The translations under genes and the position numbers were made by a program. The notes under the pieces are model-generated. The model was not told the DNA's origin. It saw only the letters and a list, made by a program, of their open reading frames with translations, and searched no databases. Of a DNA stretch of 64,000 nucleotides, positions 1 to 64,000 are shown piece by piece. The stretch covers positions 347,550 through 411,549 of the forward strand of contig CANRCD010000001.1 in the NCBI GenBank assembly GCA_947629005.1. The letters run 5' to 3'. This DNA comes from an uncultured Clostridia bacterium (GTDB taxonomy: Bacteria; Bacillota; Clostridia; UMGS1883). How positions within the stretch are numbered: the first letter of the stretch is position 1; every line of letters starts with the position of its first letter.

Positions 1-1256
1 AATTTTTTTACAATGACCGTGGCTTTCACCTTGCGGCCTGTTTCAACCACGGTGCCGGTAGCTTCTTTTTCGCCAATACCGGAAGTATCTACTGCTTCCC
101 AAGAAACCACGTACGTCTGACCGTCAATTTCCACCTGTGACGGCAGGGCAGGACTGCCACCAACTTGACATTCAAATTTCTCTTCTATTTTGAAAGGTTC
201 TTCTTCCTGAGCGTAATTTCCGCCGTAAACCTTGAGATCGCCAATGCCCAAATGTTGCCAACTACCAGATGCGCTCAATCTATACGCTTCTATTTCTCCT
301 AAACCATAAACCAAATTCTTATATGTAGCCCCAAAAAAGTATGTCCATTCATCGGCTCTGTTTAAGTAACCCGCATTGGTCGTATTACTAATCGTAGAGC
401 CGTCACCTTTATCAACCGTTTCGTCAAGACCGCCCTTGTAATACCACTGAACGCTATGTGTATTATCTTTTTTGTTATTGACTACGACGACACGCACAAG
501 CTTTCTCCTGCGAATACGGAATCCATTCATGACCGTTTGTTTGTCCTTATCAGTCCCGGCCAATTCATAGCTGGTCGGGGCAAGTTCACCGCCGTATTTT
601 GCACCGCCACCGTCGAAAGACCAATACGGAGAAATAGAAGCATCGTCACCCATGCCATATCTGAATGATGTGATAAACTTATGCTCATCATCATAAAACG
701 CAATATCACCATACGTCATATATGAGCCACCGTCTTCACCTGCCGAAGGATAAAACTCCAAAACATAATAGTCCTTTTTATTTTCCTCAGATACACTTTC
801 TACATCTTTTATGGCGCGTATCGCTAAGGAATCAGATGTTTTTTGGGCCCAAAACTGAAGCACGTTCATTGGCTTATTTTTGTCTTCGGTGCTTTCAGAA
901 GACGTCTGCATATAATATCTAAGAACATTCACAGAATGGTCACCTAAACTGCCCCCTGTAAATTTTGCCAGACCGTCATTCCAAGTTCCGCCACCATCAG
1001 CCTCGGTTCGCCATCCAGAACCAAGATAGCCATCAACTTTAGCATCGCCTGTGGACTCACCTTTCGTGGCAACCGACATATCAATAATAGGCTCACCGGC
1101 ATTTTTGATAAGTGTATCGGTAAAATGAGTCTCTTCGTCTGCAAACACAGCCATGGGCGCAACAGCAAGCGCCATAGCAAGTACGACCAACAGGGCGAGA
1201 GCTCTGCCGGACGCTCTACGGGCACGCGGCCCGACAAGACATTTTAACCTTTTCAT
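1..1256 (-). CDS. Secreted protein with C-terminal bacterial Ig-like domain, cut by the window edge
   Basis: Reading on the minus strand from an ATG at 1256, 418 codons stay open to the left edge, so the C-terminus is missing. GGAGG sits nine bases before the ATG. The N-terminus is a long Arg/Lys-rich n-region, a hydrophobic stretch at about residues 19-36 and a signal-peptidase site after the VFA at 37-39, so the protein should be exported. Residues 40-345 are rich in Gly, Asp and aromatic residues and look beta-stranded; I do not recognise the fold. Residues from about 370 contain the Y-x-V-x-W-x-x-V-D-T-S-G pattern of group-4 bacterial Ig-like domains (Big_4), common in extracellular Firmicutes glycosidases. 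The codons are visibly more AT-rich than in the genes next to it. Function unknown; a surface or carbohydrate-active role is inferred from context only. Confidence 0.72.
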   Translation of the reverse strand, partial: MKRLKCLVGPRARRASGRALALLVVLAMALAVAPMAVFADEETHFTDTLIKNAGEPIIDMSVATKGESTGDAKVDGYLGSGWRTEADGGGTWNDGLAKFTGGSLGDHSVNVLRYYMQTSSESTEDKNKPMNVLQFWAQKTSDSLAIRAIKDVESVSEENKKDYYVLEFYPSAGEDGGSYMTYGDIAFYDDEHKFITSFRYGMGDDASISPYWSFDGGGAKYGGELAPTSYELAGTDKDKQTVMNGFRIRRRKLVRVVVVNNKKDNTHSVQWYYKGGLDETVDKGDGSTISNTTNAGYLNRADEWTYFFGATYKNLVYGLGEIEAYRLSASGSWQHLGIGDLKVYGGNYAQEEEPFKIEEKFECQVGGSPALPSQVEIDGQTYVVSWEAVDTSGIGEKEATGTVVETGRKVKATVIVKK

Positions 1257-1288
1257 AGTCAAATTCCTCCTATATTTTTATATATATA

Positions 1289-1317
1289 ATTTTAACATTC
1301 GCACAACATAATGTAAA
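1289..1317 (-). promoter_or_regulatory. Sigma-A-type promoter of the left-edge secreted gene
   Basis: On the minus strand TTTACA (1317-1312) and TAAAAT (1294-1289) are separated by 17 bases, in an AT-rich gap of 204 bp between two co-directional genes. It would give a leader of about 30 bases before the ATG at 1256. Confidence 0.5.
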
Positions 1318-1460
1318 TGCAATTTTGTAAAATTATTTTGTTATTTTGTATAGTTTTAACCGGTGGTATTGCCCCGCGTTTTTTGGCGGAAACATACGGT
1401 TTTATTACGATTGACCGGAGCGGAAAAGAGGTGGTATTATTCCGCCACGCGCACGGGCAA

Positions 1461-4400
1461 TCACGGCAAAATATTTTTATACAAAATCGCAACCGGCCGA
1501 AGAGAGCCCGACTCCCACGCAAAGAACTTAGCCATTGCCGCGCCGCCGCCGCTGAGGGAGCCGCTCTCGCCGCGGCAGACGGAGAGCAGCGTGCCGTCGA
1601 CATCATACAGGGCGGCATAGATATCGGCCCCATAGGGGCAGGAGAGACTGTAGGCATAGACGCTGCCGCTGCGCGTGAAGGACTTTAGCTCCAGCATGGG
1701 AGCAGCGTCGGCCGGAACAGAAGCCAGTACCTCGGCGGCGGTAAGGGCGCGGTTATAGACGCGAAAGTCGTAAACACTGCCCTCAAAATAAGGGTCGGAT
1801 ATAAAGGCCGAGCGGCCGATATAGTTCATAGCGGTGGAACCGAGTTCCGCCGGAGTGAGAGCGGCCCGCCCCACGGCAGCGAGGTAACCGTCAAAATATA
1901 GCAGAAGGCTGCGGCCGTCATGCACAAGGGTGGCGGTTACACGCCGGCCCGCCGGTACGCCTGAGCCGGAGACAGAGCTTTCGGCAGAGTATGAACCGGC
2001 GGTGATAGCGGCGTAGGAGTTGCCGTCGGGCCGATTGGGGCCGAAGAACATATAACCGTTTTCGGACGAGTTGGCAAAGCACCAAAGCCAAGCATAGGAC
2101 AGCTCCGTCCGCGGAGTGAAGGTGGCAGATACGGTGACAGCCTCGCTGCCCGCAAGCAGTCCCTCGGGCATGAGAACATAGGCTCCGCCGGAAAGGACAA
2201 GCTCTCCCCCGCCGAAGGCCGCGCCGACAGACGCGCCGTCGTTACCAAAGGGCGAAATGTCGGCAATTTTGCCGCCGGAAGCCCGTGCGAAGTCGTAGTG
2301 CAAAATCGGGGCCTCGCTCTCGCTCTCGGGCAGCACGGCAAGGCGGTTTTGGCTGTCGGCACGGGCAAGATTTTCCGCCGCTGCGACAAACGCGGCGCTT
2401 GTGGCAGGCCCCGCCGCCCGCAGGGCCTGCGCCGCGGCAAGGAAGCGGCGCATGGAGCCCGCGGTGTAGTCCCCGCCGGAGCGGTGGTTCACCGCAAGCA
2501 TGGAAATAAGCTCGTCAACGGTCTCAAACACGCGCACACGCAGACAGTAGCACCGCGTGCGTCCGGCCTCGGCAACAGTGACAAACACGCTGCCATCTCC
2601 GCCGCTCGGGCGAAGCACCGCAAAGCCCTCGCTCTCTACCATGGGAATATCGCCGCTTAGCTCATACGGACCCGAGGCGTTGACCGTAAGCACATACTGC
2701 GCGCCGCTCTGCATATATACGCAGCCGCCGTCGGTATAGGCGCGGGCGCAGGCAATCTCCGCCGTGGGAAGGGCCGTGCTCTGAGAAAACTCCACCCAGT
2801 CGAGCTCTGCGCGGCCGTCCGTTATCACCTTAAAATACGTCATGCGCTGCCAGTAGGCGCGCTCCGCCATGGGCTCCGCCACGGTGAGCCACTCCCCCGT
2901 TGCGGGGACGCTGAACACAGCGAAGGGAGCGCTCTGCATATCGCTGTTATACACCTCGACCCGCGCGGGCGAGTCTGTGCGCAGACGCAGCGACAGGCTG
3001 CCGTATGCGGGGTAAAAGTCGTCCGTCACAAACGATACCGTGCCGCTCCCCTCAAACCGAAGAAAGCCCATCGCCTCGGGGAAGTTGCCGTATACGGGCT
3101 CGACATCGCCCTCTATCACCGCACGGGTACGGTTCTCAAGCTGCTTGCGGTAAGCGGTATCGGGGGTGATGGCCTGCGCAGCAGTCGTTCCAAGAGCGGC
3201 CTCGCCGCTAAAAAGCAGCGTAGAGCAGCCGAGAAAGTCCTCGCTCTCGCCCTCGGGAAGCATCAGCTCGTAGGCGCGGGCAAGGTACTTTATGTCGTCG
3301 GCGGCCATGTCGCGGCCGAGTTCGTACTTATAATAATTGTAAAGTATGCCTATGTTGGGGTAAAGCAAACCGCGGTTAGTGTCGTTTATAGAGTAATACC
3401 ACTCGGAACCGGTCTTTTCGTCCACCTGCACGGGAAGATAGGGCACGTCGTAGCCGAGGTTATACTTTGAGATATAATTCCCGCCGAAAAGCAGCCTGTG
3501 ACCGCCAAACTCGAACAGCGACACGCCGCCGCTTTGAGTTAGCTCGCCGGTAACGGGATCGACGCGGGCGTGCTGGCGCTCCGCCGTCATAGCCAGCACC
3601 GAAAGCGCGCCTATGTCACCGTAGGCATGGCCTTGGTCGCGGCCCATCTCGCAGTGCTGAAGGTTGGTTACTCCGTTGTATTCCACCTCGCGGATAACAC
3701 TCATTATCGAGCCGCTGCGCGGGTTAAGATACTCCTTGTTCACGGTGGTGCGCTCCACGGCCTTGGCAAAGTCCGCCGCGTCGCCGCGAAATATCGCCGA
3801 CGCCATGAAGGCCATGTTATTTATACCGTGCTGGTTCATAAAGTGCCACCAGCGGTTATACTTGGGATAACTCAGGGCGAGCAAATTCTCGAAGGCCGCT
3901 TGATCGGCGTCGCTCCAGACAAAGTCCGCCACGCGGGAGTAGCTGCTATGGCGAAGTATCTCCGCCGCAAAGGTCAGCTTGTAAATGCCGACGCCGAAGT
4001 GGAGCTGCTCGTTATCAATCATATAGCGGTTGTCATCGTGTACTATGCTCTTTACGCCTGACCAAAGGCGGATAATGTTCATCGCGTTGCCGCGGTAGAC
4101 GTCGTCGCCGGTGATATACCACATTATAGTCTGGGCAAAGCAGGTGTCGCTGTCTAGCCGCAGGCGCAGGGCCACAAACTCGTCGGTGATATTTTCATAG
4201 TCGTGCTCGTCCGCCGCGTCGCCGTAGTGCACGCGCGGATCCCGAGCGCTCTTGGGCAGGGCGGCGAACTCGCGAAAGGCCGTTGCCCACGGCTCGTCGC
4301 CTGCGCGGACGTGGCGCTGCATACGCTCAAGGTCGGTTTTGTCCACGGTTATCCCCGGGTGCACAAAGCCGGCGGCGTCAACAGAGCGTACCATCTGCGG

Positions 4401-4487
4401 AACATAAGCGCTGAATATGACGTCCTCGGCCGCGGCCGGAGCCGCAAACGCCAGAGCGAACAGGAATAAAAACACGATTTTTTTCAT
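1461..4487 (-). CDS. Secreted alginate-lyase-fold protein with carbohydrate-binding and LamG domains
   Basis: 1008 aa if translation starts at the ATG at 4487, which has GGAGG nine bases upstream; an ATG 18 bases earlier lacks this. Residues 1-20 are a signal peptide ending in AAA. Residues about 40-420 resemble the alpha/alpha-toroid alginate lyase superfamily (PF05426): HPGITV then RMQRHVRAGDEPW, the conserved MNQHGI segment, and H-x-E-M-G-R-D-x-G-H-A-Y. These Asn/His/Arg/Tyr clusters are the usual active-site face of such lyases. Residues about 480-565 look like a jelly-roll binding module and 725-920 like a concanavalin-type LamG_3 domain. A paralogue lies at 16368-19931 with the lyase domain at the other end. 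The substrate could be any uronate polymer; alginate itself is not implied. It is the last gene of a minus-strand run with two SLH proteins. Confidence 0.8.
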   Translation of the reverse strand: MKKIVFLFLFALAFAAPAAAEDVIFSAYVPQMVRSVDAAGFVHPGITVDKTDLERMQRHVRAGDEPWATAFREFAALPKSARDPRVHYGDAADEHDYENITDEFVALRLRLDSDTCFAQTIMWYITGDDVYRGNAMNIIRLWSGVKSIVHDDNRYMIDNEQLHFGVGIYKLTFAAEILRHSSYSRVADFVWSDADQAAFENLLALSYPKYNRWWHFMNQHGINNMAFMASAIFRGDAADFAKAVERTTVNKEYLNPRSGSIMSVIREVEYNGVTNLQHCEMGRDQGHAYGDIGALSVLAMTAERQHARVDPVTGELTQSGGVSLFEFGGHRLLFGGNYISKYNLGYDVPYLPVQVDEKTGSEWYYSINDTNRGLLYPNIGILYNYYKYELGRDMAADDIKYLARAYELMLPEGESEDFLGCSTLLFSGEAALGTTAAQAITPDTAYRKQLENRTRAVIEGDVEPVYGNFPEAMGFLRFEGSGTVSFVTDDFYPAYGSLSLRLRTDSPARVEVYNSDMQSAPFAVFSVPATGEWLTVAEPMAERAYWQRMTYFKVITDGRAELDWVEFSQSTALPTAEIACARAYTDGGCVYMQSGAQYVLTVNASGPYELSGDIPMVESEGFAVLRPSGGDGSVFVTVAEAGRTRCYCLRVRVFETVDELISMLAVNHRSGGDYTAGSMRRFLAAAQALRAAGPATSAAFVAAAENLARADSQNRLAVLPESESEAPILHYDFARASGGKIADISPFGNDGASVGAAFGGGELVLSGGAYVLMPEGLLAGSEAVTVSATFTPRTELSYAWLWCFANSSENGYMFFGPNRPDGNSYAAITAGSYSAESSVSGSGVPAGRRVTATLVHDGRSLLLYFDGYLAAVGRAALTPAELGSTAMNYIGRSAFISDPYFEGSVYDFRVYNRALTAAEVLASVPADAAPMLELKSFTRSGSVYAYSLSCPYGADIYAALYDVDGTLLSVCRGESGSLSGGGAAMAKFFAWESGSLRPVAILYKNILP

Positions 4488-4513
4488 CAGGGCGGTCCTC
4501 CACATCTTGACAA

Positions 4514-4535
4514 AGAGGGGCCGTGCGGCCCCTCT
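4514..4535 (-). terminator. Intergenic GC hairpin, possible partial terminator
   Basis: A perfect 9-bp stem (AGAGGGGCC / GGCCCCTCT) with a 4-base loop lies between the SLH gene ending at 4548 and the lyase gene starting at 4487. Only three T residues follow on the minus strand, so it is more likely to attenuate or stabilise the message than to stop it fully. Confidence 0.4.
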
Positions 4536-4547
4536 CTCGGAATTTTT

Positions 4548-7500
4548 TTACGGCTCCCAATCCGCCGGCATCCTAAGAATTATCTTCGGATAGCGGCCCC
4601 TGCTGACGGAGAATATCAAAAGCTTGTCGCTCTCGCCGCCGTAGGCCTCGGTGGCGATTTCGTCCAGCGTCATCGGGTCGTTTATGCGGCCCTCCTTGAA
4701 GTCCTCGTAATCAAACATCAGGTAGTGGCTGGCATCCTCCATAATAAAGAGCTGGCCGCTTGTAGCGCTGCACGGCTGAATTGCGCCTGACGCGCTGTCG
4801 CGGTAATACATGAGGTTGCCGTCTATCTTATAGATATTGCTGACATAGGTCACACTGTATTCATTGTTGAACCGCCCTATCTCGTTGGGCATATCCCACA
4901 CCTTCGCAACGCTGGCATAGCCGTTGCTCTGATATTCTTCACGCGTTTCAACATAGTCGCCCGCGTCCTCGAGTTCCCATGCCTCTTCCTCGGAGAGTAT
5001 CTCGCCGTAAATGTTGTAGTAGACTTTTTCGTACGTTCCGTGAACGCTGAGAGTTACGGCGCTGCCGCGGGTGGGAGTTGACCCGTCAAGGTATCCGGTC
5101 ATGTCATCGGCGCTTTCGACGGTGTATGTACCGGTGACGCCGCCAGGCTCCATAAGCTCGATGGTGTAGTAATCGTCGCCGTTTTCGTCTATGTCGCCGT
5201 AAATGTTCTTAACAACGCCGTGGACATCCCAACTGGAAACCGCCGCTCCGTGGCCGTTCGAGAGAATGTAAACCACATCGGGATAGATGTGCTCTAGGTT
5301 CTCCTTGAGGAAGCCCACCTTGAGGAAGGTCCGGTCGAAATTGGTGTTGCGGTAATCTTCCCAGCCAATCTGGCGCGGACGGAACTCGTCATCGGAGTCA
5401 TAGGCCATGATATAGCGCGGAGCGTAGCCGCCGCACATAAAGTTATAGTCGTCGCCGGCGGCGGTACGGGCCTGGAAGTTGATACGGGCAAGGCCGTAGT
5501 CGCGGCCCATCGTCCAGCCGGTAATAAATACATTCGGGTCGGCGAAAAGCTCGTTGACTCTCTCCTCGCCGTAAGTATCAACAAGGTCGCCCCGCACCTG
5601 AGATGAGACGTTATTCTTTGCGTTATCGCTGCACTCGAGCCAGTCAAGCCGACTGATACGCTTGATTTTCCCGTCGGCTATGCGGAACTCGTAGAGCCAG
5701 TCGTCCACATTGTCAGAGCTCTTGTAAAGCTCGGCAAGGTCGTCCTTCGTCAGCTCACTCCTGCCGGAGAGATCAAGCTCGAAGGTACGGCTCGACATAC
5801 TTCCGCCGTAGTCGGAATACACGCTTAAATGCGTAACACGCACGCTGTCGCCAAAGCGGTTCGCGTCGAGCCTTGTTATTACGCCCAAAACGCTGTCGCC
5901 GCCCTTGTCGCCGCGGATATACCTTATGCCGCCGCTGACGTCGAGATAAGCGGTAACGTCGGAGTTAAGGTAGCCGCCGCGGCCGGAGGGATCCTCGTCG
6001 TAGGTCTCGCCCATATCGTAGGAATAATAAACCCTGCCGAACACGTTTTCGGTCTCGTATGCCGCGCCGTCAATGGTAAAGACGCCGCCGTTCATGCTTT
6101 CAAATTCACCGGCGGCGATGTCCACCGTGGCGGCGACAAAAAGCATATCCTCAGTCTCGCAGTAATCAATGACCGCATTATACGGTATAGCCTCGAGCGA
6201 GGAGGGGCGTCCGTTCAGCACAACGTCCACCCTGTTCTTGCCGGTGAGGCCGCGAATCTGGGCTCGCGGGCGGGAGCCGCGCAGGAAGGTCAGCGTTTCG
6301 CCGTCGGTCTCACGGAAAAGGCCACCCTCGGTCATGTTGTAAACGTCCATATAGCTTACCCTGCCGTTACGCGTAACGGCGCGGACGTAGCAGCCCACAA
6401 GCCGTACTCCGGCAAAGGCGTCGCTGCCGTCAACAGTGAGGACGGTATCGGCGGCCGGACGGTAGCGGGCGCTTTTGTAGTTGACATTAAAGGTCTGCAC
6501 CAGCCTCGGGTCAAATTCGGCGGTGGAATCATCCACTCCGTTGACGGAGGTTATATATCCGTAAACGACGGTGGCGGACGAATATATGTCGATATTGAGC
6601 ACGGTCTCGTCGCCGTAAAGCCATATATCCGCCGTAAGGCCCTTGAGCTCGACGCCCCTGTATATGTCTGGAATGACGAGGCTGTAGCTTTCGCCGTCAC
6701 ATACGGCTGTGAAGCCGGCGTCTCCGGCGTTGGAATCGGTTATCTCCGCCTTGCGCAGAACGGTCAAATCCCAGTATCTGTCCACAAGGCGGTTGGAGTC
6801 TTTCATGCTGTATAGTACGCCGCTCGAGGTATATGCCTCGGCGGGCAGCTCAACGGAAAGCGCGTTGACCAGCAGCTTAAAGAACTGACCGTAGGTAATG
6901 GCGTTGTCCTCAAAGGCGGTAACGCCCTTAAGCAGCCCGCTGCCGACGGCATACGGAACTGTGCCGCCGTAAACAGCTGCAAGGCCGCCGAGCCCCAGTC
7001 CGCGCACCAGCATATCCAGCGTTTCGTCGGCACGGGCGGCGTAGTCGGGGTAAAACATCGTTCTGCCGCCGAGCATACCAAGCTCGCCCGCGCGGTTCAC
7101 GTAGCCGGAAAGCGCGTCGGAGGCGTCAACGTCGGCATAATCGGTCGTCCCGGGAGCACAGTCCTCGCCGCCGTCGATAAGGCCGACGGCCATTGTCACG
7201 GCGTCGCGGTTGGTGACAAGGTCATTTTCCGCGTATTCGCGCGCGCTGTCCGCTATGCCGAGGTTTTTCAGCAGCCTTGCGTTCTTTTCAAAAGCCGCCG
7301 AATTGCCCGAGCCGTAAAGGAAGGCGTAGTTTATTTCGTCCATGCTCATAAGCCTCCACGCCGAGCAGCCTTCCTTTGTCTGTTGGGTGAGAGCGCCGTT
7401 AGAGGCCGTCATATACAGGCCCGAAAGTACGCTCTTGATATAGCAGAAGCCGTTCTCCTGCTCAACCTCCCATTTCTGGTTGTCGCCGCCCGTGCCGCGC

Positions 7501-8240
7501 CAAAGTATGAGCTGGCCGCCGGGACTGAGCGAGCTGCCCGAAACGTCCACATAGGTAGCCGTTTTCGTACTGGATATATTGAACGCGGCCCCGTTTTTGG
7601 TGAAGTTCCAGAACTGGTTGCCGGCGCCCATTTCGTAAGGAGCGGTGGTCAGGCTGATGTTGTCCTCGCCGAGGGTGAGCACCGTGGTGGTGCCCTCAAG
7701 CAGCAGCACCATTGTTCCGCCCACCGTTACTTCCTCGTACGACTCGCCGGAGGCCGAAGCGCCCGCAAGCGCTTCGGGGGTGGTAACCTCCCATGAGGTT
7801 CCGTCTTGGGTGAGGACGAGCTCGTCGTTATCGTTCACTGTCAGCCGCCCCGAGGCGAAGGTAACAAGTCCGTCCTCGCCGACAGTGCATTTTTGGGTAT
7901 CGAGCCCCTTGTTGGGGGCGAGGCTGACGCCGCCCTCAGCCGTTATGGCGCGGTTGTTAAGACGGCTGTAGATAACTCCGTCCTCTATCCGCCAAAGCTG
8001 CGAGCGGGAGGCGGGGGTATAGTCCGCCATTGTAAGGGACGAGCCGTCGGCCATAGCCGTGAGTACCTTGCCGCTGCTCGCCACACGGAAAACATAATCC
8101 GTCCTCACGGCGGCATCGGAAACCTCGGCGGCTTCAGCGGCTCCGCCAGCTTCGTCAGTTTCCGGCTCCTCGGCCCAAGCCGGGCCGAGGGTGGAAAGCG
8201 ACAGCAGCAGACAAAGTATAAGTGAAATTATTTTTTTCAT
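4548..8240 (-). CDS. Large secreted surface protein with ricin-type lectin and SLH repeats
   Basis: 1230 aa starting at an ATG behind GGGAGGATAAGACG. Residues 1-23 form a signal peptide (AWA cleavage). Two ricin-B-like lectin segments follow at about 45-165 and 215-300, with Q-x-W-type repeats such as NQFWNF and NQKWEV. Residues about 310-480 read as S-layer homology repeats, which would hold the protein on pyruvylated secondary wall polymer. The remaining 750 residues are Tyr- and Asp-rich and beta-like; I recognise no family there. The architecture suggests a cell-surface carbohydrate-binding or scaffold protein rather than an obvious enzyme. It sits 14 bases after the 2699-aa SLH protein and upstream of an alginate-lyase-fold gene, apparently in one transcript. 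Confidence 0.78.
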   Translation of the reverse strand: MKKIISLILCLLLSLSTLGPAWAEEPETDEAGGAAEAAEVSDAAVRTDYVFRVASSGKVLTAMADGSSLTMADYTPASRSQLWRIEDGVIYSRLNNRAITAEGGVSLAPNKGLDTQKCTVGEDGLVTFASGRLTVNDNDELVLTQDGTSWEVTTPEALAGASASGESYEEVTVGGTMVLLLEGTTTVLTLGEDNISLTTAPYEMGAGNQFWNFTKNGAAFNISSTKTATYVDVSGSSLSPGGQLILWRGTGGDNQKWEVEQENGFCYIKSVLSGLYMTASNGALTQQTKEGCSAWRLMSMDEINYAFLYGSGNSAAFEKNARLLKNLGIADSAREYAENDLVTNRDAVTMAVGLIDGGEDCAPGTTDYADVDASDALSGYVNRAGELGMLGGRTMFYPDYAARADETLDMLVRGLGLGGLAAVYGGTVPYAVGSGLLKGVTAFEDNAITYGQFFKLLVNALSVELPAEAYTSSGVLYSMKDSNRLVDRYWDLTVLRKAEITDSNAGDAGFTAVCDGESYSLVIPDIYRGVELKGLTADIWLYGDETVLNIDIYSSATVVYGYITSVNGVDDSTAEFDPRLVQTFNVNYKSARYRPAADTVLTVDGSDAFAGVRLVGCYVRAVTRNGRVSYMDVYNMTEGGLFRETDGETLTFLRGSRPRAQIRGLTGKNRVDVVLNGRPSSLEAIPYNAVIDYCETEDMLFVAATVDIAAGEFESMNGGVFTIDGAAYETENVFGRVYYSYDMGETYDEDPSGRGGYLNSDVTAYLDVSGGIRYIRGDKGGDSVLGVITRLDANRFGDSVRVTHLSVYSDYGGSMSSRTFELDLSGRSELTKDDLAELYKSSDNVDDWLYEFRIADGKIKRISRLDWLECSDNAKNNVSSQVRGDLVDTYGEERVNELFADPNVFITGWTMGRDYGLARINFQARTAAGDDYNFMCGGYAPRYIMAYDSDDEFRPRQIGWEDYRNTNFDRTFLKVGFLKENLEHIYPDVVYILSNGHGAAVSSWDVHGVVKNIYGDIDENGDDYYTIELMEPGGVTGTYTVESADDMTGYLDGSTPTRGSAVTLSVHGTYEKVYYNIYGEILSEEEAWELEDAGDYVETREEYQSNGYASVAKVWDMPNEIGRFNNEYSVTYVSNIYKIDGNLMYYRDSASGAIQPCSATSGQLFIMEDASHYLMFDYEDFKEGRINDPMTLDEIATEAYGGESDKLLIFSVSRGRYPKIILRMPADWEP

Positions 8241-8254
8241 CGTCTTATCCTCCC

Positions 8255-11200
8255 TCAGTTCAGGCAGCCGTAGATTATCTGGGCCGCCATTGCCCTGGTA
8301 AGGTTATCCGTCGGCGCGAAGGTATTGCCGTCGTAGCCGTTCACAACGCCCGCGGCGCGGAGCGCCGTTACGGCCTCAAGGGCGTACTGGGCTATGGAGT
8401 CGTTGTCGCTGAATTTATTCACAGGGCCGCTGTTAAGGTTGATATAGCCGCCGCGGTGAAGCTTGTAGATTATAACGGCCATATCCTGACGGGTGATGTA
8501 CTCGCCCACGCCGAAGCGGCCGTCGCCGACGCCGTTCACAATTCCCGAATTTACCATCACGGCGATGTAGGGGTAGTACCAAGCGTCCGAAGGAACGTCG
8601 CTGAAATCGCAGCTTGCCGTGGCGTTTGTTTTCATAAACGCGCCGACGCAAAGCTTGACAAATTCTTCACGGGTTATCGGCGCATTGGGCTTGAACATAA
8701 GGCCGCTGTCGCCTTCGCTGCCGGAGACAATGCCCCGCTCGGCCAAGCGGCCGACAGCGGTTTTAGCCCAGTCGGGTATATCATCCTTATCGGCGAAAAC
8801 GTCAGCGCCGTCGGGCATTTTCTGTACCGCGCCCACGCCCGAGCCGCCGAAGGAAACCGAGCCGCCCTTATTGCCGCCCGAGGACGAGCCGGAGCCGCCT
8901 CCGCTGCCTCCGCCGCCATCGCCGCCGGAACCGCCGCCCGCGCGGACGGTAAACTCAACAGTGGAATCGTTATTGAGCTCGGTTTCAAGCTCGCCTATCT
9001 CGTAGGAGTAATAGCCTACGGAGCCTTTCGCCTTAAGGGTGTAGCTGCCGCGCTTTGCGGCGCCTAAGGTTATCTTGGCTATATCGGTCATATAGAGTAT
9101 GCCGTCGGGGCTCTTGGCCTCGTAGCTTATTGTCAGGTCGCTGCCGTCAAGCTCAAAGGTTCCGCCTGCCGCTGCAAACGCCTCGTCAAGCTTTACGTCA
9201 CGACGTTCGAGCTTGATCCCTTCGGGCATTTCAAGCGTGAGGCTGAGGCTGTATATAGGCTGCATCTCCCTGAAGGCCAGATCGACTGTGTTCGTCTGAC
9301 CGAGAACAACGCTCTCACGGCCCTTCATATCAACGATCGGCTTGACCGCGGCAAGATATTCGATATCCGCCGGAAAGGCCGTAAGCGTTACGGGGGCGGA
9401 AAGGGCGCGGTATGCCGTTGCCCCGTTTACGTCCCCGCCGCAGAGCTCGCCTGTTCTGGCCTGAACGGCGACGGTATACATCGTCGAATTGGCAAGGTTT
9501 TCAAACGTAGCCTCGCCCACTCCCTTGGCAACGGCCTGAGAGACGGACCGTCCCATGCCGTCTGTCGCGGTGACGAGGATATCCTCAAAGCTGCGCGAGC
9601 CCTGCTCGGTGGGATCGGTCCATGTTACCCGTATCTTGCCGTCCGAAGAGTAGGCCGCGGCATTGGTTATGTCGTCGGAAACAAACACGTCGCTGCCGTT
9701 CAGCGCAAAGCGGCTGAAAGTGGTCTGTCCGGTTTCGGACTCGGAGAATATGCCCGCAAGGTACCGGCCGTCCATCCGGACGGTTGCGGCAGCCTCGGAG
9801 ATGAGGGTAAATTCCTCGCCGTCGTCGGAGCAGTAGGCGTAGAATTTATTATCGCGCTTTTCAAGCCTCAGCCATACGGTATTGGCATGGCTGTAACTGC
9901 GCGCCAACTGCGTGGCCGTGCCGGTAGCGCCCACCCTGTAGGCGAACTCCAGCGCGGCGCCGTTGCCCGCGCCCACGTCAAGCATTACCATTTTTTCGTT
10001 TTCGCTGTCGCTCTGGCGGAACATCAGTCCCGCGCGGCGCCACTGGTTGGCGCCCTCCTGACGGTCGATTTTAACAGAAACGGTAAAGTTCTCGCTGTCG
10101 TCCTTGGTGTAGAAATAACCGAAGCTGTCCGGAGCGGCCCAAAGGTCCGAGCCGAAGCCGGAAAGCGAAATCTGGTCGTTTTCAATGCTGACGCTCGCTG
10201 TGGACTGATCGTCCTGACCTATCTGGCGGAGGAAGAAGTCGCGTCCGCCGAGCTTGTGCAGTATGGCGCTTTCGGCGTAAACCGTCTTTTCCACAGTATA
10301 GGTCTCGCCGCCGAACTCCAGCGCGGCGGTGAGCGCAACGGTACGGCTCTCGTAGTTGTTATCGGCCATATTGACCGTGAGAACAGCTTGATTATACTCA
10401 ACCTCTGTTATGGTGTCGCCTAAGGAGCTGTCTGCCAGCGTCCACGTTATCACGCCGCCGTACTCGCCGCGCAGCGGCAGGTCAAACAGAATTCCGGCCT
10501 CGGTCTCGGTGCGTCTTACAAGCTCAAGGCTTTGCAGATACTTCAGGTCGAGCGGAACGATCTCCACATCAATGTGAGTATCAACCCTTCTGAGCGTTAC
10601 GGTGGAGCCCTCTATGCGCACGCCGTTCACAATATAGGTGACCTCGGCGTTCTCCGGCACGCCGCAGCTAAGCTCAACAACGCTGTCGCCGCGCACCACC
10701 GCGCCGGAAGCTACAGTCCTGCCGTCAATGGAGGCAGTTATACGGCTGTCAAAGGTAAGGGTGACATATTCAACGTCCACCACGGTGACGGACGCGGAAG
10801 CAAGCGTGGCAGGAGCGGTAGCGAGATCACCGTCCTCAAAGGAGTAATAGCTAACGGATCCGCTCAGGCCGACTGTATAGCTGCCAAGTCCTGCGGCGGT
10901 GAGAACAAGGGAGCCGATTTCCTCTATCGGGGCCTTACCGCCGCTGTAGCTGATGGTGAGCGTTCCGCCGCTGACCGAGGCCGTGCAGCCGTTAGCAAAG
11001 CTGAAGCTGTCCTCGTCGGCGCTGACTCCGGCGGGAAGCGCCATCGTCAGCGTAAAGGCCGACGCGGGCTGCGGCTTGGCGAAGGCAAGGCTCACTCTGT
11101 TTCTCTCGCCTATCATGACGGTATCGCTCAAAGTCATTTCCACCGTCGGCGTCTCGGCCGCGTATTCGGCGGCGTTAAAAGGCATTGCGGAAAATACTAC

Positions 11201-14200
11201 AGGGGCACCGAGAGCATTATAGGGCGAAGCGTTATTTTCGCCGGAGCCGCACAGCTCGGCGGTTTTAGCCCTGAGCGACACAGTGTAGGCCTTGCCGTTT
11301 TCAAGGCCCTCCAGCACGGCGCGGCCGACGCCCTTGGGAACCTCGACGGAAGCGGCCTCGCCGTTCTCGTCAGAGGCGGTTACAACGATAGTTTCAAAGG
11401 ATAAGGTGCTGCGCTCGGTGGGGTCGTTCCACGTAACAAGCAGCTTGCCGTCAGCGGCGGCGTAGTCCTCGCCGGTGATATCTCCGGCTACGAAAACGTC
11501 CCCGCCGTTAAGCTCGAGACGGCTGAAGTATGTCGCGCCATCGCTGCTGACGGCGTGAAGGCCGGCAAGATATTCGCCATCAAGGGCAAATTCAATGGGT
11601 TCTGAATTAAGAGGAGCGTAGTCCAAGCCATCTTCGGAATAGTAGGCGTTTATGAAGGAGCCTGTCTTTTCCAGCTTGATATAGCCAAAGGACGAACGGT
11701 TTCTCACATAGCCCGCGTCGCGGAAGACATGGTATGGCTCCGCGCCCTTTTCGGCGCGAACGGCCAGTTCGAGGCCCGCGCCGTTGGCCGCGCCGAAGGA
11801 AAGCATCACAAAGCGGGAGTCGGCGTCGGCGCTTTCACGCAGCATGACGCCGGTCCTGCGCCACTGATCGGAGCCTTCAATCTTGTCGGCCTTGACGCTT
11901 ATAGTAAAGTTTTCGTCGGCAAGGCGGGTGTAAAGATAACCAAAGGCGTCGGGCGCGCGCCACAAATCGGTTCCGCGGCCGCTGAGAATAAATTGGCCGT
12001 CGGTTATGTCAAGGGCGGCCTCGCTGTCGCCTATTGGGCTGACGAAGAAGTTCCTGCCGCCTATGCTGCGCATGGCATGGCTATCGACAGCCACGGTTTT
12101 TTCGGCGGTGTATTCCCTGCCGGCCACCGTTATGGAAGCGGAAAGCTTTATCTCTCGCGCGTCGCGGCTCTCCGTGAGGTCGGCATAGAGCAGGAAGCCG
12201 TCGTCCGCCGCGTCAATTCTGTCGCCGGCGGCGCCGCTTACAATGCTCCACGTAATATCCGCGCCATAGCTGCCCTTAGACGGCAGCAGGAATCGCATGC
12301 AGTTTTCGTTTTCGTCATAGACCTCGATAACATAGTCCTGAATGAACAGCAGGTCGTAGGGGGTAAGCTCCACGCTTATGTGCGCGTCCTGCTTATTAAG
12401 AGTATAGCTGTTGCCGCTGATGGGCGTACCGTTGACGGAGTATACGGCGCGTATCTCAGCCGGAGCTCCGCAGGCGAAACGCAGCGAAGCGTCGCCGCGC
12501 ACCCTGTCGCCCGAGGCTATGGGGGCGCCGTTTGCAAACACTACAATGCCCTCGTCAAAGGTAACGGTGACATACATCACGTCTATGAATTCGGCCTTTA
12601 TTTCAATATCCTCGTTGAAAACAAAGTATCTGCCGCCGCTTATCTCCCTGCCGTTGACAAGAATTCGGTCAAGTATTCTGTCGTCGGAGGAGAAGGCCAC
12701 AATACTGATTACCGTTCCGTCGGGGACAGTCTCGCCCGAGTATACGGGACGGCCGTCAGCCACAACGGTTATCTCGTCGCCGAAGGTAAGAGTGTTCTGC
12801 CTTTGCGGTATCAGCTTCATGGCGGCAAGGCCGCTTCCCTTTAGGTTGAGCTCGGTTATGCCCTCGCCGAGGGACACGTTTTTGAACACTACTCCTCTCA
12901 GACCGCCGAGGGAGGAATACTCAGTCTCACCGGCAGAGGCCGCGTATTCGTCAGCGCCCGCTGTGAGGGTGAAACTTCCCTCGCCGCCGAGAGCGATGAG
13001 GTTATAGGTTCCGGCTTCGGCAAGCATTACCTCCGCGTCGATCTCGTCCGCGCGGGGCAGCAGGCCAAGCTCGTCGCCAACAGCCTTGCCTGCGAAGAAC
13101 TCCTCGGCGAATTTGTCCGCCTCGGCAAGAGCGCCTGCGTCCGCGGTCTCGCCCGCGGCCTGCCTTACCTCGCCCACGCCGAGGAAACTTTCGGCCTTAT
13201 CCACAAATACCAGCATGGCGAAGTCGGGCGAATTGGGGAACTGGGACGAACCCAGCGTTATCTTGTTCACACCCGCGAACACACGCAGGTTTTTGACGGT
13301 GTAAAGCGTCAGGCTGCCAAGGCTTTCGCCCTGCTCCAGCGTCGGCACGAAACCCGAGGCGGAGCGGCCGTCCTCGCCCTCGACCCAAACGGTGAAGTCA
13401 CGCTCGTCGCGCTTGCTGTTGCCGACTATTTTTACATCTGCGTATGTATCGGTATCGCTTTTAAGGCGGAAGGTGACAACGCCTGAATCGGACGAGGCGT
13501 CGCTGCCGTCGCCGCCTATCCAGCCCCAAAGGGTGACTTTTTCGCTTGTACCCGAGGTAATGCCAAGGTCGGAATCGGTCACTGTCCACTCCGCGGCTTG
13601 GCCGGTAGAGTTCCACTTGCCGGTTTTTGCTGTATACTCTCCGCCGGCGCGAACAACCTCGCCGAGCGAAGCGGCCACGATTTTGTTGGATATGGTGACC
13701 TCTGAAACGGAGGTGTTCCTGTTCCAGCCGTCGGTGAGAGTAACCACAAGGAAGCGGTAGGACTGTATATCGTCAAAGCTCTTTGAGGAGTTTGTCAGGT
13801 CGGCAAGGGCAGTCAGGCCGAAGCACTGGGCAAAATACTCATCCTTTGAGTAGTCGTGGCCGCGCTCGATGGTGCCGGAAATATCGCTTAGGTCAAAGCT
13901 GCCGTTTTTAAGTGCGTTCGTGCCGTAAAAGCGCGCGCGGTCGTAACCCGAAAGCTCAATACTGCTGAAATTAAAGGCGCTGTCCTCGCCCGCGTCGTAA
14001 ACGATGACGGAGATATAAGTGTCCTCGACGTCGTTGCGGCGAAACTCGAGCGCGGTGGACTTTTTGCCGTCGGTTAAGTAGTCCACATTACCGGATGGTA
14101 TGTTGTAGACGTAGGCCGCCTTTCCCAGCGACACGGCGTCGGGATCGAGCGCGACAAGCTCGAGCTCTATAACTACGTCCTCCGCGCCGACTGTAAATTC

Positions 14201-16354
14201 GTTCCCATCAATGCCAACGCCGTTAACAAGTATGCGGTCAAGTATTTCACCATCGGCGAGTATAGCCTCGACGGCGAGCGCCGTGCCCTCGTTTACTCTC
14301 GTACCGCTCTGTATTGGCTCGCCCGCGGCGGTCACACGGACGTTTTCGCCGAAGGTGATAAGGCGGCTGAAGATCACACCGAAGGTTATTTCTATATCCT
14401 CAGCGTCGACGGTGAAGCTTGTGCCCTCGATGGGGCTGCCGTTGACGTAAATTTTATCGAGGGTGGAGTTTTCGGGCAAAGAAGGGGTAATTTCAAGCTC
14501 TGCGCCCTCCATCACCTTTTCGCCGCTCTGTATGGGTTTACCGCCTACGGTAACGCTGACGTCCTCGCCGAAGGTGACGGTGCGCATTTCTTTGAGCTGA
14601 ACCTCGATATTGACGTCGTCCCTTCCCATAACGTAGGAATAGGGCGGCTCTACGGTCTCGCCGTTGACCATCACTCGGCTGAGCGCCTCTCCCTCGGCGA
14701 GCACAGGCTCGATAACAAGGGTTTTGGTTTCGGCAACAAGACTGCCCGAAACTATATCAGCCCCGTCCACGCTGACCTTGGCGTTCGCGCCGAAGGTGAC
14801 GGTATGCTTTTCAAACTCATCGGCCGGAATATTTTTCAGCGTTATTTCGTTGACGCTTGCCCTCGGCCAACCGTTATAAAGCACAGCCACTATGTAGCGG
14901 TAGCGCCGGACCTCGGCGAAGTTTTTGTAAGTATTGTTGAGGTCGGCAATGTCTGTCAGGCCGTAAAGCTCGGCGAAGGCCTCAAGCTTTGTGCTGTAAT
15001 CGGTTTCGTCAATGGTGGCGGCTATATCCAATATATCGTAATCACCGTGCACGGCCTCGTCGGCGCCGAAGAAACGCACCGAGGTACCGCTCGCGAGTTC
15101 GATTCGGTCAAACTCAAATTTATTAATTTCGCCCGCGTCATATACGGCAACGGTGATCCATGTGGGCGCCGTGCCCTCGCGATTGAACACATAGGCCGAG
15201 CTTGGGTTCCCGTCAGTCATGTCGGCGGGATTGCCGCCGGTGGAATTGAATACATAAGTCGGCGCGCCGAGCTCGGTTTTCATCTGTGGCTCGCGCTCGA
15301 GCGTGCGCGTGGTTACTTCTATATTAATGTCCGCGTCTGCCACAACAAAGGTATAGGGCTCCTCAAGCTCCTCGCCGTTGACGGCTACGGATACGAGCTC
15401 CTCTCCCTCGGGTACGACGGGAGTTATTACAAGGGTCTTACCCTCCTCCACCTCGTCGCCCGAGGATATGGCTTCCCCGTCCACGGTTACGGAGGCCTTT
15501 TCGTCAAAGGTAACGGTGCGCGTTTCGGGCGCGACCTGAGCCGGCTGAGTGGAAACGGTGATGACAATATCCTCTCCGGCCACGGTATACTCGTAGGGCG
15601 CTTCTATCTCCCCGCCGTTAACGGCTACGGATACAAGCTCCTCTCCCTCGGGTACGACGGGAGTTATTACAAGGGTCTTACCCTCCTCCACCTCGTCGCC
15701 CGAGGATATGGTTTCCCCGTCCACGGTTACGGAGGCCTTTTCGTCAAAGGTAACGATGCGCGTTTCGGGCGCGGTCTGCTCCGCAAGGGCGAGCGAAACC
15801 TCGCCGATATCGGCGTTCGTCCAGCCCGCGTAGGAAACCACCACAAAATATCTGTAGGAGACCGCGCTCTCAAGCTTAAGAGTGTCGTCCGTCCAGTTAT
15901 TTATATTGCCTTGATTGACTATCCAGCCGAGGGGCTCTACGCCAAACAGGTCGGCAAATGCCTGATAGCCGTCCTCCTGGCTGTAGTCCACATCCGGAGT
16001 AAGGGCGGCGCCGATATCGGCGAGGGAGCCCTCCTCATTGCCGCCGTAAAAGCGGCAGCCCTTGCCGTTGAGGGTTATGCGGTTGAAGTCAAAAGTCCGG
16101 CCTTCGCCCGCATCGAAAACGGCGGCGGCAATCCAGCTCGCGCCGAGGCGTCGTCTGTCAAAGCTCCACGTTGTACCGGCGTCGCCGTCAGCGATAAGGC
16201 TCGCGTCCCCGCCGGCCGGAGCGTACACGAACGCAGGCTCGCCGAGCGGTGCCTCCGTTACGGTCTCCTCGGCCATGGCGGGCGCAAAAGAGAACGCCTG
16301 AAGCGCCACCGCGAGAGCCACGGCCAAGCTTAATCCTTTCTTAAAAGCTTTCAT
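8255..16354 (-). CDS. Giant 2699-aa multidomain S-layer-anchored protein
   Basis: Starts at an ATG behind GGAGGGAAGAAT; signal peptide about 1-28. Three mutually similar discoidin-like modules of about 150 aa lie at 33-190, 360-506 and 741-888. Between and after them are short repeats of the type VTFxExxSVTVxG followed by GEELxxVxVNG (bacterial-repeat/InlB-like). Two large units follow, at about 1350-1880 and 1950-2470. Each has an atrophied Ig-like strand, a DUF1349 concanavalin-like domain (DLW-APD-FGY, WRR-G-M-R), an Fn3-like domain and a cohesin-like domain. A Gly/Ser linker (about 2470-2512) leads to three SLH repeats ending at 2699. No catalytic domain is recognised. I infer a surface adhesin or scaffold that presents binding modules to polysaccharide; the cohesin-like parts could be simple beta-sandwiches without dockerin partners. 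Its length suggests a major surface antigen. Confidence 0.82.
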   Translation of the reverse strand: MKAFKKGLSLAVALAVALQAFSFAPAMAEETVTEAPLGEPAFVYAPAGGDASLIADGDAGTTWSFDRRRLGASWIAAAVFDAGEGRTFDFNRITLNGKGCRFYGGNEEGSLADIGAALTPDVDYSQEDGYQAFADLFGVEPLGWIVNQGNINNWTDDTLKLESAVSYRYFVVVSYAGWTNADIGEVSLALAEQTAPETRIVTFDEKASVTVDGETISSGDEVEEGKTLVITPVVPEGEELVSVAVNGGEIEAPYEYTVAGEDIVITVSTQPAQVAPETRTVTFDEKASVTVDGEAISSGDEVEEGKTLVITPVVPEGEELVSVAVNGEELEEPYTFVVADADINIEVTTRTLEREPQMKTELGAPTYVFNSTGGNPADMTDGNPSSAYVFNREGTAPTWITVAVYDAGEINKFEFDRIELASGTSVRFFGADEAVHGDYDILDIAATIDETDYSTKLEAFAELYGLTDIADLNNTYKNFAEVRRYRYIVAVLYNGWPRASVNEITLKNIPADEFEKHTVTFGANAKVSVDGADIVSGSLVAETKTLVIEPVLAEGEALSRVMVNGETVEPPYSYVMGRDDVNIEVQLKEMRTVTFGEDVSVTVGGKPIQSGEKVMEGAELEITPSLPENSTLDKIYVNGSPIEGTSFTVDAEDIEITFGVIFSRLITFGENVRVTAAGEPIQSGTRVNEGTALAVEAILADGEILDRILVNGVGIDGNEFTVGAEDVVIELELVALDPDAVSLGKAAYVYNIPSGNVDYLTDGKKSTALEFRRNDVEDTYISVIVYDAGEDSAFNFSSIELSGYDRARFYGTNALKNGSFDLSDISGTIERGHDYSKDEYFAQCFGLTALADLTNSSKSFDDIQSYRFLVVTLTDGWNRNTSVSEVTISNKIVAASLGEVVRAGGEYTAKTGKWNSTGQAAEWTVTDSDLGITSGTSEKVTLWGWIGGDGSDASSDSGVVTFRLKSDTDTYADVKIVGNSKRDERDFTVWVEGEDGRSASGFVPTLEQGESLGSLTLYTVKNLRVFAGVNKITLGSSQFPNSPDFAMLVFVDKAESFLGVGEVRQAAGETADAGALAEADKFAEEFFAGKAVGDELGLLPRADEIDAEVMLAEAGTYNLIALGGEGSFTLTAGADEYAASAGETEYSSLGGLRGVVFKNVSLGEGITELNLKGSGLAAMKLIPQRQNTLTFGDEITVVADGRPVYSGETVPDGTVISIVAFSSDDRILDRILVNGREISGGRYFVFNEDIEIKAEFIDVMYVTVTFDEGIVVFANGAPIASGDRVRGDASLRFACGAPAEIRAVYSVNGTPISGNSYTLNKQDAHISVELTPYDLLFIQDYVIEVYDENENCMRFLLPSKGSYGADITWSIVSGAAGDRIDAADDGFLLYADLTESRDAREIKLSASITVAGREYTAEKTVAVDSHAMRSIGGRNFFVSPIGDSEAALDITDGQFILSGRGTDLWRAPDAFGYLYTRLADENFTISVKADKIEGSDQWRRTGVMLRESADADSRFVMLSFGAANGAGLELAVRAEKGAEPYHVFRDAGYVRNRSSFGYIKLEKTGSFINAYYSEDGLDYAPLNSEPIEFALDGEYLAGLHAVSSDGATYFSRLELNGGDVFVAGDITGEDYAAADGKLLVTWNDPTERSTLSFETIVVTASDENGEAASVEVPKGVGRAVLEGLENGKAYTVSLRAKTAELCGSGENNASPYNALGAPVVFSAMPFNAAEYAAETPTVEMTLSDTVMIGERNRVSLAFAKPQPASAFTLTMALPAGVSADEDSFSFANGCTASVSGGTLTISYSGGKAPIEEIGSLVLTAAGLGSYTVGLSGSVSYYSFEDGDLATAPATLASASVTVVDVEYVTLTFDSRITASIDGRTVASGAVVRGDSVVELSCGVPENAEVTYIVNGVRIEGSTVTLRRVDTHIDVEIVPLDLKYLQSLELVRRTETEAGILFDLPLRGEYGGVITWTLADSSLGDTITEVEYNQAVLTVNMADNNYESRTVALTAALEFGGETYTVEKTVYAESAILHKLGGRDFFLRQIGQDDQSTASVSIENDQISLSGFGSDLWAAPDSFGYFYTKDDSENFTVSVKIDRQEGANQWRRAGLMFRQSDSENEKMVMLDVGAGNGAALEFAYRVGATGTATQLARSYSHANTVWLRLEKRDNKFYAYCSDDGEEFTLISEAAATVRMDGRYLAGIFSESETGQTTFSRFALNGSDVFVSDDITNAAAYSSDGKIRVTWTDPTEQGSRSFEDILVTATDGMGRSVSQAVAKGVGEATFENLANSTMYTVAVQARTGELCGGDVNGATAYRALSAPVTLTAFPADIEYLAAVKPIVDMKGRESVVLGQTNTVDLAFREMQPIYSLSLTLEMPEGIKLERRDVKLDEAFAAAGGTFELDGSDLTISYEAKSPDGILYMTDIAKITLGAAKRGSYTLKAKGSVGYYSYEIGELETELNNDSTVEFTVRAGGGSGGDGGGGSGGGSGSSSGGNKGGSVSFGGSGVGAVQKMPDGADVFADKDDIPDWAKTAVGRLAERGIVSGSEGDSGLMFKPNAPITREEFVKLCVGAFMKTNATASCDFSDVPSDAWYYPYIAVMVNSGIVNGVGDGRFGVGEYITRQDMAVIIYKLHRGGYINLNSGPVNKFSDNDSIAQYALEAVTALRAAGVVNGYDGNTFAPTDNLTRAMAAQIIYGCLN
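15376..15773. repeat. Near-identical tandem repeat, 240-bp period, inside the giant SLH gene
   Basis: Two copies of about 158 bp (15376-15533 and 15616-15773) differ at only a few bases, exactly 240 bp apart. They encode successive 80-residue modules of the kind VTVDGExISSGDEVEEGK. The neighbouring modules of the same family are far more diverged at the DNA level, so these two look recently duplicated or homogenised. Confidence 0.85.
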
Positions 16355-16367
16355 ATTCTTCCCTCCG

Positions 16368-19300
16368 TCAATCAGTAAACTTCATATAGTCGATGTCCAG
16401 CTCGCCGCCGTCACCCTCGAAGGTGAAGAACATTATGCGCTGGTTGAGCGTAGCCTCGGGTCTCTTTTGAAGCTCGACTATCTCCCATTCGCCCATGGTG
16501 TCGGGGAGCACGGCCTCCACGAAGGGGGCGTACATCAAATGCTCGTTGTGGAGCGTCACCTTTACTTCGCCGTGCGTCCTCACACGGAGCAGCACCTTAC
16601 TCTGAGCCGCGGGAGCGTAGAACGCGGTGGTGTGGGCGAAGCGGCTGCCTCCGTCCGCAAGGCTTACGCGGGCGAAGGAGACGTTGTCCTCCTCCATGGC
16701 GGTAACGCTGCCGTAGTTAACGGCGGTGAAAAACTCGCTCTGCCATGTGTCCGGCGAGCTGGTGTCCTGAATGGGAAGCTTATCCATAATGGCCTCGTCG
16801 GGGGTGTAAAGCAGCGTAGAAAGGCCGATATTATCCTCGCTCTGCCCCTCGGGGAAGCGCGATTCGTAGGCCTTGGCCACATACTTGAGCCGTTCGTCCG
16901 TCATGTCGGCCTTGGCTATGTACTTATAGTAGCAGTAGACAGGGCCTATGGCCTGATAAAGGTTGCCGCGGTTGGTGTCGTTGATGTCGCCGTAGTAGTA
17001 GCCGCCAACGTCCACGCTGGGGAAGGGAACGTCGAGCCCGAGGTTGTAGCGGGATATTATATCGCAGCCGGCAAGAAGGCGGTGGTCGGCGTATTCAAAC
17101 ACGTTGACGCCGCCGTCGGAGTCGGTATAAGCGCCGGTCACCGGATCGACAAGGGTGTTCTGCTTAAGCGTCATCATCGCGCAGGTACTGAGCGCGGCGT
17201 TGTTGCCGTAGGCATGGCCCATATCGCGGCCCATCTCTATGTGGGCGATGACAGGCTCGTCAAGCTCTTCGCCAAGCATTTCGTCCTTGGTTATGCGCTT
17301 AAACACCTGAATTATCGCGCCGCCCGCAACAGCGGCTTCACCGCCGCCCTCGGGGTTCACGGTAGTGCGGACTACGGCGGTCTTATACTGCTCGAGGTCG
17401 TTGCGGAAGATGGCGCTGGCCATCGTACCCTCGTTGCATATACCGTGCTGGTTCATCCAATGGTAGGCCCTGTTGTGCTTGGGATTTATGGTTTCGAGCA
17501 TGCCGGTGAACATTGCGTTGTCGTTGGCCGTCCAGTTGAGGTCGCTGTTCTCGCAGGAGCTGTATTTCATAAGCTCGGCGGCAAAGCTCATCTTATAGGC
17601 AATGGCGCCGTGGTCAATACGGTCGCTTCCCAAGGTGGCGTAAACGTCGCGCAGCTCGGACCACTTGCGGATTATGTTCATGGCGTTGGCGCGGTAGGCC
17701 TCGTTACCGGTGATTACGTACATCAGCGCCTGATTGGCCGCCGTGCCGGCGTCGGCGCGGAGGTTTTTAAGCCTTGTTTCCACCACAAGCTTAGTAGTGT
17801 CGCCGTCGCCGTCCCACGCATGTATGCGGGGGCTCACGCCGGAGCTCGATATCGAGGCCAAAGTGTTGAAGGCCGCAGCCCACGGCTGGTCGCCTGCGCG
17901 CACATGGCGCTGCATACGGCGGATGTCATCGGCGTTTACGGTAATGCCCGGGTGTATAAGGCCGGTGGCCGCGTCAGTCGCCTCGGTTATCTCGGGCAGA
18001 TAATCGGTTATGAGCGGGCTGACAGCCTTTTCGCCGCCTTCAACAGCCGCCTCCGACACCTTTTCTATCGTCCACACCTGCGGCGATGTCTCCATGCGGA
18101 AGGCTCCGCCGTAGCCGCAGAGATAATTTTTGTTTGCCGCGCCGACGATGGTATATCCGCCCTCGACTTTGGAAAAGGCCCACTGCTCGTTCTGGGCTGT
18201 GCCTTTGTCGTATGCGATAACGCCCGCCCCCGGGTCGACGGAGTTGCGGTTTACGTTCAGGTTCTTTTCGTCGGCCTTATTGCTGATGGTATAGTAGCTG
18301 TCGGTAATTCTTGTGAGGTACCACTGCGACTTGTCGCCCCGATATCCCGAGGCGCAAAGGTTGCCGTTGTCGTCGGTGGACATATAGCTGCCGCTGCGCT
18401 TAAAGGTGAGGTAAACTCCCTCCTCCATTGTTTCATAGCCGGGGACCGCATCATCGACAAATATGCCGAGAGGGGCCTCGCGGGGTTCTGTTTCGACAAG
18501 CTCCCAGCGCTGCGCGTCGTCAAGGCCCTCAATGGAAAACTTGCTTCCCTCGGCGTTGAAGAAATTGTTGCCGTTGTAGTTGAGGATACCCACGCCGCCG
18601 TCAAGACCGATGAAGTACCAATCCTCGTTTATGCCCTTACCGCCGCGGTAAAGCAGCACCTGCGTTCCCGGCAGAACGCCGAAATCCAGCACGTCGAGGC
18701 ACATTCCGTCGGACACGTTGAAAATCGCGTAGGCGTTCTTGTGAGAGCTTTCGGCCAGCCTCCACTTGGCCTCAGCGGCCGAAGCGTCGACCGTGAGGGA
18801 AAGCGTATCTCCGCTTTGGGAGAGATATTCGTCAGCGCCGGCCTTTTTTATAAGATAGGTTTTTTCGGTATCGTAATTCACGGCCCTCGTGCGGCGAAGC
18901 TCGCGCTTCTCCACATCCTCGAGCGACATACGCTCAACCTTTAGCTCGGGAGTTACGACAAAGGTATAGTCTATTGTTTTCTGCACTGAGCCTGCGGCCA
19001 CCGTCGCCGTGAGGGTAACCTCGGTCAGCTCGGATACGGAGGCTCCGGCCGTCACACCGTTCACGGTGAGAATCTCCGGCTTATCGGAGCTCCATCGCAC
19101 GGAGCGGCGGCCGTCGTCGAATATATAATAGTCGAACATGGTTTCTGCGTCGTTACCGTTGAAATTGAGGTATGTCAGCGAGGCGTGGGCGTCCACAGCC
19201 TGCGCGTCGTCCATATTGCGTATGGCGAGCTCAAGCACCTGATCGGCCGTCATGGCCTCCTTGGCGAAGAAGAATTCGTCAAGAGCGCCGTTGAAATCGG

Positions 19301-19931
19301 CTGTTGGAACGCCGTTATAGATACTGTGCCCGATATAGTTGTTCACAGTTTCGCCCATATCCGCCGCAATGTTTGTCGCGCCTGAGGAGGCGGCCTCGCG
19401 GCCGTTTATGTATAGTGTGCGCGTGCCCTCGCTCTGAGTTATGGTGTAGTTCACCCATTGACCGAGGTTAAATACGCCAAAGGCGCTGGCATGCTCCTCG
19501 CCTTCGTCGTCCTCAATGCTGAAACGCACGTTGTTGCTGCCGTTATACTGCCACATACCGAAGAACATGGTGCGGTGATTTATGCCATGTATGTCGAACA
19601 CGCGCTGCCACACATCGGGCGTGAGGCCGTCGAAGCGCACCCACATACCGACAGTGAAGTCGGTCACGCCGGCATTCATATTGTCGGGCAGGACAAGATA
19701 GGCGCCGTTGCCGTCAAACTTGGCCGCACGACCGCTTACGCCGTCCACATATTCAAGGTTGCCCTCGGCCTTGACGGAGCTTGGCAGATTGCCCTCAAAA
19801 TCGAGCACAAAGGCGTCGGCAAGTATATCGTCGATCGACCTTTCCGCGGCCAGCGTCACCGGCGGCAGAGCCGACAAGGCCAGCGGGAACGCCAAAAGGG
19901 CCGCCAAAAGACGCCCAAGCAGTTTATTCAT
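16368..19931 (-). CDS. Secreted LamG / ricin / alginate-lyase-fold protein
   Basis: 1187 aa, ATG behind GGAGGAAGAAAC. Signal peptide about 1-28. Order of domains: LamG_3 concanavalin-like (34-240), an atrophied bacterial Ig-like strand region (254-330), two or three ricin-type lectin segments (354-620), the alginate-lyase-like alpha/alpha domain (654-1044), and a C-terminal jelly-roll binding module (about 1084-1187). The lyase part carries HPGITV, RMQRHVRAGDQPW, MNQHGI and H-I-E-M-G-R-D-M-G-H-A-Y, matching the paralogue at 1461-4487. A polysaccharide lyase acting outside the cell is the best guess; the polymer is unknown. It is the first gene of the minus-strand surface locus, 13 bases upstream of the giant SLH gene, and shares LamG and ricin modules with its neighbours, which suggests they bind the same material. 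Confidence 0.8.
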   Translation of the reverse strand: MNKLLGRLLAALLAFPLALSALPPVTLAAERSIDDILADAFVLDFEGNLPSSVKAEGNLEYVDGVSGRAAKFDGNGAYLVLPDNMNAGVTDFTVGMWVRFDGLTPDVWQRVFDIHGINHRTMFFGMWQYNGSNNVRFSIEDDEGEEHASAFGVFNLGQWVNYTITQSEGTRTLYINGREAASSGATNIAADMGETVNNYIGHSIYNGVPTADFNGALDEFFFAKEAMTADQVLELAIRNMDDAQAVDAHASLTYLNFNGNDAETMFDYYIFDDGRRSVRWSSDKPEILTVNGVTAGASVSELTEVTLTATVAAGSVQKTIDYTFVVTPELKVERMSLEDVEKRELRRTRAVNYDTEKTYLIKKAGADEYLSQSGDTLSLTVDASAAEAKWRLAESSHKNAYAIFNVSDGMCLDVLDFGVLPGTQVLLYRGGKGINEDWYFIGLDGGVGILNYNGNNFFNAEGSKFSIEGLDDAQRWELVETEPREAPLGIFVDDAVPGYETMEEGVYLTFKRSGSYMSTDDNGNLCASGYRGDKSQWYLTRITDSYYTISNKADEKNLNVNRNSVDPGAGVIAYDKGTAQNEQWAFSKVEGGYTIVGAANKNYLCGYGGAFRMETSPQVWTIEKVSEAAVEGGEKAVSPLITDYLPEITEATDAATGLIHPGITVNADDIRRMQRHVRAGDQPWAAAFNTLASISSSGVSPRIHAWDGDGDTTKLVVETRLKNLRADAGTAANQALMYVITGNEAYRANAMNIIRKWSELRDVYATLGSDRIDHGAIAYKMSFAAELMKYSSCENSDLNWTANDNAMFTGMLETINPKHNRAYHWMNQHGICNEGTMASAIFRNDLEQYKTAVVRTTVNPEGGGEAAVAGGAIIQVFKRITKDEMLGEELDEPVIAHIEMGRDMGHAYGNNAALSTCAMMTLKQNTLVDPVTGAYTDSDGGVNVFEYADHRLLAGCDIISRYNLGLDVPFPSVDVGGYYYGDINDTNRGNLYQAIGPVYCYYKYIAKADMTDERLKYVAKAYESRFPEGQSEDNIGLSTLLYTPDEAIMDKLPIQDTSSPDTWQSEFFTAVNYGSVTAMEEDNVSFARVSLADGGSRFAHTTAFYAPAAQSKVLLRVRTHGEVKVTLHNEHLMYAPFVEAVLPDTMGEWEIVELQKRPEATLNQRIMFFTFEGDGGELDIDYMKFTD

Positions 19932-20245
19932 GTTTCTTCCTCCTTGATGATTTCAATAATATATAAAAACATTACTATATAACAATTATACAATAATGCC
20001 TTATTTACTGTAAATATAATTATTTCAGCATAATATATAAGTATTTTCCCTATTTATTGCCGTTATTTTCCTATTTTAAAAAATATTGATGTATAATTAA
20101 ATCAGCCTTTATCCTTAATCCAGCTATTCAATACCGCAAATTTAATATTACATTTTTGAAAAAAATTTCAAAAAACAAATTGACAAAACCGCATTTTTTT
20201 GATAGAGTAAAAGTCGAAAGTGATAAAATATGGGGAAGTGAAATT
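19932..20245. other. AT-rich divergent intergenic region
   Basis: About 310 bp of strongly AT-rich DNA between the minus-strand surface locus and the plus-strand AraC gene. It holds the promoter for 19931 and several A/T tracts that could be regulator sites. A TTG at 20156 keeps the AraC frame open but has no ribosome-binding site. No other gene is seen. Confidence 0.6.
19985..20014 (-). promoter_or_regulatory. Promoter of the alginate-lyase/SLH surface locus
   Basis: On the minus strand TTTACA (20014-20009) and TATAAT (19990-19985) are 18 bases apart, about 50 bases before the ATG at 19931. The adjacent divergent AraC gene makes AraC-type control from this region plausible. Confidence 0.5.
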
Positions 20246-21076
20246 TTGGTGCATAAGTATGTGAATTACATAAACTGTAACCAGACCAACGCCGATTTCA
20301 ATGTTATCCAGTATGGATACCGCCAGTGTGAGCCCGGTTTTTACGAGCCCAAAAACGCGCGCCAGACCTATCTGCTGCACTACGTATACTCAGGAAAAGG
20401 CGTTTTTACAGGCGATGATGTGAGCCACGAGGTCCACGCGGGACAAGCCTTTCTTATAACGCCGGATGTTGTTTCGATTTACGTTGCCGACAGGCTGGAG
20501 CCCTTTGAATACCGTTGGGTGGAGTTTTACGGCCGCAAGGCCGAAACAATGCTCAGCGACAGCGGGCTCTCGGCGGAGAACCCCATATACGACGACGAGA
20601 GCGGCGCCCTCGGCGCGGCGCTCAAGGAGCTCGTCTCGATGGGCAACGCCAACGAGTATGCCCTGACAAGCGCGTTCTGGCACATGGCCGCCTCAATGTG
20701 CTCGCTGACGGAAAGGGCCGAAATACCGCTGGAAAGCTATTTCAAAAAAGCGGTCGCCTATATTCAGGTTCACGTGTCGGACGGGGTGAACGTATCGGAC
20801 ATAGCCCGTCACCTGAACATATCGCGCGGGTATCTGACACTGGTATTCAACAACGTCTGCGGCAAGAGCACAAAGCAGTACATAATAGACTACAAAATAG
20901 ATGTGGCCCGACGGCTGCTGCAAACCTCCGGTATGTCCATGGAAGAAATCGGCGAGTCGATAGGCGTCACCTCGCCGAGCCACTTTTCGAGGCTGTTCAA
21001 GGCCGAGACCGGCATGACGCCGCTCGAATTCCGCCGCCGCCTTGTGCGCGGCTCCGCTCCGGCGTTAAACCAGTAG
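20246..21076 (+). CDS. AraC-family transcriptional regulator (cupin + AraC HTH)
   Basis: About 276 aa. I place the start at TTG 20246 or GTG 20249, because GGGGAAG lies 7-10 bases upstream; an upstream in-frame TTG at 20156 has no such site and would add 30 atypical Lys-rich residues. Residues about 10-150 form a cupin sugar-sensing domain (Y-x-L-x-Y-V-x-x-G-x-G-x-F, then HAGQAFLI and Y-R-W-V-E-F-Y-G). Residues about 168-265 hold the two AraC helix-turn-helix motifs, including VSDIARHLNISRGYL and the signature region ending HFSRLFKAETGMTPLEFR. It is divergent from the alginate-lyase/SLH locus, so it probably activates those genes in response to a breakdown product. The sugar is unknown. Confidence 0.85.
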   Translation: MVHKYVNYINCNQTNADFNVIQYGYRQCEPGFYEPKNARQTYLLHYVYSGKGVFTGDDVSHEVHAGQAFLITPDVVSIYVADRLEPFEYRWVEFYGRKAETMLSDSGLSAENPIYDDESGALGAALKELVSMGNANEYALTSAFWHMAASMCSLTERAEIPLESYFKKAVAYIQVHVSDGVNVSDIARHLNISRGYLTLVFNNVCGKSTKQYIIDYKIDVARRLLQTSGMSMEEIGESIGVTSPSHFSRLFKAETGMTPLEFRRRLVRGSAPALNQ

Positions 21077-21101
21077 GAGCTCCGGCGCGGAGCGGCCCCT
21101 C

Positions 21102-21277
21102 AAGTAAGCGCTGATTAAATAGGGCGCGCTGACTGCGTTAGCAGCAATTTCGTCAGATCGTTCAAAAGCGACTCGGCATACTTTGTGTACGGCAAGTTTC
21201 TTTTGGACGATATGACGGAATTATCGAAAGCAAGCAGCGTGCCAAGCTGAATAGCGATATTTAATCGGCGCTTGCTT
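21102..21277. repeat. 176-bp long imperfect palindrome (MITE/REP-like element)
   Basis: The ends AAGTAAGCGCTGATTAAAT and ATTTAATCGGCGCTTGCTT are inverted repeats matching 17 of 19. The interior also pairs over most of each arm of about 85 bp (for example TCGTCAGATCGTTCAAAAG against a closely similar complement), meeting at a GCATACTTTGTGTACGGC tip. A 62-codon minus-strand frame runs through it but looks like an accident of the palindrome. It lies between convergent ends of the AraC gene and the ABC operon, where a mobile hairpin element or bidirectional terminator is tolerated. Confidence 0.75.
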
Positions 21278-21292
21278 ATGGGGGCCGCTTTT

Positions 21293-22600
21293 TTATTTTT
21301 CAAGAGTTTTGTTGAAGGACGCGACCTCGCTGCTCACAACGCCGCGATAGGTTTCAATTATAGTGGCGGCGGGCGAGCCTCCAAGGGCCTCGCCGTCGCC
21401 GTAGTCCATCGTAACGCCGGTGTAAACGTCGTTTCCCTTGCGCTGGGGAACGATACTCGTCATCATAAGGTCGTAGCGGGCAAGCTGCTCAGGAGTGTAA
21501 ATTTTAATGTTCTCCTCGTTGACGCGCCTCTCCTTGACCTCCATTATCATAGCCGCCAGCACAGCCGCGCCCTGCGGGTTGCGGCTGCCGTTGGGTATGA
21601 CGAGGGCAGTGTCCCATACGGGGGTGGTGGGCAGGGAGCCGTCCTCGCTGGGAATAGGCACAAAGTCATGGTTCGGATCGGCCACCTTGCCGCCGTCGCC
21701 GTCCACAAGGCCTATCTGAGCGAGACCCGCCTCAGAGTACATAACTCCGCCCGCTCCAAGCCAGCCGTCGTTGGTCGCGCTGCGCGACTGTATACGCTGA
21801 AGCCTGCGCACAAAATCAAAATATTCGCGCATAATGGGGGTGTCATAATTGCTTTCGAGCAGGCCGTTGCCCTTTTCTATGATAGGTACTGCTCCTCCGG
21901 CATAGCCAAAGTTCTGGTTCTTATACCTCGGTCCTAAGCCCCAGCGGTCGATTTTGCCGTCGAGATTGGTGTCGGAGGTGAAAAAGTCCACGTATTCGAG
22001 GAATTTATCCCACGTCCACTCCCCCGCCTCGAACAGCTCCACAGGGTTGGGGAGGTTATTGTCGGTAAAAGGAGCCTTGTCGAAAGCGATGATGTAGGGC
22101 TGGTTGACGATGTAGTTGGTAAAGCCGTAGTACTCGCCGTCGAATTTGAAGTTGTTCATACTGGCCTCGTCCAGCCAACGGCTGCCGAGGTCATGCTCAA
22201 CGTACTGCGTGACCGGCATGATGTAGCTGTATAGCGCGTATTTCGGGAAGGTGACGTTGCCGTCTACGAACATCAGGTCGCTGACGTCGCCGCCCGCCAG
22301 ATTGCGCTGCATGACCTCGATGCCGGTGTTGAAGCCAATCTCGTTCACGGTCACCTTGCCGCCGTATTTGGCCTCAAAAGCGTCGATGGCCTCTTGCATA
22401 TAAATGTCGCCCGCGGCGATATTCCGCTCAAAGGGCCAGTAAAGATCCAGCGTAACATTCGGGTCCTCGAGAGACTCTACCTCGAGCAGACTCGTCTCAA
22501 AGGGAGCGCTGTGGATGGCCGACGAGCGCGAGCTGTTGGAATATTTGCACGACGACAGCAGCAGCGCCGCAGCCGTCAGCGCGATTACAAGTCTTTTCAT
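21293..22600 (-). CDS. Sugar ABC transporter substrate-binding lipoprotein (family 1)
   Basis: 435 aa; ATG behind AGGAGGAAAAA. A lipoprotein signal ends in L-L-L-S-S-C, making Cys18 the lipid anchor. The rest is a typical family-1 extracellular solute-binding protein: a V-x-V-N-E-I-G segment near residue 100, membrane-distal lobes with many aromatic residues, and W-x-W-D-K-F-L-E-Y in the hinge region. It would capture an oligosaccharide outside the membrane and deliver it to the permeases encoded just upstream (22610-24457). It is the last gene of the nine-gene minus-strand unit. The family is clear; the sugar cannot be inferred. Confidence 0.88.
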   Translation of the reverse strand: MKRLVIALTAAALLLSSCKYSNSSRSSAIHSAPFETSLLEVESLEDPNVTLDLYWPFERNIAAGDIYMQEAIDAFEAKYGGKVTVNEIGFNTGIEVMQRNLAGGDVSDLMFVDGNVTFPKYALYSYIMPVTQYVEHDLGSRWLDEASMNNFKFDGEYYGFTNYIVNQPYIIAFDKAPFTDNNLPNPVELFEAGEWTWDKFLEYVDFFTSDTNLDGKIDRWGLGPRYKNQNFGYAGGAVPIIEKGNGLLESNYDTPIMREYFDFVRRLQRIQSRSATNDGWLGAGGVMYSEAGLAQIGLVDGDGGKVADPNHDFVPIPSEDGSLPTTPVWDTALVIPNGSRNPQGAAVLAAMIMEVKERRVNEENIKIYTPEQLARYDLMMTSIVPQRKGNDVYTGVTMDYGDGEALGGSPAATIIETYRGVVSSEVASFNKTLEK

Positions 22601-22609
22601 TTTTTCCTC

Positions 22610-23548
22610 CTATCCGGTGATGCCCGTGGTTTCTATTCCCTCCACAAAATAGCGCTGAGCGAAAACGTAAAGCAGCACTATCGGCAGCAGGAACAGAAGC
22701 ACCGACGCATAGCTGACGCCCATCTGGAGCGAAAGGTCGCCGCGGGTATCGTTGCTCAGCTGCAGCGTTTCGACGGCGGTTTTCAGCTTAACGGCCAGCG
22801 GACTGTTGCGCGTTGGGAAGAAGGTGCGCGTGAGAGTGTATTCGTTCCAGTGCCAAACCACCGAAAACAGGAAAACCGTTACGGCCGAGGTGCGCACATT
22901 GGGCAGCATTACCGACGTAAAGGTGCGCAGCGGGCCGCAGCCGTCGATTTCGGCGGCCTCCTCCAAAGCGGTGGGTATGTTGCGGAAAGCCTGACGGAAG
23001 ATATAGATGAAAAGCCCGCTCCTGAGCCCCACGCCGAGTATGGAGGGTATCCAGAAGGTGGCGCGGGTATTTATGAGATTAAATGTGTATTCCACGTAGT
23101 TTTCGCCGGTAAAGAGGGCAATCAGCCTGCCAAGGCCAAAAAAGTCGAAAAAGCGGTACTCCATGAAGGTTGGCAGGAAGATAATCTGCGTGGGAATGAT
23201 TATCGTGAGGATTACCAGCAAAAACAGCGGACCCCTCAGCGGGAACTTGAACCGCGCAAAACCGTAGCCCGCAAGAGAGCAGCACACGAGCTGCAAAAGC
23301 GCCGACGACACGCACAGCGTCACCGTGCGCCACAGCGAGGCCGCGTAATCCATATATTCCACCGCGTTTTTCAGATTTTCCAGCGTCAGCGAGCGGGGTA
23401 TCCACACCACGCTGAGGTCGGAGTACTGCTCGGTGGGCATGAAGGCCTTGGACAGGGTTTGCAGCAGGGGATAAAGTATGACGAAGCTCAGGCCGAATAT
23501 CAGCAGAAAGCGGCACAGGCTCCAAGCGTATTTCTTTATTCGTTTCAC
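22610..23548 (-). CDS. Sugar ABC transporter permease, MalG/LacG type
   Basis: 312 aa; GTG start with GGGGGG six bases before it. Six predicted membrane helices. The cytoplasmic EAA loop reads EEAAEIDGCGPLRTFTSVML, the contact with the ATPase subunit, and the N-terminal half carries Y-G-F-A-R-F-x-F-P-x-R as in CUT1-type permeases. Nine bases separate it from the binding-protein gene and twelve from its MalF-type partner, so the three form one importer. No ATPase gene is nearby, as is common for CUT1 systems that share an MsmX-like ATPase encoded elsewhere. Confidence 0.9.
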   Translation of the reverse strand: MKRIKKYAWSLCRFLLIFGLSFVILYPLLQTLSKAFMPTEQYSDLSVVWIPRSLTLENLKNAVEYMDYAASLWRTVTLCVSSALLQLVCCSLAGYGFARFKFPLRGPLFLLVILTIIIPTQIIFLPTFMEYRFFDFFGLGRLIALFTGENYVEYTFNLINTRATFWIPSILGVGLRSGLFIYIFRQAFRNIPTALEEAAEIDGCGPLRTFTSVMLPNVRTSAVTVFLFSVVWHWNEYTLTRTFFPTRNSPLAVKLKTAVETLQLSNDTRGDLSLQMGVSYASVLLFLLPIVLLYVFAQRYFVEGIETTGITG

Positions 23549-23560
23549 TTTTATCCCCCC

Positions 23561-24457
23561 TTAATTTTCGTTTACATAGAACACCTTGCGCGAAGCGAAG
23601 GCGTATACCGCAATGATGATGAGAAACGCGATAAGGCAGTACATCAGCCCGAGGGCGCTGCTGCCGCCGAGGTTGCCGCGCAGGGAGTATTCCTCGTAGA
23701 CGAATTTTATCATCGGATTGCTGACATTAGTGAACGAGTCTATAAGCGAGTATACCAGCACAACGAGGGTTATGGGCGAAATACGCACCCACGTTATCTT
23801 CCAGAATATTTCCCACGCGGTGGCTCCCTCTATCTCGGCCGCCTCGTACTCGCTGCGCGGTATGCTTTGCAGGCCCGACAGGTACAGCACTATCTGAACG
23901 CCGCTCATCCACACTATGTCGAAAATGCGGTTGCTGACCTCGGAAAGGAAGTCGCAAATCGCCTGCGGCAAGCCGGCGTTCATCAGCAGCTCGACCATGC
24001 CGCCGCTCTGGAATACGTACGCGTTTTCGGTGGCGGACGGGTCCATGCCGAAGCTGCGCAGCATTTGTATAACTATGCCCGACGCGATAATCACCGGCAG
24101 GAAGAAGATAGCCCTCGAAAGCGTGCGGCCCTTGAATTTCTGGTTCAGAATAATGGCGATGAACAGGCTGAAAATCACGCAAATCGGCACTTCAATGACG
24201 AACTTCGACAGCCCCGGCCAGAAGGTGGATTTGAAAAAGTATATATCGTCGCGGAATTTATAGATGAAGTTTTCCCAGCCGGTGAACTCGAAATTGAGTC
24301 CGGCGGGGGTTATCAGCACCTTGTGGAAGGAGTAGTAGAACGCCATCACCAACGGGCGGAGGAACAGGAAAATCAGGCCTATCAGCCAAGGCAGCACAAA
24401 CAGGAAGCCCGCGCGCGCCCTGCGCCGCTCAATGGCGGATTTTTTCTTTTTAGCCAT
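23561..24457 (-). CDS. Sugar ABC transporter permease, MalF/UgpA type
   Basis: 298 aa; ATG directly abuts the TAA of the upstream DUF5696 gene and its ribosome site GAGGAGGGAAG lies inside that gene, indicating translational coupling. A short basic N-terminus (KKKKSAIERRRARAG) is followed by six membrane helices. The EAA loop is Y-E-A-A-E-I-E-G-A-T-A-W-E-I-F-W-K-I. It pairs with the MalG-type permease encoded at 22610-23548. Substrate unknown. Confidence 0.9.
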   Translation of the reverse strand: MAKKKKSAIERRRARAGFLFVLPWLIGLIFLFLRPLVMAFYYSFHKVLITPAGLNFEFTGWENFIYKFRDDIYFFKSTFWPGLSKFVIEVPICVIFSLFIAIILNQKFKGRTLSRAIFFLPVIIASGIVIQMLRSFGMDPSATENAYVFQSGGMVELLMNAGLPQAICDFLSEVSNRIFDIVWMSGVQIVLYLSGLQSIPRSEYEAAEIEGATAWEIFWKITWVRISPITLVVLVYSLIDSFTNVSNPMIKFVYEEYSLRGNLGGSSALGLMYCLIAFLIIIAVYAFASRKVFYVNEN

Positions 24458-26626
24458 TTATCTTCCCTCCTCAAACAGGAAGCTCTCGGCCTCCACAATT
24501 TTACCGTCGGCCTCGGCCGGAGCCGAACCGTAGTTCACATATATTACCGCTCCGGAGGAAAAGCCCGTTTTATAGAGCTCGTCCCCGAGCCTTTCATGGC
24601 TTGTTATAGTGTCGCCCGCGACGGCCTCAAGGACGGGCATGGCCTTCCCGCACTGGCCGAGCACCGTGTCGCGGATATAAGCGTAGGGCGCCTCGTCGGC
24701 CGCGACGGCCACGTCGCCCGCACTGACGCTGTAGCACAGCGAGCTGCCGGTTTCAAGCGCCTTAAGCATGGCGCGGCCGGTATCGGGCGTGAGGTTGATG
24801 GGCGGAACACTGAAGGAACGCAGACCGTGCAGCGCTATCTGCGCAAAGGGAACGGAGGCGTCCTCAAGGTCGTAGAGCGTGGCGGAGTCCTCCATAGCGT
24901 AGATGTAGTCCGCCCCTAAAAGAGTATAGCTGTTGCCGCCGCAAACCATGACGTTTTCGGCAAGGGAGGCGGCCTCGGCGTAAATCGCTGAGGTCTGCTC
25001 CCTTGTCAGCGGCGACGTTTCGGAAAAGTCCGAGGGCACGGTCTCGCCGACGGAGCCGAGCGACAGGGCGTCCATACCGCCGTCGCAAAGCCTTTTCACC
25101 GCCCCGAGCGCCTTATCCGGTGCGAGCAGGCGGCAGGGCTCCTCCTCTGTATCCTTTTTACCTGTGTTCACGGCATAGTCGTAAACAAAGGCCGCACTGC
25201 CCGAAAGAGCCGTCACGCAGTCGCCCTGAAGGCTGAGCCCGCCGCCGCTCTTATAAAAGCGCACAAGCTCGACCTCGGGAAAAATTTTAGCGCCGGACGC
25301 CTTGAGTTCGGCGTAACCATTGCCGCCCCCGAGCCTTCTTTCGGGCTCTTCGGCGGAAGGAACGGCAGTCTCCAAGCCGCCCTTCTGCCAGCCGCGCAGG
25401 CGCACGGCGACGTCCTCCACGCCATTTTCCCTAAGGTCCGCTAAGATTTCCGCAGCGGAGGCGAAATCCGTTACGGGCACCACGGTTTTATGCGGTATGC
25501 CGAGGGTGTATTCAACGTCGGCCACGCCGCCTGTCATGCCGAGATAAAGGGGCGCGCCGTTGTTTTCCGGCGTCAGACCGCTCTCCAGCAGGTAATCTCT
25601 GTATGCGGCCGCTAGATCGACATAGCTCAAGCCCGCGCCGCTCATCAGTCGGTATTCTATCCTAAAGCCGCCTTCCTCGGGCACGTTCGCCGAAACAGCC
25701 GTTCGTCCGAGAGTGCTGTCGCCGCCGTAACCGTTAGACACAGTGCGCGAAACGCTGTCGCTCCTGCGCACGGCGAAGCCGGCGTATACATTGTTATAAC
25801 CGGTTTTCGCTCCGGCGGTATCGGCGTAAACGGTGGCCTCGGCGGCGCCCTTGGCGATTATCGCGGCAAAGGCCCTGTCCTGCTCGACGCTGCCGAAAAC
25901 GGGCAGAGCTGCCGTCTTGGGCGTAAGAGAGCTGCTGTCGAGGTTGAGCGACGGATCGCGGCCGTATATCTCCTGCGCGTAGGAGGCGTAGGAAGATTTG
26001 CTGTTATTGTGATTGATTATCGCTCCACTGCCGTCGGGAACCACAATATAGCCATCGCTTTCGGAGCCGGCCGCGCCGAAGTACGGCAAGGGCGATATGC
26101 TCATGAAGCCCCAGTCGTCGCCCGAGATTTTGCCAATCTGCTCCCTGAGGTCGGCAAAGCTGATTTCGGCCGAAAAGCCGTCCTCGCTGAGGGCGTACTC
26201 CACGGAGTGCATCACGTTTTGCTCGGGGTAAAGATACCACACCTTTATGGCGTCGCCGTTTTTTTCAACGCTGACGCCGTCCTTTTGAACCGAGGCCTCA
26301 AGGCTGTTGAGCTCGACGGTGGCCCCGTCGCTTTTGACAAGCGTGACAAAGAAATCGCTTGTGAGGCGGCTCATGTTCACTCCCGATGCCACCGTATCCT
26401 CGGCGGCCGCCTCGGGCACCGAGGCAAACGCCTCGCCGCCAAGCTTATCGGTCACTTTGAGCGAGCCCGTCTCGCTCACCTCCAGAACAAAGCGGCCGTT
26501 TTCTATCACGGCGGCCCCCGCCGAAGCGGGTTTTTCAAGCATTTCGGCGGTCTCGGGCAGACTGCCCTTACCGGCGCAGGAGGCGAGAAGCAGGGCCGCC
26601 ATGGCGGCGCATAAAATCTTTTTCAT
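24458..26626 (-). CDS. DUF5696-family lipoprotein
   Basis: 722 aa; ATG behind GGGGGAGAGAAAA. Lipoprotein signal with L-L-A-S-C, so Cys17 is lipidated. The body matches what I know of DUF5696 (PF18952), a family of uncharacterised extracellular proteins found with sugar ABC transporters in Paenibacillus and Clostridia. Features include SPLPYFGA near residue 175, VPDGSGAIINHNN near 200, and a TIM-barrel-like second half with D-V-A-V-R-L-R-G-W and E-V-E-L-V-R-F-Y. The repeated beta/alpha pattern resembles a glycoside-hydrolase barrel, but I cannot name catalytic residues. A surface-bound glycan-processing or glycan-binding role is inferred from its place between transporter genes. Confidence 0.75.
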   Translation of the reverse strand: MKKILCAAMAALLLASCAGKGSLPETAEMLEKPASAGAAVIENGRFVLEVSETGSLKVTDKLGGEAFASVPEAAAEDTVASGVNMSRLTSDFFVTLVKSDGATVELNSLEASVQKDGVSVEKNGDAIKVWYLYPEQNVMHSVEYALSEDGFSAEISFADLREQIGKISGDDWGFMSISPLPYFGAAGSESDGYIVVPDGSGAIINHNNSKSSYASYAQEIYGRDPSLNLDSSSLTPKTAALPVFGSVEQDRAFAAIIAKGAAEATVYADTAGAKTGYNNVYAGFAVRRSDSVSRTVSNGYGGDSTLGRTAVSANVPEEGGFRIEYRLMSGAGLSYVDLAAAYRDYLLESGLTPENNGAPLYLGMTGGVADVEYTLGIPHKTVVPVTDFASAAEILADLRENGVEDVAVRLRGWQKGGLETAVPSAEEPERRLGGGNGYAELKASGAKIFPEVELVRFYKSGGGLSLQGDCVTALSGSAAFVYDYAVNTGKKDTEEEPCRLLAPDKALGAVKRLCDGGMDALSLGSVGETVPSDFSETSPLTREQTSAIYAEAASLAENVMVCGGNSYTLLGADYIYAMEDSATLYDLEDASVPFAQIALHGLRSFSVPPINLTPDTGRAMLKALETGSSLCYSVSAGDVAVAADEAPYAYIRDTVLGQCGKAMPVLEAVAGDTITSHERLGDELYKTGFSSGAVIYVNYGSAPAEADGKIVEAESFLFEEGR

Positions 26627-26638
26627 TTTTCTCTCCCC

Positions 26639-27286
26639 CTATACTCTCAGCTTTATTTCAAAATATATAGTCTTAAAGAACGAGTATATCTGCGTTGCGA
26701 GCCCCGTCACCAAAATTACCAAAAACGCTATTATCAGCACGCCCAAGGCCGTCAGGACAATGGCTCCCGCCGCGCGGGGCACAGTGTAGTCATGCACGAC
26801 GTAAACCGCCTCGAACAGCAGAAAGGCCGTCCACAAAAGGCCGATGGCGTTCAAGTATGTGAGGAACACGGCCTCGTCCAGCACCATCGCGTGGGAGAGC
26901 CCCACCCTCGCGAGCCCCAGCAGCACATAGGGCAGCAGGGCGTAGGCGCAGGCTATCCATATCTCGCGCAGGCGGCCCTTGCCGTCCATCAACGTGCAAA
27001 AGCACCAGTTCGACACACAGGCTATAGCGAAAAGCGCCACCGTGGTCAGGAGTATTCTCGGAAGATCCACGGGCGATTCAAGCGCGGCCGGGGTTTTGAA
27101 ATCGAAATCCGAATATCCCCACGCCAGTATCCTTTGCAGCACCCACAAGGCCAGTACAACGTTAGCCGCCGTCATAGAATACTTTTTGTTGTTCTTCAAC
27201 TCCCTGTAGCCGTCCACCGGATGGATAAGAATGTAGAGCGGGTAAAGATAAGGACTCATGCCGGCGTAAAAGCCTGTTTTCTGCAT
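26639..27286 (-). CDS. Yip1-family integral membrane protein
   Basis: 215 aa from the ATG at 27286, which overlaps the stop of the upstream NHL gene as TAATG and has GGAGGGGAGGATATA before it; a longer frame reaching 27397 lies inside that gene and is not needed. Five membrane helices, with the short motif Y-P-L-Y-I-L-I-H-P-V-D-G-Y-R-E-L in the N-terminus typical of bacterial Yip1-domain proteins (PF04893). The family's function in bacteria is unknown. Its translational coupling to the NHL-TPR protein suggests they act as a pair, perhaps organising the ABC importer in the membrane. Confidence 0.72.
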   Translation of the reverse strand: MQKTGFYAGMSPYLYPLYILIHPVDGYRELKNNKKYSMTAANVVLALWVLQRILAWGYSDFDFKTPAALESPVDLPRILLTTVALFAIACVSNWCFCTLMDGKGRLREIWIACAYALLPYVLLGLARVGLSHAMVLDEAVFLTYLNAIGLLWTAFLLFEAVYVVHDYTVPRAAGAIVLTALGVLIIAFLVILVTGLATQIYSFFKTIYFEIKLRV

Positions 27287-28689
27287 TATATCCTCCCCTC
27301 CTTCAGCTTGGCCGCCACCAGCTTGGACGCGGCGATTATTATGAGCGCCAGAGCTATCACTCCTCCGAAAATCAGGGCGAAATGCTCCTTCATCCATGTG
27401 CTTCTGAGCTGCTTTTTTACCTCGGAATACTTTTCGGCGGCGGTGCGGCTGCGCTCAAAGTATTCCTTGGCGAGGGCGGCGTCGCCCTCCTCGTAGACCG
27501 CGGCTCCGAGAGCGCCCCATGCGAAGTCGCAGTCGGGATCCATGGTGATTATCTCGCGGAAGATGTCCTTGCTCTCCTTGAAGTAGCCGCTGTTATAAAG
27601 GCGGCGGCCTTCGGTCATTAATTCGCCGAAGCGGGTTTTCTCAAAAACGGTCACGCTGTTTTTCACATTGTCCAGCACCAACACGCGGCTGTCGAGAGTT
27701 TCAACGGCGGTCGGACCGGTAAAGGCGCCCAGCACGTTCCCGCTGCCGCCGAAGGCGCAAATCTGGCTGAGGTTGTCGTCGTACCAGAAAATCTTTCCCG
27801 AGGCCCCGTCGAGAGCATAGCTGAAGCCGTTTTCGTCGGCGGCTATGTCCGCGAATGAGGTCGGGTATGCGCCGGCGTCGGGGTTGTCGCCCCAAGTGCG
27901 GGCCGAAAGCTTGCTCAGTACGTTGTCGCCCATGGGGTTGAGCTTTTTTATCATTTCGTCCTGCTCGGGATTTTCGCTGTAGGACGTCACAGTATAGATA
28001 AAGCCGTCGGCGTCTACGTCGAAATTGGCGAACTCAACGGGAATAAAGTTCTGCATGGTTTCGCGCTGCTCGTCGCTGGCAAAGCGGCGAGAGGCCAGCT
28101 CCATCATGCGGCGGAAGGTCAGCACCACGTCGTTGCGGCCAAAAAAGCCGAGAAAGCTGTTATCCGCGCCTATCATGTACGCGCCCTGAGTGGAATTTGC
28201 CGAAAGCATATATACCGTACCTATGCCGTCAGCCAACACCTTAAGAGGCGTGAAAGCCGCCCCCTCGAGCAGAGGCGAATCGGGGCGCGAGATTTCACGC
28301 ACGGTCTCGCCCTCCGTGTTAATGACATAAATTTTTTCGTCGCCGGCGTGAGCCACATATATGAGCCCGCCCGCGGCGTAAAGGCCGCCGGCCTCGCCGA
28401 GGTCAAAGCCCTCGGGCCTGACCTCGCGGTTTAACGTAAGGTCGTTGTTCAGCACAACAACGCGGTTGTTGCCGCAGTCCAGTATGTAAACGAGGCCGTT
28501 TTCATCGGCGAACACGTCCGACGGAGACTTGAAGTCCCCAATGCCAAGAGCCGTCCCGTTCACCGCGCCCACCGCCGTAAAGCTCCGCGCGGTCGCAACG
28601 GGCTCGCCGAAGCCGTTGTAGCGGTAGTCCGCCGAAGCCGGAAGCGAAAGGCACAACAGCGCCGCGAGCAAAGCAATTATCTTTTTCAT
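27286..28689 (-). CDS. Secreted NHL-repeat/TPR protein with C-terminal membrane anchor
   Basis: 467 aa. I start it at ATG 28689, with AAAGGAG six to eight bases before it; a GTG at 28698 is too close to that site. Signal peptide about 1-20 (ASA). Residues 40-340 form a beta-propeller of NHL repeats (S-P-S-D-V-F-A-D-E-N-G-L-V-Y-I-L-D and later similar blades). Two TPR-like helical hairpins follow (about 350-420), then one membrane helix (about 433-455) and a short basic tail. The propeller would face outside. The gene overlaps its Yip1-like neighbour by one base and follows a permease gene within six bases. A scaffold or sensor for the transport system is possible; no activity is known. Confidence 0.75.
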   Translation of the reverse strand: MKKIIALLAALLCLSLPASADYRYNGFGEPVATARSFTAVGAVNGTALGIGDFKSPSDVFADENGLVYILDCGNNRVVVLNNDLTLNREVRPEGFDLGEAGGLYAAGGLIYVAHAGDEKIYVINTEGETVREISRPDSPLLEGAAFTPLKVLADGIGTVYMLSANSTQGAYMIGADNSFLGFFGRNDVVLTFRRMMELASRRFASDEQRETMQNFIPVEFANFDVDADGFIYTVTSYSENPEQDEMIKKLNPMGDNVLSKLSARTWGDNPDAGAYPTSFADIAADENGFSYALDGASGKIFWYDDNLSQICAFGGSGNVLGAFTGPTAVETLDSRVLVLDNVKNSVTVFEKTRFGELMTEGRRLYNSGYFKESKDIFREIITMDPDCDFAWGALGAAVYEEGDAALAKEYFERSRTAAEKYSEVKKQLRSTWMKEHFALIFGGVIALALIIIAASKLVAAKLKEGRI

Positions 28690-28694
28690 AGCGT

Positions 28695-29552
28695 TCACTC
28701 CTTTATACCGGCGTGAGCCATGGTTTCCATTATGCTCGACTGAGTCACGAGAAAGAGCAGCACCGGCGGTATGAACATAATAAGGCTTGCCGCCGCCGCA
28801 ACGCCGGCGCGGGCTATGCCGCCGGCCTGTATCTGGGCCAGAGCGGTGGGGAAAAGCTTAAGGTTTTCCTTGTAGATGAAATTGCCGCCGGTCATGCCCC
28901 ACATACCTTGAAAGGCAAAAATTATCATTGTCAGCCACGCGGGCTTCACATTCGGCATTACGATCTTCCAGAATATGCCGAACTCGTTCATGCCGTCGAT
29001 ACGGGCGGCCTCGATTATGGAGTCGCTTATCCCCTCCATAAACTGTTTCATCAGGAACAGTCCCATGGTGGAGGCGACCGATGGCAGTATCAGCGCCCAA
29101 TAGGTGTTTATCATGTGGAGCTTTGCCATGATTATGTACTGCGCCAGCCCCAGCACGCCGCCGGTAAACAGCAGAGCCACCGTCACCATTTTAAACAGCA
29201 GCTTTCGGCCGGGGAAGTCGATTTTGGCCAGCGGATAAGCTGCCATCGAGGCTATGAACACGTTGCCGAAGGTGCCGACTACGCTAACGAAAACGCTGTT
29301 GAATACGTAGCGCGAAAAGGGCACCCACAGATTGTTCGTGAGCTGGCCTATGAGACGGAAGTTCTTAAGCGTGGGGTTCACCACCATAAAGCGCGGCGGG
29401 AACACGAAAAGCTCCTCCATGGGCTTAAAAGCCTGCACCACGGTATAGACTACCGGCAGAGCCATAAAGGCCCCAAGGACCGCCAACAGGGTGAACAGGA
29501 TTATATTGCCTCCGAGAGAGCGGTTTACCTTCTTGGTTTTTTTGACTTTCAT
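28695..29552 (-). CDS. Sugar ABC transporter permease, MalG/LplC type
   Basis: 285 aa; ATG behind GAGGGAAG. Six membrane helices and EAA loop I-I-E-A-A-R-I-D-G-M-N-E-F-G-I-F-W-K-I-V. The N-terminal basic stretch (KVKKTKKVNR) and F-x-P-M-E-E-L-F-V-F-P-P resemble LplC/YtcP-like CUT1 permeases. It works with the MalF-type protein encoded 13 bases upstream and the large binding protein before it, forming the second importer of this operon. Confidence 0.88.
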   Translation of the reverse strand: MKVKKTKKVNRSLGGNIILFTLLAVLGAFMALPVVYTVVQAFKPMEELFVFPPRFMVVNPTLKNFRLIGQLTNNLWVPFSRYVFNSVFVSVVGTFGNVFIASMAAYPLAKIDFPGRKLLFKMVTVALLFTGGVLGLAQYIIMAKLHMINTYWALILPSVASTMGLFLMKQFMEGISDSIIEAARIDGMNEFGIFWKIVMPNVKPAWLTMIIFAFQGMWGMTGGNFIYKENLKLFPTALAQIQAGGIARAGVAAAASLIMFIPPVLLFLVTQSSIMETMAHAGIKE

Positions 29553-29565
29553 CTTCCCTCACCCC

Positions 29566-30522
29566 TCAGTCCTTCTCCACCAGCAGAGCGGTTATAAGCT
29601 TGTTCATTATTAGCATTACTATCAGCAGTATGGCCGACAGCGCGCAGGCGTAACCCATGTCGTAGCGCACCGTGCCGTAGTCGTGGATATGCGTCATTAT
29701 GGTGTGTCCGGCGTAGTTGGTGCTTGGGAAACCGCACAGGGCGATGGATATGTTGCCCACAGCGAAGGAGGAGGATATCTGCATTACCGCGGCAAAAAGC
29801 ATTTGCCGCTTCATCGAGGGCACGGTTATGTAGATGAGCTCCTGAAAGCGATTCCTTATGCCGTCTATGGCTCCGGCCTCGTATATGGTCGGATCGACGG
29901 TTTTAAAGCCCGCTCCGAGAGCCAAAAAGCCCGCTCCGAGGCTGAGCCACAGCTGAACGATAATAAGCGCCAGCATTATATACTTTTCGTCGGTGAACCA
30001 TTTTATGGGTTCCTTTATTATGCCCAGATCCATAAACGTCATAAGGAAGGAGTTCACAAGGCCGTATTGGTCGTCGGAGAAGATGTACTGCCATATCATG
30101 TAAAGATTGCCCGAGAGCGACGGCGCGTAGAACACCAGCGTCATAAAGGTGCGCCAGAAGCGCGGCAGGTCGTTGATGAGCCACGCCAGCACAAAGCAGA
30201 GTATGTAGCTGATGGGGCCGGTTATGAAAGCAAAAATTATGGTATTTTTAACGGCCAAAAGGAATATTTCATCGTTGAGGAAAATTGAGATATAGTTGCT
30301 CAGTCCCACAAAGGAAGGCGGCTCGAGCATATTGAAATAGCTGAAGCCCAGCGCTATGGACGCAATCACGGGGATGACCGTGAACACCGTAAACAAAATG
30401 AAGTACGGAGCTATCATGGCATAGCTTATTTTGTTCTGAGCAATGCGCGTTTTAAGACTTTTTGTCTGCTTTAGGGGTTTAGGGAAGAAAACCCTAAAGG
30501 CCCATTTCAGCTTTTCCTTCAT
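29566..30522 (-). CDS. Sugar ABC transporter permease, MalF/LplB type
   Basis: 318 aa; ATG behind GGGAGGCGGAAACAG, overlapping the stop of the upstream gene by four bases (ATGA). Six membrane helices after a basic N-terminal tail; EAA loop Y-E-A-G-A-I-D-G-I-R-N-R-F-Q-E-L. In this loop the usual second Ala is Gly, which still fits the family. Partner of the permease encoded at 28695-29552. Confidence 0.87.
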   Translation of the reverse strand: MKEKLKWAFRVFFPKPLKQTKSLKTRIAQNKISYAMIAPYFILFTVFTVIPVIASIALGFSYFNMLEPPSFVGLSNYISIFLNDEIFLLAVKNTIIFAFITGPISYILCFVLAWLINDLPRFWRTFMTLVFYAPSLSGNLYMIWQYIFSDDQYGLVNSFLMTFMDLGIIKEPIKWFTDEKYIMLALIIVQLWLSLGAGFLALGAGFKTVDPTIYEAGAIDGIRNRFQELIYITVPSMKRQMLFAAVMQISSSFAVGNISIALCGFPSTNYAGHTIMTHIHDYGTVRYDMGYACALSAILLIVMLIMNKLITALLVEKD

Positions 30523-33224
30523 CTGTTTCCGCCTCCCGTCTCAAGGCCAAACTCGGCCCGCTTCTTGGTTATTTCGTAGTTTATCATCTCACACTGGTCG
30601 CTGAGAGCCTTTCGCACCGACTCGCCGTTATACACCACGCTGCGGAAGCCGTTCTGTATGGCGCGGGCGGTGTAGTAGCTGCCGGGTATCTGAGGTATGC
30701 CTTTAACGCTGCTCTGCGCCAGCTCAAGGCTCGCAAGCTGCTCGTCGGGCCACGGCAGCATCGCCATAACATTCTTGTTCGCGGGAGTGAAGCGTGCGCT
30801 CGCCCCCAAGAGCCCCTCGGTTTCGATTCCGTAGCGGGCTTTAACCTCGTCGCTGCTCCACCAATCCATGAAGTCCCACGCTGCCTCGGGGTCCTTGACG
30901 GATTTGAGCATTATCGTGCCGGTGACGGCGCCCGCCTCGCTGCGGTCGAGGCCGCCCTCGGTCTTTGTCGCGGGGATGGGCCGCATTGCCCAGCGGCCGC
31001 TTATCTCGGGTGCGGCGGCGATGAGCTGGTTATACATCTGATACGGCTGAATCGACATTATCAGCTCGCCGCTGCGGAAGCGGGAGTAGAAATCGGTCTT
31101 TACCTCGAAGCCGTAGTTGCGGTAAAGCGAGGTATAAGTGTCCATTGCCTTTATGGCCTGCTCGCTGTCAAGCATGGCGGCAGTCTGTTCGTCGTTGTAA
31201 TAGGCTCCGCCGTTTTGCAGCAGCAGCGTCGGGAACAGGTCCATAGTGGTAATTTGCAGATTGTTTCTTTGTATCACAGGCAGTATGCCGTAAAAGTCGT
31301 CCCACGTATCGGGGGCTTCAATACCGAGATCGGCGAATACGTCGGTGCGGTAAAACAGCATATCGAAAACCTGCGTGTCGGGCAGGGCGTAAACCCCGCC
31401 GTTAAAGCGGAACGGTTCTATGGCCGAAGGGTAAAAGCGCTTTTCCGCCTCGGGATACGTGTCGAAGCCGCTGACGTCGCGCAGAGCCCCGCGCAGGGCA
31501 AAGTTCACGGGCTGGTCCTCCGCCACGAGCAGCGCCACATCCGGTCCCGTTCCGGCAAGAGTGGCCTCGATAAGGCTGCCCTGAACCAGTTCAAGATCGA
31601 CCTGAACGCCCGTTTCGGGGGTAAAGCTTTCGTTTATCAGGTCCTTGAGCACCTGCGCCTGGTCGCGGCCCGCCCCGCTGAGCCATACCTTGACGTTCCC
31701 GCCGCCGCTGACGGCTCCGGTAGAGTCGTCAAACGAGGCGAAAAACCGGCGCACGCTGTACCACATACGGCTTAAAACGCCGGCCTCGGCTTTTGGTACG
31801 GCCACGTCGGGCGAGCGGAGATAGAGATAGTCGAGTTGGAGCTTCTGCTCCTGCATATCTATCACCCAAGTGCCGAGCGCGCTGATGTTGTTTTTGAAGG
31901 CAGAAAGACGGGCGGGTATTTCCTCGGTATCCTCGCAAAGCACTCCGAGCTGCACCGCAAGGGTGTCCACCGCGGAGGTGGCGCTGCCCTTGCCTCCGGT
32001 TACGGCCTGTATGGTTTCAAGCTCCGCCGAAAGAATGTCGCGGTTGCGCTCAAGCGTCTCCTTTAGGCCGTCTATTTTGTCGGCAAGGAAGAAGTCGGTG
32101 TAGCTGTCGGGCGCGACTCCGGTTATCATTATGATTTTAAGGTAAAGGTCGTTAAGCTCCTGTACGCACTCGTCCACGCGGCGCAGCGAATCGGCCAGAG
32201 GGCCCATCGACACCTCGGAGCGGAGCGTATGCTTTCCCTTTTCAAGATATATAAGGCAGGGTTCGCCATCCTCCTCCACCTCGCCTATCTGCCACTCGTT
32301 GTCGTAGCTGAAGGCGCGGCCCGCCATTTCGGCGAAGGGGAGCTCGCCGTCGATGTAAAAATCGCGGCAGTTGAAAAGGCCGTCCTTGTAATTCTGTCTA
32401 AAACGGCAGCCGAGAACGTAACAGCCGCTCTCGGGCGCCTCGAACTCCCATTCCAGCCATTCGCCGGCGTTCTTCCACATATCTCCTCCGCCGGTGTTTA
32501 TGCGTATCTTCGCCGGATCGTTAGGGCCGCCGTTGGCGTCCTCGGTGGCCGAATCAATGCGGTCATAGGTGGGATAGAGCATGGAGGTGGACTTAAGGAC
32601 CGCGTTTTCGGCCTGTATTTTTATAAGCTGTCCGGAGGAAGCCTTTTTGTTCCTGCCCTCGTATTCGGCATAAGGCGCGGGCTCGGCCGCGGGAACTACG
32701 TCCACGCCCAAAAGGGAGAACTCCGCCCCGCCGGAGGTAACGGCCACGGTATTTTCCCCCTGCTCCAGATAGAATTTATACGCGCCGTTATAGCGGCCTG
32801 AGGTATTTTTCAGCGTCTGGCTCTGCTCGGAAAGCACGGCTTGCTGGTGCGGGGCGCGTTCGTTGCCGTTTTCGTCCTCAAGCACGGGGCCCTCGTCCCT
32901 GTGCGGACGGAAAAGCTCGGTCTCGGCGGCCTCGTCGAAGGGATACTCGCCGTTTATCATGAGTCCCGTCAAAATGGAGCGGTTTGTCCTTTCGGTAGCG
33001 GCGTATCTGAGGCTGATATTATAAAGTCCGCTCTCAGGCACATTCACGGTGTATTCAGCCTGCCCCGACCCGAGAAGGTATTCGCCCCTGACGCTCGCCG
33101 AAGCCGTCCCCGCGGGCGCGTCCTCGTAGCGGGACAGATACCCGTCGTAGCTCTCGGCTCCGGCGGACGTGGCCGCCGACGCCAGCGCCAGCGCCGCCGC
33201 GGCTATAATCATGCCCTTTTTCAT
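30519..33224 (-). CDS. Fused carbohydrate-binding modules + ABC substrate-binding domain
   Basis: 901 aa; ATG behind AAAAGGAGAGAGAAAA. Signal peptide about 1-23 ending in AGA; there is no lipobox cysteine. Residues about 35-185 and 205-355 are two beta-sandwich modules like CBM35/CBM6 (V-P-E-S-G-L-Y-N-I-S-L-R-Y and E-A-P-E-S-G-C-Y-V-L-G-C-R). A long helical stretch (about 360-480) follows. Residues about 505-890 form a family-1 solute-binding domain (V-K-V-W-L-S-G-A-G-R-D-Q, then P-D-V-A-L-L-V). It would bind glycan through the front modules and hand oligosaccharide to the permeases downstream. The normal length for such binding proteins is 400-550 aa, so the N-terminal half is an addition. 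First gene of the operon. Confidence 0.83.
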   Translation of the reverse strand: MKKGMIIAAAALALASAATSAGAESYDGYLSRYEDAPAGTASASVRGEYLLGSGQAEYTVNVPESGLYNISLRYAATERTNRSILTGLMINGEYPFDEAAETELFRPHRDEGPVLEDENGNERAPHQQAVLSEQSQTLKNTSGRYNGAYKFYLEQGENTVAVTSGGAEFSLLGVDVVPAAEPAPYAEYEGRNKKASSGQLIKIQAENAVLKSTSMLYPTYDRIDSATEDANGGPNDPAKIRINTGGGDMWKNAGEWLEWEFEAPESGCYVLGCRFRQNYKDGLFNCRDFYIDGELPFAEMAGRAFSYDNEWQIGEVEEDGEPCLIYLEKGKHTLRSEVSMGPLADSLRRVDECVQELNDLYLKIIMITGVAPDSYTDFFLADKIDGLKETLERNRDILSAELETIQAVTGGKGSATSAVDTLAVQLGVLCEDTEEIPARLSAFKNNISALGTWVIDMQEQKLQLDYLYLRSPDVAVPKAEAGVLSRMWYSVRRFFASFDDSTGAVSGGGNVKVWLSGAGRDQAQVLKDLINESFTPETGVQVDLELVQGSLIEATLAGTGPDVALLVAEDQPVNFALRGALRDVSGFDTYPEAEKRFYPSAIEPFRFNGGVYALPDTQVFDMLFYRTDVFADLGIEAPDTWDDFYGILPVIQRNNLQITTMDLFPTLLLQNGGAYYNDEQTAAMLDSEQAIKAMDTYTSLYRNYGFEVKTDFYSRFRSGELIMSIQPYQMYNQLIAAAPEISGRWAMRPIPATKTEGGLDRSEAGAVTGTIMLKSVKDPEAAWDFMDWWSSDEVKARYGIETEGLLGASARFTPANKNVMAMLPWPDEQLASLELAQSSVKGIPQIPGSYYTARAIQNGFRSVVYNGESVRKALSDQCEMINYEITKKRAEFGLETGGGNR

Positions 33225-33271
33225 TTTTCTCTCTCCTTTTACGCCATAGAAATATATATTATATTAATTTT

Positions 33272-33300
33272 ATTATAATGTAGCGCGGATTTCATTTCAA
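33272..33300 (-). promoter_or_regulatory. Promoter of the nine-gene ABC/DUF5696 operon
   Basis: Minus strand TTGAAA (33300-33295) and TATAAT (33277-33272), 17 bases apart, about 48 bases before the ATG at 33224. All nine genes down to 21293 follow on the same strand with gaps of at most 13 bases or overlaps. Confidence 0.6.
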
Positions 33301-33365
33301 TAACCAAAGCTTGCTGAAATACCCTTTCTTATTACCGAAATGCCCTCAGCCACCGGTCAAAACAC

Positions 33366-33393
33366 AAAAAACGGGCGGCCTCCGGCCGCCCGT
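33366..33393 (-). terminator. Rho-independent terminator of the GH30 gene
   Basis: A perfect 10-bp stem (ACGGGCGGCC / GGCCGCCCGT) with a 3-base loop, followed on the minus strand by six T residues, lies 9 bases past the GH30 stop codon. It separates the GH30 gene from the ABC operon. Confidence 0.85.
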
Positions 33394-33401
33394 TCGTTAA
33401 A

Positions 33402-35663
33402 TTATACGTCCGTTCTTTCGGCTGCGGGCCTTACTCCGCCCTTATACCAGCCGTATACGGAGGTTCTTGCCGCACCGGCGGCAGTCTCGGCGGAAAAATC
33501 AGTCTCCTCGCCGGCCCTCAGTTCCATATCCCTTGACGAAACGGAAAGCAGGCTGCCGTCCTCGGCGTAGGAGGCGCAAAACACGCGGTACCCGCCCGTC
33601 TCGCCGCAGGAAATTTTGCAGCTCAGGCCGCCCGCCGTCACGGCGGCGTCGCTCACCCAAAGAGGCTTGGCGGCCGCCAATCCGTCGCCCTGAGACACTC
33701 TCGCCTCCCAGAGCAGAGCCGCGCTTTCGCTGTCCTCCCCCTGAACGGCGAGGCTGCCGTTAATTACTTCGCCCTCGCCGTAGGTGAGGAAAAGTCCGCT
33801 TTTGCGGTTTTGTATTTTATAGTATGTGTTTCCGTCCTTCAGCACGGGGATAAAGCGCCATTGCTGGTCATTGCTGCCGTTGTTCTGCCACTGAACGACC
33901 CTTGCGCCGGCCTCTGTCGAGCCCGACCATACGCCCATCACCTTCTCGCTGTTAAAGCTTTCCACACGGAACCAGCCGTCCTCTACGAGCCGCAGCACCC
34001 ACTGCTGCTCCACGGCTCCACGGTCGTCCCATGCGAGGAGCTCCGCTCCGTCATTAAAGCTGGCCTGCGACACCGAGAGCGAACGGGTGGGGCTGTTGTA
34101 ATTGAACAGCTTTACCATGGTCGGTATCTCCTCGTCGCCTCCGCCGTCGGTATAGGTGGCGTCCGTATCCGTGTCAAAGCCCTCGGCGCTGCCCTCTATG
34201 GTGAAGGTGTTGACCGAATGAGGCGGAACGACGGGCTTTATTTTGCGGCCGTTAAAATTTATGGCCACGGCCAGATTCATGTTGCTGCTGTTCTTCACTA
34301 TCAGCACATTTTCGCCGTCGGCGTTCTGAAAGGCAATCTTGTCGCCGTAATTACCGTCGGTTTTGATACGCCTCGCGCCCGCGTCCACGTAGGACGAAAA
34401 ATGCTTTGTCACGTAATACATCGGGGTGTATGTCACTTCATTCGTCTGCGAATTCACGATTATGGGGGCGTTCTGGCTCCACACATAAGGATTGGTGTTG
34501 ACGCCGTTTTCGTCGAGCGCCATATTCCAAAGCATATACTGATTCACGCCCGCGTCAAAAAACTCTTTCACGCAGTCGTAGTGCTCCTCGGCGTAGCCCC
34601 ATGTATTGCCGCCGTTGCCGCACTTAGTCTCGGACTGCATCAGCACGTAGCCGTTTTCGCGGTTGGCGCGGTAGATGCGCTTCGTCAGCGGGGCCGACCA
34701 CCACTGCATACCGAGGCCCTTAATCATCTTGCTCGTCACAGGATCGTCAAGAGTGGGATCGGTGCGGTTGGCCTGCGAGTCCGTGAAGGTGCCGAGATAA
34801 ATCTCGGTATCGAGACCGGCCTTTTCAATAGCGGGATAAAGGTAATCTCTTATGAATTCGTTAAGCTGTTCGCCGGTCCACACGCAGGAGGCGTATCCCA
34901 CGTCTATGGTAGGTTCGTTCTGAGGCATGACCATGGATATTTTGATGTTCTCCTCGTCGCGGTAGGCTTCGATGAACTTAACAAAATAGTCCGCGTATGC
35001 CGTCAGCACCTCGGGCGTCCAGATTATCTCGTTGGGCTGGCCGTTGCCGGATTGCTGATCCTCGGGAGTGACGTGCTTATAGGTGGTTTTATTCTTTTTC
35101 ATCCAACTCGGCGGAGACCATGGCGAGGCCCAGAGCTTGAGCTCGGGACGCACCTCCATGGCCGCGCGTATGTAGGGAATGAGATAGGCGCGGTCGCTGT
35201 CAATGGAAAATCGCTCCATGGCGTAATCGGACTCCATACCTTCCGGCAGTTCGTCGTATGACTGGGTGCGGTTCATGGAATAGTCGCTGTTGCCTAAGGG
35301 CAGCCTGCCCGCGCTGAGGCGCAGGCCATCGTCGCCGAAAAGCGCCTCGATTATTTCCGCCCTTTCTTCGTCGGTAAGCTTCCCCATGGCGGCCCAGCCT
35401 CGGTCGTTAAAGCAGCCGCCCCAAGGAGTGGCCGTCAGCGTCTGATATCGCGTAGTCTGGTCAACGTCTATGTAAAGCTCGACGTCATTGTCCCACGCGG
35501 TAGTCATAAGGGGCTCCATTTCTACCCACGGGCTCTGCTCGGTAGTACAGCGCCAAAGCACCGTTTCTCCCTCCTCGGCGGACACGGGGAAGGCCGAAGA
35601 GGCAACAGAGGCCGCGGCGCAAACCGAAATGAGTTTCGTCATAGCTTTCACTTTTCCTTTCAT
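33402..35663 (-). CDS. Secreted GH30 glycoside hydrolase with ricin-type lectin domain
   Basis: 753 aa; ATG behind GGGAGAGAAAATC. Signal peptide about 1-28. Residues about 60-490 match glycoside hydrolase family 30: G-G-C-F-N-D-R near 82, W-A-S-P-W-S-P-P-S-W-M-K near 178, the acid/base in MPQNEP (Glu250) and the nucleophile in MQSETKCG (Glu345), plus the beta-sandwich side domain. Residues about 520-650 form a ricin-B lectin domain with repeated Q-x-W motifs (VEQQWVL, NDQQWRF). A further 100 residues are of unknown fold. GH30 enzymes act on beta-glucans, glucosylceramide-type or xylan substrates with retention; the subfamily cannot be fixed here. It is divergent from an AraC gene and close to xylB, so a xylose-containing polymer is a possible target. 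Confidence 0.85.
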   Translation of the reverse strand: MKGKVKAMTKLISVCAAASVASSAFPVSAEEGETVLWRCTTEQSPWVEMEPLMTTAWDNDVELYIDVDQTTRYQTLTATPWGGCFNDRGWAAMGKLTDEERAEIIEALFGDDGLRLSAGRLPLGNSDYSMNRTQSYDELPEGMESDYAMERFSIDSDRAYLIPYIRAAMEVRPELKLWASPWSPPSWMKKNKTTYKHVTPEDQQSGNGQPNEIIWTPEVLTAYADYFVKFIEAYRDEENIKISMVMPQNEPTIDVGYASCVWTGEQLNEFIRDYLYPAIEKAGLDTEIYLGTFTDSQANRTDPTLDDPVTSKMIKGLGMQWWSAPLTKRIYRANRENGYVLMQSETKCGNGGNTWGYAEEHYDCVKEFFDAGVNQYMLWNMALDENGVNTNPYVWSQNAPIIVNSQTNEVTYTPMYYVTKHFSSYVDAGARRIKTDGNYGDKIAFQNADGENVLIVKNSSNMNLAVAINFNGRKIKPVVPPHSVNTFTIEGSAEGFDTDTDATYTDGGGDEEIPTMVKLFNYNSPTRSLSVSQASFNDGAELLAWDDRGAVEQQWVLRLVEDGWFRVESFNSEKVMGVWSGSTEAGARVVQWQNNGSNDQQWRFIPVLKDGNTYYKIQNRKSGLFLTYGEGEVINGSLAVQGEDSESAALLWEARVSQGDGLAAAKPLWVSDAAVTAGGLSCKISCGETGGYRVFCASYAEDGSLLSVSSRDMELRAGEETDFSAETAAGAARTSVYGWYKGGVRPAAERTDV

Positions 35664-35705
35664 GATTTTCTCTCCCTTCTTTGTTTACAATAACATAAAA
35701 AGAGC

Positions 35706-35734
35706 TTGCAATTAAAGTAAATTTATGTTAAAAT
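35706..35734 (+). promoter_or_regulatory. Promoter of the second AraC gene
   Basis: TTGCAA (35706-35711) and TAAAAT (35729-35734), 17 bases apart, 28 bases before the ATG at 35763. The 99-bp gap is shared with the divergent GH30 gene, so the regulator probably binds here too. Confidence 0.5.
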
Positions 35735-35762
35735 ATAGACAAATATTGCGGAGGTGAGGCTA

Positions 35763-36563
35763 ATGCTTCCCTTTATGGAGCAAAAGAACACGGACCTGTT
35801 TCTTTACGATTACAAGAGCTTTTCATTTCCGGCTCACTTTCACAGCGGTCTTGAGATAATTTTTGCCCTTAAAGAGCCCATAACCCTCACGGTGAACGGA
35901 AGCGATCACCTTGTGAAGGAGGGCTCGGTGGGAGTCGTGCTGCCCGAGGAGGTGCACTCCTACCATACGCCCGAGGGAATCGACAACGAGGGCAAAGTAA
36001 TTTTGTTAGGACAAAGATTGCTGGGGGAGTACGCCAAGAAGCTTTCAGGCAAGCGGCTGACGGAGCCGGTCATTCCCCTATCGGCGCTTCATCCCGACTG
36101 TGAAACGGCGGTATCCACGTTGATTTCCGCGGCAAACGAGGATGTGCTGCTGCAAAAGACCTACGCGGCGCTGTTTCTGTGCCGCTTCATACAGGCGGCG
36201 GATTTTGACTCTGCCGACAGCCCCAGCGACACCCTTCTGCTGCCGCTGGTGCGCTACATGGGCGATCACTATCGCGAAAGCATAGGCCTCGGCGACGCAG
36301 CGGAGGCGCTTTACGTCAGTAAATACCATCTTTCGCGCATATTTTCGCGGGTGATGAAAATGAACTTTAACGATTACCTAAACAGCCTGAGGGTCAATGC
36401 CGCCATCGGCCTGCTTGACAGCACCGATCTGCCCGTGACAAAAATTGCCTACGAGGTGGGCTTCGGCAATGTACGTACCTTCAACCGCGCGTTCCTAAAG
36501 CATACCGGCTCCACTCCCGCCGCCTTCCGCAGGGGCAAACGCGGTACGGGCACGGCGGAATAA
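35763..36563 (+). CDS. AraC-family transcriptional regulator
   Basis: 266 aa; ATG at 35763 with GGAGGTG six bases upstream (a GTG nine bases earlier overlaps that site). Residues about 20-90 are a cupin sensor domain (F-H-S-G-L-E-I-I-F, then G-S-V-G-V-V-L-P-E-E-V-H-S-Y). Residues about 156-256 are the paired HTH motifs, ending F-N-R-A-F-L-K-H-T-G-S-T-P-A-A-F-R. It is divergent from GH30 and is followed by xylB after 96 bases. The likely role is to sense a sugar and control GH30, xylB or the large ABC operon. Confidence 0.85.
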   Translation: MLPFMEQKNTDLFLYDYKSFSFPAHFHSGLEIIFALKEPITLTVNGSDHLVKEGSVGVVLPEEVHSYHTPEGIDNEGKVILLGQRLLGEYAKKLSGKRLTEPVIPLSALHPDCETAVSTLISAANEDVLLQKTYAALFLCRFIQAADFDSADSPSDTLLLPLVRYMGDHYRESIGLGDAAEALYVSKYHLSRIFSRVMKMNFNDYLNSLRVNAAIGLLDSTDLPVTKIAYEVGFGNVRTFNRAFLKHTGSTPAAFRRGKRGTGTAE

Positions 36564-36599
36564 TACCACCTCTCACCGCAAATTTTCCACCGGCGGCGG

Positions 36600-36628
36600 T
36601 TGCTTTTTTCCGCTCAAGGTGATAAAAT
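36600..36628 (+). promoter_or_regulatory. Possible xylB promoter
   Basis: TTGCTT (36600-36605) and TAAAAT (36623-36628) are 17 bases apart, 31 bases before the xylB start codon. Confidence 0.5.
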
Positions 36629-36659
36629 CTAATAAAAAAAGACAAAACGGAGGGATACC

Positions 36660-38111
36660 ATGCTTTACGCCGGAATAGATTTGGGCACCTCGTCGGTCAA
36701 GCTTTTGCTCTGCGACGAAAAGGGCGTTGTAATAAACACCGTGACAAAGGAATACCCGCTGAGCCTTCCCCGAGAGGGCTGGGCCGAACAGGACCCCGCC
36801 GACTGGTACGGCAAAACCGTCGAGGGCCTGATTGAGCTCGTCGCGGGACGCGGCGGCGAGCTGCGCGGGCTGAGCTTCGGCGGCCAGATGCACGGCCTTG
36901 TAATGCTGGACGAAAATGGTGAGACGCTGCGACCGGCAATATTGTGGAACGACGGCCGCAGCACGGAGGAGTGCGATTGGCTGAATAACTCCGTGGGCCG
37001 CGAAAAGCTGGCCGAATGGACGGGCAACATCGCATTTACGGGCTTCACCGCGCCGAAAATACTGTGGGTAAAAAAGCACGAGAGCGAGCTTTTTGCCCGC
37101 TGCAAGAGAATTATGCTGCCAAAGGACTACCTTTGTCTGCGCCTATGCGGCGAGTTCGTCACCGATCCGTCCGACGCATCCGGCACGCTGCTCTACGATG
37201 TTAAAAACGGCCGCTGGAGCCCGGAAATGCTGGATCTCTGCGGCATTACCGAGGCTATGCTGCCGACGGTCAGGCGCTCGTACGAGCCTGTGGGGCTGCT
37301 CAAAAAGGAAATCGCGAAGCTCCTCGGCGCGGGCGACGTAATTGTCGCTTCCGGCGCGGGCGACAACGCCGCCGCAGCCGTCGGAATGGGAGTTGTCGGC
37401 TCCGGCAAATGCAGCGTTTCAGTCGGCACATCGGGCACTGTTTTTATTACGTCCGACAGTTTTTTCGCAACCGGCGGCGAGGCCGTCCACTCCTTCGCCC
37501 ACGCCGACGGCGGCTTCCACCTGCTGGGCTGCGTCCTGAGTGCGGCGGGCTGTAATAAATGGTGGACCGAGGATATCCTCGGGAGCGCCGACTATACCGC
37601 CGAGCAGGAGGGCATAACCTCCCTCGGCGATAACGGGGTATTCTTCCTCCCCTACCTCATGGGCGAACGGTCGCCTCACAATGACGCCTTTGCCCGCGGT
37701 GTGTTCGCCGGCATGAGCCTCGACTCATGCCGCAGCGATATGACGCAGGCAGTCATGGAGGGCGTGGCCTTCGCGCTCAGGGACTGCATAGAGGCCTCGG
37801 GGCTCAATATAAGCGAGGCCTGTCTGTGCGGCGGCGGGGCAAAAAGCCCGCTGTGGAGGCGTATCCTCGCGAACGTACTTCGCATGAGGCTGCGCGTTCC
37901 CGTCTGCGCCGAGGGGCCGGCCTACGGCGCGGCCATGCTTGCCATGACGGCAGCCGGCGAATACCCCTCCGTTCGCGACGCGGCCGAGGCCACTGTAAAA
38001 ATGGGCGAGCCGGTCTGCTATGACACTGAAACCGCCGCAAAATATGACCGCGCCTATAAGCGCTGGCGCGGTCTTTACAAGGCGCTCAGATCATGGTTCC
38101 GCGAATTGTGA
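36660..38111 (+). CDS. xylB: Xylulokinase
   Basis: 483 aa of the FGGY sugar kinase family, with GGAGGG before the ATG. It phosphorylates D-xylulose with ATP to xylulose 5-phosphate, the entry to the pentose phosphate pathway, in the cytoplasm. Visible signatures are G-I-D-L-G-T-S-S-V-K at the N-terminus, SFGGQMHGLVMLD, PAILWNDGRS, the LPKDYL segment, the catalytic-base region GAGDNAAAAVG, and the C-terminal LCGGGAKSPLWRRILA that contacts the nucleotide. The QMHG and NDGRS pattern favours xylulokinase over glycerol or gluconate kinase. Its position after an AraC regulator and GH30 suggests use of xylose released from plant polymer. No xylose isomerase is in the window. Confidence 0.88.
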   Translation: MLYAGIDLGTSSVKLLLCDEKGVVINTVTKEYPLSLPREGWAEQDPADWYGKTVEGLIELVAGRGGELRGLSFGGQMHGLVMLDENGETLRPAILWNDGRSTEECDWLNNSVGREKLAEWTGNIAFTGFTAPKILWVKKHESELFARCKRIMLPKDYLCLRLCGEFVTDPSDASGTLLYDVKNGRWSPEMLDLCGITEAMLPTVRRSYEPVGLLKKEIAKLLGAGDVIVASGAGDNAAAAVGMGVVGSGKCSVSVGTSGTVFITSDSFFATGGEAVHSFAHADGGFHLLGCVLSAAGCNKWWTEDILGSADYTAEQEGITSLGDNGVFFLPYLMGERSPHNDAFARGVFAGMSLDSCRSDMTQAVMEGVAFALRDCIEASGLNISEACLCGGGAKSPLWRRILANVLRMRLRVPVCAEGPAYGAAMLAMTAAGEYPSVRDAAEATVKMGEPVCYDTETAAKYDRAYKRWRGLYKALRSWFREL

Positions 38112-38122
38112 GGAGCCGGTAA

Positions 38123-38154
38123 AAAATGGGCGGAGCTCACGCTCCGCCCATTTT
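38123..38154. terminator. Bidirectional terminator between xylB and the aquaporin gene
   Basis: A 13-bp perfect stem (AAAATGGGCGGAG / CTCCGCCCATTTT) with a 6-base loop lies between the convergent 3' ends, flanked by A and T tracts. Confidence 0.8.
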
Positions 38155-38165
38155 GCGGGTTTATG

Positions 38166-38834
38166 CTATTTTTCCCCAGACGCAAGGAACTTATATACTA
38201 TCGCGGCCAGCACTCCGCCGACAAGCGGAGCCAGAATGAACACCCATACCGAACTGAGCGCCTCGCCGCCGACAAACAGAGCCGGCCCAAGGCTGCGGGC
38301 GGGATTGACGGAGGTGCCGGTGAAGTGTATGCCGAGGATATGTACCAAGGTGAGGCTTAAGCCAATAACAAGGCCGGCAACCGAGGAATTTTCAACCTTG
38401 GATGTTACGCCGAGAATGGCGAGCACAAACACGAAAGTAAGGATTACCTCGATGATGAGCGACTTTGCAATGTCGCCCTGATATAGGCCGTTAGCTCCAA
38501 GCCCGCTCTCAACGCCGATAAGCGCCATGAGCACGGCCGCGCCCGCAATCGCGCCGAGAATCTGCGCCACAACGTAGCCAACGAAGTCCTTCACCGTCAT
38601 TTTACCGCTCGTCAGCATGGCGATGGACACCGCCGGATTGATGTGGCAGCCGGAGATATTGCCGATGGAATAAGCCATAGCAACGATCACCAGACCGAAG
38701 CTGAGAGCAGTCAGCAAATATGCCGCGTCGGGCGAGGCGCCATTGCAGCCCACCACCGCGGCGGTGCCGCAGGCGAACAGCACCAGCACGAAAGTACCGA
38801 TGAACTCAGCCACATACTTTTTTACTGCTTCCAT
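38166..38834 (-). CDS. aqpZ: Aquaporin Z-like MIP channel
   Basis: 222 aa; ATG behind AAAAGGAGGGTATAATT. Six membrane helices with the two half-helix signatures H-I-N-P-A-V (Asn66) and S-V-N-P-A-R-S (Asn177), and an A-E-F-I-G-T-F-V-L-V N-terminus. The Arg following the second NPA and the His near 170 fit the narrow selectivity filter of water-selective AqpZ channels rather than glycerol facilitators. Single gene between its own promoter and a bidirectional terminator. Confidence 0.87.
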   Translation of the reverse strand: MEAVKKYVAEFIGTFVLVLFACGTAAVVGCNGASPDAAYLLTALSFGLVIVAMAYSIGNISGCHINPAVSIAMLTSGKMTVKDFVGYVVAQILGAIAGAAVLMALIGVESGLGANGLYQGDIAKSLIIEVILTFVFVLAILGVTSKVENSSVAGLVIGLSLTLVHILGIHFTGTSVNPARSLGPALFVGGEALSSVWVFILAPLVGGVLAAIVYKFLASGEK

Positions 38835-38884
38835 AATTATACCCTCCTTTTATATACGGGCGGCTTGACCGTCCTCTACCATAT

Positions 38885-38913
38885 ATTGTAGCACGGCAGG
38901 CAATGCTTGTCAA
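38885..38913 (-). promoter_or_regulatory. Strong sigma-A promoter of the aquaporin gene
   Basis: Minus strand TTGACA (38913-38908) and TACAAT (38890-38885), 17 bases apart, about 50 bases before the start codon. Near consensus. Confidence 0.75.
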
Positions 38914-38935
38914 CTGTTTTTTGTTAAGCATTAGC

Positions 38936-38970
38936 GAGTCGAACCCTGTGCGCCGCGCGGGGTTCGACTC
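38936..38970. repeat. 11-bp inverted repeat resembling a tRNA T-arm
   Basis: GAGTCGAACCC and GGGTTCGACTC are perfect inverted repeats 13 bases apart, between the divergent aquaporin and barnase promoters. The right half with its flanks (GGGGTTCGACTCCCC) has the form of a tRNA T-stem and loop, but no matching acceptor or anticodon arm is present. Confidence 0.6.
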
Positions 38971-39007
38971 CCCAACACCTATGAGCAAGCCGAGCTGATT
39001 TTAGGGA

Positions 39008-39036
39008 TTGATTTTCTTGCTTATTTGTTATATAAT
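39008..39036 (+). promoter_or_regulatory. Promoter of the barnase-barstar pair
   Basis: TTGATT (39008-39013) and TATAAT (39031-39036), 17 bases apart, 36 bases before the TTG start of the ribonuclease gene. Confidence 0.6.
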
Positions 39037-39072
39037 GTAACAAAGCAACAAACGAAAAAGGAGGACGAGCGT

Positions 39073-39621
39073 TTGAAAGGAAAATTCAAGGCCGCCCTGT
39101 CGGCGGCGGCTGTAGTCGTTATCGCGCTGATATATCTGCTTTTCGGCGGCGGAGACCGCGTTGGCTCCCCATCGCCGGAAGGCGCATCTTCCTCGGCCGA
39201 ATCCGTTGTGGCCGAGAGCGCGGCTGAGGATAAAGCTCTGACCGACGCGGAATCCTCAGAGACAGACGACAGCGCGGAGGCCGATTTGGACGAAAACGGC
39301 AGCTATACCTCAAAAGAGGACGTGGCACTGTATATCCATCTTTACGGCAAGCTGCCCGCAAACTTCATCACCAAGGATGAGGCTCGCCGCCTCGGCTGGG
39401 ACAGCCGCGAAGGCAACCTCGACGAGGTTGCTCCCGACAAGTCGATTGGCGGTGACCGCTACGGGAATTACGAAAAAAAGCTGCCAAGGGACGAAAAATA
39501 CCGCGAATGTGACATAAACTACACCGGCGGCTTCCGCGGAGGCGAAAGGATAGTCTATTCTGACAGCGGAGCCGTATACTACACCGGCGACCACTACAAC
39601 AGCTTTGAACAGCTTTATTAA
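39073..39621 (+). CDS. Barnase-type guanyl ribonuclease with N-terminal membrane segment
   Basis: 182 aa from TTG 39073, which has GGAGG eight bases upstream; earlier in-frame codons lack this. Residues 7-24 are a strong hydrophobic segment, followed by an acidic Ser/Glu/Ala linker to about 78. Residues 79-182 align closely with Bacillus barnase: KLPANFITK (Lys101 = barnase Lys27), GNLDEVAPDKSIGGD, then R-E-C-D-I-N-Y (Glu145 = Glu73, general base), F-R-G-G-E-R (Arg155, Arg159 = Arg83, Arg87) and D-H-Y-N-S-F (His174 = His102, general acid). Barnase Arg59 is replaced by Tyr133. The enzyme should cut single-stranded RNA after G outside the cell or at the membrane. The inhibitor gene follows after 12 bases. 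Confidence 0.88.
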   Translation: MKGKFKAALSAAAVVVIALIYLLFGGGDRVGSPSPEGASSSAESVVAESAAEDKALTDAESSETDDSAEADLDENGSYTSKEDVALYIHLYGKLPANFITKDEARRLGWDSREGNLDEVAPDKSIGGDRYGNYEKKLPRDEKYRECDINYTGGFRGGERIVYSDSGAVYYTGDHYNSFEQLY

Positions 39622-39633
39622 AGGAGAACAGCC

Positions 39634-39900
39634 ATGAAAAAAATTTTTGTGGGGCAAAGGGAGCTCGCGAGCCGGAACGCGTTTTATGACTTTCTCAGCG
39701 TAAAGCTTGCCCTGCCTGATTATTTTGGCCGCAATCTTGACGCTCTTTACGACGTCTTGACAGAGCTTTCCGAGCCGGTGCGGTTTTACCTGCCGGCGGA
39801 CGCGTGCGAGGCTGTTGCCGCCGTCCTTCGCGACGCCGCCGAGGCAAATCCCGCTGTTGAGATTAGGTTTTATAAGGTAATCAAAAAGCGCCCCCAATAA
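39634..39900 (+). CDS. Barstar-family ribonuclease inhibitor
   Basis: 88 aa, ATG behind AAAGGAGAACAGCC. It aligns with barstar: L-A-L-P-D-Y-F-G-R-N-L-D-A-L-Y-D keeps Tyr30, Asn34, Asp36 and Asp40, equivalent to barstar Tyr29, Asn33, Asp35 and Asp39, which plug the barnase active site. It would be cytoplasmic and protect the producer from the ribonuclease encoded just upstream. Confidence 0.9.
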   Translation: MKKIFVGQRELASRNAFYDFLSVKLALPDYFGRNLDALYDVLTELSEPVRFYLPADACEAVAAVLRDAAEANPAVEIRFYKVIKKRPQ

Positions 39901-39915
39901 GGCGGCGCTTTTTTG
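39883..39915. terminator. Bidirectional terminator of barstar and clpX
   Basis: AAAAAGCGCC pairs with GGCGCTTTTT across an 11-base loop, overlapping the barstar stop codon, with T-rich sequence beyond. It can end both the barnase-barstar and the clpX transcripts. Confidence 0.7.
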
Positions 39916-39954
39916 TAGCTTTTTTGTTTTTAAATCTGCGCGGTTTTAACGGCC

Positions 39955-41217
39955 TCACACCACATCCGGAAGCTCGGCATGGATAAACACGGGCTTACCG
40001 CCGTCGAAGCTGTCACGGTTGAAAATGACCTTGACAATGCTCTTATCCGATGGGATATCGAACATGGCGTCGTTGAGGGCCTTTTCCATAATGGCGCGAA
40101 GGCCCCTCGCGCCGGTCTCGCGCTCAATTGCCTTTTTGGCGATGAAGCGCAGAGCATCGTCGGTGATTTCAAGGTCTACGCCGTCAATCTCGAACAGCTT
40201 TTTATACTGGCGCACGAGGGCGTTTTTCGGCTCGGTGAGTATCCTCATCAAGGCTTCCTCGGTGAGGGTCTCGAACGGAACCACAACGGGGACACGGCCC
40301 ACAAACTCGGGTATAAGGCCGTACTTCACCAGATCCTGCGGCTCGGCAAGGGCAAAAAGCTCGCCGGTGTCCTTATCCTTTTTGCCGGTTATCTCAGCCC
40401 CAAAGCCAATGCCCTTCTTCCCTATACGCTTTTCGATTATTTTGTCAAGGCCGGCGAACGCGCCGCCGCAAATAAAGAGGATATTCGTGGTGTCGATTTG
40501 GTAAAACTCCTGATGAGGGTGCTTGCGCCCGCCCTGAGGCGGCACCGACGCCACGGAACCCTCAAGTATCTTGAGCAGGGCCTGCTGAACGCCCTCGCCG
40601 CTGACGTCGCGCGTGATGGAGACGTTCTCGCCCTTTTTGGTTATCTTGTCAATCTCGTCGATATAGATAACGCCGCGCTCGGCCAGAGCAATGTCGTAGT
40701 CGGCGGCCTGAATCAGCTTAAGCAGGATGTTTTCAACGTCCTCGCCCACATAACCGGCCTCGGTCAGGCTGGTGGCGTCGGCTATGGCAAAGGGCACCTG
40801 AAGGATTTTCGCCAGCGTCTGGGCAAGGTAAGTCTTGCCGCTGCCGGTGGGGCCCAGCATGAGAATGTTGCTCTTTTGTATTTCAACGCCGTCGTCCTCG
40901 ACTTGGGCGTTAATGCGCTTATAGTGGTTGTAAACCGCCACGGCAAGACTGCGCTTGGCTTCCTCCTGCCCAACTACATACTCATCGAGAATCTCCTTTA
41001 TCTCCACCGGAGTGGGCACTCCGTCAACGGAGGGCAGCTCGGCCCCGTCGCTGTCAAAGTCATCGTATTCGTCGAGAATAATGTCGTAGCAGGCGCGAAC
41101 ACAGTCGGCGCAGATATATGCGTCAATGCCCGCTATTATCTGGTGGCCGCTTATCTGCGACTTGCTCCTGCCGCAGAACGCGCAAAAGACCTGCTGGTCG
41201 TCACGGTTGTTTGCCAT
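39955..41217 (-). CDS. clpX: ATP-dependent Clp protease ATP-binding subunit ClpX
   Basis: 420 aa, ATG behind AAGGGATGG. N-terminal zinc-binding domain with Cys12, Cys15, Cys36, Cys39. AAA+ core with Walker A GPTGSGKT (about 122-129), Walker [10 protein letters not shown], a sensor region and the ClpP-docking IGF loop in KGIGFGAEI. It unfolds tagged proteins and feeds them to ClpP in the cytoplasm. Gene order tig-clpP-clpX is the usual Firmicutes arrangement and all three read in the same direction here. Confidence 0.97.
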
Positions 41218-41238
41218 TATACCATCCCTTTTCGACTT

Positions 41239-41820
41239 TTATTTTCTCTCTATGACCTTATCTATAAGCCCGTAATTAAGAGCCTCCTCGGCGGTGAGGA
41301 AGTTGTCGCGCTCAGTGTCGGCCTTAACCTGCTCAAGGGGCTTGCCGCAGTTTTCGCTGAGTATTTTGTTCAGCTTGTTCTTAATGGCCACAAAGCGGTC
41401 GGCGTGGATTTGGATATCCGTAACCTGCCCCTGATAGCCGCCCAGAGGCTGATGGATCATAATCTCGCTGTTTGGCAGGGCAAGACGCTTGCCCTTGGTG
41501 CCGCTGCTGAGGAGGAACGCGCCCATGCTGGCCGCCATTCCCACACATATCGTGGAAACGTCGCACTTGATGTAGCGCATGGTGTCGTAGATGGCCATGC
41601 CGGCTGTCACGCTGCCGCCGGGGCTGTTGATGTAAAACATAACGTCCTTATCCGGGTCCTCGCTCTCAAGGAACAGAAGCTGAGCCACGATAAGGCTGGC
41701 GGTAGTATCGTTTACCTCCTCGCTGAGGAAGATTATCCTGTCCTTCAAAAGACGGGAATAAATGTCGTAGCTGCGCTCGCCCTGACCGGTTTGCTCAATG
41801 ACGTAGGGTACTAATGCCAT
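41239..41820 (-). CDS. clpP: ATP-dependent Clp protease proteolytic subunit ClpP
   Basis: 193 aa, ATG behind CAGGAGGAAAAAATC. Serine protease of the barrel-shaped Clp complex; catalytic Ser98 in G-M-A-A-S-M-G, His123 in M-I-H-Q-P-L-G-G and Asp172 in the D-T-E-R-D segment are all present. It lies 21 bases upstream of clpX and 247 bases after trigger factor. Confidence 0.97.
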
Positions 41821-42067
41821 GATTTTTTCCTCCTGAAATATTTTATTTTATAACCTAAGCGCAGACGTCCCATGCCGCAAAGCACGGCGGGTTCCATTTC
41901 AGAATTTCAGCGGGAGTTATAATCTCCCACTGAAGCCCTGAGGAGCTATAGCTCCCCGCGCAGGTTGCAATCTAACGCAAGCTCTGCTTTAAGCTTAACA
42001 AATCATTGCTCCGATTTAAAGCGGTGCGCGGAGCCAATAGCTCCGGCACGTGCTTGCCCATGAAGCT
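41821..42067. other. tig-clpP intergenic region with three stem-loops
   Basis: 247 bp holding three separate hairpins on either strand: TTCAGCGGGAG / CTCCCACTGAA at 41906-41934, the palindrome GGAGCTATAGCTCC at 41943-41956, and CGGAGC / GCTCCG at 42029-42045. No coding frame is convincing. They could be processing sites, a leader structure for clpP or dispersed repeat debris. Confidence 0.5.
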
Positions 42068-43360
42068 TTATTCCTGCTTCATAACCGCGTTCTCCACAAG
42101 GAATTTTACGGTTTTTGTAAGGCTCAGATCATCCTTAAGCGCCTCGGCGTTGGGGGCCATAAGCTCCTTGACCTTTTCTACCTCCATACCGTAGGTCTCG
42201 GCCATCTTGGCGTATTCGGCCTCAAGGTCCTCATCTCCGGCCTCAATGCCCTCGGCCTTTTTGATTGCCTCAAGCACAAGCGTGTTCTTCACGGCCTCGG
42301 CCGCGCCGGAACGCATCTGCTCTTTTATGTTCTCAAGTGTCTGGCCTGTGTACTTCATGTAGTTTTCAAGAGTGAGGCCCTGGCTTTGCATACGGTTGGC
42401 CATATCGCGCACCTGACGCTCGCACTGCTGGTCTACCATGCAATCGGGCACATCCACCTTGGCGTTGGCCACAACGGCGGCCACAACGGCATCCTCGTAG
42501 CGGTGCTCGGCCTCGTGCTCTTTGGCGTGGGCCAGATTTTCGGCGGTGCTTTTGCGAAGCTCCTCAAGAGTGTCAAACTCGCTGACGTCCTTGGCAAACT
42601 CGTCGTCAAGCTCGGGCAGGTTCTTGCGGGCGAGCTTGTGCATTTTGCACTTGAACAGCGCGGCCTTGCCTGCGAGCTCGGCAGCGTGATAATCCTCGGG
42701 GAAGGTGACGTTTACGTCAATATCCTCGCCGATTTTCCTGCCGATGAGCTGCTCCTCAAAGCCGGGGATAAACTGACCGCTGCCAAGCTCCAGCTCAAAG
42801 CCCTCGGCTTTGCCGCCGTCAAAGGGCTTGCCGTCCACGCTGCCGTCAAAGTCGAGGGTTACGGTATCGCCCTTAAGGGCCTCGCCCTCCTCAATCGTTT
42901 CAATGCTGGCGGCGTTTTCGCGCATTTTGGCTATCTCGTCATTAATCTCCTCGTCGGATACGACAACGGAGGGTTTGACGGCCTCAACGCCCTTATACTC
43001 GCCGAGAGTTACCTCGGGACGGACGGTGACCGTGGCGGAGAACACAAGGTTCTCACCCTCCTTAATGGTGATTACGTCTATCTTGGGCATTTCTACGGGA
43101 TCAATGCCGCTCTCCTCAACGGCGGCGTCATAGGCGTCGGGCACGCAGAAGTTGACGGCGTCGTCGTAGAATACCTCCTCGCCGTAGTACCTTTCGATTA
43201 TGGCCTTGGGCACCTTGCCCTTGCGAAAGCCGGGAATGGCTATGCTCTTAACATTTTTACGGTAGCTTTTCTGCATTGCGTCGGCGAAAACCGCGGCGTC
43301 TATCTCGATTTCCAGATAGGTCTTGCCGTTTTCCTTAGGTTCAACCTTCAATACTTTCAT
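42068..43360 (-). CDS. tig: Trigger factor
   Basis: 430 aa, ATG behind CAGGAGGAATTAACC. Ribosome-binding N-terminal domain with the signature G-F-R-K-G-K-V-P (44-51), an FKBP-type peptidyl-prolyl isomerase domain (about 155-245: V-T-L-D-F-D-G-S-V-D-G-K-x-F, then F-I-P-G-F-E-E-Q-L-I-G), and a helical C-terminal chaperone domain. It folds nascent chains at the ribosome exit. Confidence 0.97.
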   Translation of the reverse strand: MKVLKVEPKENGKTYLEIEIDAAVFADAMQKSYRKNVKSIAIPGFRKGKVPKAIIERYYGEEVFYDDAVNFCVPDAYDAAVEESGIDPVEMPKIDVITIKEGENLVFSATVTVRPEVTLGEYKGVEAVKPSVVVSDEEINDEIAKMRENAASIETIEEGEALKGDTVTLDFDGSVDGKPFDGGKAEGFELELGSGQFIPGFEEQLIGRKIGEDIDVNVTFPEDYHAAELAGKAALFKCKMHKLARKNLPELDDEFAKDVSEFDTLEELRKSTAENLAHAKEHEAEHRYEDAVVAAVVANAKVDVPDCMVDQQCERQVRDMANRMQSQGLTLENYMKYTGQTLENIKEQMRSGAAEAVKNTLVLEAIKKAEGIEAGDEDLEAEYAKMAETYGMEVEKVKELMAPNAEALKDDLSLTKTVKFLVENAVMKQE

Positions 43361-43694
43361 GGTTAATTCCTCCTGTAGTTCATCTTTATACCATTAGTCA
43401 AGGTATATTTATATCATAAAACATGAAAAAAATCAATAGTTTTTTTCAATATTTTTTCGAGGATATATGCGCCGGTTTTATGTATATCGTCCAAAGCACG
43501 CGCGCCGTTCGGCCCACTTTTCATTATATGCCCAATTATAGCCATTCTCGCAGGAAAAAATTCAAAAAAATGTAAGCTTTGCAATGATAAAATATGTCGA
43601 AAGAGGTTTCGGCGCATTATTTAAGCCGAATTACGGGGCTGCGGACGGCCACAGGTCAATATCACACCCTTCCGCATTGCTGTACGCTTTAAAT
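43361..43694. other. Intergenic region upstream of tig
   Basis: 334 bp between the methyltransferase stop and the tig start. It contains the tig promoter. A minus-strand frame of 43 codons (ATG near 43545, ending at 43414) overlaps that promoter and has no clear ribosome site; I do not call it. No terminator for the methyltransferase is obvious. Confidence 0.5.
43408..43436 (-). promoter_or_regulatory. tig promoter
   Basis: Minus strand TTGATT (43436-43431) and TATAAA (43413-43408), 17 bases apart, about 48 bases before the ATG. Confidence 0.6.
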
Positions 43695-45392
43695 TCATTG
43701 CGCCTCAAGGCCGTAAAGCTCCCAAATGAGCCCGTCACGGTCTTTGGCGGCGAGAATCTCCCGTTGGCGTTCGGGCTCGATAAAGGGTATGGGCACCTCT
43801 TCAAGATGCCAGCGCAGCCACTTTTGCGCGTCAAAGCTCTTTTCAAGAAAAAATCCCACGGCGGCGGAATTCAGCACCGCGGTTATGTAATCAATAGACA
43901 GCCCCGGGATGTTCGGTATAATGATATTGCAACTGTTCAGCGTCAGGCGGGAAAGGCGGTCCACAGCGAAAACGGGCCGCCTGCCAATAAAACGGTAGAC
44001 GATTTTCTCCTTTGCGCGGTAAACCTCCTCCGGCGCGCACTGTTGCAGGCGCGAGGGCTTGAAAACTATGTAGGAGCGCGGCTCAGCTATGGAAAACGGC
44101 GATACGTCGCCGCCGCGTATGACTGGCTCCGCACCGGAAACGCGCCCGCCGAGGGCGGCGGAGTTGCCGCCTGTAACCACGCCAAGCGCAAAGCGGGCTC
44201 GTCCCTTTAAGAACACGGCGTTTTCAAGCTCCCTCATCCGACGGAGCTTTTTGTATTCATCGTCGGTAGCCTTAAGGTTAAGGCAGCGGCGGCCGTCGCG
44301 CTCGGTATGAACGGTGAAGTCCGAATTCACGCGGCAGCCGACGGTTCCGCGGCCGCCCTTCTCAGCCGAGAGCGCCACGGCGGGGCAACTGACTCCGTCA
44401 AACCCGCAGCCCACAAAGTCCGCCGAAACGAGCCTCGCCTCGGCAAGCAGCCTTTCGCGCACGGCTCCGTGGCGCAGAGCGGTAAGCAGGGATTGCGGCA
44501 GCACCAGCGAAAGGCGGCCGCCGGCTTCGAGCACGTCAAGGGAATGGAGCAAGAACCGGCCCGAGGCCTCGGGCGATCCTCCCCACGGGGGATTGCCCGC
44601 CACCGAACGGAAGGGCCCCTCTACGTCAAAAAAACTTTTGCATTTTATATTTTCAAAAAGGTAGTCCGCTCCGAGTTCCGGCCTGCGGCGGAACAGATTT
44701 ATTCGCGCCAGCGCCACGGCTGTGCTGTCAACGTCCACGGCAAACAGGCCGCGCGTATCGCCGAGCTTATCCGACAGCGCCAGAAGGAAGCTGCCCGAGC
44801 CGCAGCAGGGGTCAAGCGCCGGCCCCTCGGTAACTGCTCCGCAAGCCAGCGAGGCCACCCTCGGCGGGGTGTAGTAAGCTCCGCTCCTGCGGCGGAGATT
44901 TAACGGCAGCAACGACATATAGATAAAGCCCAGCACATCCTGTTTTTTGTCAGGAGTCCAGCGGGCCGAAAGTACGGGCCGTGTTTTTTCGGTCGGGGTA
45001 AATCCGCCAAGCAAATCGCTGAAAAGCTCGGCACAGTCTGGCTTGAGCGTCCCGTCAAGAAAGGCGTCGGTCAGGTTTTCGCCATCGCAAAAAAGCCGCA
45101 GCGCGGCCTCGGTGAGTATAACACGTATCTCGCCATCTGAAAATTCGCCCCCAAGCAGGGCGGCAAGCTCACGGTGGCCGTCTATGTAGCCGCAGTAGGT
45201 TTCGCTATGGCGGAGAGCGGTTTTGTTGCGGCGGCTCCTCAGGCCCTCGCCGGATAATATCTTATTGTGCAGCTCCTCAACATGGGCCAAAGACAGACTT
45301 TCAAGCTTCCCCAGCCGCAGCCAGTTGCGCACTGTGGCCGCCGACACCCCAAGGGCGGCGGCGACCTCGTTTACGCTATTCATCACTTTCAT
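43695..45392 (-). CDS. N6-adenine DNA methyltransferase with N-terminal helix-turn-helix
   Basis: About 565 aa starting at ATG 45392 or 45383; both lie inside the end of cdaR, so translation is probably coupled. Residues about 5-30 are an excisionase/MerR-like HTH (V-N-E-V-A-A-A-L-G-V-S-A-A-T-V-R-N-W). The catalytic core has motif X (R-R-S-G-A-Y-Y-T-P), the AdoMet-binding motif I A-L-D-P-C-C-G-S-G-S-F near 192-202, and the catalytic N-P-P-W near 267, giving a gamma-type adenine methylase. The C-terminal half resembles the TaqI-like target-recognition domain. No restriction nuclease gene is adjacent, so it may be a solitary methylase with an epigenetic role or a degenerate type IIG enzyme without its nuclease. 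The recognition site is unknown. Confidence 0.8.
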   Translation of the reverse strand: MKVMNSVNEVAAALGVSAATVRNWLRLGKLESLSLAHVEELHNKILSGEGLRSRRNKTALRHSETYCGYIDGHRELAALLGGEFSDGEIRVILTEAALRLFCDGENLTDAFLDGTLKPDCAELFSDLLGGFTPTEKTRPVLSARWTPDKKQDVLGFIYMSLLPLNLRRRSGAYYTPPRVASLACGAVTEGPALDPCCGSGSFLLALSDKLGDTRGLFAVDVDSTAVALARINLFRRRPELGADYLFENIKCKSFFDVEGPFRSVAGNPPWGGSPEASGRFLLHSLDVLEAGGRLSLVLPQSLLTALRHGAVRERLLAEARLVSADFVGCGFDGVSCPAVALSAEKGGRGTVGCRVNSDFTVHTERDGRRCLNLKATDDEYKKLRRMRELENAVFLKGRARFALGVVTGGNSAALGGRVSGAEPVIRGGDVSPFSIAEPRSYIVFKPSRLQQCAPEEVYRAKEKIVYRFIGRRPVFAVDRLSRLTLNSCNIIIPNIPGLSIDYITAVLNSAAVGFFLEKSFDAQKWLRWHLEEVPIPFIEPERQREILAAKDRDGLIWELYGLEAQ

Positions 45393-46377
45393 CAATATTT
45401 TTACCCGTTTTTTCGTCCGCGTCCGTTTCGCCGACCGCGCCGGTCGAACCCGCATAGCCCATAACGACACGCACATTCAGGGTTCCGGCCTCGTCGGAAG
45501 CGTATATACCCTCCGGCAAAGCAAGGCTGACGCTGATTTCGTCGCCGTCGCTCAAGGCCGAAGCGTCAACCGGCTCTGCGCTTATCTCCGAAACACCGGA
45601 AAGAGCGGCGGCGCTGCCGTAGATTTTAACCGTGGTCTGGTCAAAGGACACGGTTTTGCCGGCGGGCACGTTGACGGCGGGGATGTTTAGCGGCACGCTC
45701 TTTTCTCGCAGTACGGTGTAGCTCACCTCAACCGAGGAGGGCTCGAACGTCACGTCGGGAATGACCTTGCCGTTTTCATCGTATGCCGTCAGACCGACGT
45801 TCACGGTATTGCCGCGCGTTACGCGGCTGACGCTGACGCTCTTTGTGGAAACCGACGCCACCGAATGTACAAGGCTTTCGGCTCCGCGCACCGACACTTC
45901 TGTCGGATAAACCGAGGGCTCAAACACGCGGTAGCCCGCCGCCGGCGAGCCCGTGAGCTCGGCGGAAACAGGAAACAGGTCGGTCGAGATTTTTTCGGCT
46001 GTAACAAGAATAGAGCTGTGACGCGCGCCGGTGACCTCCACATTCCGCCTGTCCACAGTCACGTCGCAGGTCAGCGAGGCGTTGCCCGCGGCCTCTAAAG
46101 CGGAAACGTCAAGTCTTGCGGTAATATCGCCCGCAACAACCTTGGAAAGGTCGGAGCGGTTGCCCTCCACGCGCACATCCACCGTGGACCGGTCGGTCGC
46201 TACGACATAAAGGCCGTTCTGGTCAAGTACGTCGGCCCCCACAATAGTTACGGGCACGTTTTTTATCCAGCGGTGAGAGGTAGGCGTTTCCTGATACGAC
46301 ACAAAAACCCACAGAATTATGGCGATAAGAACAGATATTATTTTATAGAGGGTTTTGGAGCTTTTTACTTTTTCCAT
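45376..46377 (-). CDS. cdaR: CdaR/YbbR-domain regulator of the diadenylate cyclase
   Basis: 333 aa. One N-terminal membrane helix (about 8-26, ending WVFVSY) anchors an extracellular array of YbbR repeats (motifs such as V-P-V-T-I-V-G, V-D-V-R-V-E-G-N-R-S-D-L and repeated L-D-V-S-A-L). In Bacillus CdaR binds and tunes CdaA, and the pair usually precedes glmM. Here it overlaps cdaA by 13 bases, but a DNA methyltransferase gene takes the place of glmM. Confidence 0.9.
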   Translation of the reverse strand: MEKVKSSKTLYKIISVLIAIILWVFVSYQETPTSHRWIKNVPVTIVGADVLDQNGLYVVATDRSTVDVRVEGNRSDLSKVVAGDITARLDVSALEAAGNASLTCDVTVDRRNVEVTGARHSSILVTAEKISTDLFPVSAELTGSPAAGYRVFEPSVYPTEVSVRGAESLVHSVASVSTKSVSVSRVTRGNTVNVGLTAYDENGKVIPDVTFEPSSVEVSYTVLREKSVPLNIPAVNVPAGKTVSFDQTTVKIYGSAAALSGVSEISAEPVDASALSDGDEISVSLALPEGIYASDEAGTLNVRVVMGYAGSTGAVGETDADEKTGKNIDESDE

Positions 46378-47213
46378 GGCAGCAGCCCTCCTATAAGGTT
46401 TTTCCCCTTTTCGGGGGAGGGGCTCTCCGCGCCGATACCAAGCAGCTTGTTTATGGCGCGTTTGAGCGGCTCTTCGGTATAATTGCGGCTCATATCGCCG
46501 TCAACGGCAATGCTTATTTTGCCCGTCTCCTCGCTGACTACTACAACCACCGCGTCGCTGGATTCTGTCATGCCGATAGCCGCGCGGTGGCGTGTGCCGA
46601 GCTCGCTGCTGAGCGATTCATTCTTCGTCAGCGGAAGAATACACCTTGCGGCGAGTATTTTGCCGTCGCGGATAATAACCGCCCCATCGTGCAGAGGAGT
46701 ATTGGGAATAAATATATTAATGAGCAGATCCCGCGTCACCACCGCCCCAATATCGCAGCCGGTACGGGTGATATCGCCGATTTTGACCTGCCGCTCAAGC
46801 ACGATGAGCGCGCCGATTTTCATAGAGCTCATATATGCGCAGGCGGAGGCGATTTCACCGGCAACGTCGGTCTTGGTTTCATCCTCGGATATGAACAGGC
46901 TGGAGAACCTTGTCCTCCCTACCTTTTCGAGGGCGCGGCGAAGCTCCGGCTGGAAAAGGACGACAAGGGCAATAACGCCGAACTGCATAACGGTCCGCAG
47001 TATGTAGTTTACTGTATTAAGATGGAGTCCCTGACTAATCCATGTGGCCGCGACAATCAGAAAGACGGCCTTGATTATAGGCTTTGCGCGGGTTTCGTTT
47101 ATTATGCCCGTAAGCTTGTAGCAGCCAAAGGCGATAATGAGTATATCGATAAGGTCCGAAATTCTGAAAACCAGAAAAAAGCTTTGCAGTGAGCTGATGA
47201 CGCTTTGTAGCAC
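46365..47213 (-). CDS. cdaA: Diadenylate cyclase CdaA (DisA_N domain)
   Basis: 282 aa from GTG 47213, with GGGGGC six bases upstream. Three N-terminal membrane helices (about 15-90), then the DAC domain with the catalytic motifs D-G-A (176-178) and G-T-R-H-R (206-210). It condenses two ATP into cyclic di-AMP, an essential messenger for osmolyte and cell-wall balance in Firmicutes. Its 3' end overlaps cdaR, and a 40-bp perfect palindrome lies just upstream. Confidence 0.95.
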   Translation of the reverse strand: MLQSVISSLQSFFLVFRISDLIDILIIAFGCYKLTGIINETRAKPIIKAVFLIVAATWISQGLHLNTVNYILRTVMQFGVIALVVLFQPELRRALEKVGRTRFSSLFISEDETKTDVAGEIASACAYMSSMKIGALIVLERQVKIGDITRTGCDIGAVVTRDLLINIFIPNTPLHDGAVIIRDGKILAARCILPLTKNESLSSELGTRHRAAIGMTESSDAVVVVVSEETGKISIAVDGDMSRNYTEEPLKRAINKLLGIGAESPSPEKGKNLIGGLLPWKK

Positions 47214-47228
47214 TTTTTTCGCCCCCGT

Positions 47229-47268
47229 AATTTTTCTCTTTTTATTATATAATAAAAAGAGAAAAATT
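47229..47268. repeat. 40-bp perfect AT-rich palindrome upstream of cdaA
   Basis: Each 20-base arm is the exact complement of the other with no loop, centred between 47248 and 47249. It lies 16-55 bases before the cdaA start, between the amidase-like gene and cdaA. It could be a terminator for the upstream gene (an A/T stem is weak for that), a cruciform or a regulator site. Confidence 0.85.
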
Positions 47269-47357
47269 TAAAGGGGAGCAGCGCAATTGAAATAAAAACT
47301 TAATATTGGGCGATAGCGTCATGGCAGGCGTAATGTCAACAAACCGAAAACGCGCCA

Positions 47358-47840
47358 TCACGCTCTTACGCCATCAATGTGTATCAGTCTGCGTCTTTCG
47401 GCGGAATAGCTGCCAAGCGGACGCATTAAAGCGTCAGCCGAGTGTGCGCAAACGAGAATCTGCCCGCGGCGAAAACCGCATATTATGAGGGAATGATAAA
47501 ACTCGCCGTCGGCCCGGCCAAGCTGTATCACATCGCCGAGGGCGGCGGCGGATAAAGGCGCCTCGCGACCGTAAGGGCCGGCGCCGCCGTTCGACGTAAG
47601 AAAATTATACAGATACTGTACGCCCGTCCATGCCGGCGCGCGGTCATCGGGCGAGATATAGTACCATCCGTATGTGGGGGTATAGTTCATAACTCCGGCC
47701 CCCGCGTAGATGGACTGCGACACAAAGCCGGTGCAGTCGCCGCCTATGCCGCCGAAGTCATAATAGGCCGGATTGCGGCTAAGCGCCCATTCGCGGGCGT
47801 AATCCGCCGCGGCGGCACGGTTGTACGACACTTCGCGCAT
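47358..47840 (-). CDS. Amidase_6-like cysteine peptidase/amidase domain protein
   Basis: 160 aa, ATG behind AAAGGA. It matches the putative amidase domain family (PF12671) of Clostridia: YNRAAAADYAREWALSRNP, then F-G-G-I-G-G-D-C-T-G-F-V-S-Q with the likely catalytic Cys36, and a distal F-Y-H-S-L-I-I with the likely catalytic His117. Such NlpC/P60-like domains act on peptidoglycan or peptides, often in sporulating bacteria. No signal peptide is present, so it is either cytoplasmic or, as often in this family, made in the mother cell. Its ribosome-binding site lies in a hairpin. Confidence 0.75.
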   Translation of the reverse strand: MREVSYNRAAAADYAREWALSRNPAYYDFGGIGGDCTGFVSQSIYAGAGVMNYTPTYGWYYISPDDRAPAWTGVQYLYNFLTSNGGAGPYGREAPLSAAALGDVIQLGRADGEFYHSLIICGFRRGQILVCAHSADALMRPLGSYSAERRRLIHIDGVRA

Positions 47841-47847
47841 AAAAAAA

Positions 47848-47885
47848 TTCCTTTCATACTTTGCTATACCATAGTATGAAAGGAA
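47848..47885 (-). terminator. Hairpin with T-run that also covers the amidase ribosome site
   Basis: TTCCTTTCATACT and AGTATGAAAGGAA are a perfect 13-bp stem with a 12-base loop. On the minus strand it is followed by seven T residues and then directly by the amidase ATG. It therefore looks like the terminator of the GHL10 gene, while its right arm includes the AAAGGA ribosome site of the next gene. Confidence 0.75.
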
Positions 47886-47898
47886 AGACAGATTTGCG

Positions 47899-49125
47899 TC
47901 AGTTAAAAATTATCAGCCGAATCAACCGAAGCAGGCTTTCGCGGATTTTTTCGGAGGGGACCGCGCCGTCCGTCCTGCCGTATCGGCTGCGATATAGCTC
48001 GGCGAGGTCACGGTTTGCGGCAAGAATGCCATAGCGGAAATGCACCTCTCCGTCCACGCCAACGCTCTTGTTAAGGTCCAACTGCCGCTCGGGCTCGGCG
48101 GCGCCGTACCAAACGTCGCCCTCGGCAGCTTCGGCGCAGCGGTAATCCGCCATGCCGATATAGAGCTTAACGCCGGTATTTTCCACAGCGGTTTTCCACC
48201 AGTGAAGCAGGGTCTCGTAGTCAGCGGACTTATAGCCGATGTTCCAGTAGATCTGAGGGCATATATAGTCCACCCAGCCCTCCTCCGCAAAGCGCAGGCT
48301 GTCACAGTATATGCTGTTCAGACTGCCGCTGCCGGAGGTATCGCTGCCGCGGGGATCCTCGCTCTTATTTGCCCATATTCCCCTCGGGCTTATGCCGAAA
48401 ACAATTCCGGCCGAACGGACAAGCTCATGCACTTCGCGCACGAGAGCGTTCACGTTTTCCCGCCGCCAGTCGGCGATATCGCCCGAGCCGTAGAGGGCGA
48501 AAGAGGCGCTGTCATCAAAGGCGGTTTCGGGGTAAAAATAGTCGTCAAAGTGTATGCCGTCCACATCGTAATTCTGAATTATCTCCTCAACGCCGTCGAT
48601 GATGAGCCCACGCACCTCGGGACGGGCCGGGTCGAAAAAGTAATTGCCGTCGGCGGCGCGCAGCAGGTATTCGGGATGGAGCCGCGCGGGGCTCTCGGGC
48701 GAAAGGTTTTCAAGGTCGGCGTCGCCGTGCTTTGTCACGCGGTATGGGTTCAGCCATGCGTGCAGCTCTATGCCGCGCTTATGGGCCTCCGAAACAAAAT
48801 ATTCGAGCGGGTCGAAGGCGAGCGGCTCAAAGGAACTTTCGCCCATGTACACGCTGGCGGGAAAGATTTTCGAGCTGTAAAGCGCGTCGGCGCAGGGACG
48901 CACCTGCAAAAAGATGGCGTTCATGCCCATAGAGGCGCAGCCGTCGATTATAGCGTCGGCCTCGGCGCGGAGGCTCTCCGGCGGGAGTCCGCTTTCCGAT
49001 GGGTAGTCAAGATTTAAAACGCTGCTCACCCACACGCCGCGCAGCTCCTCACTCGGGGCCGTAAAGGCGCGCGGCGCGCCAAGGCAAAGCAGTACGCACA
49101 GCAGCAGCGCGGCCGTTTTTTTCAT
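47899..49125 (-). CDS. Secreted GHL10-family (glycosyl hydrolase-like 10) protein
   Basis: 408 aa, ATG behind GAGGGGAGGATTTTCCGC. Signal peptide about 1-22. The body matches PF02638 (YngK-like): ELRGVWVSSVLNLDYPS, then N-A-I-F-L-Q-V-R-P-C-A-D-A-L-Y-S, H-A-W-L-N-P-Y-R, N-Y-D-V-D-G-I-H-F-D-D-Y-F-Y-P, F-G-I-S-P-R-G-I-W and Y-I-C-P-Q-I-Y-W. These Asp-rich segments line a TIM-barrel pocket; some relatives cleave glycans of the cell envelope. Most likely an envelope glycan hydrolase. Monocistronic, with its own promoter and terminator. Confidence 0.87.
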   Translation of the reverse strand: MKKTAALLLCVLLCLGAPRAFTAPSEELRGVWVSSVLNLDYPSESGLPPESLRAEADAIIDGCASMGMNAIFLQVRPCADALYSSKIFPASVYMGESSFEPLAFDPLEYFVSEAHKRGIELHAWLNPYRVTKHGDADLENLSPESPARLHPEYLLRAADGNYFFDPARPEVRGLIIDGVEEIIQNYDVDGIHFDDYFYPETAFDDSASFALYGSGDIADWRRENVNALVREVHELVRSAGIVFGISPRGIWANKSEDPRGSDTSGSGSLNSIYCDSLRFAEEGWVDYICPQIYWNIGYKSADYETLLHWWKTAVENTGVKLYIGMADYRCAEAAEGDVWYGAAEPERQLDLNKSVGVDGEVHFRYGILAANRDLAELYRSRYGRTDGAVPSEKIRESLLRLIRLIIFN

Positions 49126-49170
49126 GCGGAAAATCCTCCCCTCGTTAAAGTATTTTGGAGCATTTATTAT

Positions 49171-49199
49171 ATTTTACCACGGGCGGGCGTCAAAATCAA
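49171..49199 (-). promoter_or_regulatory. Promoter of the GHL10 gene
   Basis: Minus strand TTGATT (49199-49194) and TAAAAT (49176-49171), 17 bases apart, about 45 bases before the start codon. Confidence 0.6.
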
Positions 49200-49240
49200 C
49201 GCTTTTTGCGGCCGGAAAAGTAAATTTTCTGTGACACGGC

Positions 49241-49269
49241 TTGAAAAAAACATCGAAATGTGCTAAAAT
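49241..49269 (+). promoter_or_regulatory. Promoter of the GH26-like gene
   Basis: TTGAAA (49241-49246) and TAAAAT (49264-49269), 17 bases apart. It gives a leader of about 150 bases before the ATG at 49429, unusually long for this window, and the leader covers the small minus-strand frame at 49284-49382. Confidence 0.55.
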
Positions 49270-49283
49270 AAAAGCCGGTTTGG

Positions 49284-49382
49284 TCAACGATCGTCGTCAG
49301 CGGCGGCAACCAGCGCCATAATGAGCGTACCGAAAATCGACCCGGCCGAAAACCAGAGGATATTTCCTATCATAAACCACAT
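49284..49382 (-). CDS. Possible 32-aa hydrophobic small protein, DUF3789-like
   Basis: A minus-strand frame reads M-W-F-M-I-G-N-I-L-W-F-S-A-G-S-I-F-G-T-L-I-M-A-L-V, then A-A-A-D-D-D-R and stop. The pattern of one Gly-containing membrane helix followed by a short Ala/Asp/Arg tail resembles DUF3789, tiny membrane proteins common in Clostridia. It could start at the second ATG (49373), with GTGAG nine bases upstream. No clear promoter is seen, and it is antisense to the GH26 leader. A chance open frame is possible because it is short. Confidence 0.4.
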   Translation of the reverse strand: MWFMIGNILWFSAGSIFGTLIMALVAAADDDR

Positions 49383-49428
49383 CTCACTTTTTTCTTTTTA
49401 TTTTTTACATAATCGAGGAGAAATAAAC

Positions 49429-50997
49429 ATGATAAAAACTGTTTTAAGTCTGGCGGCGGCGTTTTCGCTACTGACGGGCACGGGCTACAATCCGTCCATG
49501 ACGGAGATAAACCACGTGGACGGACAGATCGACGCCCTTCGGCAGACGGCCGCGGGCGCGGTGGCCTCGGAGGACATATACAAGGTGGAACATCTTCTTG
49601 AAACCGACGTCTACACAAACCTCCATGACGGCTATTCCATCGAGCTTCCGGCCGGACTTAAACCCGACGCATCGCTTTCCGATATACGCTTTCGGCTGGA
49701 GAAAACCGGCTATAGCGTGGATATTTTTAAGGAAAGCTTTTCCGCCGAAAGCGACTGTGATACATATATATCATATTCAAACCGCTTCACCGCTGACAGA
49801 GAAAACCACCGCGTCGAGCTCCGGCGTGATTTTTCCGTAGGGCAGACTACGGCCCACCTGCTCAAGTGGAGCCGTCCCACTCTCGGCCCCGACGACAAGA
49901 ACCACTACGTGAATATCGACTACGTAAACGGAACCGACGTTTACACGGTGACAATAAAGTCCTCCGCCGAAATCGAAGGCTGGCAGGACATAGCCGATAG
50001 CTTCTCTCTTGTGGAGCCCACCGAGCCCTTGGCGGCCTCCCTGCCCTTTGCGTCCAGCGAAAACGGAGGCAAAAATCCCGAGACCGCGGAAGCCTTTAAC
50101 CGGATTTTTGGCGAGGACAGCGGCCTCAACTGGGGGCTTTTTGTGCCGTACCAGCCTGCGAACGGGATGTCGGCCTACGAGGACATTGAGCGCAGCCTGA
50201 ACGCGAAAACAGATATATGCCTTTTCTATTTATTTGTTCGGGAGGAAAACGACGGTTCGGCGCTCAGCCAGCTAAAAACCGCGTGGGACAGCGGAAAGAT
50301 AAGCGAAATGACAATTCAGCTCTCGCCCTCGGCGCCCAGCTCTATGATATACGATATTTTAAAGGGTAAGTACGACGTCTATCTAAACTCCCTCGCCGCC
50401 GACGTAAAGAGCTTCGGTCATCCGGTGCTGATGCGCCTGTTCAACGAAATGAACGGCGAGTGGTGCAACTATTCGGCCTACCACACCTCGCGCGATCCGG
50501 AGGTCTATGTGCGGCTATACCGTTATGTGGTGGATAAATTCCGCACCGCAGGAGCTGACAATGTGATTTGGGTATGGAACCCCAACGAAAAAAGCTATCC
50601 CAACTTTTTGTGGAACAACGAGGAGCTATATTATCCGGGAGACGGCTATGTAGACGTGGTGGGTCTCACCGGCTATAATACAGGCACTTATTACGAAAGC
50701 GAAAAATGGCGCGGCTTCAACAGAATATATGAAGATATCTATACCAAGGCCGACCTCAGGTACAACAAGCCTATGATGATCACCGAATTTTCGTGCTCGT
50801 CTACCGGCGGGGATAAGGAGGCTTGGGTGCGCGATATGTTTAACTCCCTGCCCAACTACCCCAAAATCAAGGCCGCCGTCTGGTGGAGCGGCTGCGATTA
50901 CGACCCTGTAAGCGGAAATATCTCGCGGTCATACTTCATCAACGATACCCCCGGCGTTATGGCCCTGTTTCGCGAACATATCGGCGACGGGAAGTGA
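49429..50997 (+). CDS. Secreted GH26-like glycoside hydrolase with an unusual N-terminal domain
   Basis: 522 aa from ATG 49429 with GAGGAG eight bases upstream; the frame stays open 36 codons further but without a ribosome site. Signal peptide about 1-20. Residues about 60-195 are a separate alpha/beta domain (Y-S-I-E-L-P-A-G-L then W-Q-D-I-A-D-S-F-S) that I recognise only loosely as PsbP/Mog1-like. Residues about 220-520 resemble family 26: acid/base Glu340 in R-L-F-N-E-M-N-G-E-W, V-W-V-W-N-P-N-E, and nucleophile Glu453 in M-M-I-T-E-F-S-C. The His that usually precedes the acid/base is Asn here. Family 26 includes beta-mannanases, lichenases and xylanases; the target is not clear. Confidence 0.8.
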   Translation: MIKTVLSLAAAFSLLTGTGYNPSMTEINHVDGQIDALRQTAAGAVASEDIYKVEHLLETDVYTNLHDGYSIELPAGLKPDASLSDIRFRLEKTGYSVDIFKESFSAESDCDTYISYSNRFTADRENHRVELRRDFSVGQTTAHLLKWSRPTLGPDDKNHYVNIDYVNGTDVYTVTIKSSAEIEGWQDIADSFSLVEPTEPLAASLPFASSENGGKNPETAEAFNRIFGEDSGLNWGLFVPYQPANGMSAYEDIERSLNAKTDICLFYLFVREENDGSALSQLKTAWDSGKISEMTIQLSPSAPSSMIYDILKGKYDVYLNSLAADVKSFGHPVLMRLFNEMNGEWCNYSAYHTSRDPEVYVRLYRYVVDKFRTAGADNVIWVWNPNEKSYPNFLWNNEELYYPGDGYVDVVGLTGYNTGTYYESEKWRGFNRIYEDIYTKADLRYNKPMMITEFSCSSTGGDKEAWVRDMFNSLPNYPKIKAAVWWSGCDYDPVSGNISRSYFINDTPGVMALFREHIGDGK

Positions 50998-51035
50998 GCG
51001 CGGTTCGCTGCGTTAAGGTTTGCTGTGTCAAATGA

Positions 51036-51063
51036 AAAAAGCCGCCCAAATGGGCGGCTTTTT
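51036..51063. terminator. Bidirectional terminator between GH26 and tRNA-Gln
   Basis: A 13-bp stem (AAAAAGCCGCCCA / TGGGCGGCTTTTT) with a 2-base loop lies between the convergent GH26 and tRNA genes, with an A-run on one side and a T-run on the other. Confidence 0.85.
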
Positions 51064-51136
51064 GGTTGCCGAAGAAGGATTCGAACCCTCACAAACAGAG
51101 TCAGAGTCTGTCGTGCTACCCTTACACAATTCGGCA
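51063..51136 (-). tRNA. tRNA-Gln(CTG)
   Basis: 74 nt including an encoded CCA. Acceptor TGCCGAA pairs with TTCGGCA; D-arm GTG/CAC; anticodon stem ACAGA/TCTGT enclosing CTCTGAC, giving anticodon CTG (reads CAG, Gln); T-arm GAGGG-TTCGAAT-CCTTC; discriminator A. Every cloverleaf stem is intact. Confidence 0.95.
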
Positions 51137-51155
51137 ATGCCAATCAACAGTGATT

Positions 51156-51184
51156 ATTATAATACAACCATGGCGGTTTGTCAA
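51156..51184 (-). promoter_or_regulatory. Consensus promoter of tRNA-Gln
   Basis: Minus strand TTGACA (51184-51179) and TATAAT (51161-51156), exact consensus with 17-base spacing, ending 20 bases before the mature tRNA 5' end. Confidence 0.88.
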
Positions 51185-51254
51185 GCCCTTTTTCAAAAAT
51201 TTTTTCCTCCCGCCGCAGAGCGGCCCCAAGGCTGTGCCACCAACGGCCCGACGG

Positions 51255-51262
51255 CATATTAT
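51255..51262 (+). promoter_or_regulatory. Possible late-sporulation sigma -10 element for dpaAB
   Basis: CATATTAT fits the CATAnnnT -10 pattern of mother-cell sigma factors (sigma-K/E), about 75 bases before dpaA. The spacing to an upstream AC dinucleotide is shorter than usual, so this is weak. dpaAB is under sigma-K in Bacillus, which is the reason for looking. Confidence 0.3.
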
Positions 51263-51338
51263 ATATAGAAAGACAATGAAGGGAGGACGGGGCGTACAGC
51301 CGCTTGTTATAAAAGCGGATAACCGCCTCTTATGAAAT

Positions 51339-52169
51339 ATGAAAAAAATACTTGTTATCGGCGGCGACGAGCGCATAGATATGCTTTGCGCCTCCATGCG
51401 CGCCGACATGGCCGACGTCAGCCGCTACACCGAGGATATACCGCTCAAAACCGCTCTTGCCAAAGCCGACGTCGTAATTTTGGGGCTGCCGGCCTCCGCG
51501 GACGGCGCAACGGTCTACGCTCCGCAGCTCCTGCGGCCCATTCTGCTGAACGATTTGTTTCGCCTCATGGACGGCCGTCAGCTTCTTTTGGGAGGCAAGC
51601 TGAACGATAAAATAATATCAATGCTCAAAATTTACGGCATACGGTATGTCGATTACCTCAAACGGGAGGAATTCGAGATAGCCAACGCCATTCCCACCGC
51701 CGAGGGGGCCGTACAGATAGCCATGGAGGAGCTGCCCGTAACGCTGAACGGCGCGAGCGCCATAGTCCTTGGCTACGGCAGGATAGGCAAGTATCTTTCG
51801 CGGCTGCTGGGGGCTTTAGGGGCCGAAACCACAGTATTCGCCCGCAAGCAGACGGATCTCGCCCTTATAAGGGCCGCCGGACACACCCCCGCGCCCTACG
51901 CGCTGCTGCCGAAGGCGGCGGCCGGAGCCGACGTAATTTTCAACACCGTACCGGCGCAAATTATCGGTCCCTCCGTCCTTGCCGCCATGCGCGGCCGCCT
52001 GATAATCGACCTCGCCTCCGAGCCATACGGCTGCAACTTGGCCGAGGCCGCCGGCGCGGGAGTACGCGTTATACGCGCCGGAGGACTGCCCGGAAAGGTG
52101 GCGCCCGTCACCGCCGGCGAGATTATCAAAGAAACCATATATAATATTTTCAGAGAGACAGGTGAATAA
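51339..52169 (+). CDS. dpaA: Dipicolinate synthase subunit A
   Basis: 276 aa (SpoVFA family). With DpaB it oxidises dihydrodipicolinate-derived intermediate to dipicolinic acid in the mother cell; the product is packed with calcium into the spore core. An N-terminal Rossmann-like start (I-L-V-I-G-G-D-E-R) and a second NAD(P)-binding motif V-L-G-Y-G-R-I-G-K-Y near 152 are visible, as in the family. The ribosome site is poor, which fits a stage-specific gene. Three bases separate it from dpaB. Its presence shows a true spore former that uses the SpoVF route rather than EtfA. Confidence 0.93.
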   Translation: MKKILVIGGDERIDMLCASMRADMADVSRYTEDIPLKTALAKADVVILGLPASADGATVYAPQLLRPILLNDLFRLMDGRQLLLGGKLNDKIISMLKIYGIRYVDYLKREEFEIANAIPTAEGAVQIAMEELPVTLNGASAIVLGYGRIGKYLSRLLGALGAETTVFARKQTDLALIRAAGHTPAPYALLPKAAAGADVIFNTVPAQIIGPSVLAAMRGRLIIDLASEPYGCNLAEAAGAGVRVIRAGGLPGKVAPVTAGEIIKETIYNIFRETGE

Positions 52170-52172
52170 AAA

Positions 52173-52751
52173 ATGGACTTAACCCAGGTGAAGCTGGGCT
52201 TCGCCTTGACAGGGTCGTTTTGCACCTTCCGAAAGGTGATAGATGAAATGCGAAGGATAAGCGGCAGCGGGGTGGAGCTGGTGCCGATACTCAGCGCCAA
52301 CGCGGCCTCAATAGACACGCGCTTCGGCAAGGCCGACGACTTTTTGGCCGAAATTGAGGATATCTGCCGCAAAAAACCGCTGCTCACCATAGCCGACGTC
52401 GAGCCCATAGGTCCTAAAAAGCTGCTGGACGCGCTGCTGATAGCCCCCTGCACGGGCAACACCCTCGGCAAGCTGGCCGGCGGCGTGACGGATACCAGCG
52501 TTACAATGGCGGCAAAGGCCACTCTGAGGAATCATCGTCCGGTGATAATCGCGCCCTCCACAAATGACGCGCTCGGAGCCTCCGCCCGCAGCATTGGGAC
52601 GCTGCTCAACAGCAAAAACGTGTACTTTGTGCCCTTCTCGCAGGACGACCCAATCAGCAAGTCCGCGTCCATGGTCGCCCACTGGGATATGCTGCTGCCC
52701 GCCGTAGACGCCGCTCTTGAGGGGCGGCAGATTCAGCCTATTGTAAAATAA
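52173..52751 (+). CDS. dpaB: Dipicolinate synthase subunit B
   Basis: 192 aa, ATG behind ACAGGTGA. A flavoprotein-like subunit of the SpoVFB family: G-F-A-L-T-G-S-F-C-T-F at the N-terminus, L-I-A-P-C-T-G-N-T-L-G-K-L near 90, T-D-T-S-V-T-M-A-A-K and I-A-P-S-T-N-D-A-L-G. It forms the active enzyme with DpaA. A strong terminator follows. Confidence 0.94.
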   Translation: MDLTQVKLGFALTGSFCTFRKVIDEMRRISGSGVELVPILSANAASIDTRFGKADDFLAEIEDICRKKPLLTIADVEPIGPKKLLDALLIAPCTGNTLGKLAGGVTDTSVTMAAKATLRNHRPVIIAPSTNDALGASARSIGTLLNSKNVYFVPFSQDDPISKSASMVAHWDMLLPAVDAALEGRQIQPIVK

Positions 52752-52761
52752 GCCTAAAACA

Positions 52762-52787
52762 AAAACGGAGCCGAACGGCTCCGTTTT
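52762..52787 (+). terminator. Terminator of dpaAB
   Basis: Perfect 11-bp stem AAAACGGAGCC / GGCTCCGTTTT with a 4-base loop, 10 bases after the dpaB stop. Confidence 0.85.
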
Positions 52788-52819
52788 GCGCATTGTACGT
52801 ATCGGCTGCAAAGATTGAT

Positions 52820-52973
52820 TTATACTAATCTTTAATTAAGCGACATCTTTCGCGTCAGACGAGGAAGGCGCCGCAGGGAATACCGTCGTATTTTCAAGCT
52901 CTACCGGTCCCCGCAAAAACAACGGGGTTGTTTTTGCAATATAATGTCTGATTTTGGTTGAGGATTAGTATTA
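52820..52973. repeat. Possible 154-bp element with terminal inverted repeats
   Basis: TTATACTAATC at 52820 and GATTAGTATTA at 52963 are inverted repeats (10 of 11). Inside is a perfect hairpin of GCAAAAACAAC / GTTGTTTTTGC with a 3-base loop (52913-52937). It lies between convergent genes dpaB and dnaJ, in a 252-bp stretch without a gene. Confidence 0.5.
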
Positions 52974-53003
52974 ATGCGTCCTTGGCTTTTTTGCTTAAAG
53001 TCC

Positions 53004-54146
53004 TTACTTATTCAAATAATCCTTTAGTATGTCCATAAACTTGCGGCCCTTATTATAATTTTTTTCATTGCTCTCCTCGGCGAACTGCTGAAGTATCTCG
53101 CGCTGTTTGGAGGAGAGGTTTTTCGGAACCTCCACGCTTACCTTCACGTACTGGTCGCCGCGTGCGCCGGTGCGAATGTCGGGTATGCCCCGCCCGCGGA
53201 AGCGGAACTGGTCTCCGCTCTGAGTGCCCTCGGGGATTTTATGCTTAACCTGTCCGTCAATGGTGGGCACGTCAATTTCACAGCCAAGAGCCGCCTGTAC
53301 AAAGGTAATGGGTATGTCAATAAAAACATTGGCTCCGTCGCGGCGGAACAGCTTGTGCGGAGCCACCTCCACAGTGACAAGCAAATCGCCGCTCGGGCCG
53401 CCGTGGCTGCCCGCCTCGCCTTGACCTCGAGCTGAAATGGTCTGGCCGCTGTCTATACCGGCGGGAATCTTTATGTCAATATTCTTGGTTTTACGCAGCT
53501 TTCCGCTGCCCGAGCACTTGGGGCAGGGCTCCTTGATAATTTTGCCGCTGCCGCCGCAAGTCCGACAGGTGGTGGCCGTCTGGAACTGCCCCAGCGGAGT
53601 TTGCTGCACCTGACGCACCTGACCGGAGCCATGGCAGGTGGGGCAGGTTTCGGGCTGAGTGCCCTTTTTGGCGCCGCTGCCGCCGCACTCGTCGCAATTC
53701 TCGCGGCGGGTGACAGATATCTTTTTTGTGCAGCCGAAAGCCGCCTCCTCAAATGTGAGTGTGATATATTGCTGAATGTCGCGGCCGCGGGCGGGGCCGT
53801 TCCTGCGCGAGCCGCCGCCGAAGCCGCCACCGAAGAAGCTGCCAAATATATCGCCCAAGTCGCCCATGTCAAAGTCGCCGAAGCCGCCGTAGCCTCCTCC
53901 GCCCGCGCCGAAGTTTGGATCGACGCCGGCGTGGCCGAACTGGTCATAACGGCTGCGTTTATCCGCGTCGCTGAGGACGGCGTAAGCCTCGCCTATCTCC
54001 TTGAACTTCTCGGCGGCGTTGGGGTCGTCCTTGTTGAGGTCAGGGTGGTACTGCTTTGCCAGCTTTCGGTAGGCCTTCTTTATATCGTCGTCGGAGGCCC
54101 CCTTCTCTACGCCGAGGACCTCATAATAATCTCTTTTTTCTGCCAC
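53004..54146 (-). CDS. dnaJ: Chaperone protein DnaJ
   Basis: 380 aa from GTG 54146 behind GGGAGGAAACACC. J-domain with the His-Pro-Asp motif in Q-Y-H-P-D-L-N, then a Gly/Phe-rich stretch (about 75-120), four zinc-binding CxxCxGxG repeats ([32 protein letters not shown]) and the C-terminal client-binding domains. It stimulates the DnaK ATPase and delivers unfolded proteins. Last gene of the hrcA operon. Confidence 0.97.
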
Positions 54147-54203
54147 GGTGTTTCCTCCCGCAAGGCTCGGGGGCGCTGCGCCGCAACGCCCCCAAGCTGA
54201 ATA

Positions 54204-56036
<1,833 letters not shown>

Positions 56037-56058
56037 TCATTCCTCCAATTTAATATAT

Positions 56059-56577
56059 TCAGTTTGCCGCTTTTACCATACTGTGCCGGAGAACTTTATC
56101 CCCGAGCCGGTAGCCTTTTTGCAGCTCCTCCACGATGACGCCCTCGCCGAGGCTTTCATCCTCGACGTGCATAACGGCGTTGTGAAGCTCCGGGTCAAAG
56201 GGCTCGCCTGATTTTGCGCTTATCTCCTCCACGCCGAGAGCCTTGAACACCTCGTCAAGCTGCTTTTTCACAAGCACTACGCCGTCGTAAAAGGCGTTTT
56301 TCTCTGTTTCGGCGGCAAGGGCGCGCTCCAGATTGTCCATAACGGGCAGGAACTTCGCCGCCGCGTCGGCCCGCGCCTCGGGATAAATGGCCTCCTTTTC
56401 GCGGATACTGCGCTTGCGGTAGTTGTCGTACTCAGCCAGCGTCCGCATGTACTTGTCGTTAAGCGCCTCGAGCTTTTTTATGTTCTCATCCTCGGCCCTT
56501 TCCTCTGGCTGGGACTCCGCCGCGGGCTCCTCCGCAGGAGTCTCCTCCGGAGTTATCTTTTCTTCAGATTCATTCAC
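56059..56577 (-). CDS. grpE: Nucleotide exchange factor GrpE
   Basis: 172 aa from GTG 56577, with AGGAGGTG six bases upstream; the start is three bases after the hrcA stop. A long acidic, Glu/Pro-rich N-terminal tail (1-30), coiled-coil helix (about 30-85, including Y-D-N-Y-R-K-R) and C-terminal beta domain with F-D-P-E-L-H-N-A-V and the final L-G-D-K-V-L-R-H-S-M-V. It releases ADP from DnaK. Confidence 0.95.
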   Translation of the reverse strand: MNESEEKITPEETPAEEPAAESQPEERAEDENIKKLEALNDKYMRTLAEYDNYRKRSIREKEAIYPEARADAAAKFLPVMDNLERALAAETEKNAFYDGVVLVKKQLDEVFKALGVEEISAKSGEPFDPELHNAVMHVEDESLGEGVIVEELQKGYRLGDKVLRHSMVKAAN

Positions 56578-56580
56578 ACT

Positions 56581-57633
56581 TCACACCTCCTGCTGACTGT
56601 CGCTGTCACCGAGCATTTTAGTAAGAATTTCGCTCAGCCGTGAATTTATAAGCTCCAGCGAGGACACTACCCTTGCGTAATTCATTCTTGTGGGGCCGAT
56701 AATGCCTATCTTGCCCCGAAGCAGGCCCACGCTGTAATTGGCGACGATGATACTGTTTTCCTTCATTTCCTCAACGCCGCTCTCGCTTCCGATTTTAATG
56801 TTGATGTCCTTGTCGCCGTCAAGCAGCGAAAGCATCTTTGAAACATTCTCCTTCCTGTCCATGAAGGAAAGGAATTCCTTTGCCCTGTTGATATCCTCAA
56901 ACTCAGGATTGTTGAGGATGTTCGAGGTGCCGCCGATATATAAACGCTCGCCCTCGTCCTTGAGGCACTCGAGCACGAAACCGACGACAACCTTAAGAAT
57001 CTCGGCGTACTGACCCATGGCCTCGTAAATGAGCATGACGCGCGCGGGCGTTATGTCGGCCGCGCCAAGACCCGCAAGCTGCTTGGAAAGAAAGTCGCTG
57101 AGGACGTCGATGGTCTCATAGTCCACAGCCTCGCTGAATCGCAGCTTCTTGTTTCGCACCTCGCCGCCGTCGGTTATAACCACAACCAGAGCGACACGCT
57201 CCTCAATCAGGATGAGCTTCACGCTCCTAACACGGCGCTGACTCTCGCGCGGGAAAGCCACCACGGACGGGTAATGCGTAACCTTGGAAATCAAATCCGA
57301 TATTTCAGAAATAACGCCCTCAAGCTTATTATAGCTCCTGTCCATAGACTGCTGAAGGCCGGCTATTTCGTCGATAGTGAGGCTGTATTTCTGCATCAGC
57401 GAGTCCACGTAAAAGCGGTAGCCCATTTCTGAGGGCACCCGCCCCGCCGAGGTGTGGGGCTTGTCGAGATAGCCCATTTCCTCGAGATCGGCCATTTCGT
57501 TGCGTATTGTGGCCGCCGAAAGGCCCAAGTCGTGGTTCTTCGCCAGATTGCGGGAGGCCACCGGCTCCGCCGTGGCGATGTAATCCTCAATTATGGCCTG
57601 CAATATCATCTTTTTCCGCTCGCTGAGCTCCAT
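56581..57633 (-). CDS. hrcA: Heat-inducible transcription repressor HrcA
   Basis: 350 aa, ATG behind GGGGGGCGTACCC. N-terminal winged helix (E-R-K-K-M-I-L-Q-A-I-I-E-D-Y, then L-S-A-A-T-I-R-N-E-M-A-D-L-E) followed by the GAF-like dimer domain. It binds CIRCE and represses its own operon; GroE chaperones keep it active. First gene of hrcA-grpE-dnaK-dnaJ. Confidence 0.97.
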   Translation of the reverse strand: MELSERKKMILQAIIEDYIATAEPVASRNLAKNHDLGLSAATIRNEMADLEEMGYLDKPHTSAGRVPSEMGYRFYVDSLMQKYSLTIDEIAGLQQSMDRSYNKLEGVISEISDLISKVTHYPSVVAFPRESQRRVRSVKLILIEERVALVVVITDGGEVRNKKLRFSEAVDYETIDVLSDFLSKQLAGLGAADITPARVMLIYEAMGQYAEILKVVVGFVLECLKDEGERLYIGGTSNILNNPEFEDINRAKEFLSFMDRKENVSKMLSLLDGDKDINIKIGSESGVEEMKENSIIVANYSVGLLRGKIGIIGPTRMNYARVVSSLELINSRLSEILTKMLGDSDSQQEV

Positions 57634-57658
57634 GGGTACGCCCCCCTTTCCTCAGTCG

Positions 57659-57685
57659 TTAGCACTCAATCTCTCCGAGTGCTAA
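57659..57685 (-). promoter_or_regulatory. CIRCE operator of the hrcA operon
   Basis: Perfect TTAGCACTC-N9-GAGTGCTAA inverted repeat, between the promoter and the hrcA start codon, the classical HrcA-binding site. Confidence 0.97.
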
Positions 57686-57689
57686 CAAT

Positions 57690-57718
57690 AAGATACCACT
57701 ATATAAGGTTTTTGTCAA
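57690..57718 (-). promoter_or_regulatory. hrcA operon promoter
   Basis: Minus strand TTGACA (57718-57713) and TATCTT (57695-57690), 17 bases apart; the start site would lie at the edge of CIRCE, as expected for HrcA repression. Confidence 0.85.
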
Positions 57719-57813
57719 GTGTTTTTTAGGAATTTTTTTAAAATTTTTCCGCGCCGTCCTTTAGTAAGTTTATTAAATGAAAGAAAAAATTTGAAACAAA
57801 TTAAAAAAAAGAC

Positions 57814-57842
57814 TTGCTTTTTTAGGTAACTTGTGCTACAAT
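57814..57842 (+). promoter_or_regulatory. rpsT promoter
   Basis: TTGCTT (57814-57819) and TACAAT (57837-57842), 17 bases apart, 33 bases before the start codon and divergent from the hrcA promoter. Confidence 0.7.
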
Positions 57843-57874
57843 ATCTGTTGCTATGAAAATATGGAGGTGAGATC

Positions 57875-58138
57875 ATGCCTAATATCAAATCCGCGAAGAA
57901 AAGGGTTCTTGTCATCGAAAAGAAAACGCTTCAGAACCGTATGATCAAATCCGCTATCAAGACCGAAATCAAAAAGTTTGAGGCGGCCGTTGCGGAAGGT
58001 AATAAGGCCCTTGCGCAGGAACGTTTTTCCCTCTGCGTTAAAAAGCTCGACCAGGCTGCGGCCAAGCACGTGTTTCATAAGAACGCTGTAAGCCGTAAGA
58101 AGTCGAGAATGGCGACGGCTCTGGCCGCGCTCGCTTAA
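57875..58138 (+). CDS. rpsT: 30S ribosomal protein S20
   Basis: 87 aa, ATG behind GGAGGTGAGATC. Lys/Arg-rich three-helix protein: M-P-N-I-K-S-A-K-K-R-V at the N-terminus, then L-D-Q-A-A-A-K-H-V-F-H-K-N-A-V-S-R-K-K-S and a short Ala-rich end. It binds 16S rRNA at the base of the body. Gene order next to the hrcA operon is common in Firmicutes. Confidence 0.96.
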   Translation: MPNIKSAKKRVLVIEKKTLQNRMIKSAIKTEIKKFEAAVAEGNKALAQERFSLCVKKLDQAAAKHVFHKNAVSRKKSRMATALAALA

Positions 58139-58162
58139 GGCAGGCTTTATTTGCAAAATTCA

Positions 58163-58185
58163 GAGTATGCGCATGGCGTATACTC
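58163..58185 (+). terminator. Terminator of rpsT
   Basis: GAGTATGCGC and GCGTATACTC form a nearly perfect 10-bp stem (one G-T pair) with a 3-base loop, then TTATTTT. Confidence 0.7.
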
Positions 58186-58224
58186 TTATTTTGCTTCTTT
58201 TATTTAATTTTATAAGGGCATAAA

Positions 58225-58249
58225 AAGCGCCGCCCGATGGGCGGCGCTT
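58225..58249 (-). terminator. Terminator facing the small Cys-rich gene
   Basis: Perfect 11-bp stem AAGCGCCGCCC / GGGCGGCGCTT with a 3-base loop. On the minus strand it ends in a five-T run, so it can end the transcript of the gene at 58348-58560. Confidence 0.75.
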
Positions 58250-58347
58250 CAGATTGTCAAAAAAAATCAGCATACACACTCTGCTTCTTCCTTGGGGAGA
58301 AGCTTTTTTTCACTTCATTCTTATTTACCGACGCACCTAAGCGAAGC

Positions 58348-58560
58348 TTAAACCTCAAAATCAAGCGGATCCAGCGCCGAAAGATCGGGATTGCGCAGTC
58401 TCCGCTCCCGCTTGGCAAAGGGATCGAACCGATACGCGCGGCAGCTATCCGCGGCGGCCACACGCCCTTTTTTGCTGCACACATAGCCCTCCCCATCCTC
58501 GGCGGCATACCTGCAAAAGCGGCACTCCGCCGTTTCCTTAGCCTTTCCCGAAAACTCCAT
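58348..58560 (-). CDS. Small four-cysteine protein, conserved hypothetical
   Basis: 70 aa. Cys13-x2-Cys16, Cys28 and Cys40 could bind one zinc ion. The rest is C-R-Y-A-A-E-D-G-E-G-Y-V-C-S-K-K-G-x-V, then A-D-S-C-R-A-Y-R-F-D-P, a pattern I recall from short uncharacterised proteins of Clostridia. The tail repeats L-D-P-L-D-F. No ribosome site is obvious in the few bases upstream. It lies between rpsT and cotJA in the opposite direction, with its own terminator. Function unknown. Confidence 0.65.
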   Translation of the reverse strand: MEFSGKAKETAECRFCRYAAEDGEGYVCSKKGRVAAADSCRAYRFDPFAKRERRLRNPDLSALDPLDFEV

Positions 58561-58634
58561 ATTCTCCGCCCCCTATCGTTATCTTAATTATACTACAAAA
58601 TTCCCTCTTTTGCAACACAAAAACAACTTTTCCT

Positions 58635-58663
58635 CATAATATGTTATGGGAAAGCGCTTCCCA
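58635..58663 (+). promoter_or_regulatory. cotJ upstream region: possible sporulation -10 and near-palindrome
   Basis: CATAATAT (58635-58642) fits a mother-cell sigma -10 pattern. Just downstream TGGGAAAGCGCTTCCCA (58647-58663) is an almost perfect 17-base palindrome of the LacI/CcpA operator kind, 20 bases before the cotJA ATG. Both are suggestions from sequence only. Confidence 0.3.
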
Positions 58664-58683
58664 ATCAAAGAAGGAGATTTAGC

Positions 58684-58902
58684 ATGAAGGAGATAATGGA
58701 CTTTATGATGAACGATTTTATCGAAAAGGACGACTGCACCTGCCTTGAGCAGCTGCCTCTCGCCTACTCCTATACCCCCATGCAGGAGCTCGGCTCGCTT
58801 TATGACTGCGCCGACGCCCTGAAAAACGGCACCGTATTCCCGGAGCTCAATCTGCCCTTCGGCGTTTACGGCAACAATTTTTGCAAGACGGAGGTACGGT
58901 AA
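58684..58902 (+). CDS. cotJA: Spore coat protein CotJA
   Basis: 72 aa, ATG behind AAGGAGATTTAGC. Short protein with L-A-Y-S-Y-T-P-M-Q-E-L-G-S-L-Y-D-C-A-D-A-L-K-N-G-T-V-F-P-E-L, the recognised CotJA core. In Bacillus it sits in the inner coat with CotJB and CotJC and is made in the mother cell. Followed one base later by cotJB. Confidence 0.88.
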   Translation: MKEIMDFMMNDFIEKDDCTCLEQLPLAYSYTPMQELGSLYDCADALKNGTVFPELNLPFGVYGNNFCKTEVR

Positions 58903-58903
58903 A

Positions 58904-59155
58904 ATGGCTGAAGAAGGACGTATGCAAATGCTGAAAAAGGTTCAGGAGGCCGATTTCACGGCCTATGACCTACTGCTTTATCTGGACACACATCCCGATT
59001 GCCAGACGGCGCTCACGAAGTATAAGGAGGCCGTTGAGTGCGGCCGTAAGGCCCGCATGGAATACGAGGCCGCATACGGCCCGATAACGGCTTCGGCGGC
59101 TTCGGCGGCGGCTCCGTGGCAGTGGATTAAAAATCCGTGGCCGTGGAATATGTAG
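58904..59155 (+). CDS. cotJB: Spore coat protein CotJB
   Basis: 83 aa, ATG behind GGAGGTACGGTAAA. Helical protein: M-L-K-K-V-Q-E-A-D-F-T-A-Y-D-L-L-L-Y-L-D-T-H-P, the family signature, and a Trp/Pro-rich C-terminus (W-Q-W-I-K-N-P-W-P-W). It is needed for CotJC assembly in the coat. Second gene of cotJABC. Confidence 0.9.
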   Translation: MAEEGRMQMLKKVQEADFTAYDLLLYLDTHPDCQTALTKYKEAVECGRKARMEYEAAYGPITASAASAAAPWQWIKNPWPWNM

Positions 59156-59167
59156 GAGGTATGAGAT

Positions 59168-59740
59168 ATGTGGATGTATGAAAAGAAACTGGAGTATCCT
59201 ATAAAGATAAAGAACCCCGATCCGAGAATGGCAAAGGTAATCCTTTCGCAATACGGAGGCCCAAACGGTGAAATGGGCGCAAGTATGCGGTATCTCGCCC
59301 AGCGCTTCGCCATGCCCGACGAAATAACCAAGGGAGTGCTGAACGACATTGGCACGGAGGAGCTGGCCCATCTCGAGATGGTTGGCACCATCGTGCACCA
59401 GCTCACCCGCAACCTTTCCGAAAAAGAAATAAAAGACGGCGGCTTCGCCGATTACTATGTTGATTTCGGCACCGGCGTGTTCCCCGCAAGCGCCGCGGGC
59501 GTTCCGTGGACTGCCGCTTATATCAACTCAATGTCCGACGTGATAGCTAACCTCACCGAGGATATGGCAGCGGAGCAGAAGGCCCGCACAGTATACGACA
59601 ATATACTAACCCTTGCGGACGACCCGGACGTCATCGACGTCATCAAATTCCTCCGCGAGCGCGAGGTAGTGCACTTCCAGCGCTTCGGTGAAGCGCTCCG
59701 CCGCGTAACAGACCTGAAGGATTGCAAGAAGTACTACTGA
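59168..59740 (+). CDS. cotJC: Spore coat manganese catalase-like protein CotJC
   Basis: 190 aa, ATG behind GGAGGTATGAGAT. Ferritin-like four-helix bundle of the Mn-catalase family. Metal-ligand candidates are in N-G-E-M-G-A, G-T-E-E-L-A-H-L-E-M, and E-R-E-V-V-H-F-Q-R-F-G, with the W-T-A-A-Y-I-N coat-type insert. It probably destroys peroxide at the spore surface. The stop is TGA followed directly by TAG. A fragment of a second copy is found at 63670. Confidence 0.93.
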   Translation: MWMYEKKLEYPIKIKNPDPRMAKVILSQYGGPNGEMGASMRYLAQRFAMPDEITKGVLNDIGTEELAHLEMVGTIVHQLTRNLSEKEIKDGGFADYYVDFGTGVFPASAAGVPWTAAYINSMSDVIANLTEDMAAEQKARTVYDNILTLADDPDVIDVIKFLREREVVHFQRFGEALRRVTDLKDCKKYY

Positions 59741-59794
59741 TAGTGGTAAAAACAAAACCGGGGTCAGTTGGCCCCGGTTTTGTTTTTACCACTA
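59741..59794 (+). terminator. Terminator of cotJABC with a 23-bp perfect stem
   Basis: Directly after the cotJC stop, two 23-base arms pair perfectly around an 8-base loop; the inner part is AACAAAACCGGGG / CCCCGGTTTTGTT. The T-run lies within the stem, as in a U-rich terminator. Confidence 0.85.
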
Positions 59795-60050
59795 TTGACG
59801 GCGCGCCGCTCATATTCAAAAGCAAGGCGCCATATCTCGAGCATATACGTCTTTATTGAAAGCTAATAGCCCGGCGGTATGGCCGTAAGGCGACGGATTG
59901 CTTGAGGCACGGTGAAGGAACCTTCATCGTATCTTTAAATTTTAAATTTTCTAAAAACGCACAAATATTCAAATTTCAGACATTGAAACAGTTTTACTTT
60001 TATAATATAATGTATTTATTCATTATAAATGAAAAGGTGAGTGATTTATT
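59795..60050. other. Intergenic region before the broken glycosidase gene
   Basis: 256 bp. The second half is very AT-rich and holds the promoter at 59983. In the first half TGAAGG and CCTTCA form a short inverted repeat near 59920. No gene seen. Confidence 0.5.
59983..60011 (+). promoter_or_regulatory. Promoter of the broken glycosidase gene
   Basis: TTGAAA (59983-59988) and TATAAT (60006-60011), 17 bases apart, about 40 bases before the ATG, which has AAAGGTGAGTG before it. Confidence 0.65.
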
Positions 60051-62728
60051 ATGAAAAAAATACTTTCATTGTTTTCCGCGTTAGCTGTGGCGGCGGGCAT
60101 GACCGTTCCTGTCTCGGCGGCGGCAACGGTCACGGACGCGGCCGCACTGGCGGACGCCGTGAAACGCGGCGGAGAGATTGTTCTCGGCGCGAGCTTTGAC
60201 ATCGACCAGTTGAGAATTGACTCAAATGTCACTATTGACGGACAGGACCACATTCTCACGAATGAGAACGCCGACGTTTCGCAGGCCACATTGGCCAATA
60301 AAAGCGACGGCGTGGCGGCGACTCTCAAAAACATAATATTGGACGGCGGCGGCCGCACCATGACCGACACCTGTCTTTGGATGGGCCGCGGAAGCTGGGA
60401 CTGGTAAATGTCACCGCCCATGGCTGGAAGTCGAGCAGCTCCGGCAACAGAGGCGCTCTGACCCTTGGCAAGTCCGCGAACAGCCCGGGAACGGTGAATA
60501 TGCACTCGTCAACGATTACCGACAATCATCTTAGGCTTTCCCTCGACCAAAGTGAGACCGTGGCAAATATTTACGGCTGCGTCATAGAAAACAACGACGC
60601 GGCGGACATAAACATCACATCGGGTACGATGAATTTAATTGATGACAGCGAAAAAGCCGAAAAAAGGATAGGTAAACTTGTTATGAGCGGAGGAACTCTC
60701 AACTTAAGCGGAAATACCAAAATTGCCGAAATTGAGAAAAACGGCGGCGTGATAAATATAACCGGCAGGATAACCTCAGAGTCGGTCACGAAAATTTCTC
60801 TGCCACGGTACGGCAGCTCCGTTTTGGTGGCAAGGCTGCAAAATGGGGCGGACAGCGGCGTTCTCTACCATTTTGCCCTGTCGGGAAACGCTCCCGAAGG
60901 CACAAAGCTTGAGGCAAGGGGAGGCAGCCTTTGGGCAATAAACCCCAACGGCGGCGACGAGGACATCGCGGTCACGGTGGACTACGGCAAGGTGATAGGC
61001 GAAAGCTCCCGCATCGCCAGCGGCTCGCTCCACGCCATGGATTACAAGCGGCCGGCCGGCTGGCTCACCGACGGAGTTATCATGAACGCCATTCGCGGGC
61101 AGGCCCATCAAAAGGATTTTGACAACAATTACGAATATCTCCCCGGCATCTTTGACGAGGACACCTATGACCGCATTATGGAAAACAACCCCGACACAAA
61201 GCTGATGGTTGGGCTTTATTACGGCTTCAAGCCCCTGCATAGCGACTGGCAAAACGCCGCCCTTGAAAACGGCGGCGAAACGTGGAAAAAATACATCAAC
61301 GGACTTATGAACGAAGCGGCGGGAAAGAAGGTCTACTCATGAATACCGTGGAACGAGCCCGATCTGCAATGGGGCGGAAGGTTTGGCTCCGCTTTCAGAA
61401 CGGCGTTCCGTTACGCTTACGAGGCAGTAAAGACTCACGACGCTTCCGCCCTTGTTCAAGGCCCTGAAACCTGCAAATACTTGTTCGGCGATTTGACGGG
61501 CTTTTTGAGCTATTGCAGAGATAACGGCTGCCTGCCGGACATTTTGTCATGGCACGAGCTGACAGCCTCGAGGTCGGATACCGAGGCCCACTGCAGGGAG
61601 CTTCGCGACTGGATGATTGAAAACAAAATCGAGCCTATGCCCTTTGCCATTACCGAATATCAGGGAACGGGCTACGGCACAACGGACAGCGCCCGCATAA
61701 GTCAGGGCACCTACAATCCCGGGCTTTGCGCGGCCTACATAACCGGTATGGAGCGCGCCGAAAAATACGGCCTCAAATTCGGCCTAAAATCCGCTTGGGG
61801 CCTTGCGGGCAACGACCCCAACTGTCAGACCGATATGGGCCAAATGGCCGATTTTGAGAACGGGAATATGCCCACGGGAATTTGGTATGTATACAACGCT
61901 TACCGCCTGATGTCCGGCGTGAAGGTCGAGGCCGAAACGGACATAAACGAGCTTGAGTGCCTCGCGACGACAGACGCGGCCACGGACGCGGCCCGTTCGG
62001 TGGTTCTCCTTGGCAACTGGGAGCAGGAGGATAAGCCCGCCTCGGTGAGCCTTGTAAATATCCCCAAATACCTCACCCACAACGGAAAGACGCATATAGA
62101 GGCCGAACTCATACGCGAGACCCTTGCGACCGCGAACTACGGAACAGACGTGCTTATGAGTGCGGACGTCGAGGCAGCCGACGGCTCAGTCAGCTTCAAT
62201 CTCCCGATCGAGGGCAGAAGCGCCGTTGTTATCAAGATAACCCCGAGCGTGGACGCGGCGGAGGAAGCTATGGCCACGGCCTTGAAATATACTATGTCGG
62301 GAAGCATGACCGCCGCTGTCGGCGAGGTTTTGACCGTGACCGGCGGTATGCCGAGCACATATATCAACAACGAGGCCGCCGCCCCCAAGAGCAAAAAGAC
62401 ATACAAGGAAACGGGAGACCAAGTTGATTTTACCGTTGAGGTTAAGGAGGACGGGCTGTATAACCTGACTGCCTCTCACCGCAAAGGAAATCGGGGCGGC
62501 TTTGCCCAGCTCTATGTGGACAGGGTATCCTTCGGCACGCCGACCGATATGTACGCGGCGGAGCAATACGACTTCACGAAAAATTACGGGAACGTATATC
62601 TGACCGCCGGAGAGCACAGCCTTAGCTTCAGGCTTGTGGGCGCCGGCAGAAACGCGGCCTCCGACGGATATGATCTGACCTTCAGCAGCTTTAACCTTTC
62701 AAAGGTAGTACCCGACGCGAGGGGGTGA
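60051..62728 (+). pseudogene. Broken gene for a secreted clan GH-A glycosidase
   Basis: One coding gene split by two defects. Frame 1 runs from ATG 60051 (signal peptide 1-24, then a beta-helix-like V-T-I-D-G-Q-D-H-I-L-T-N) to a stop at 60407. The homologous continuation is in another frame from about 60377 (one base removed or two added). That part ends at a TGA (61340-61342) in front of I-P-W-N-E-P-D-L-Q-W. The frame then continues without further stops to 62728. The N-E-P motif carries the catalytic acid/base and A-I-T-E-Y-Q-G the nucleophile of a retaining clan GH-A enzyme (GH39-like at a guess). Residues near the end form a CBM35-like module. Either a decaying gene or sequencing errors; the TGA would fit a mutated Trp codon. 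Confidence 0.78.
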
Positions 62729-62733
62729 GCTTA

Positions 62734-63492
62734 GTGGCAATCATTCCGGCAAACAGTTTCAATCCGATATCGTTTTATTTCATCAACAGAAGGACGAGAA
62801 ACTGTCACTGGATACTTAACGACAAGATAGACTACTATTCTTTCTGCGTCTATCTGGAGGGCAGCGCGGAATATGAGCTGAACGGCGTTCATTATGAGCT
62901 ACGCGCCGGAGATATGCTGCTCTGCCCGCCGGGGACCGAGCGAAAAGCAAAAACACCGGGCTTTAAGGAGAGCGACGTAGATTTTTTCGCCGAAAAAATA
63001 GACGGCCTGACCGAGCCGGTGATAGTGCATGGGAAAAGGTTTGAGCAAATCAATCTGTACATGGACAGGATAAACCACTTGTATCTGTCGGGCCTGGAAA
63101 GCAACATGGCGGCCATCCGCGGCTATCTGCTTATTATTATATCGGAATTTATTTCGTGCCTGAACGGCGGGCTGAATAAGTATGTGGAGAAAATGCGGGA
63201 ATATTTGATTGAGAATTATCAACGCGGCGTTACCATGCGTGACCTAAGTCGTATCACAGGCATCACTCCGGCCTACTGCGGCACTCTCTTTAAACATGAG
63301 ATGGGCTGCACGGTGACGGAGTGCATCAACAAGCTGCGCATAGATACGGCGATACGCTATATGAGCGACGACTATGCGGCCACCCTTGAGGAAATTGCCG
63401 ACAGCGTGGGCTTTTGCGACGAATATCAGTTCAGCAAAATTTTTAAGCGTACAATAGGCGAAAGCCCCGGAGAATACAGAAGAAAACTTTAG
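62734..63492 (+). CDS. AraC-family transcriptional regulator
   Basis: 252 aa from GTG 62734, with GGGGGTGA five bases upstream; an overlapping GTG at 62725 sits inside that site. N-terminal cupin-type sensor (C-V-Y-L-E-G-S-A-E-Y-E-L-N-G, then R-A-G-D-M-L-L-C-P-P-G) and C-terminal AraC HTH pair (about 152-249: M-R-D-L-S-R-I-T-G-I-T-P-A-Y, then F-C-D-E-Y-Q-F-S-K-I-F-K-R-T-I-G-E-S-P-G-E-Y-R). The gene follows the broken glycosidase gene directly and was probably co-transcribed with it. It could sense the product of that enzyme. Confidence 0.83.
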   Translation: MAIIPANSFNPISFYFINRRTRNCHWILNDKIDYYSFCVYLEGSAEYELNGVHYELRAGDMLLCPPGTERKAKTPGFKESDVDFFAEKIDGLTEPVIVHGKRFEQINLYMDRINHLYLSGLESNMAAIRGYLLIIISEFISCLNGGLNKYVEKMREYLIENYQRGVTMRDLSRITGITPAYCGTLFKHEMGCTVTECINKLRIDTAIRYMSDDYAATLEEIADSVGFCDEYQFSKIFKRTIGESPGEYRRKL

Positions 63493-63669
63493 GCGGCGCG
63501 TTTTATGTGCCGCCGCACATCGCTGACGTGATTATCCTCCGCTAAAGAGCAAGCCCACAGCCAACCTGATATAATCCCCATAGAGTAGAAACTTGAAAAA
63601 AGTTTTCAAGTTTACGAAATGTAGATTATGTCATAGCCATGGGCTTTTCCGGCATCATTTTGATTTGAT

Positions 63670-63729
63670 AATTTCGGCAAGGCCCTCCGCCGCGTGACCG
63701 ACCTCAAAAGCAGCAAGAAGTACTATTGA
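63670..63729 (+). pseudogene. 3' remnant of a second cotJC gene
   Basis: The frame D-N-F-G-K-A-L-R-R-V-T-D-L-K-S-S-K-K-Y-Y then stop matches the last residues of CotJC at 59168-59740 (F-G-E-A-L-R-R-V-T-D-L-K-D-C-K-K-Y-Y). Upstream of it the frame is interrupted by TGA, and no earlier cotJC sequence is seen. Confidence 0.75.
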
Positions 63730-63742
63730 GATTCATAAACGC

Positions 63743-63780
63743 ACATCGTCCGCCCCATGCCGGAGCGGACGATGTTTTTT
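63743..63780 (+). terminator. Terminator after the cotJC remnant
   Basis: An 11-bp perfect stem (ACATCGTCCGC / GCGGACGATGT) with an 11-base loop and a T-run, probably left from the lost operon. Confidence 0.75.
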
Positions 63781-63938
63781 CTCATTTGGCCTGCGCTCAA
63801 CGCCTTTTGCTTTTGTTAAAATATTTGCGTTAATTCAGAAAAGCAACGGATGCGGACAGAAAATTCCACTACAAGAGAGGATACTACCCTATCCATTTCA
63901 CACTTAAACAGACGACTGATTTTAATAATATACGCCGC

Positions 63939-64000
63939 CTAATCCAATTCCTCGCTTTGTGAGGCACAGCGCACGGTCATACGGCTGCGGCCGCCGAGGG
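63939..64000 (-). CDS. Possible C-terminal end of a gene entering from the right
   Basis: On the minus strand a frame of 19 codons from the window edge reads L-G-G-R-S-R-M-T-V-R-C-A-S-Q-S-E-E-L-D then TAG. The acidic tail looks like a real protein end, but a second frame is also open for 25 codons, so this is weak. Confidence 0.3.
   Translation of the reverse strand, partial: LGGRSRMTVRCASQSEELD

Follow-up and report, generated by a model that had tools for sequence, protein, structure and literature searches.

Two sugar importers and three helper proteins in one operon

The locus studied here raises the question of why two ABC sugar importers should be encoded in a single operon together with three further envelope proteins. 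The operon spans positions 21293-33224 of the window (the whole stretch of DNA analyzed, 64,000 nucleotides from an uncultured Clostridia bacterium), with all nine genes on the - strand. Listed from the head of the operon, they are as follows.

30519..33224, - strand: SBP1 (xloE-type binding protein), 901 aa; Pfam SBP_bac_1; AlphaFold2 (AF2) model with pLDDT 89
29566..30522, - strand: P1a, MalF-like CUT1 permease; NCBIfam GlcT/UgpA matches below cut-off; EAA motif; no Pfam match
28695..29552, - strand: P1b, MalG-like CUT1 permease; Pfam BPD_transp_1; EAA motif
27286..28698, - strand: NHL-TPR protein, 470 aa, GTG start; Pfam NHL, topology and family alignment
26639..27286, - strand: Yip1-like membrane protein, 215 aa; Pfam Yip1, 8.7e-14; TAATG junction
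24458..26626, - strand: DUF5696 lipoprotein, 722 aa; Pfam PF18952, 1.9e-132; AF2 pLDDT 91
23561..24457, - strand: P2a, MalF-like CUT1 permease (axoF-type); Pfam BPD_transp_1; EAA motif
22610..23548, - strand: P2b, MalG-like CUT1 permease (axoG-type); Pfam BPD_transp_1; EAA motif
21293..22600, - strand: SBP2 lipoprotein (axoE-type); Pfam SBP_bac_8/SBP_bac_1; lipobox LLSSC

The surrounding features are these.

33272..33300, - strand: promoter-like site at the operon head (TTGAAA, 17, TATAAT), near-consensus with 11/12 matches
33369..33395, - strand: strong terminator-like hairpin ending the upstream GH30 transcript, 12 pairs and then a T run
33402..35663, - strand: GH30 glycosidase with ricin-type lectin domains, a separate transcription unit; Pfam
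36660..38111, + strand: xylulokinase XylB; TIGR01312, 524 bits against a cut-off of 380
20156..21076, + strand: AraC-family regulator whose gene converges on the end of the operon; Pfam HTH_18 and AraC_binding

The terminator-like hairpin and the promoter-like site set the operon apart from the upstream GH30 gene. Overlaps of one and four bases and a zero-base junction, described in the initial annotation, were present at four junctions: ATGA (four bases, SBP1/P1a, 30519/30522), GTGA (four bases, P1b/NHL-TPR, 28695/28698), TAATG (one base, NHL-TPR/Yip1, 27286) and DUF5696/P2a (zero bases, 24457/24458). The Yip1 start was corrected to 27286, because the open reading frame start at 27397 falls inside the NHL gene. 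No ATPase is encoded among the nine genes, as had been noted.

The gene set is fixed in order and widely co-inherited

Of the 121 loci examined, 74 carry SBP1, P1a, P1b, NHL-TPR, Yip1, DUF5696, P2a and P2b in exactly this order on a single strand, and median gaps between core genes in the intact loci ranged from -14 to +15 bases. The remaining loci were mostly contig-truncated, rearranged or missed by the simple gene caller; the count of 74/121 is a lower bound, because the basic ORF selection overlooks genes at certain loci (L073, L075, L099 and L142). Among 398 genomes of the phylum, DUF5696 was present in 37, the NHL-TPR-Yip1 pair in 38 and both in 37; a single genome carried NHL-Yip1 without DUF5696, and none carried DUF5696 without NHL-Yip1 (Fisher p about 2e-51, a value that ignores relatedness). 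Co-inheritance of the module parts partly reflects shared phylogeny. Chance is excluded as the source of the arrangement, because the eight-gene order recurs and presence and absence match across the 398 genomes. In addition, when pairwise distances are compared among the nine proteins, the correlations are 0.86-0.96.

The expectation that such sets occur in Paenibacillus and Clostridia was borne out, and the gene set was also found in Cohnella, Caldicellulosiruptor and Treponema. Its bearers in Paenibacillus, Clostridia, Caldicellulosiruptor and Treponema are degraders of plant fiber. Across these lineages the three extra genes travel with the permeases almost without exception. The module is multiplied within genomes, with at least three copies in Paenibacillus mendelii and two in the window's own genome, the second of which (L004) has the same gene order. 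Overall, we conclude that the operon is a single instance of a gene set widespread in bacteria, in which two sugar importers are joined with three helpers, and that the initial observation was right and stronger than claimed.

A counterpart in Caldicellulosiruptor bescii

The xylan degradation locus of C. bescii (also Anaerocellum bescii), from Athe_0174 onwards, contains an operon listed as xloEFG-X-GH129-axoFGE that is induced by xylan (PMC8579813). One locus in our survey, L135, is this C. bescii locus, because it carries the published XynR operator (PMC12285236), which lies 150 bp upstream of the SBP1 ORF. The window and L135 share the same content and order, SBP1-P1a-P1b-NHL-TPR-Yip1-DUF5696-P2a-P2b-SBP2, and the C. 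bescii operon likewise holds no ATPase, MsmK being shared. The two differ in X (NHL-TPR plus Yip1), which C. bescii encodes as a single fusion where the window has two genes, in the regulator (LacI-family XynR in C. bescii, probably AraC-family in the window), and in the neighbors, which are GH43/GH10 in C. bescii and GH30 and lectin-bearing proteins in the window. Control by XynR together with AraR characterizes the C. bescii type of cassette. The system had been proposed as undescribed and of unknown function; the first is not wholly so, as the C. bescii member has a published designation, and the second was too strong, as that member is annotated as xylan transporters (PMC8579813).

Four permeases and one probable shared ATPase

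The cytoplasmic EAA motif for ATPase docking was found in all four window permeases, with its terminal Leu-Pro replaced in P2a, and BPD_transp_1 matched three of the four. Eight of the genome's 14 BPD-type permease matches fall in its two modules. A single protein of the genome matched the OB_MalK domain: a complete MsmX-like ATPase of 369 aa, encoded away from the operon, which would serve the operon's permeases. Deleting msmK compromises the growth of C. bescii on xylan (PMC8579813); both xylan induction and the requirement for a shared ATPase come from published work on the C. bescii homolog. Importers of the CUT1 type that share an MsmX/MsmK ATPase, examples of which from Streptococcus pneumoniae and Bacillus subtilis are cited in PMC8579813, have the same MBP-fold binding proteins, MalF/MalG-like pairs with the EAA motif and an ATPase in trans. 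The window module, in contrast, has two permease pairs and three conserved accessory proteins, and its SBP1 is not a lipoprotein and bears CBM-like domains.

Two dissimilar binding proteins and the case for one unit

The two binding proteins, SBP1 and SBP2, differ greatly from each other; an MBP-fold binding protein is identified by model for SBP1 and by Pfam alone for SBP2. SBP1 has a signal peptide without a lipobox, followed by beta-sandwiches at about 43-204 and 242-339, a helical part at 343-499 and an MBP-fold binding domain at 508-897. The model aligns to 3uor with VIA Z 37.6, although the first two domains were barely probed by fold, the model searches being filled by the MBP-fold domain. 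By profile, the second beta-sandwich is CBM35-like and matches the CBM35-bearing 5x7g (E 2.4e-7). The beta-sandwich and helical parts precede the binding domain, which corrects an earlier description of this protein.

SBP2 is the positionally variable member, lying upstream of the core in 30, downstream in 29 and not adjacent in 15 of the 74 intact loci. The initial claim of two full binding-protein/permease sets thus stands for the window and is not universal, a second binding protein being directly beside the core in 59/74. Some loci without an adjacent SBP2 have divergent binding proteins (e.g., L037), and no binding protein that could serve P2 was seen around L035, L038 and L041. The proposal that P2 often goes without any binding protein was weakened, given that SBP2 is usually present and that some gaps hold divergent proteins.

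We favor, as somewhat the likelier interpretation, that the operon is one functional unit, a composite CUT1-type importer for hemicellulose oligosaccharides, most likely xylan here. This reading rests on the fixed order, the co-occurrence, the gene fusions, the correlated distances, the EAA motifs, the single ATPase, the glycanase flanks and the C. bescii data. Against it, the C. bescii authors name two transporters, XloEFG and AxoFGE, with different substrates, alongside one hypothetical gene and one GH129 (PMC8579813). It is rather unlikely that the operon simply brings together two CUT1 importers that work independently on related oligosaccharides (linear versus arabinose-substituted xylo-oligosaccharides, for example), and that DUF5696 and NHL-TPR/Yip1 each assist separately at the surface. 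The C. bescii annotation and the dissimilarity of SBP1 and SBP2 would suit such an arrangement, as would L148-L150, in which NHL+Yip1-DUF5696-P2 and SBP1-P1 form two blocks; however, rearranged loci still retain all parts, no locus with an intact neighborhood was found to combine the accessory genes with a single permease pair, and the loci in which SBP2 does not adjoin, or no P2 binding protein was seen, also argue against it.

DUF5696: a GH129 fold whose active site has degenerated

AlphaFold2, Foldseek and profile comparisons placed DUF5696 in the GH129 glycosidase fold. Residues 38-722 of the model align (Z 30) with the beta-sandwich, TIM barrel and C-terminal beta domain of GH129, and VIA Z was 30.5 against NagBb of Bifidobacterium bifidum and 29.6 against ZgGH129 of Zobellia, with about 560 residues aligned. 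Despite this whole-length likeness, the window protein is 14-16% identical to these enzymes and lacks their catalytic pair, and the three His and one Asp altered in the NagBb quadruple mutant (relative to wild type) are not kept. Because a profile built on the C-terminal half did not align usefully with PDB entries across the catalytic residues, catalytic positions were set by model strands, stand-alone relatives and profile-profile alignment, the nucleophile from strand 4 of the model, the YVD of stand-alone relatives and ZgGH129 D486. At the nucleophile position (after strand 4), the window copy has S525, and Asp occurs in 43/81 relatives; at the acid/base position (after strand 5) it has C562/G563, and Glu occurs at either in 9/81. 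Only 5/81 relatives keep both. All seven stand-alone relatives alignable there keep D and E, with YVD at the nucleophile site and SE or TE at the acid/base site.

Judged by alignment and model, the catalytic pair is absent from the window copy and most relatives, and the window DUF5696 is probably no longer catalytic. Loss from the whole family was considered and rejected, as profile alignment shifted the acid/base by one residue and five relatives keep both positions; some relatives may be active, because 43/81 keep the nucleophile Asp and 5/81 both. We regard as unlikely the alternative that DUF5696 is an active extracellular GH129-like glycosidase trimming substrate before import. The fold, the C. 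bescii annotation as GH129, the frequent nucleophile Asp and conserved residues W413, N415, D533, N565, Y567 and H600, which come after barrel strands in the manner of a ligand pocket, speak for activity, but they are opposed by the Ser and missing acid of the window copy, the rarity of the full pair, the unkept NagBb residues and the retention of D and E in the stand-alone relatives. The "glycan-processing" part proposed initially is therefore not supported; a glycan-holding role is proposed instead. PF11308, a narrow model, was not reported on the window DUF5696 or L033 at E 0.01; it had no match in 299 genomes of the phylum, but as no positive control was recovered there either, this absence carries no weight. 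No paper on DUF5696 was found in the library searched.

NHL-TPR and Yip1 form a natural pair

The NHL-TPR protein is predicted to have a signal peptide, an NHL propeller and TPR that both lie outside the cell and a C-terminal membrane helix, and the Yip1 domain (PF04893) scored 52 bits against a curated cut-off of 28.6. That the two are encoded as a pair was upheld across loci, as they form one fused gene in 20/74 intact loci. A literature search on NHL/Yip1 with transporters found nothing. We infer an adaptor role for the pair. That it is instead a sensor, informing a regulator about transport or about glycan occupancy, is improbable. A receptor could well combine an extracellular propeller with a single membrane helix and a polytopic Yip1 portion, and AraC-type regulators adjoin the module in the window's genus, but a domain search of the window NHL-TPR, the window Yip1 and the C. 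bescii fusion turned up neither a kinase nor a diguanylate cyclase nor an HTH domain, and the regulators differ by lineage.

A model for composite import

Under the one-unit reading, extracellular glycanases would release long or branched oligosaccharides, which SBP1, through its CBM35-like domain, and the DUF5696 lipoprotein, through its GH129-derived barrel, may hold at the membrane. SBP1 and SBP2 would then hand the glycan to the permease pairs P1 and P2, both powered by the shared MsmX-like ATPase encoded elsewhere, while NHL-TPR and Yip1 would act as one membrane-anchored adaptor keeping binding proteins and permeases together. Physical contact between the parts and coupling of the two permeases are predictions of this scheme. 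More tentatively, the eight core proteins might constitute one physical machine, in which NHL-TPR/Yip1 bridges two permease heterodimers fed by the CBM-bearing SBP and the GH129-derived pseudo-glycosidase, long or branched chains pass between permeases, and Bacillota and Treponema possess a counterpart of SusCD. The SusCD systems of Bacteroidota also couple surface glycan-holding proteins to an importer and exist in many substrate-specific copies; the likeness is one of analogy, no homology being claimed, as the window system is ABC and Pfam found neither a TonB-dependent transporter nor SusD among the nine genes.

Uptake of hemicellulose fragments by Gram-positive fiber degraders is credited to separate three-part ABC transporters. 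Here the module is a fixed eight- or nine-gene set, multiplied within genomes and placed beside different endo-glycanases. Should its parts assemble into a single machine, it would represent an architecture new among ABC importers. DUF5696 gains a fold and a testable role, and the two C. bescii xylan transporters deserve joint study with their unexplained "X" and "GH129" partners.

Genomic neighbors point to hemicellulose

The proposed link between transport and glycan breakdown was supported by flanking endo-glycanases and by xylan induction of the C. bescii homolog (PMC8579813), and the system's probable cargo is fragments of plant hemicellulose, for example xylan. The window neighbors GH30 and xylulokinase also point to xylan, which is most likely the substrate in this organism. 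Matches of the window GH30 include the xylan-active GH30 enzymes 7n6h, 5cxp and 8idp as well as glucosylceramidases, and the latter count against a firm assignment of the system to xylan. The AraC-family gene at 20156..21076 is likely the local regulator, and an AraC-type regulator also adjoins the module in congeners (L042 and L044). Across loci, same-strand flanks are rich in GH26, GH30, GH10, GH113, GH53 and GH43, and substrate must differ between module copies because these families differ between loci.

Gene order and distribution of the module

The operon runs on the minus strand from 33224 down to 21293 and encodes, in order, the binding protein SBP1, the permease pair P1a and P1b, NHL-TPR, Yip1, DUF5696, the second permease pair P2a and P2b, and the second binding protein SBP2. 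Its gene junctions are as the initial annotation described them: two overlaps of 4 bases, a third of 1 base, and one junction of 0 bases. The corrected start of the Yip1 gene is 27286. Between the operon and the upstream GH30 gene lie a terminator-like hairpin and a sigma-70-type promoter (11/12 matches), which set the two apart, and a convergent AraC-family gene faces the operon's end.

DUF5696 neighborhoods were taken from relatives of the window's genome, named genomes, and a phylum sample, and the fetched loci were labeled by profiles built on the window genes. The eight core genes (all but SBP2) lay in exact order on one strand at 74/121 loci, with median gaps between them of −14 to +15 bases; most other loci were cut by contig ends, rearranged, or contained genes missed by the simple ORF picker. 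Hosts include Paenibacillus, Cohnella, Lachnospiraceae, Butyrivibrio, Mahella, Caldicellulosiruptor, and Treponema. Among the exact-order loci, SBP2 immediately preceded the core in 30, immediately followed it in 29, and bordered neither end in 15; NHL-TPR and Yip1 formed a single gene in 20/74. Three rearranged loci (L148, L149, and L150) have the order NHL plus Yip1, DUF5696, P2a, P2b, then SBP1, P1a, P1b; these modules are split, yet every part is kept together. At another locus, a DUF4340 protein (L035:4865-6244, minus strand) lies downstream of P2b, the usual site of the second binding protein.

Co-occurrence of the extra genes with the permeases, which the initial annotation had named as its own test, was observed: both searches covered the same 398 phylum genomes, of which 37 had DUF5696, 38 had NHL-TPR-Yip1, and 37 had both (Fisher p about 2e-51, uncorrected for relatedness, about 20 genera). 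Pairwise distances among the nine proteins correlated at 0.86-0.96 (43 loci), a correlation partly explained by shared phylogeny. A diverged second module (SBP1 33% identity, DUF5696 23%) is also present in the window's genome:

L004:3117-14857, plus strand, module copy with SBP2 upstream, not downstream (702-aa binding protein at 1008-3116)

Overall, we consider it probable that the module is one functional unit; that it is one physical machine is a tentative proposal.

DUF5696 adopts a predicted GH129 fold

The predicted DUF5696 model (pLDDT 91, pTM 0.91) matches over its entire length the GH129 glycosidases NagBb of Bifidobacterium bifidum (Z 30.5, 559 residues) and ZgGH129 of Zobellia (Z 29.6, 567 residues). 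GH129 was also recovered by Foldseek with the model (E 7e-31) and by the DUF5696 sequence profile (E 1e-12). D486 was taken as the ZgGH129 nucleophile because the title of PDB 8rzk names a D486N mutant in a Michaelis complex. Catalytic positions in DUF5696 were set by model strands 4 and 5 together with alignment to stand-alone relatives outside the module (profile alignment, 521 columns, E 2e-47), and the motifs (Y/F)(I/V)D and SE or TE are present in 7/7 relatives alignable at these sites. In the window protein, the corresponding residues are S525 and C562/G563, and the three His and one Asp by which wild-type NagBb differs from the quadruple mutant 5wzq are not kept; this protein is therefore probably no glycosidase, and we regard a non-catalytic role for this copy as quite likely. 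Across module members (n = 81), the Asp is kept in 43, a Glu at either acid/base position in 9, and both in 5. Conserved W413, N415, D533, N565, Y567, and H600, placed after the barrel strands of the model, suggest that a ligand pocket persists. Stand-alone proteins with the GH129-type Asp and Glu were as follows:

L049:1087-2790, stand-alone DUF5696-like protein
L050:7004-8761, stand-alone DUF5696-like protein
L154, L155, L156, L157, and L160, loci with further such proteins

These may represent an uncharacterized active GH129-like family in Clostridia.

SBP1, NHL-TPR, and Yip1

In the SBP1 model (pLDDT 89), residues 508-897 form an MBP-fold domain (Z 37.6), preceded by two beta-sandwich domains and then a helical part (343-499). 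In a profile comparison, the second beta-sandwich is similar to CBM35 (5x7g, E 2.4e-7); single-sequence matches to CBM35 domains were weak. A lipobox was found in 10/80 SBP1 proteins versus 61/81 SBP2 proteins, and the mostly lipobox-less SBP1 would therefore need another means of attachment to the cell, for example a signal anchor or a partner protein. NHL-TPR followed by Yip1 is predicted to consist of a signal peptide, a propeller and TPR outside the cell, a single membrane helix, and the Yip1 membrane part; domain searches found no signaling domains in either. We infer that NHL-TPR/Yip1 acts as an adaptor, in part because SBP1 needs another hold at the cell.

Energy supply

The EAA motif is present in each of the four window permeases. 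Only 2 ABC-ATPase-like ORFs occurred among 1805 fetched ORFs, with 0 inside the module. The single MalK OB domain match in the window's genome is a complete 369-aa MsmX-like ATPase on a different contig:

L133:162-1271, minus strand, MsmX-like ATPase, standing alone beside a pseudouridine synthase gene

The genome's two modules hold 8/14 of its BPD-type permease matches.

Substrate and neighboring genes

Uptake of hemicellulose oligosaccharides by the module is very likely. In the Caldicellulosiruptor bescii counterpart (L135, xloEFG-X-GH129-axoFGE in PMC8579813), a single copy of the published XynR operator sequence of the xylan degradation locus (PMC12285236) lies 150 bp before the SBP1 ORF. 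Xylan-locus transporters of C. saccharolyticus also respond to xylan-rich biomass (PMC5658599). These papers treat the two transporters separately and give no role to X (fused NHL-TPR-Yip1) or GH129 (DUF5696). Same-strand flanks of other modules are enriched in genes of the endo-glycanase families GH26 (12/88), GH30 (6/88), and GH10 (4/88), as well as GH113, GH53, GH43, GH130, GH9, and GH16; the substrate therefore differs between copies, being mostly hemicellulose. For the window's module, GH30 and a xylulokinase above the NCBIfam cut-off point to xylan as the putative substrate. GH26, the commonest flank family elsewhere, also has a similar protein within the window. Other nearby features were as follows:

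47899-50997, GHL10 protein and divergently transcribed GH26-like protein, the GH26-like gene 16 kb from the operon
8255-16354, minus strand, 2699-aa surface protein with C-terminal SLH domains, fn3, and DUF1349, mostly without Pfam match
1461-8240 and 16368-19931, minus strand, three large proteins in which ricin-type lectin or laminin-G-like domains, but no catalytic domain, were recognized
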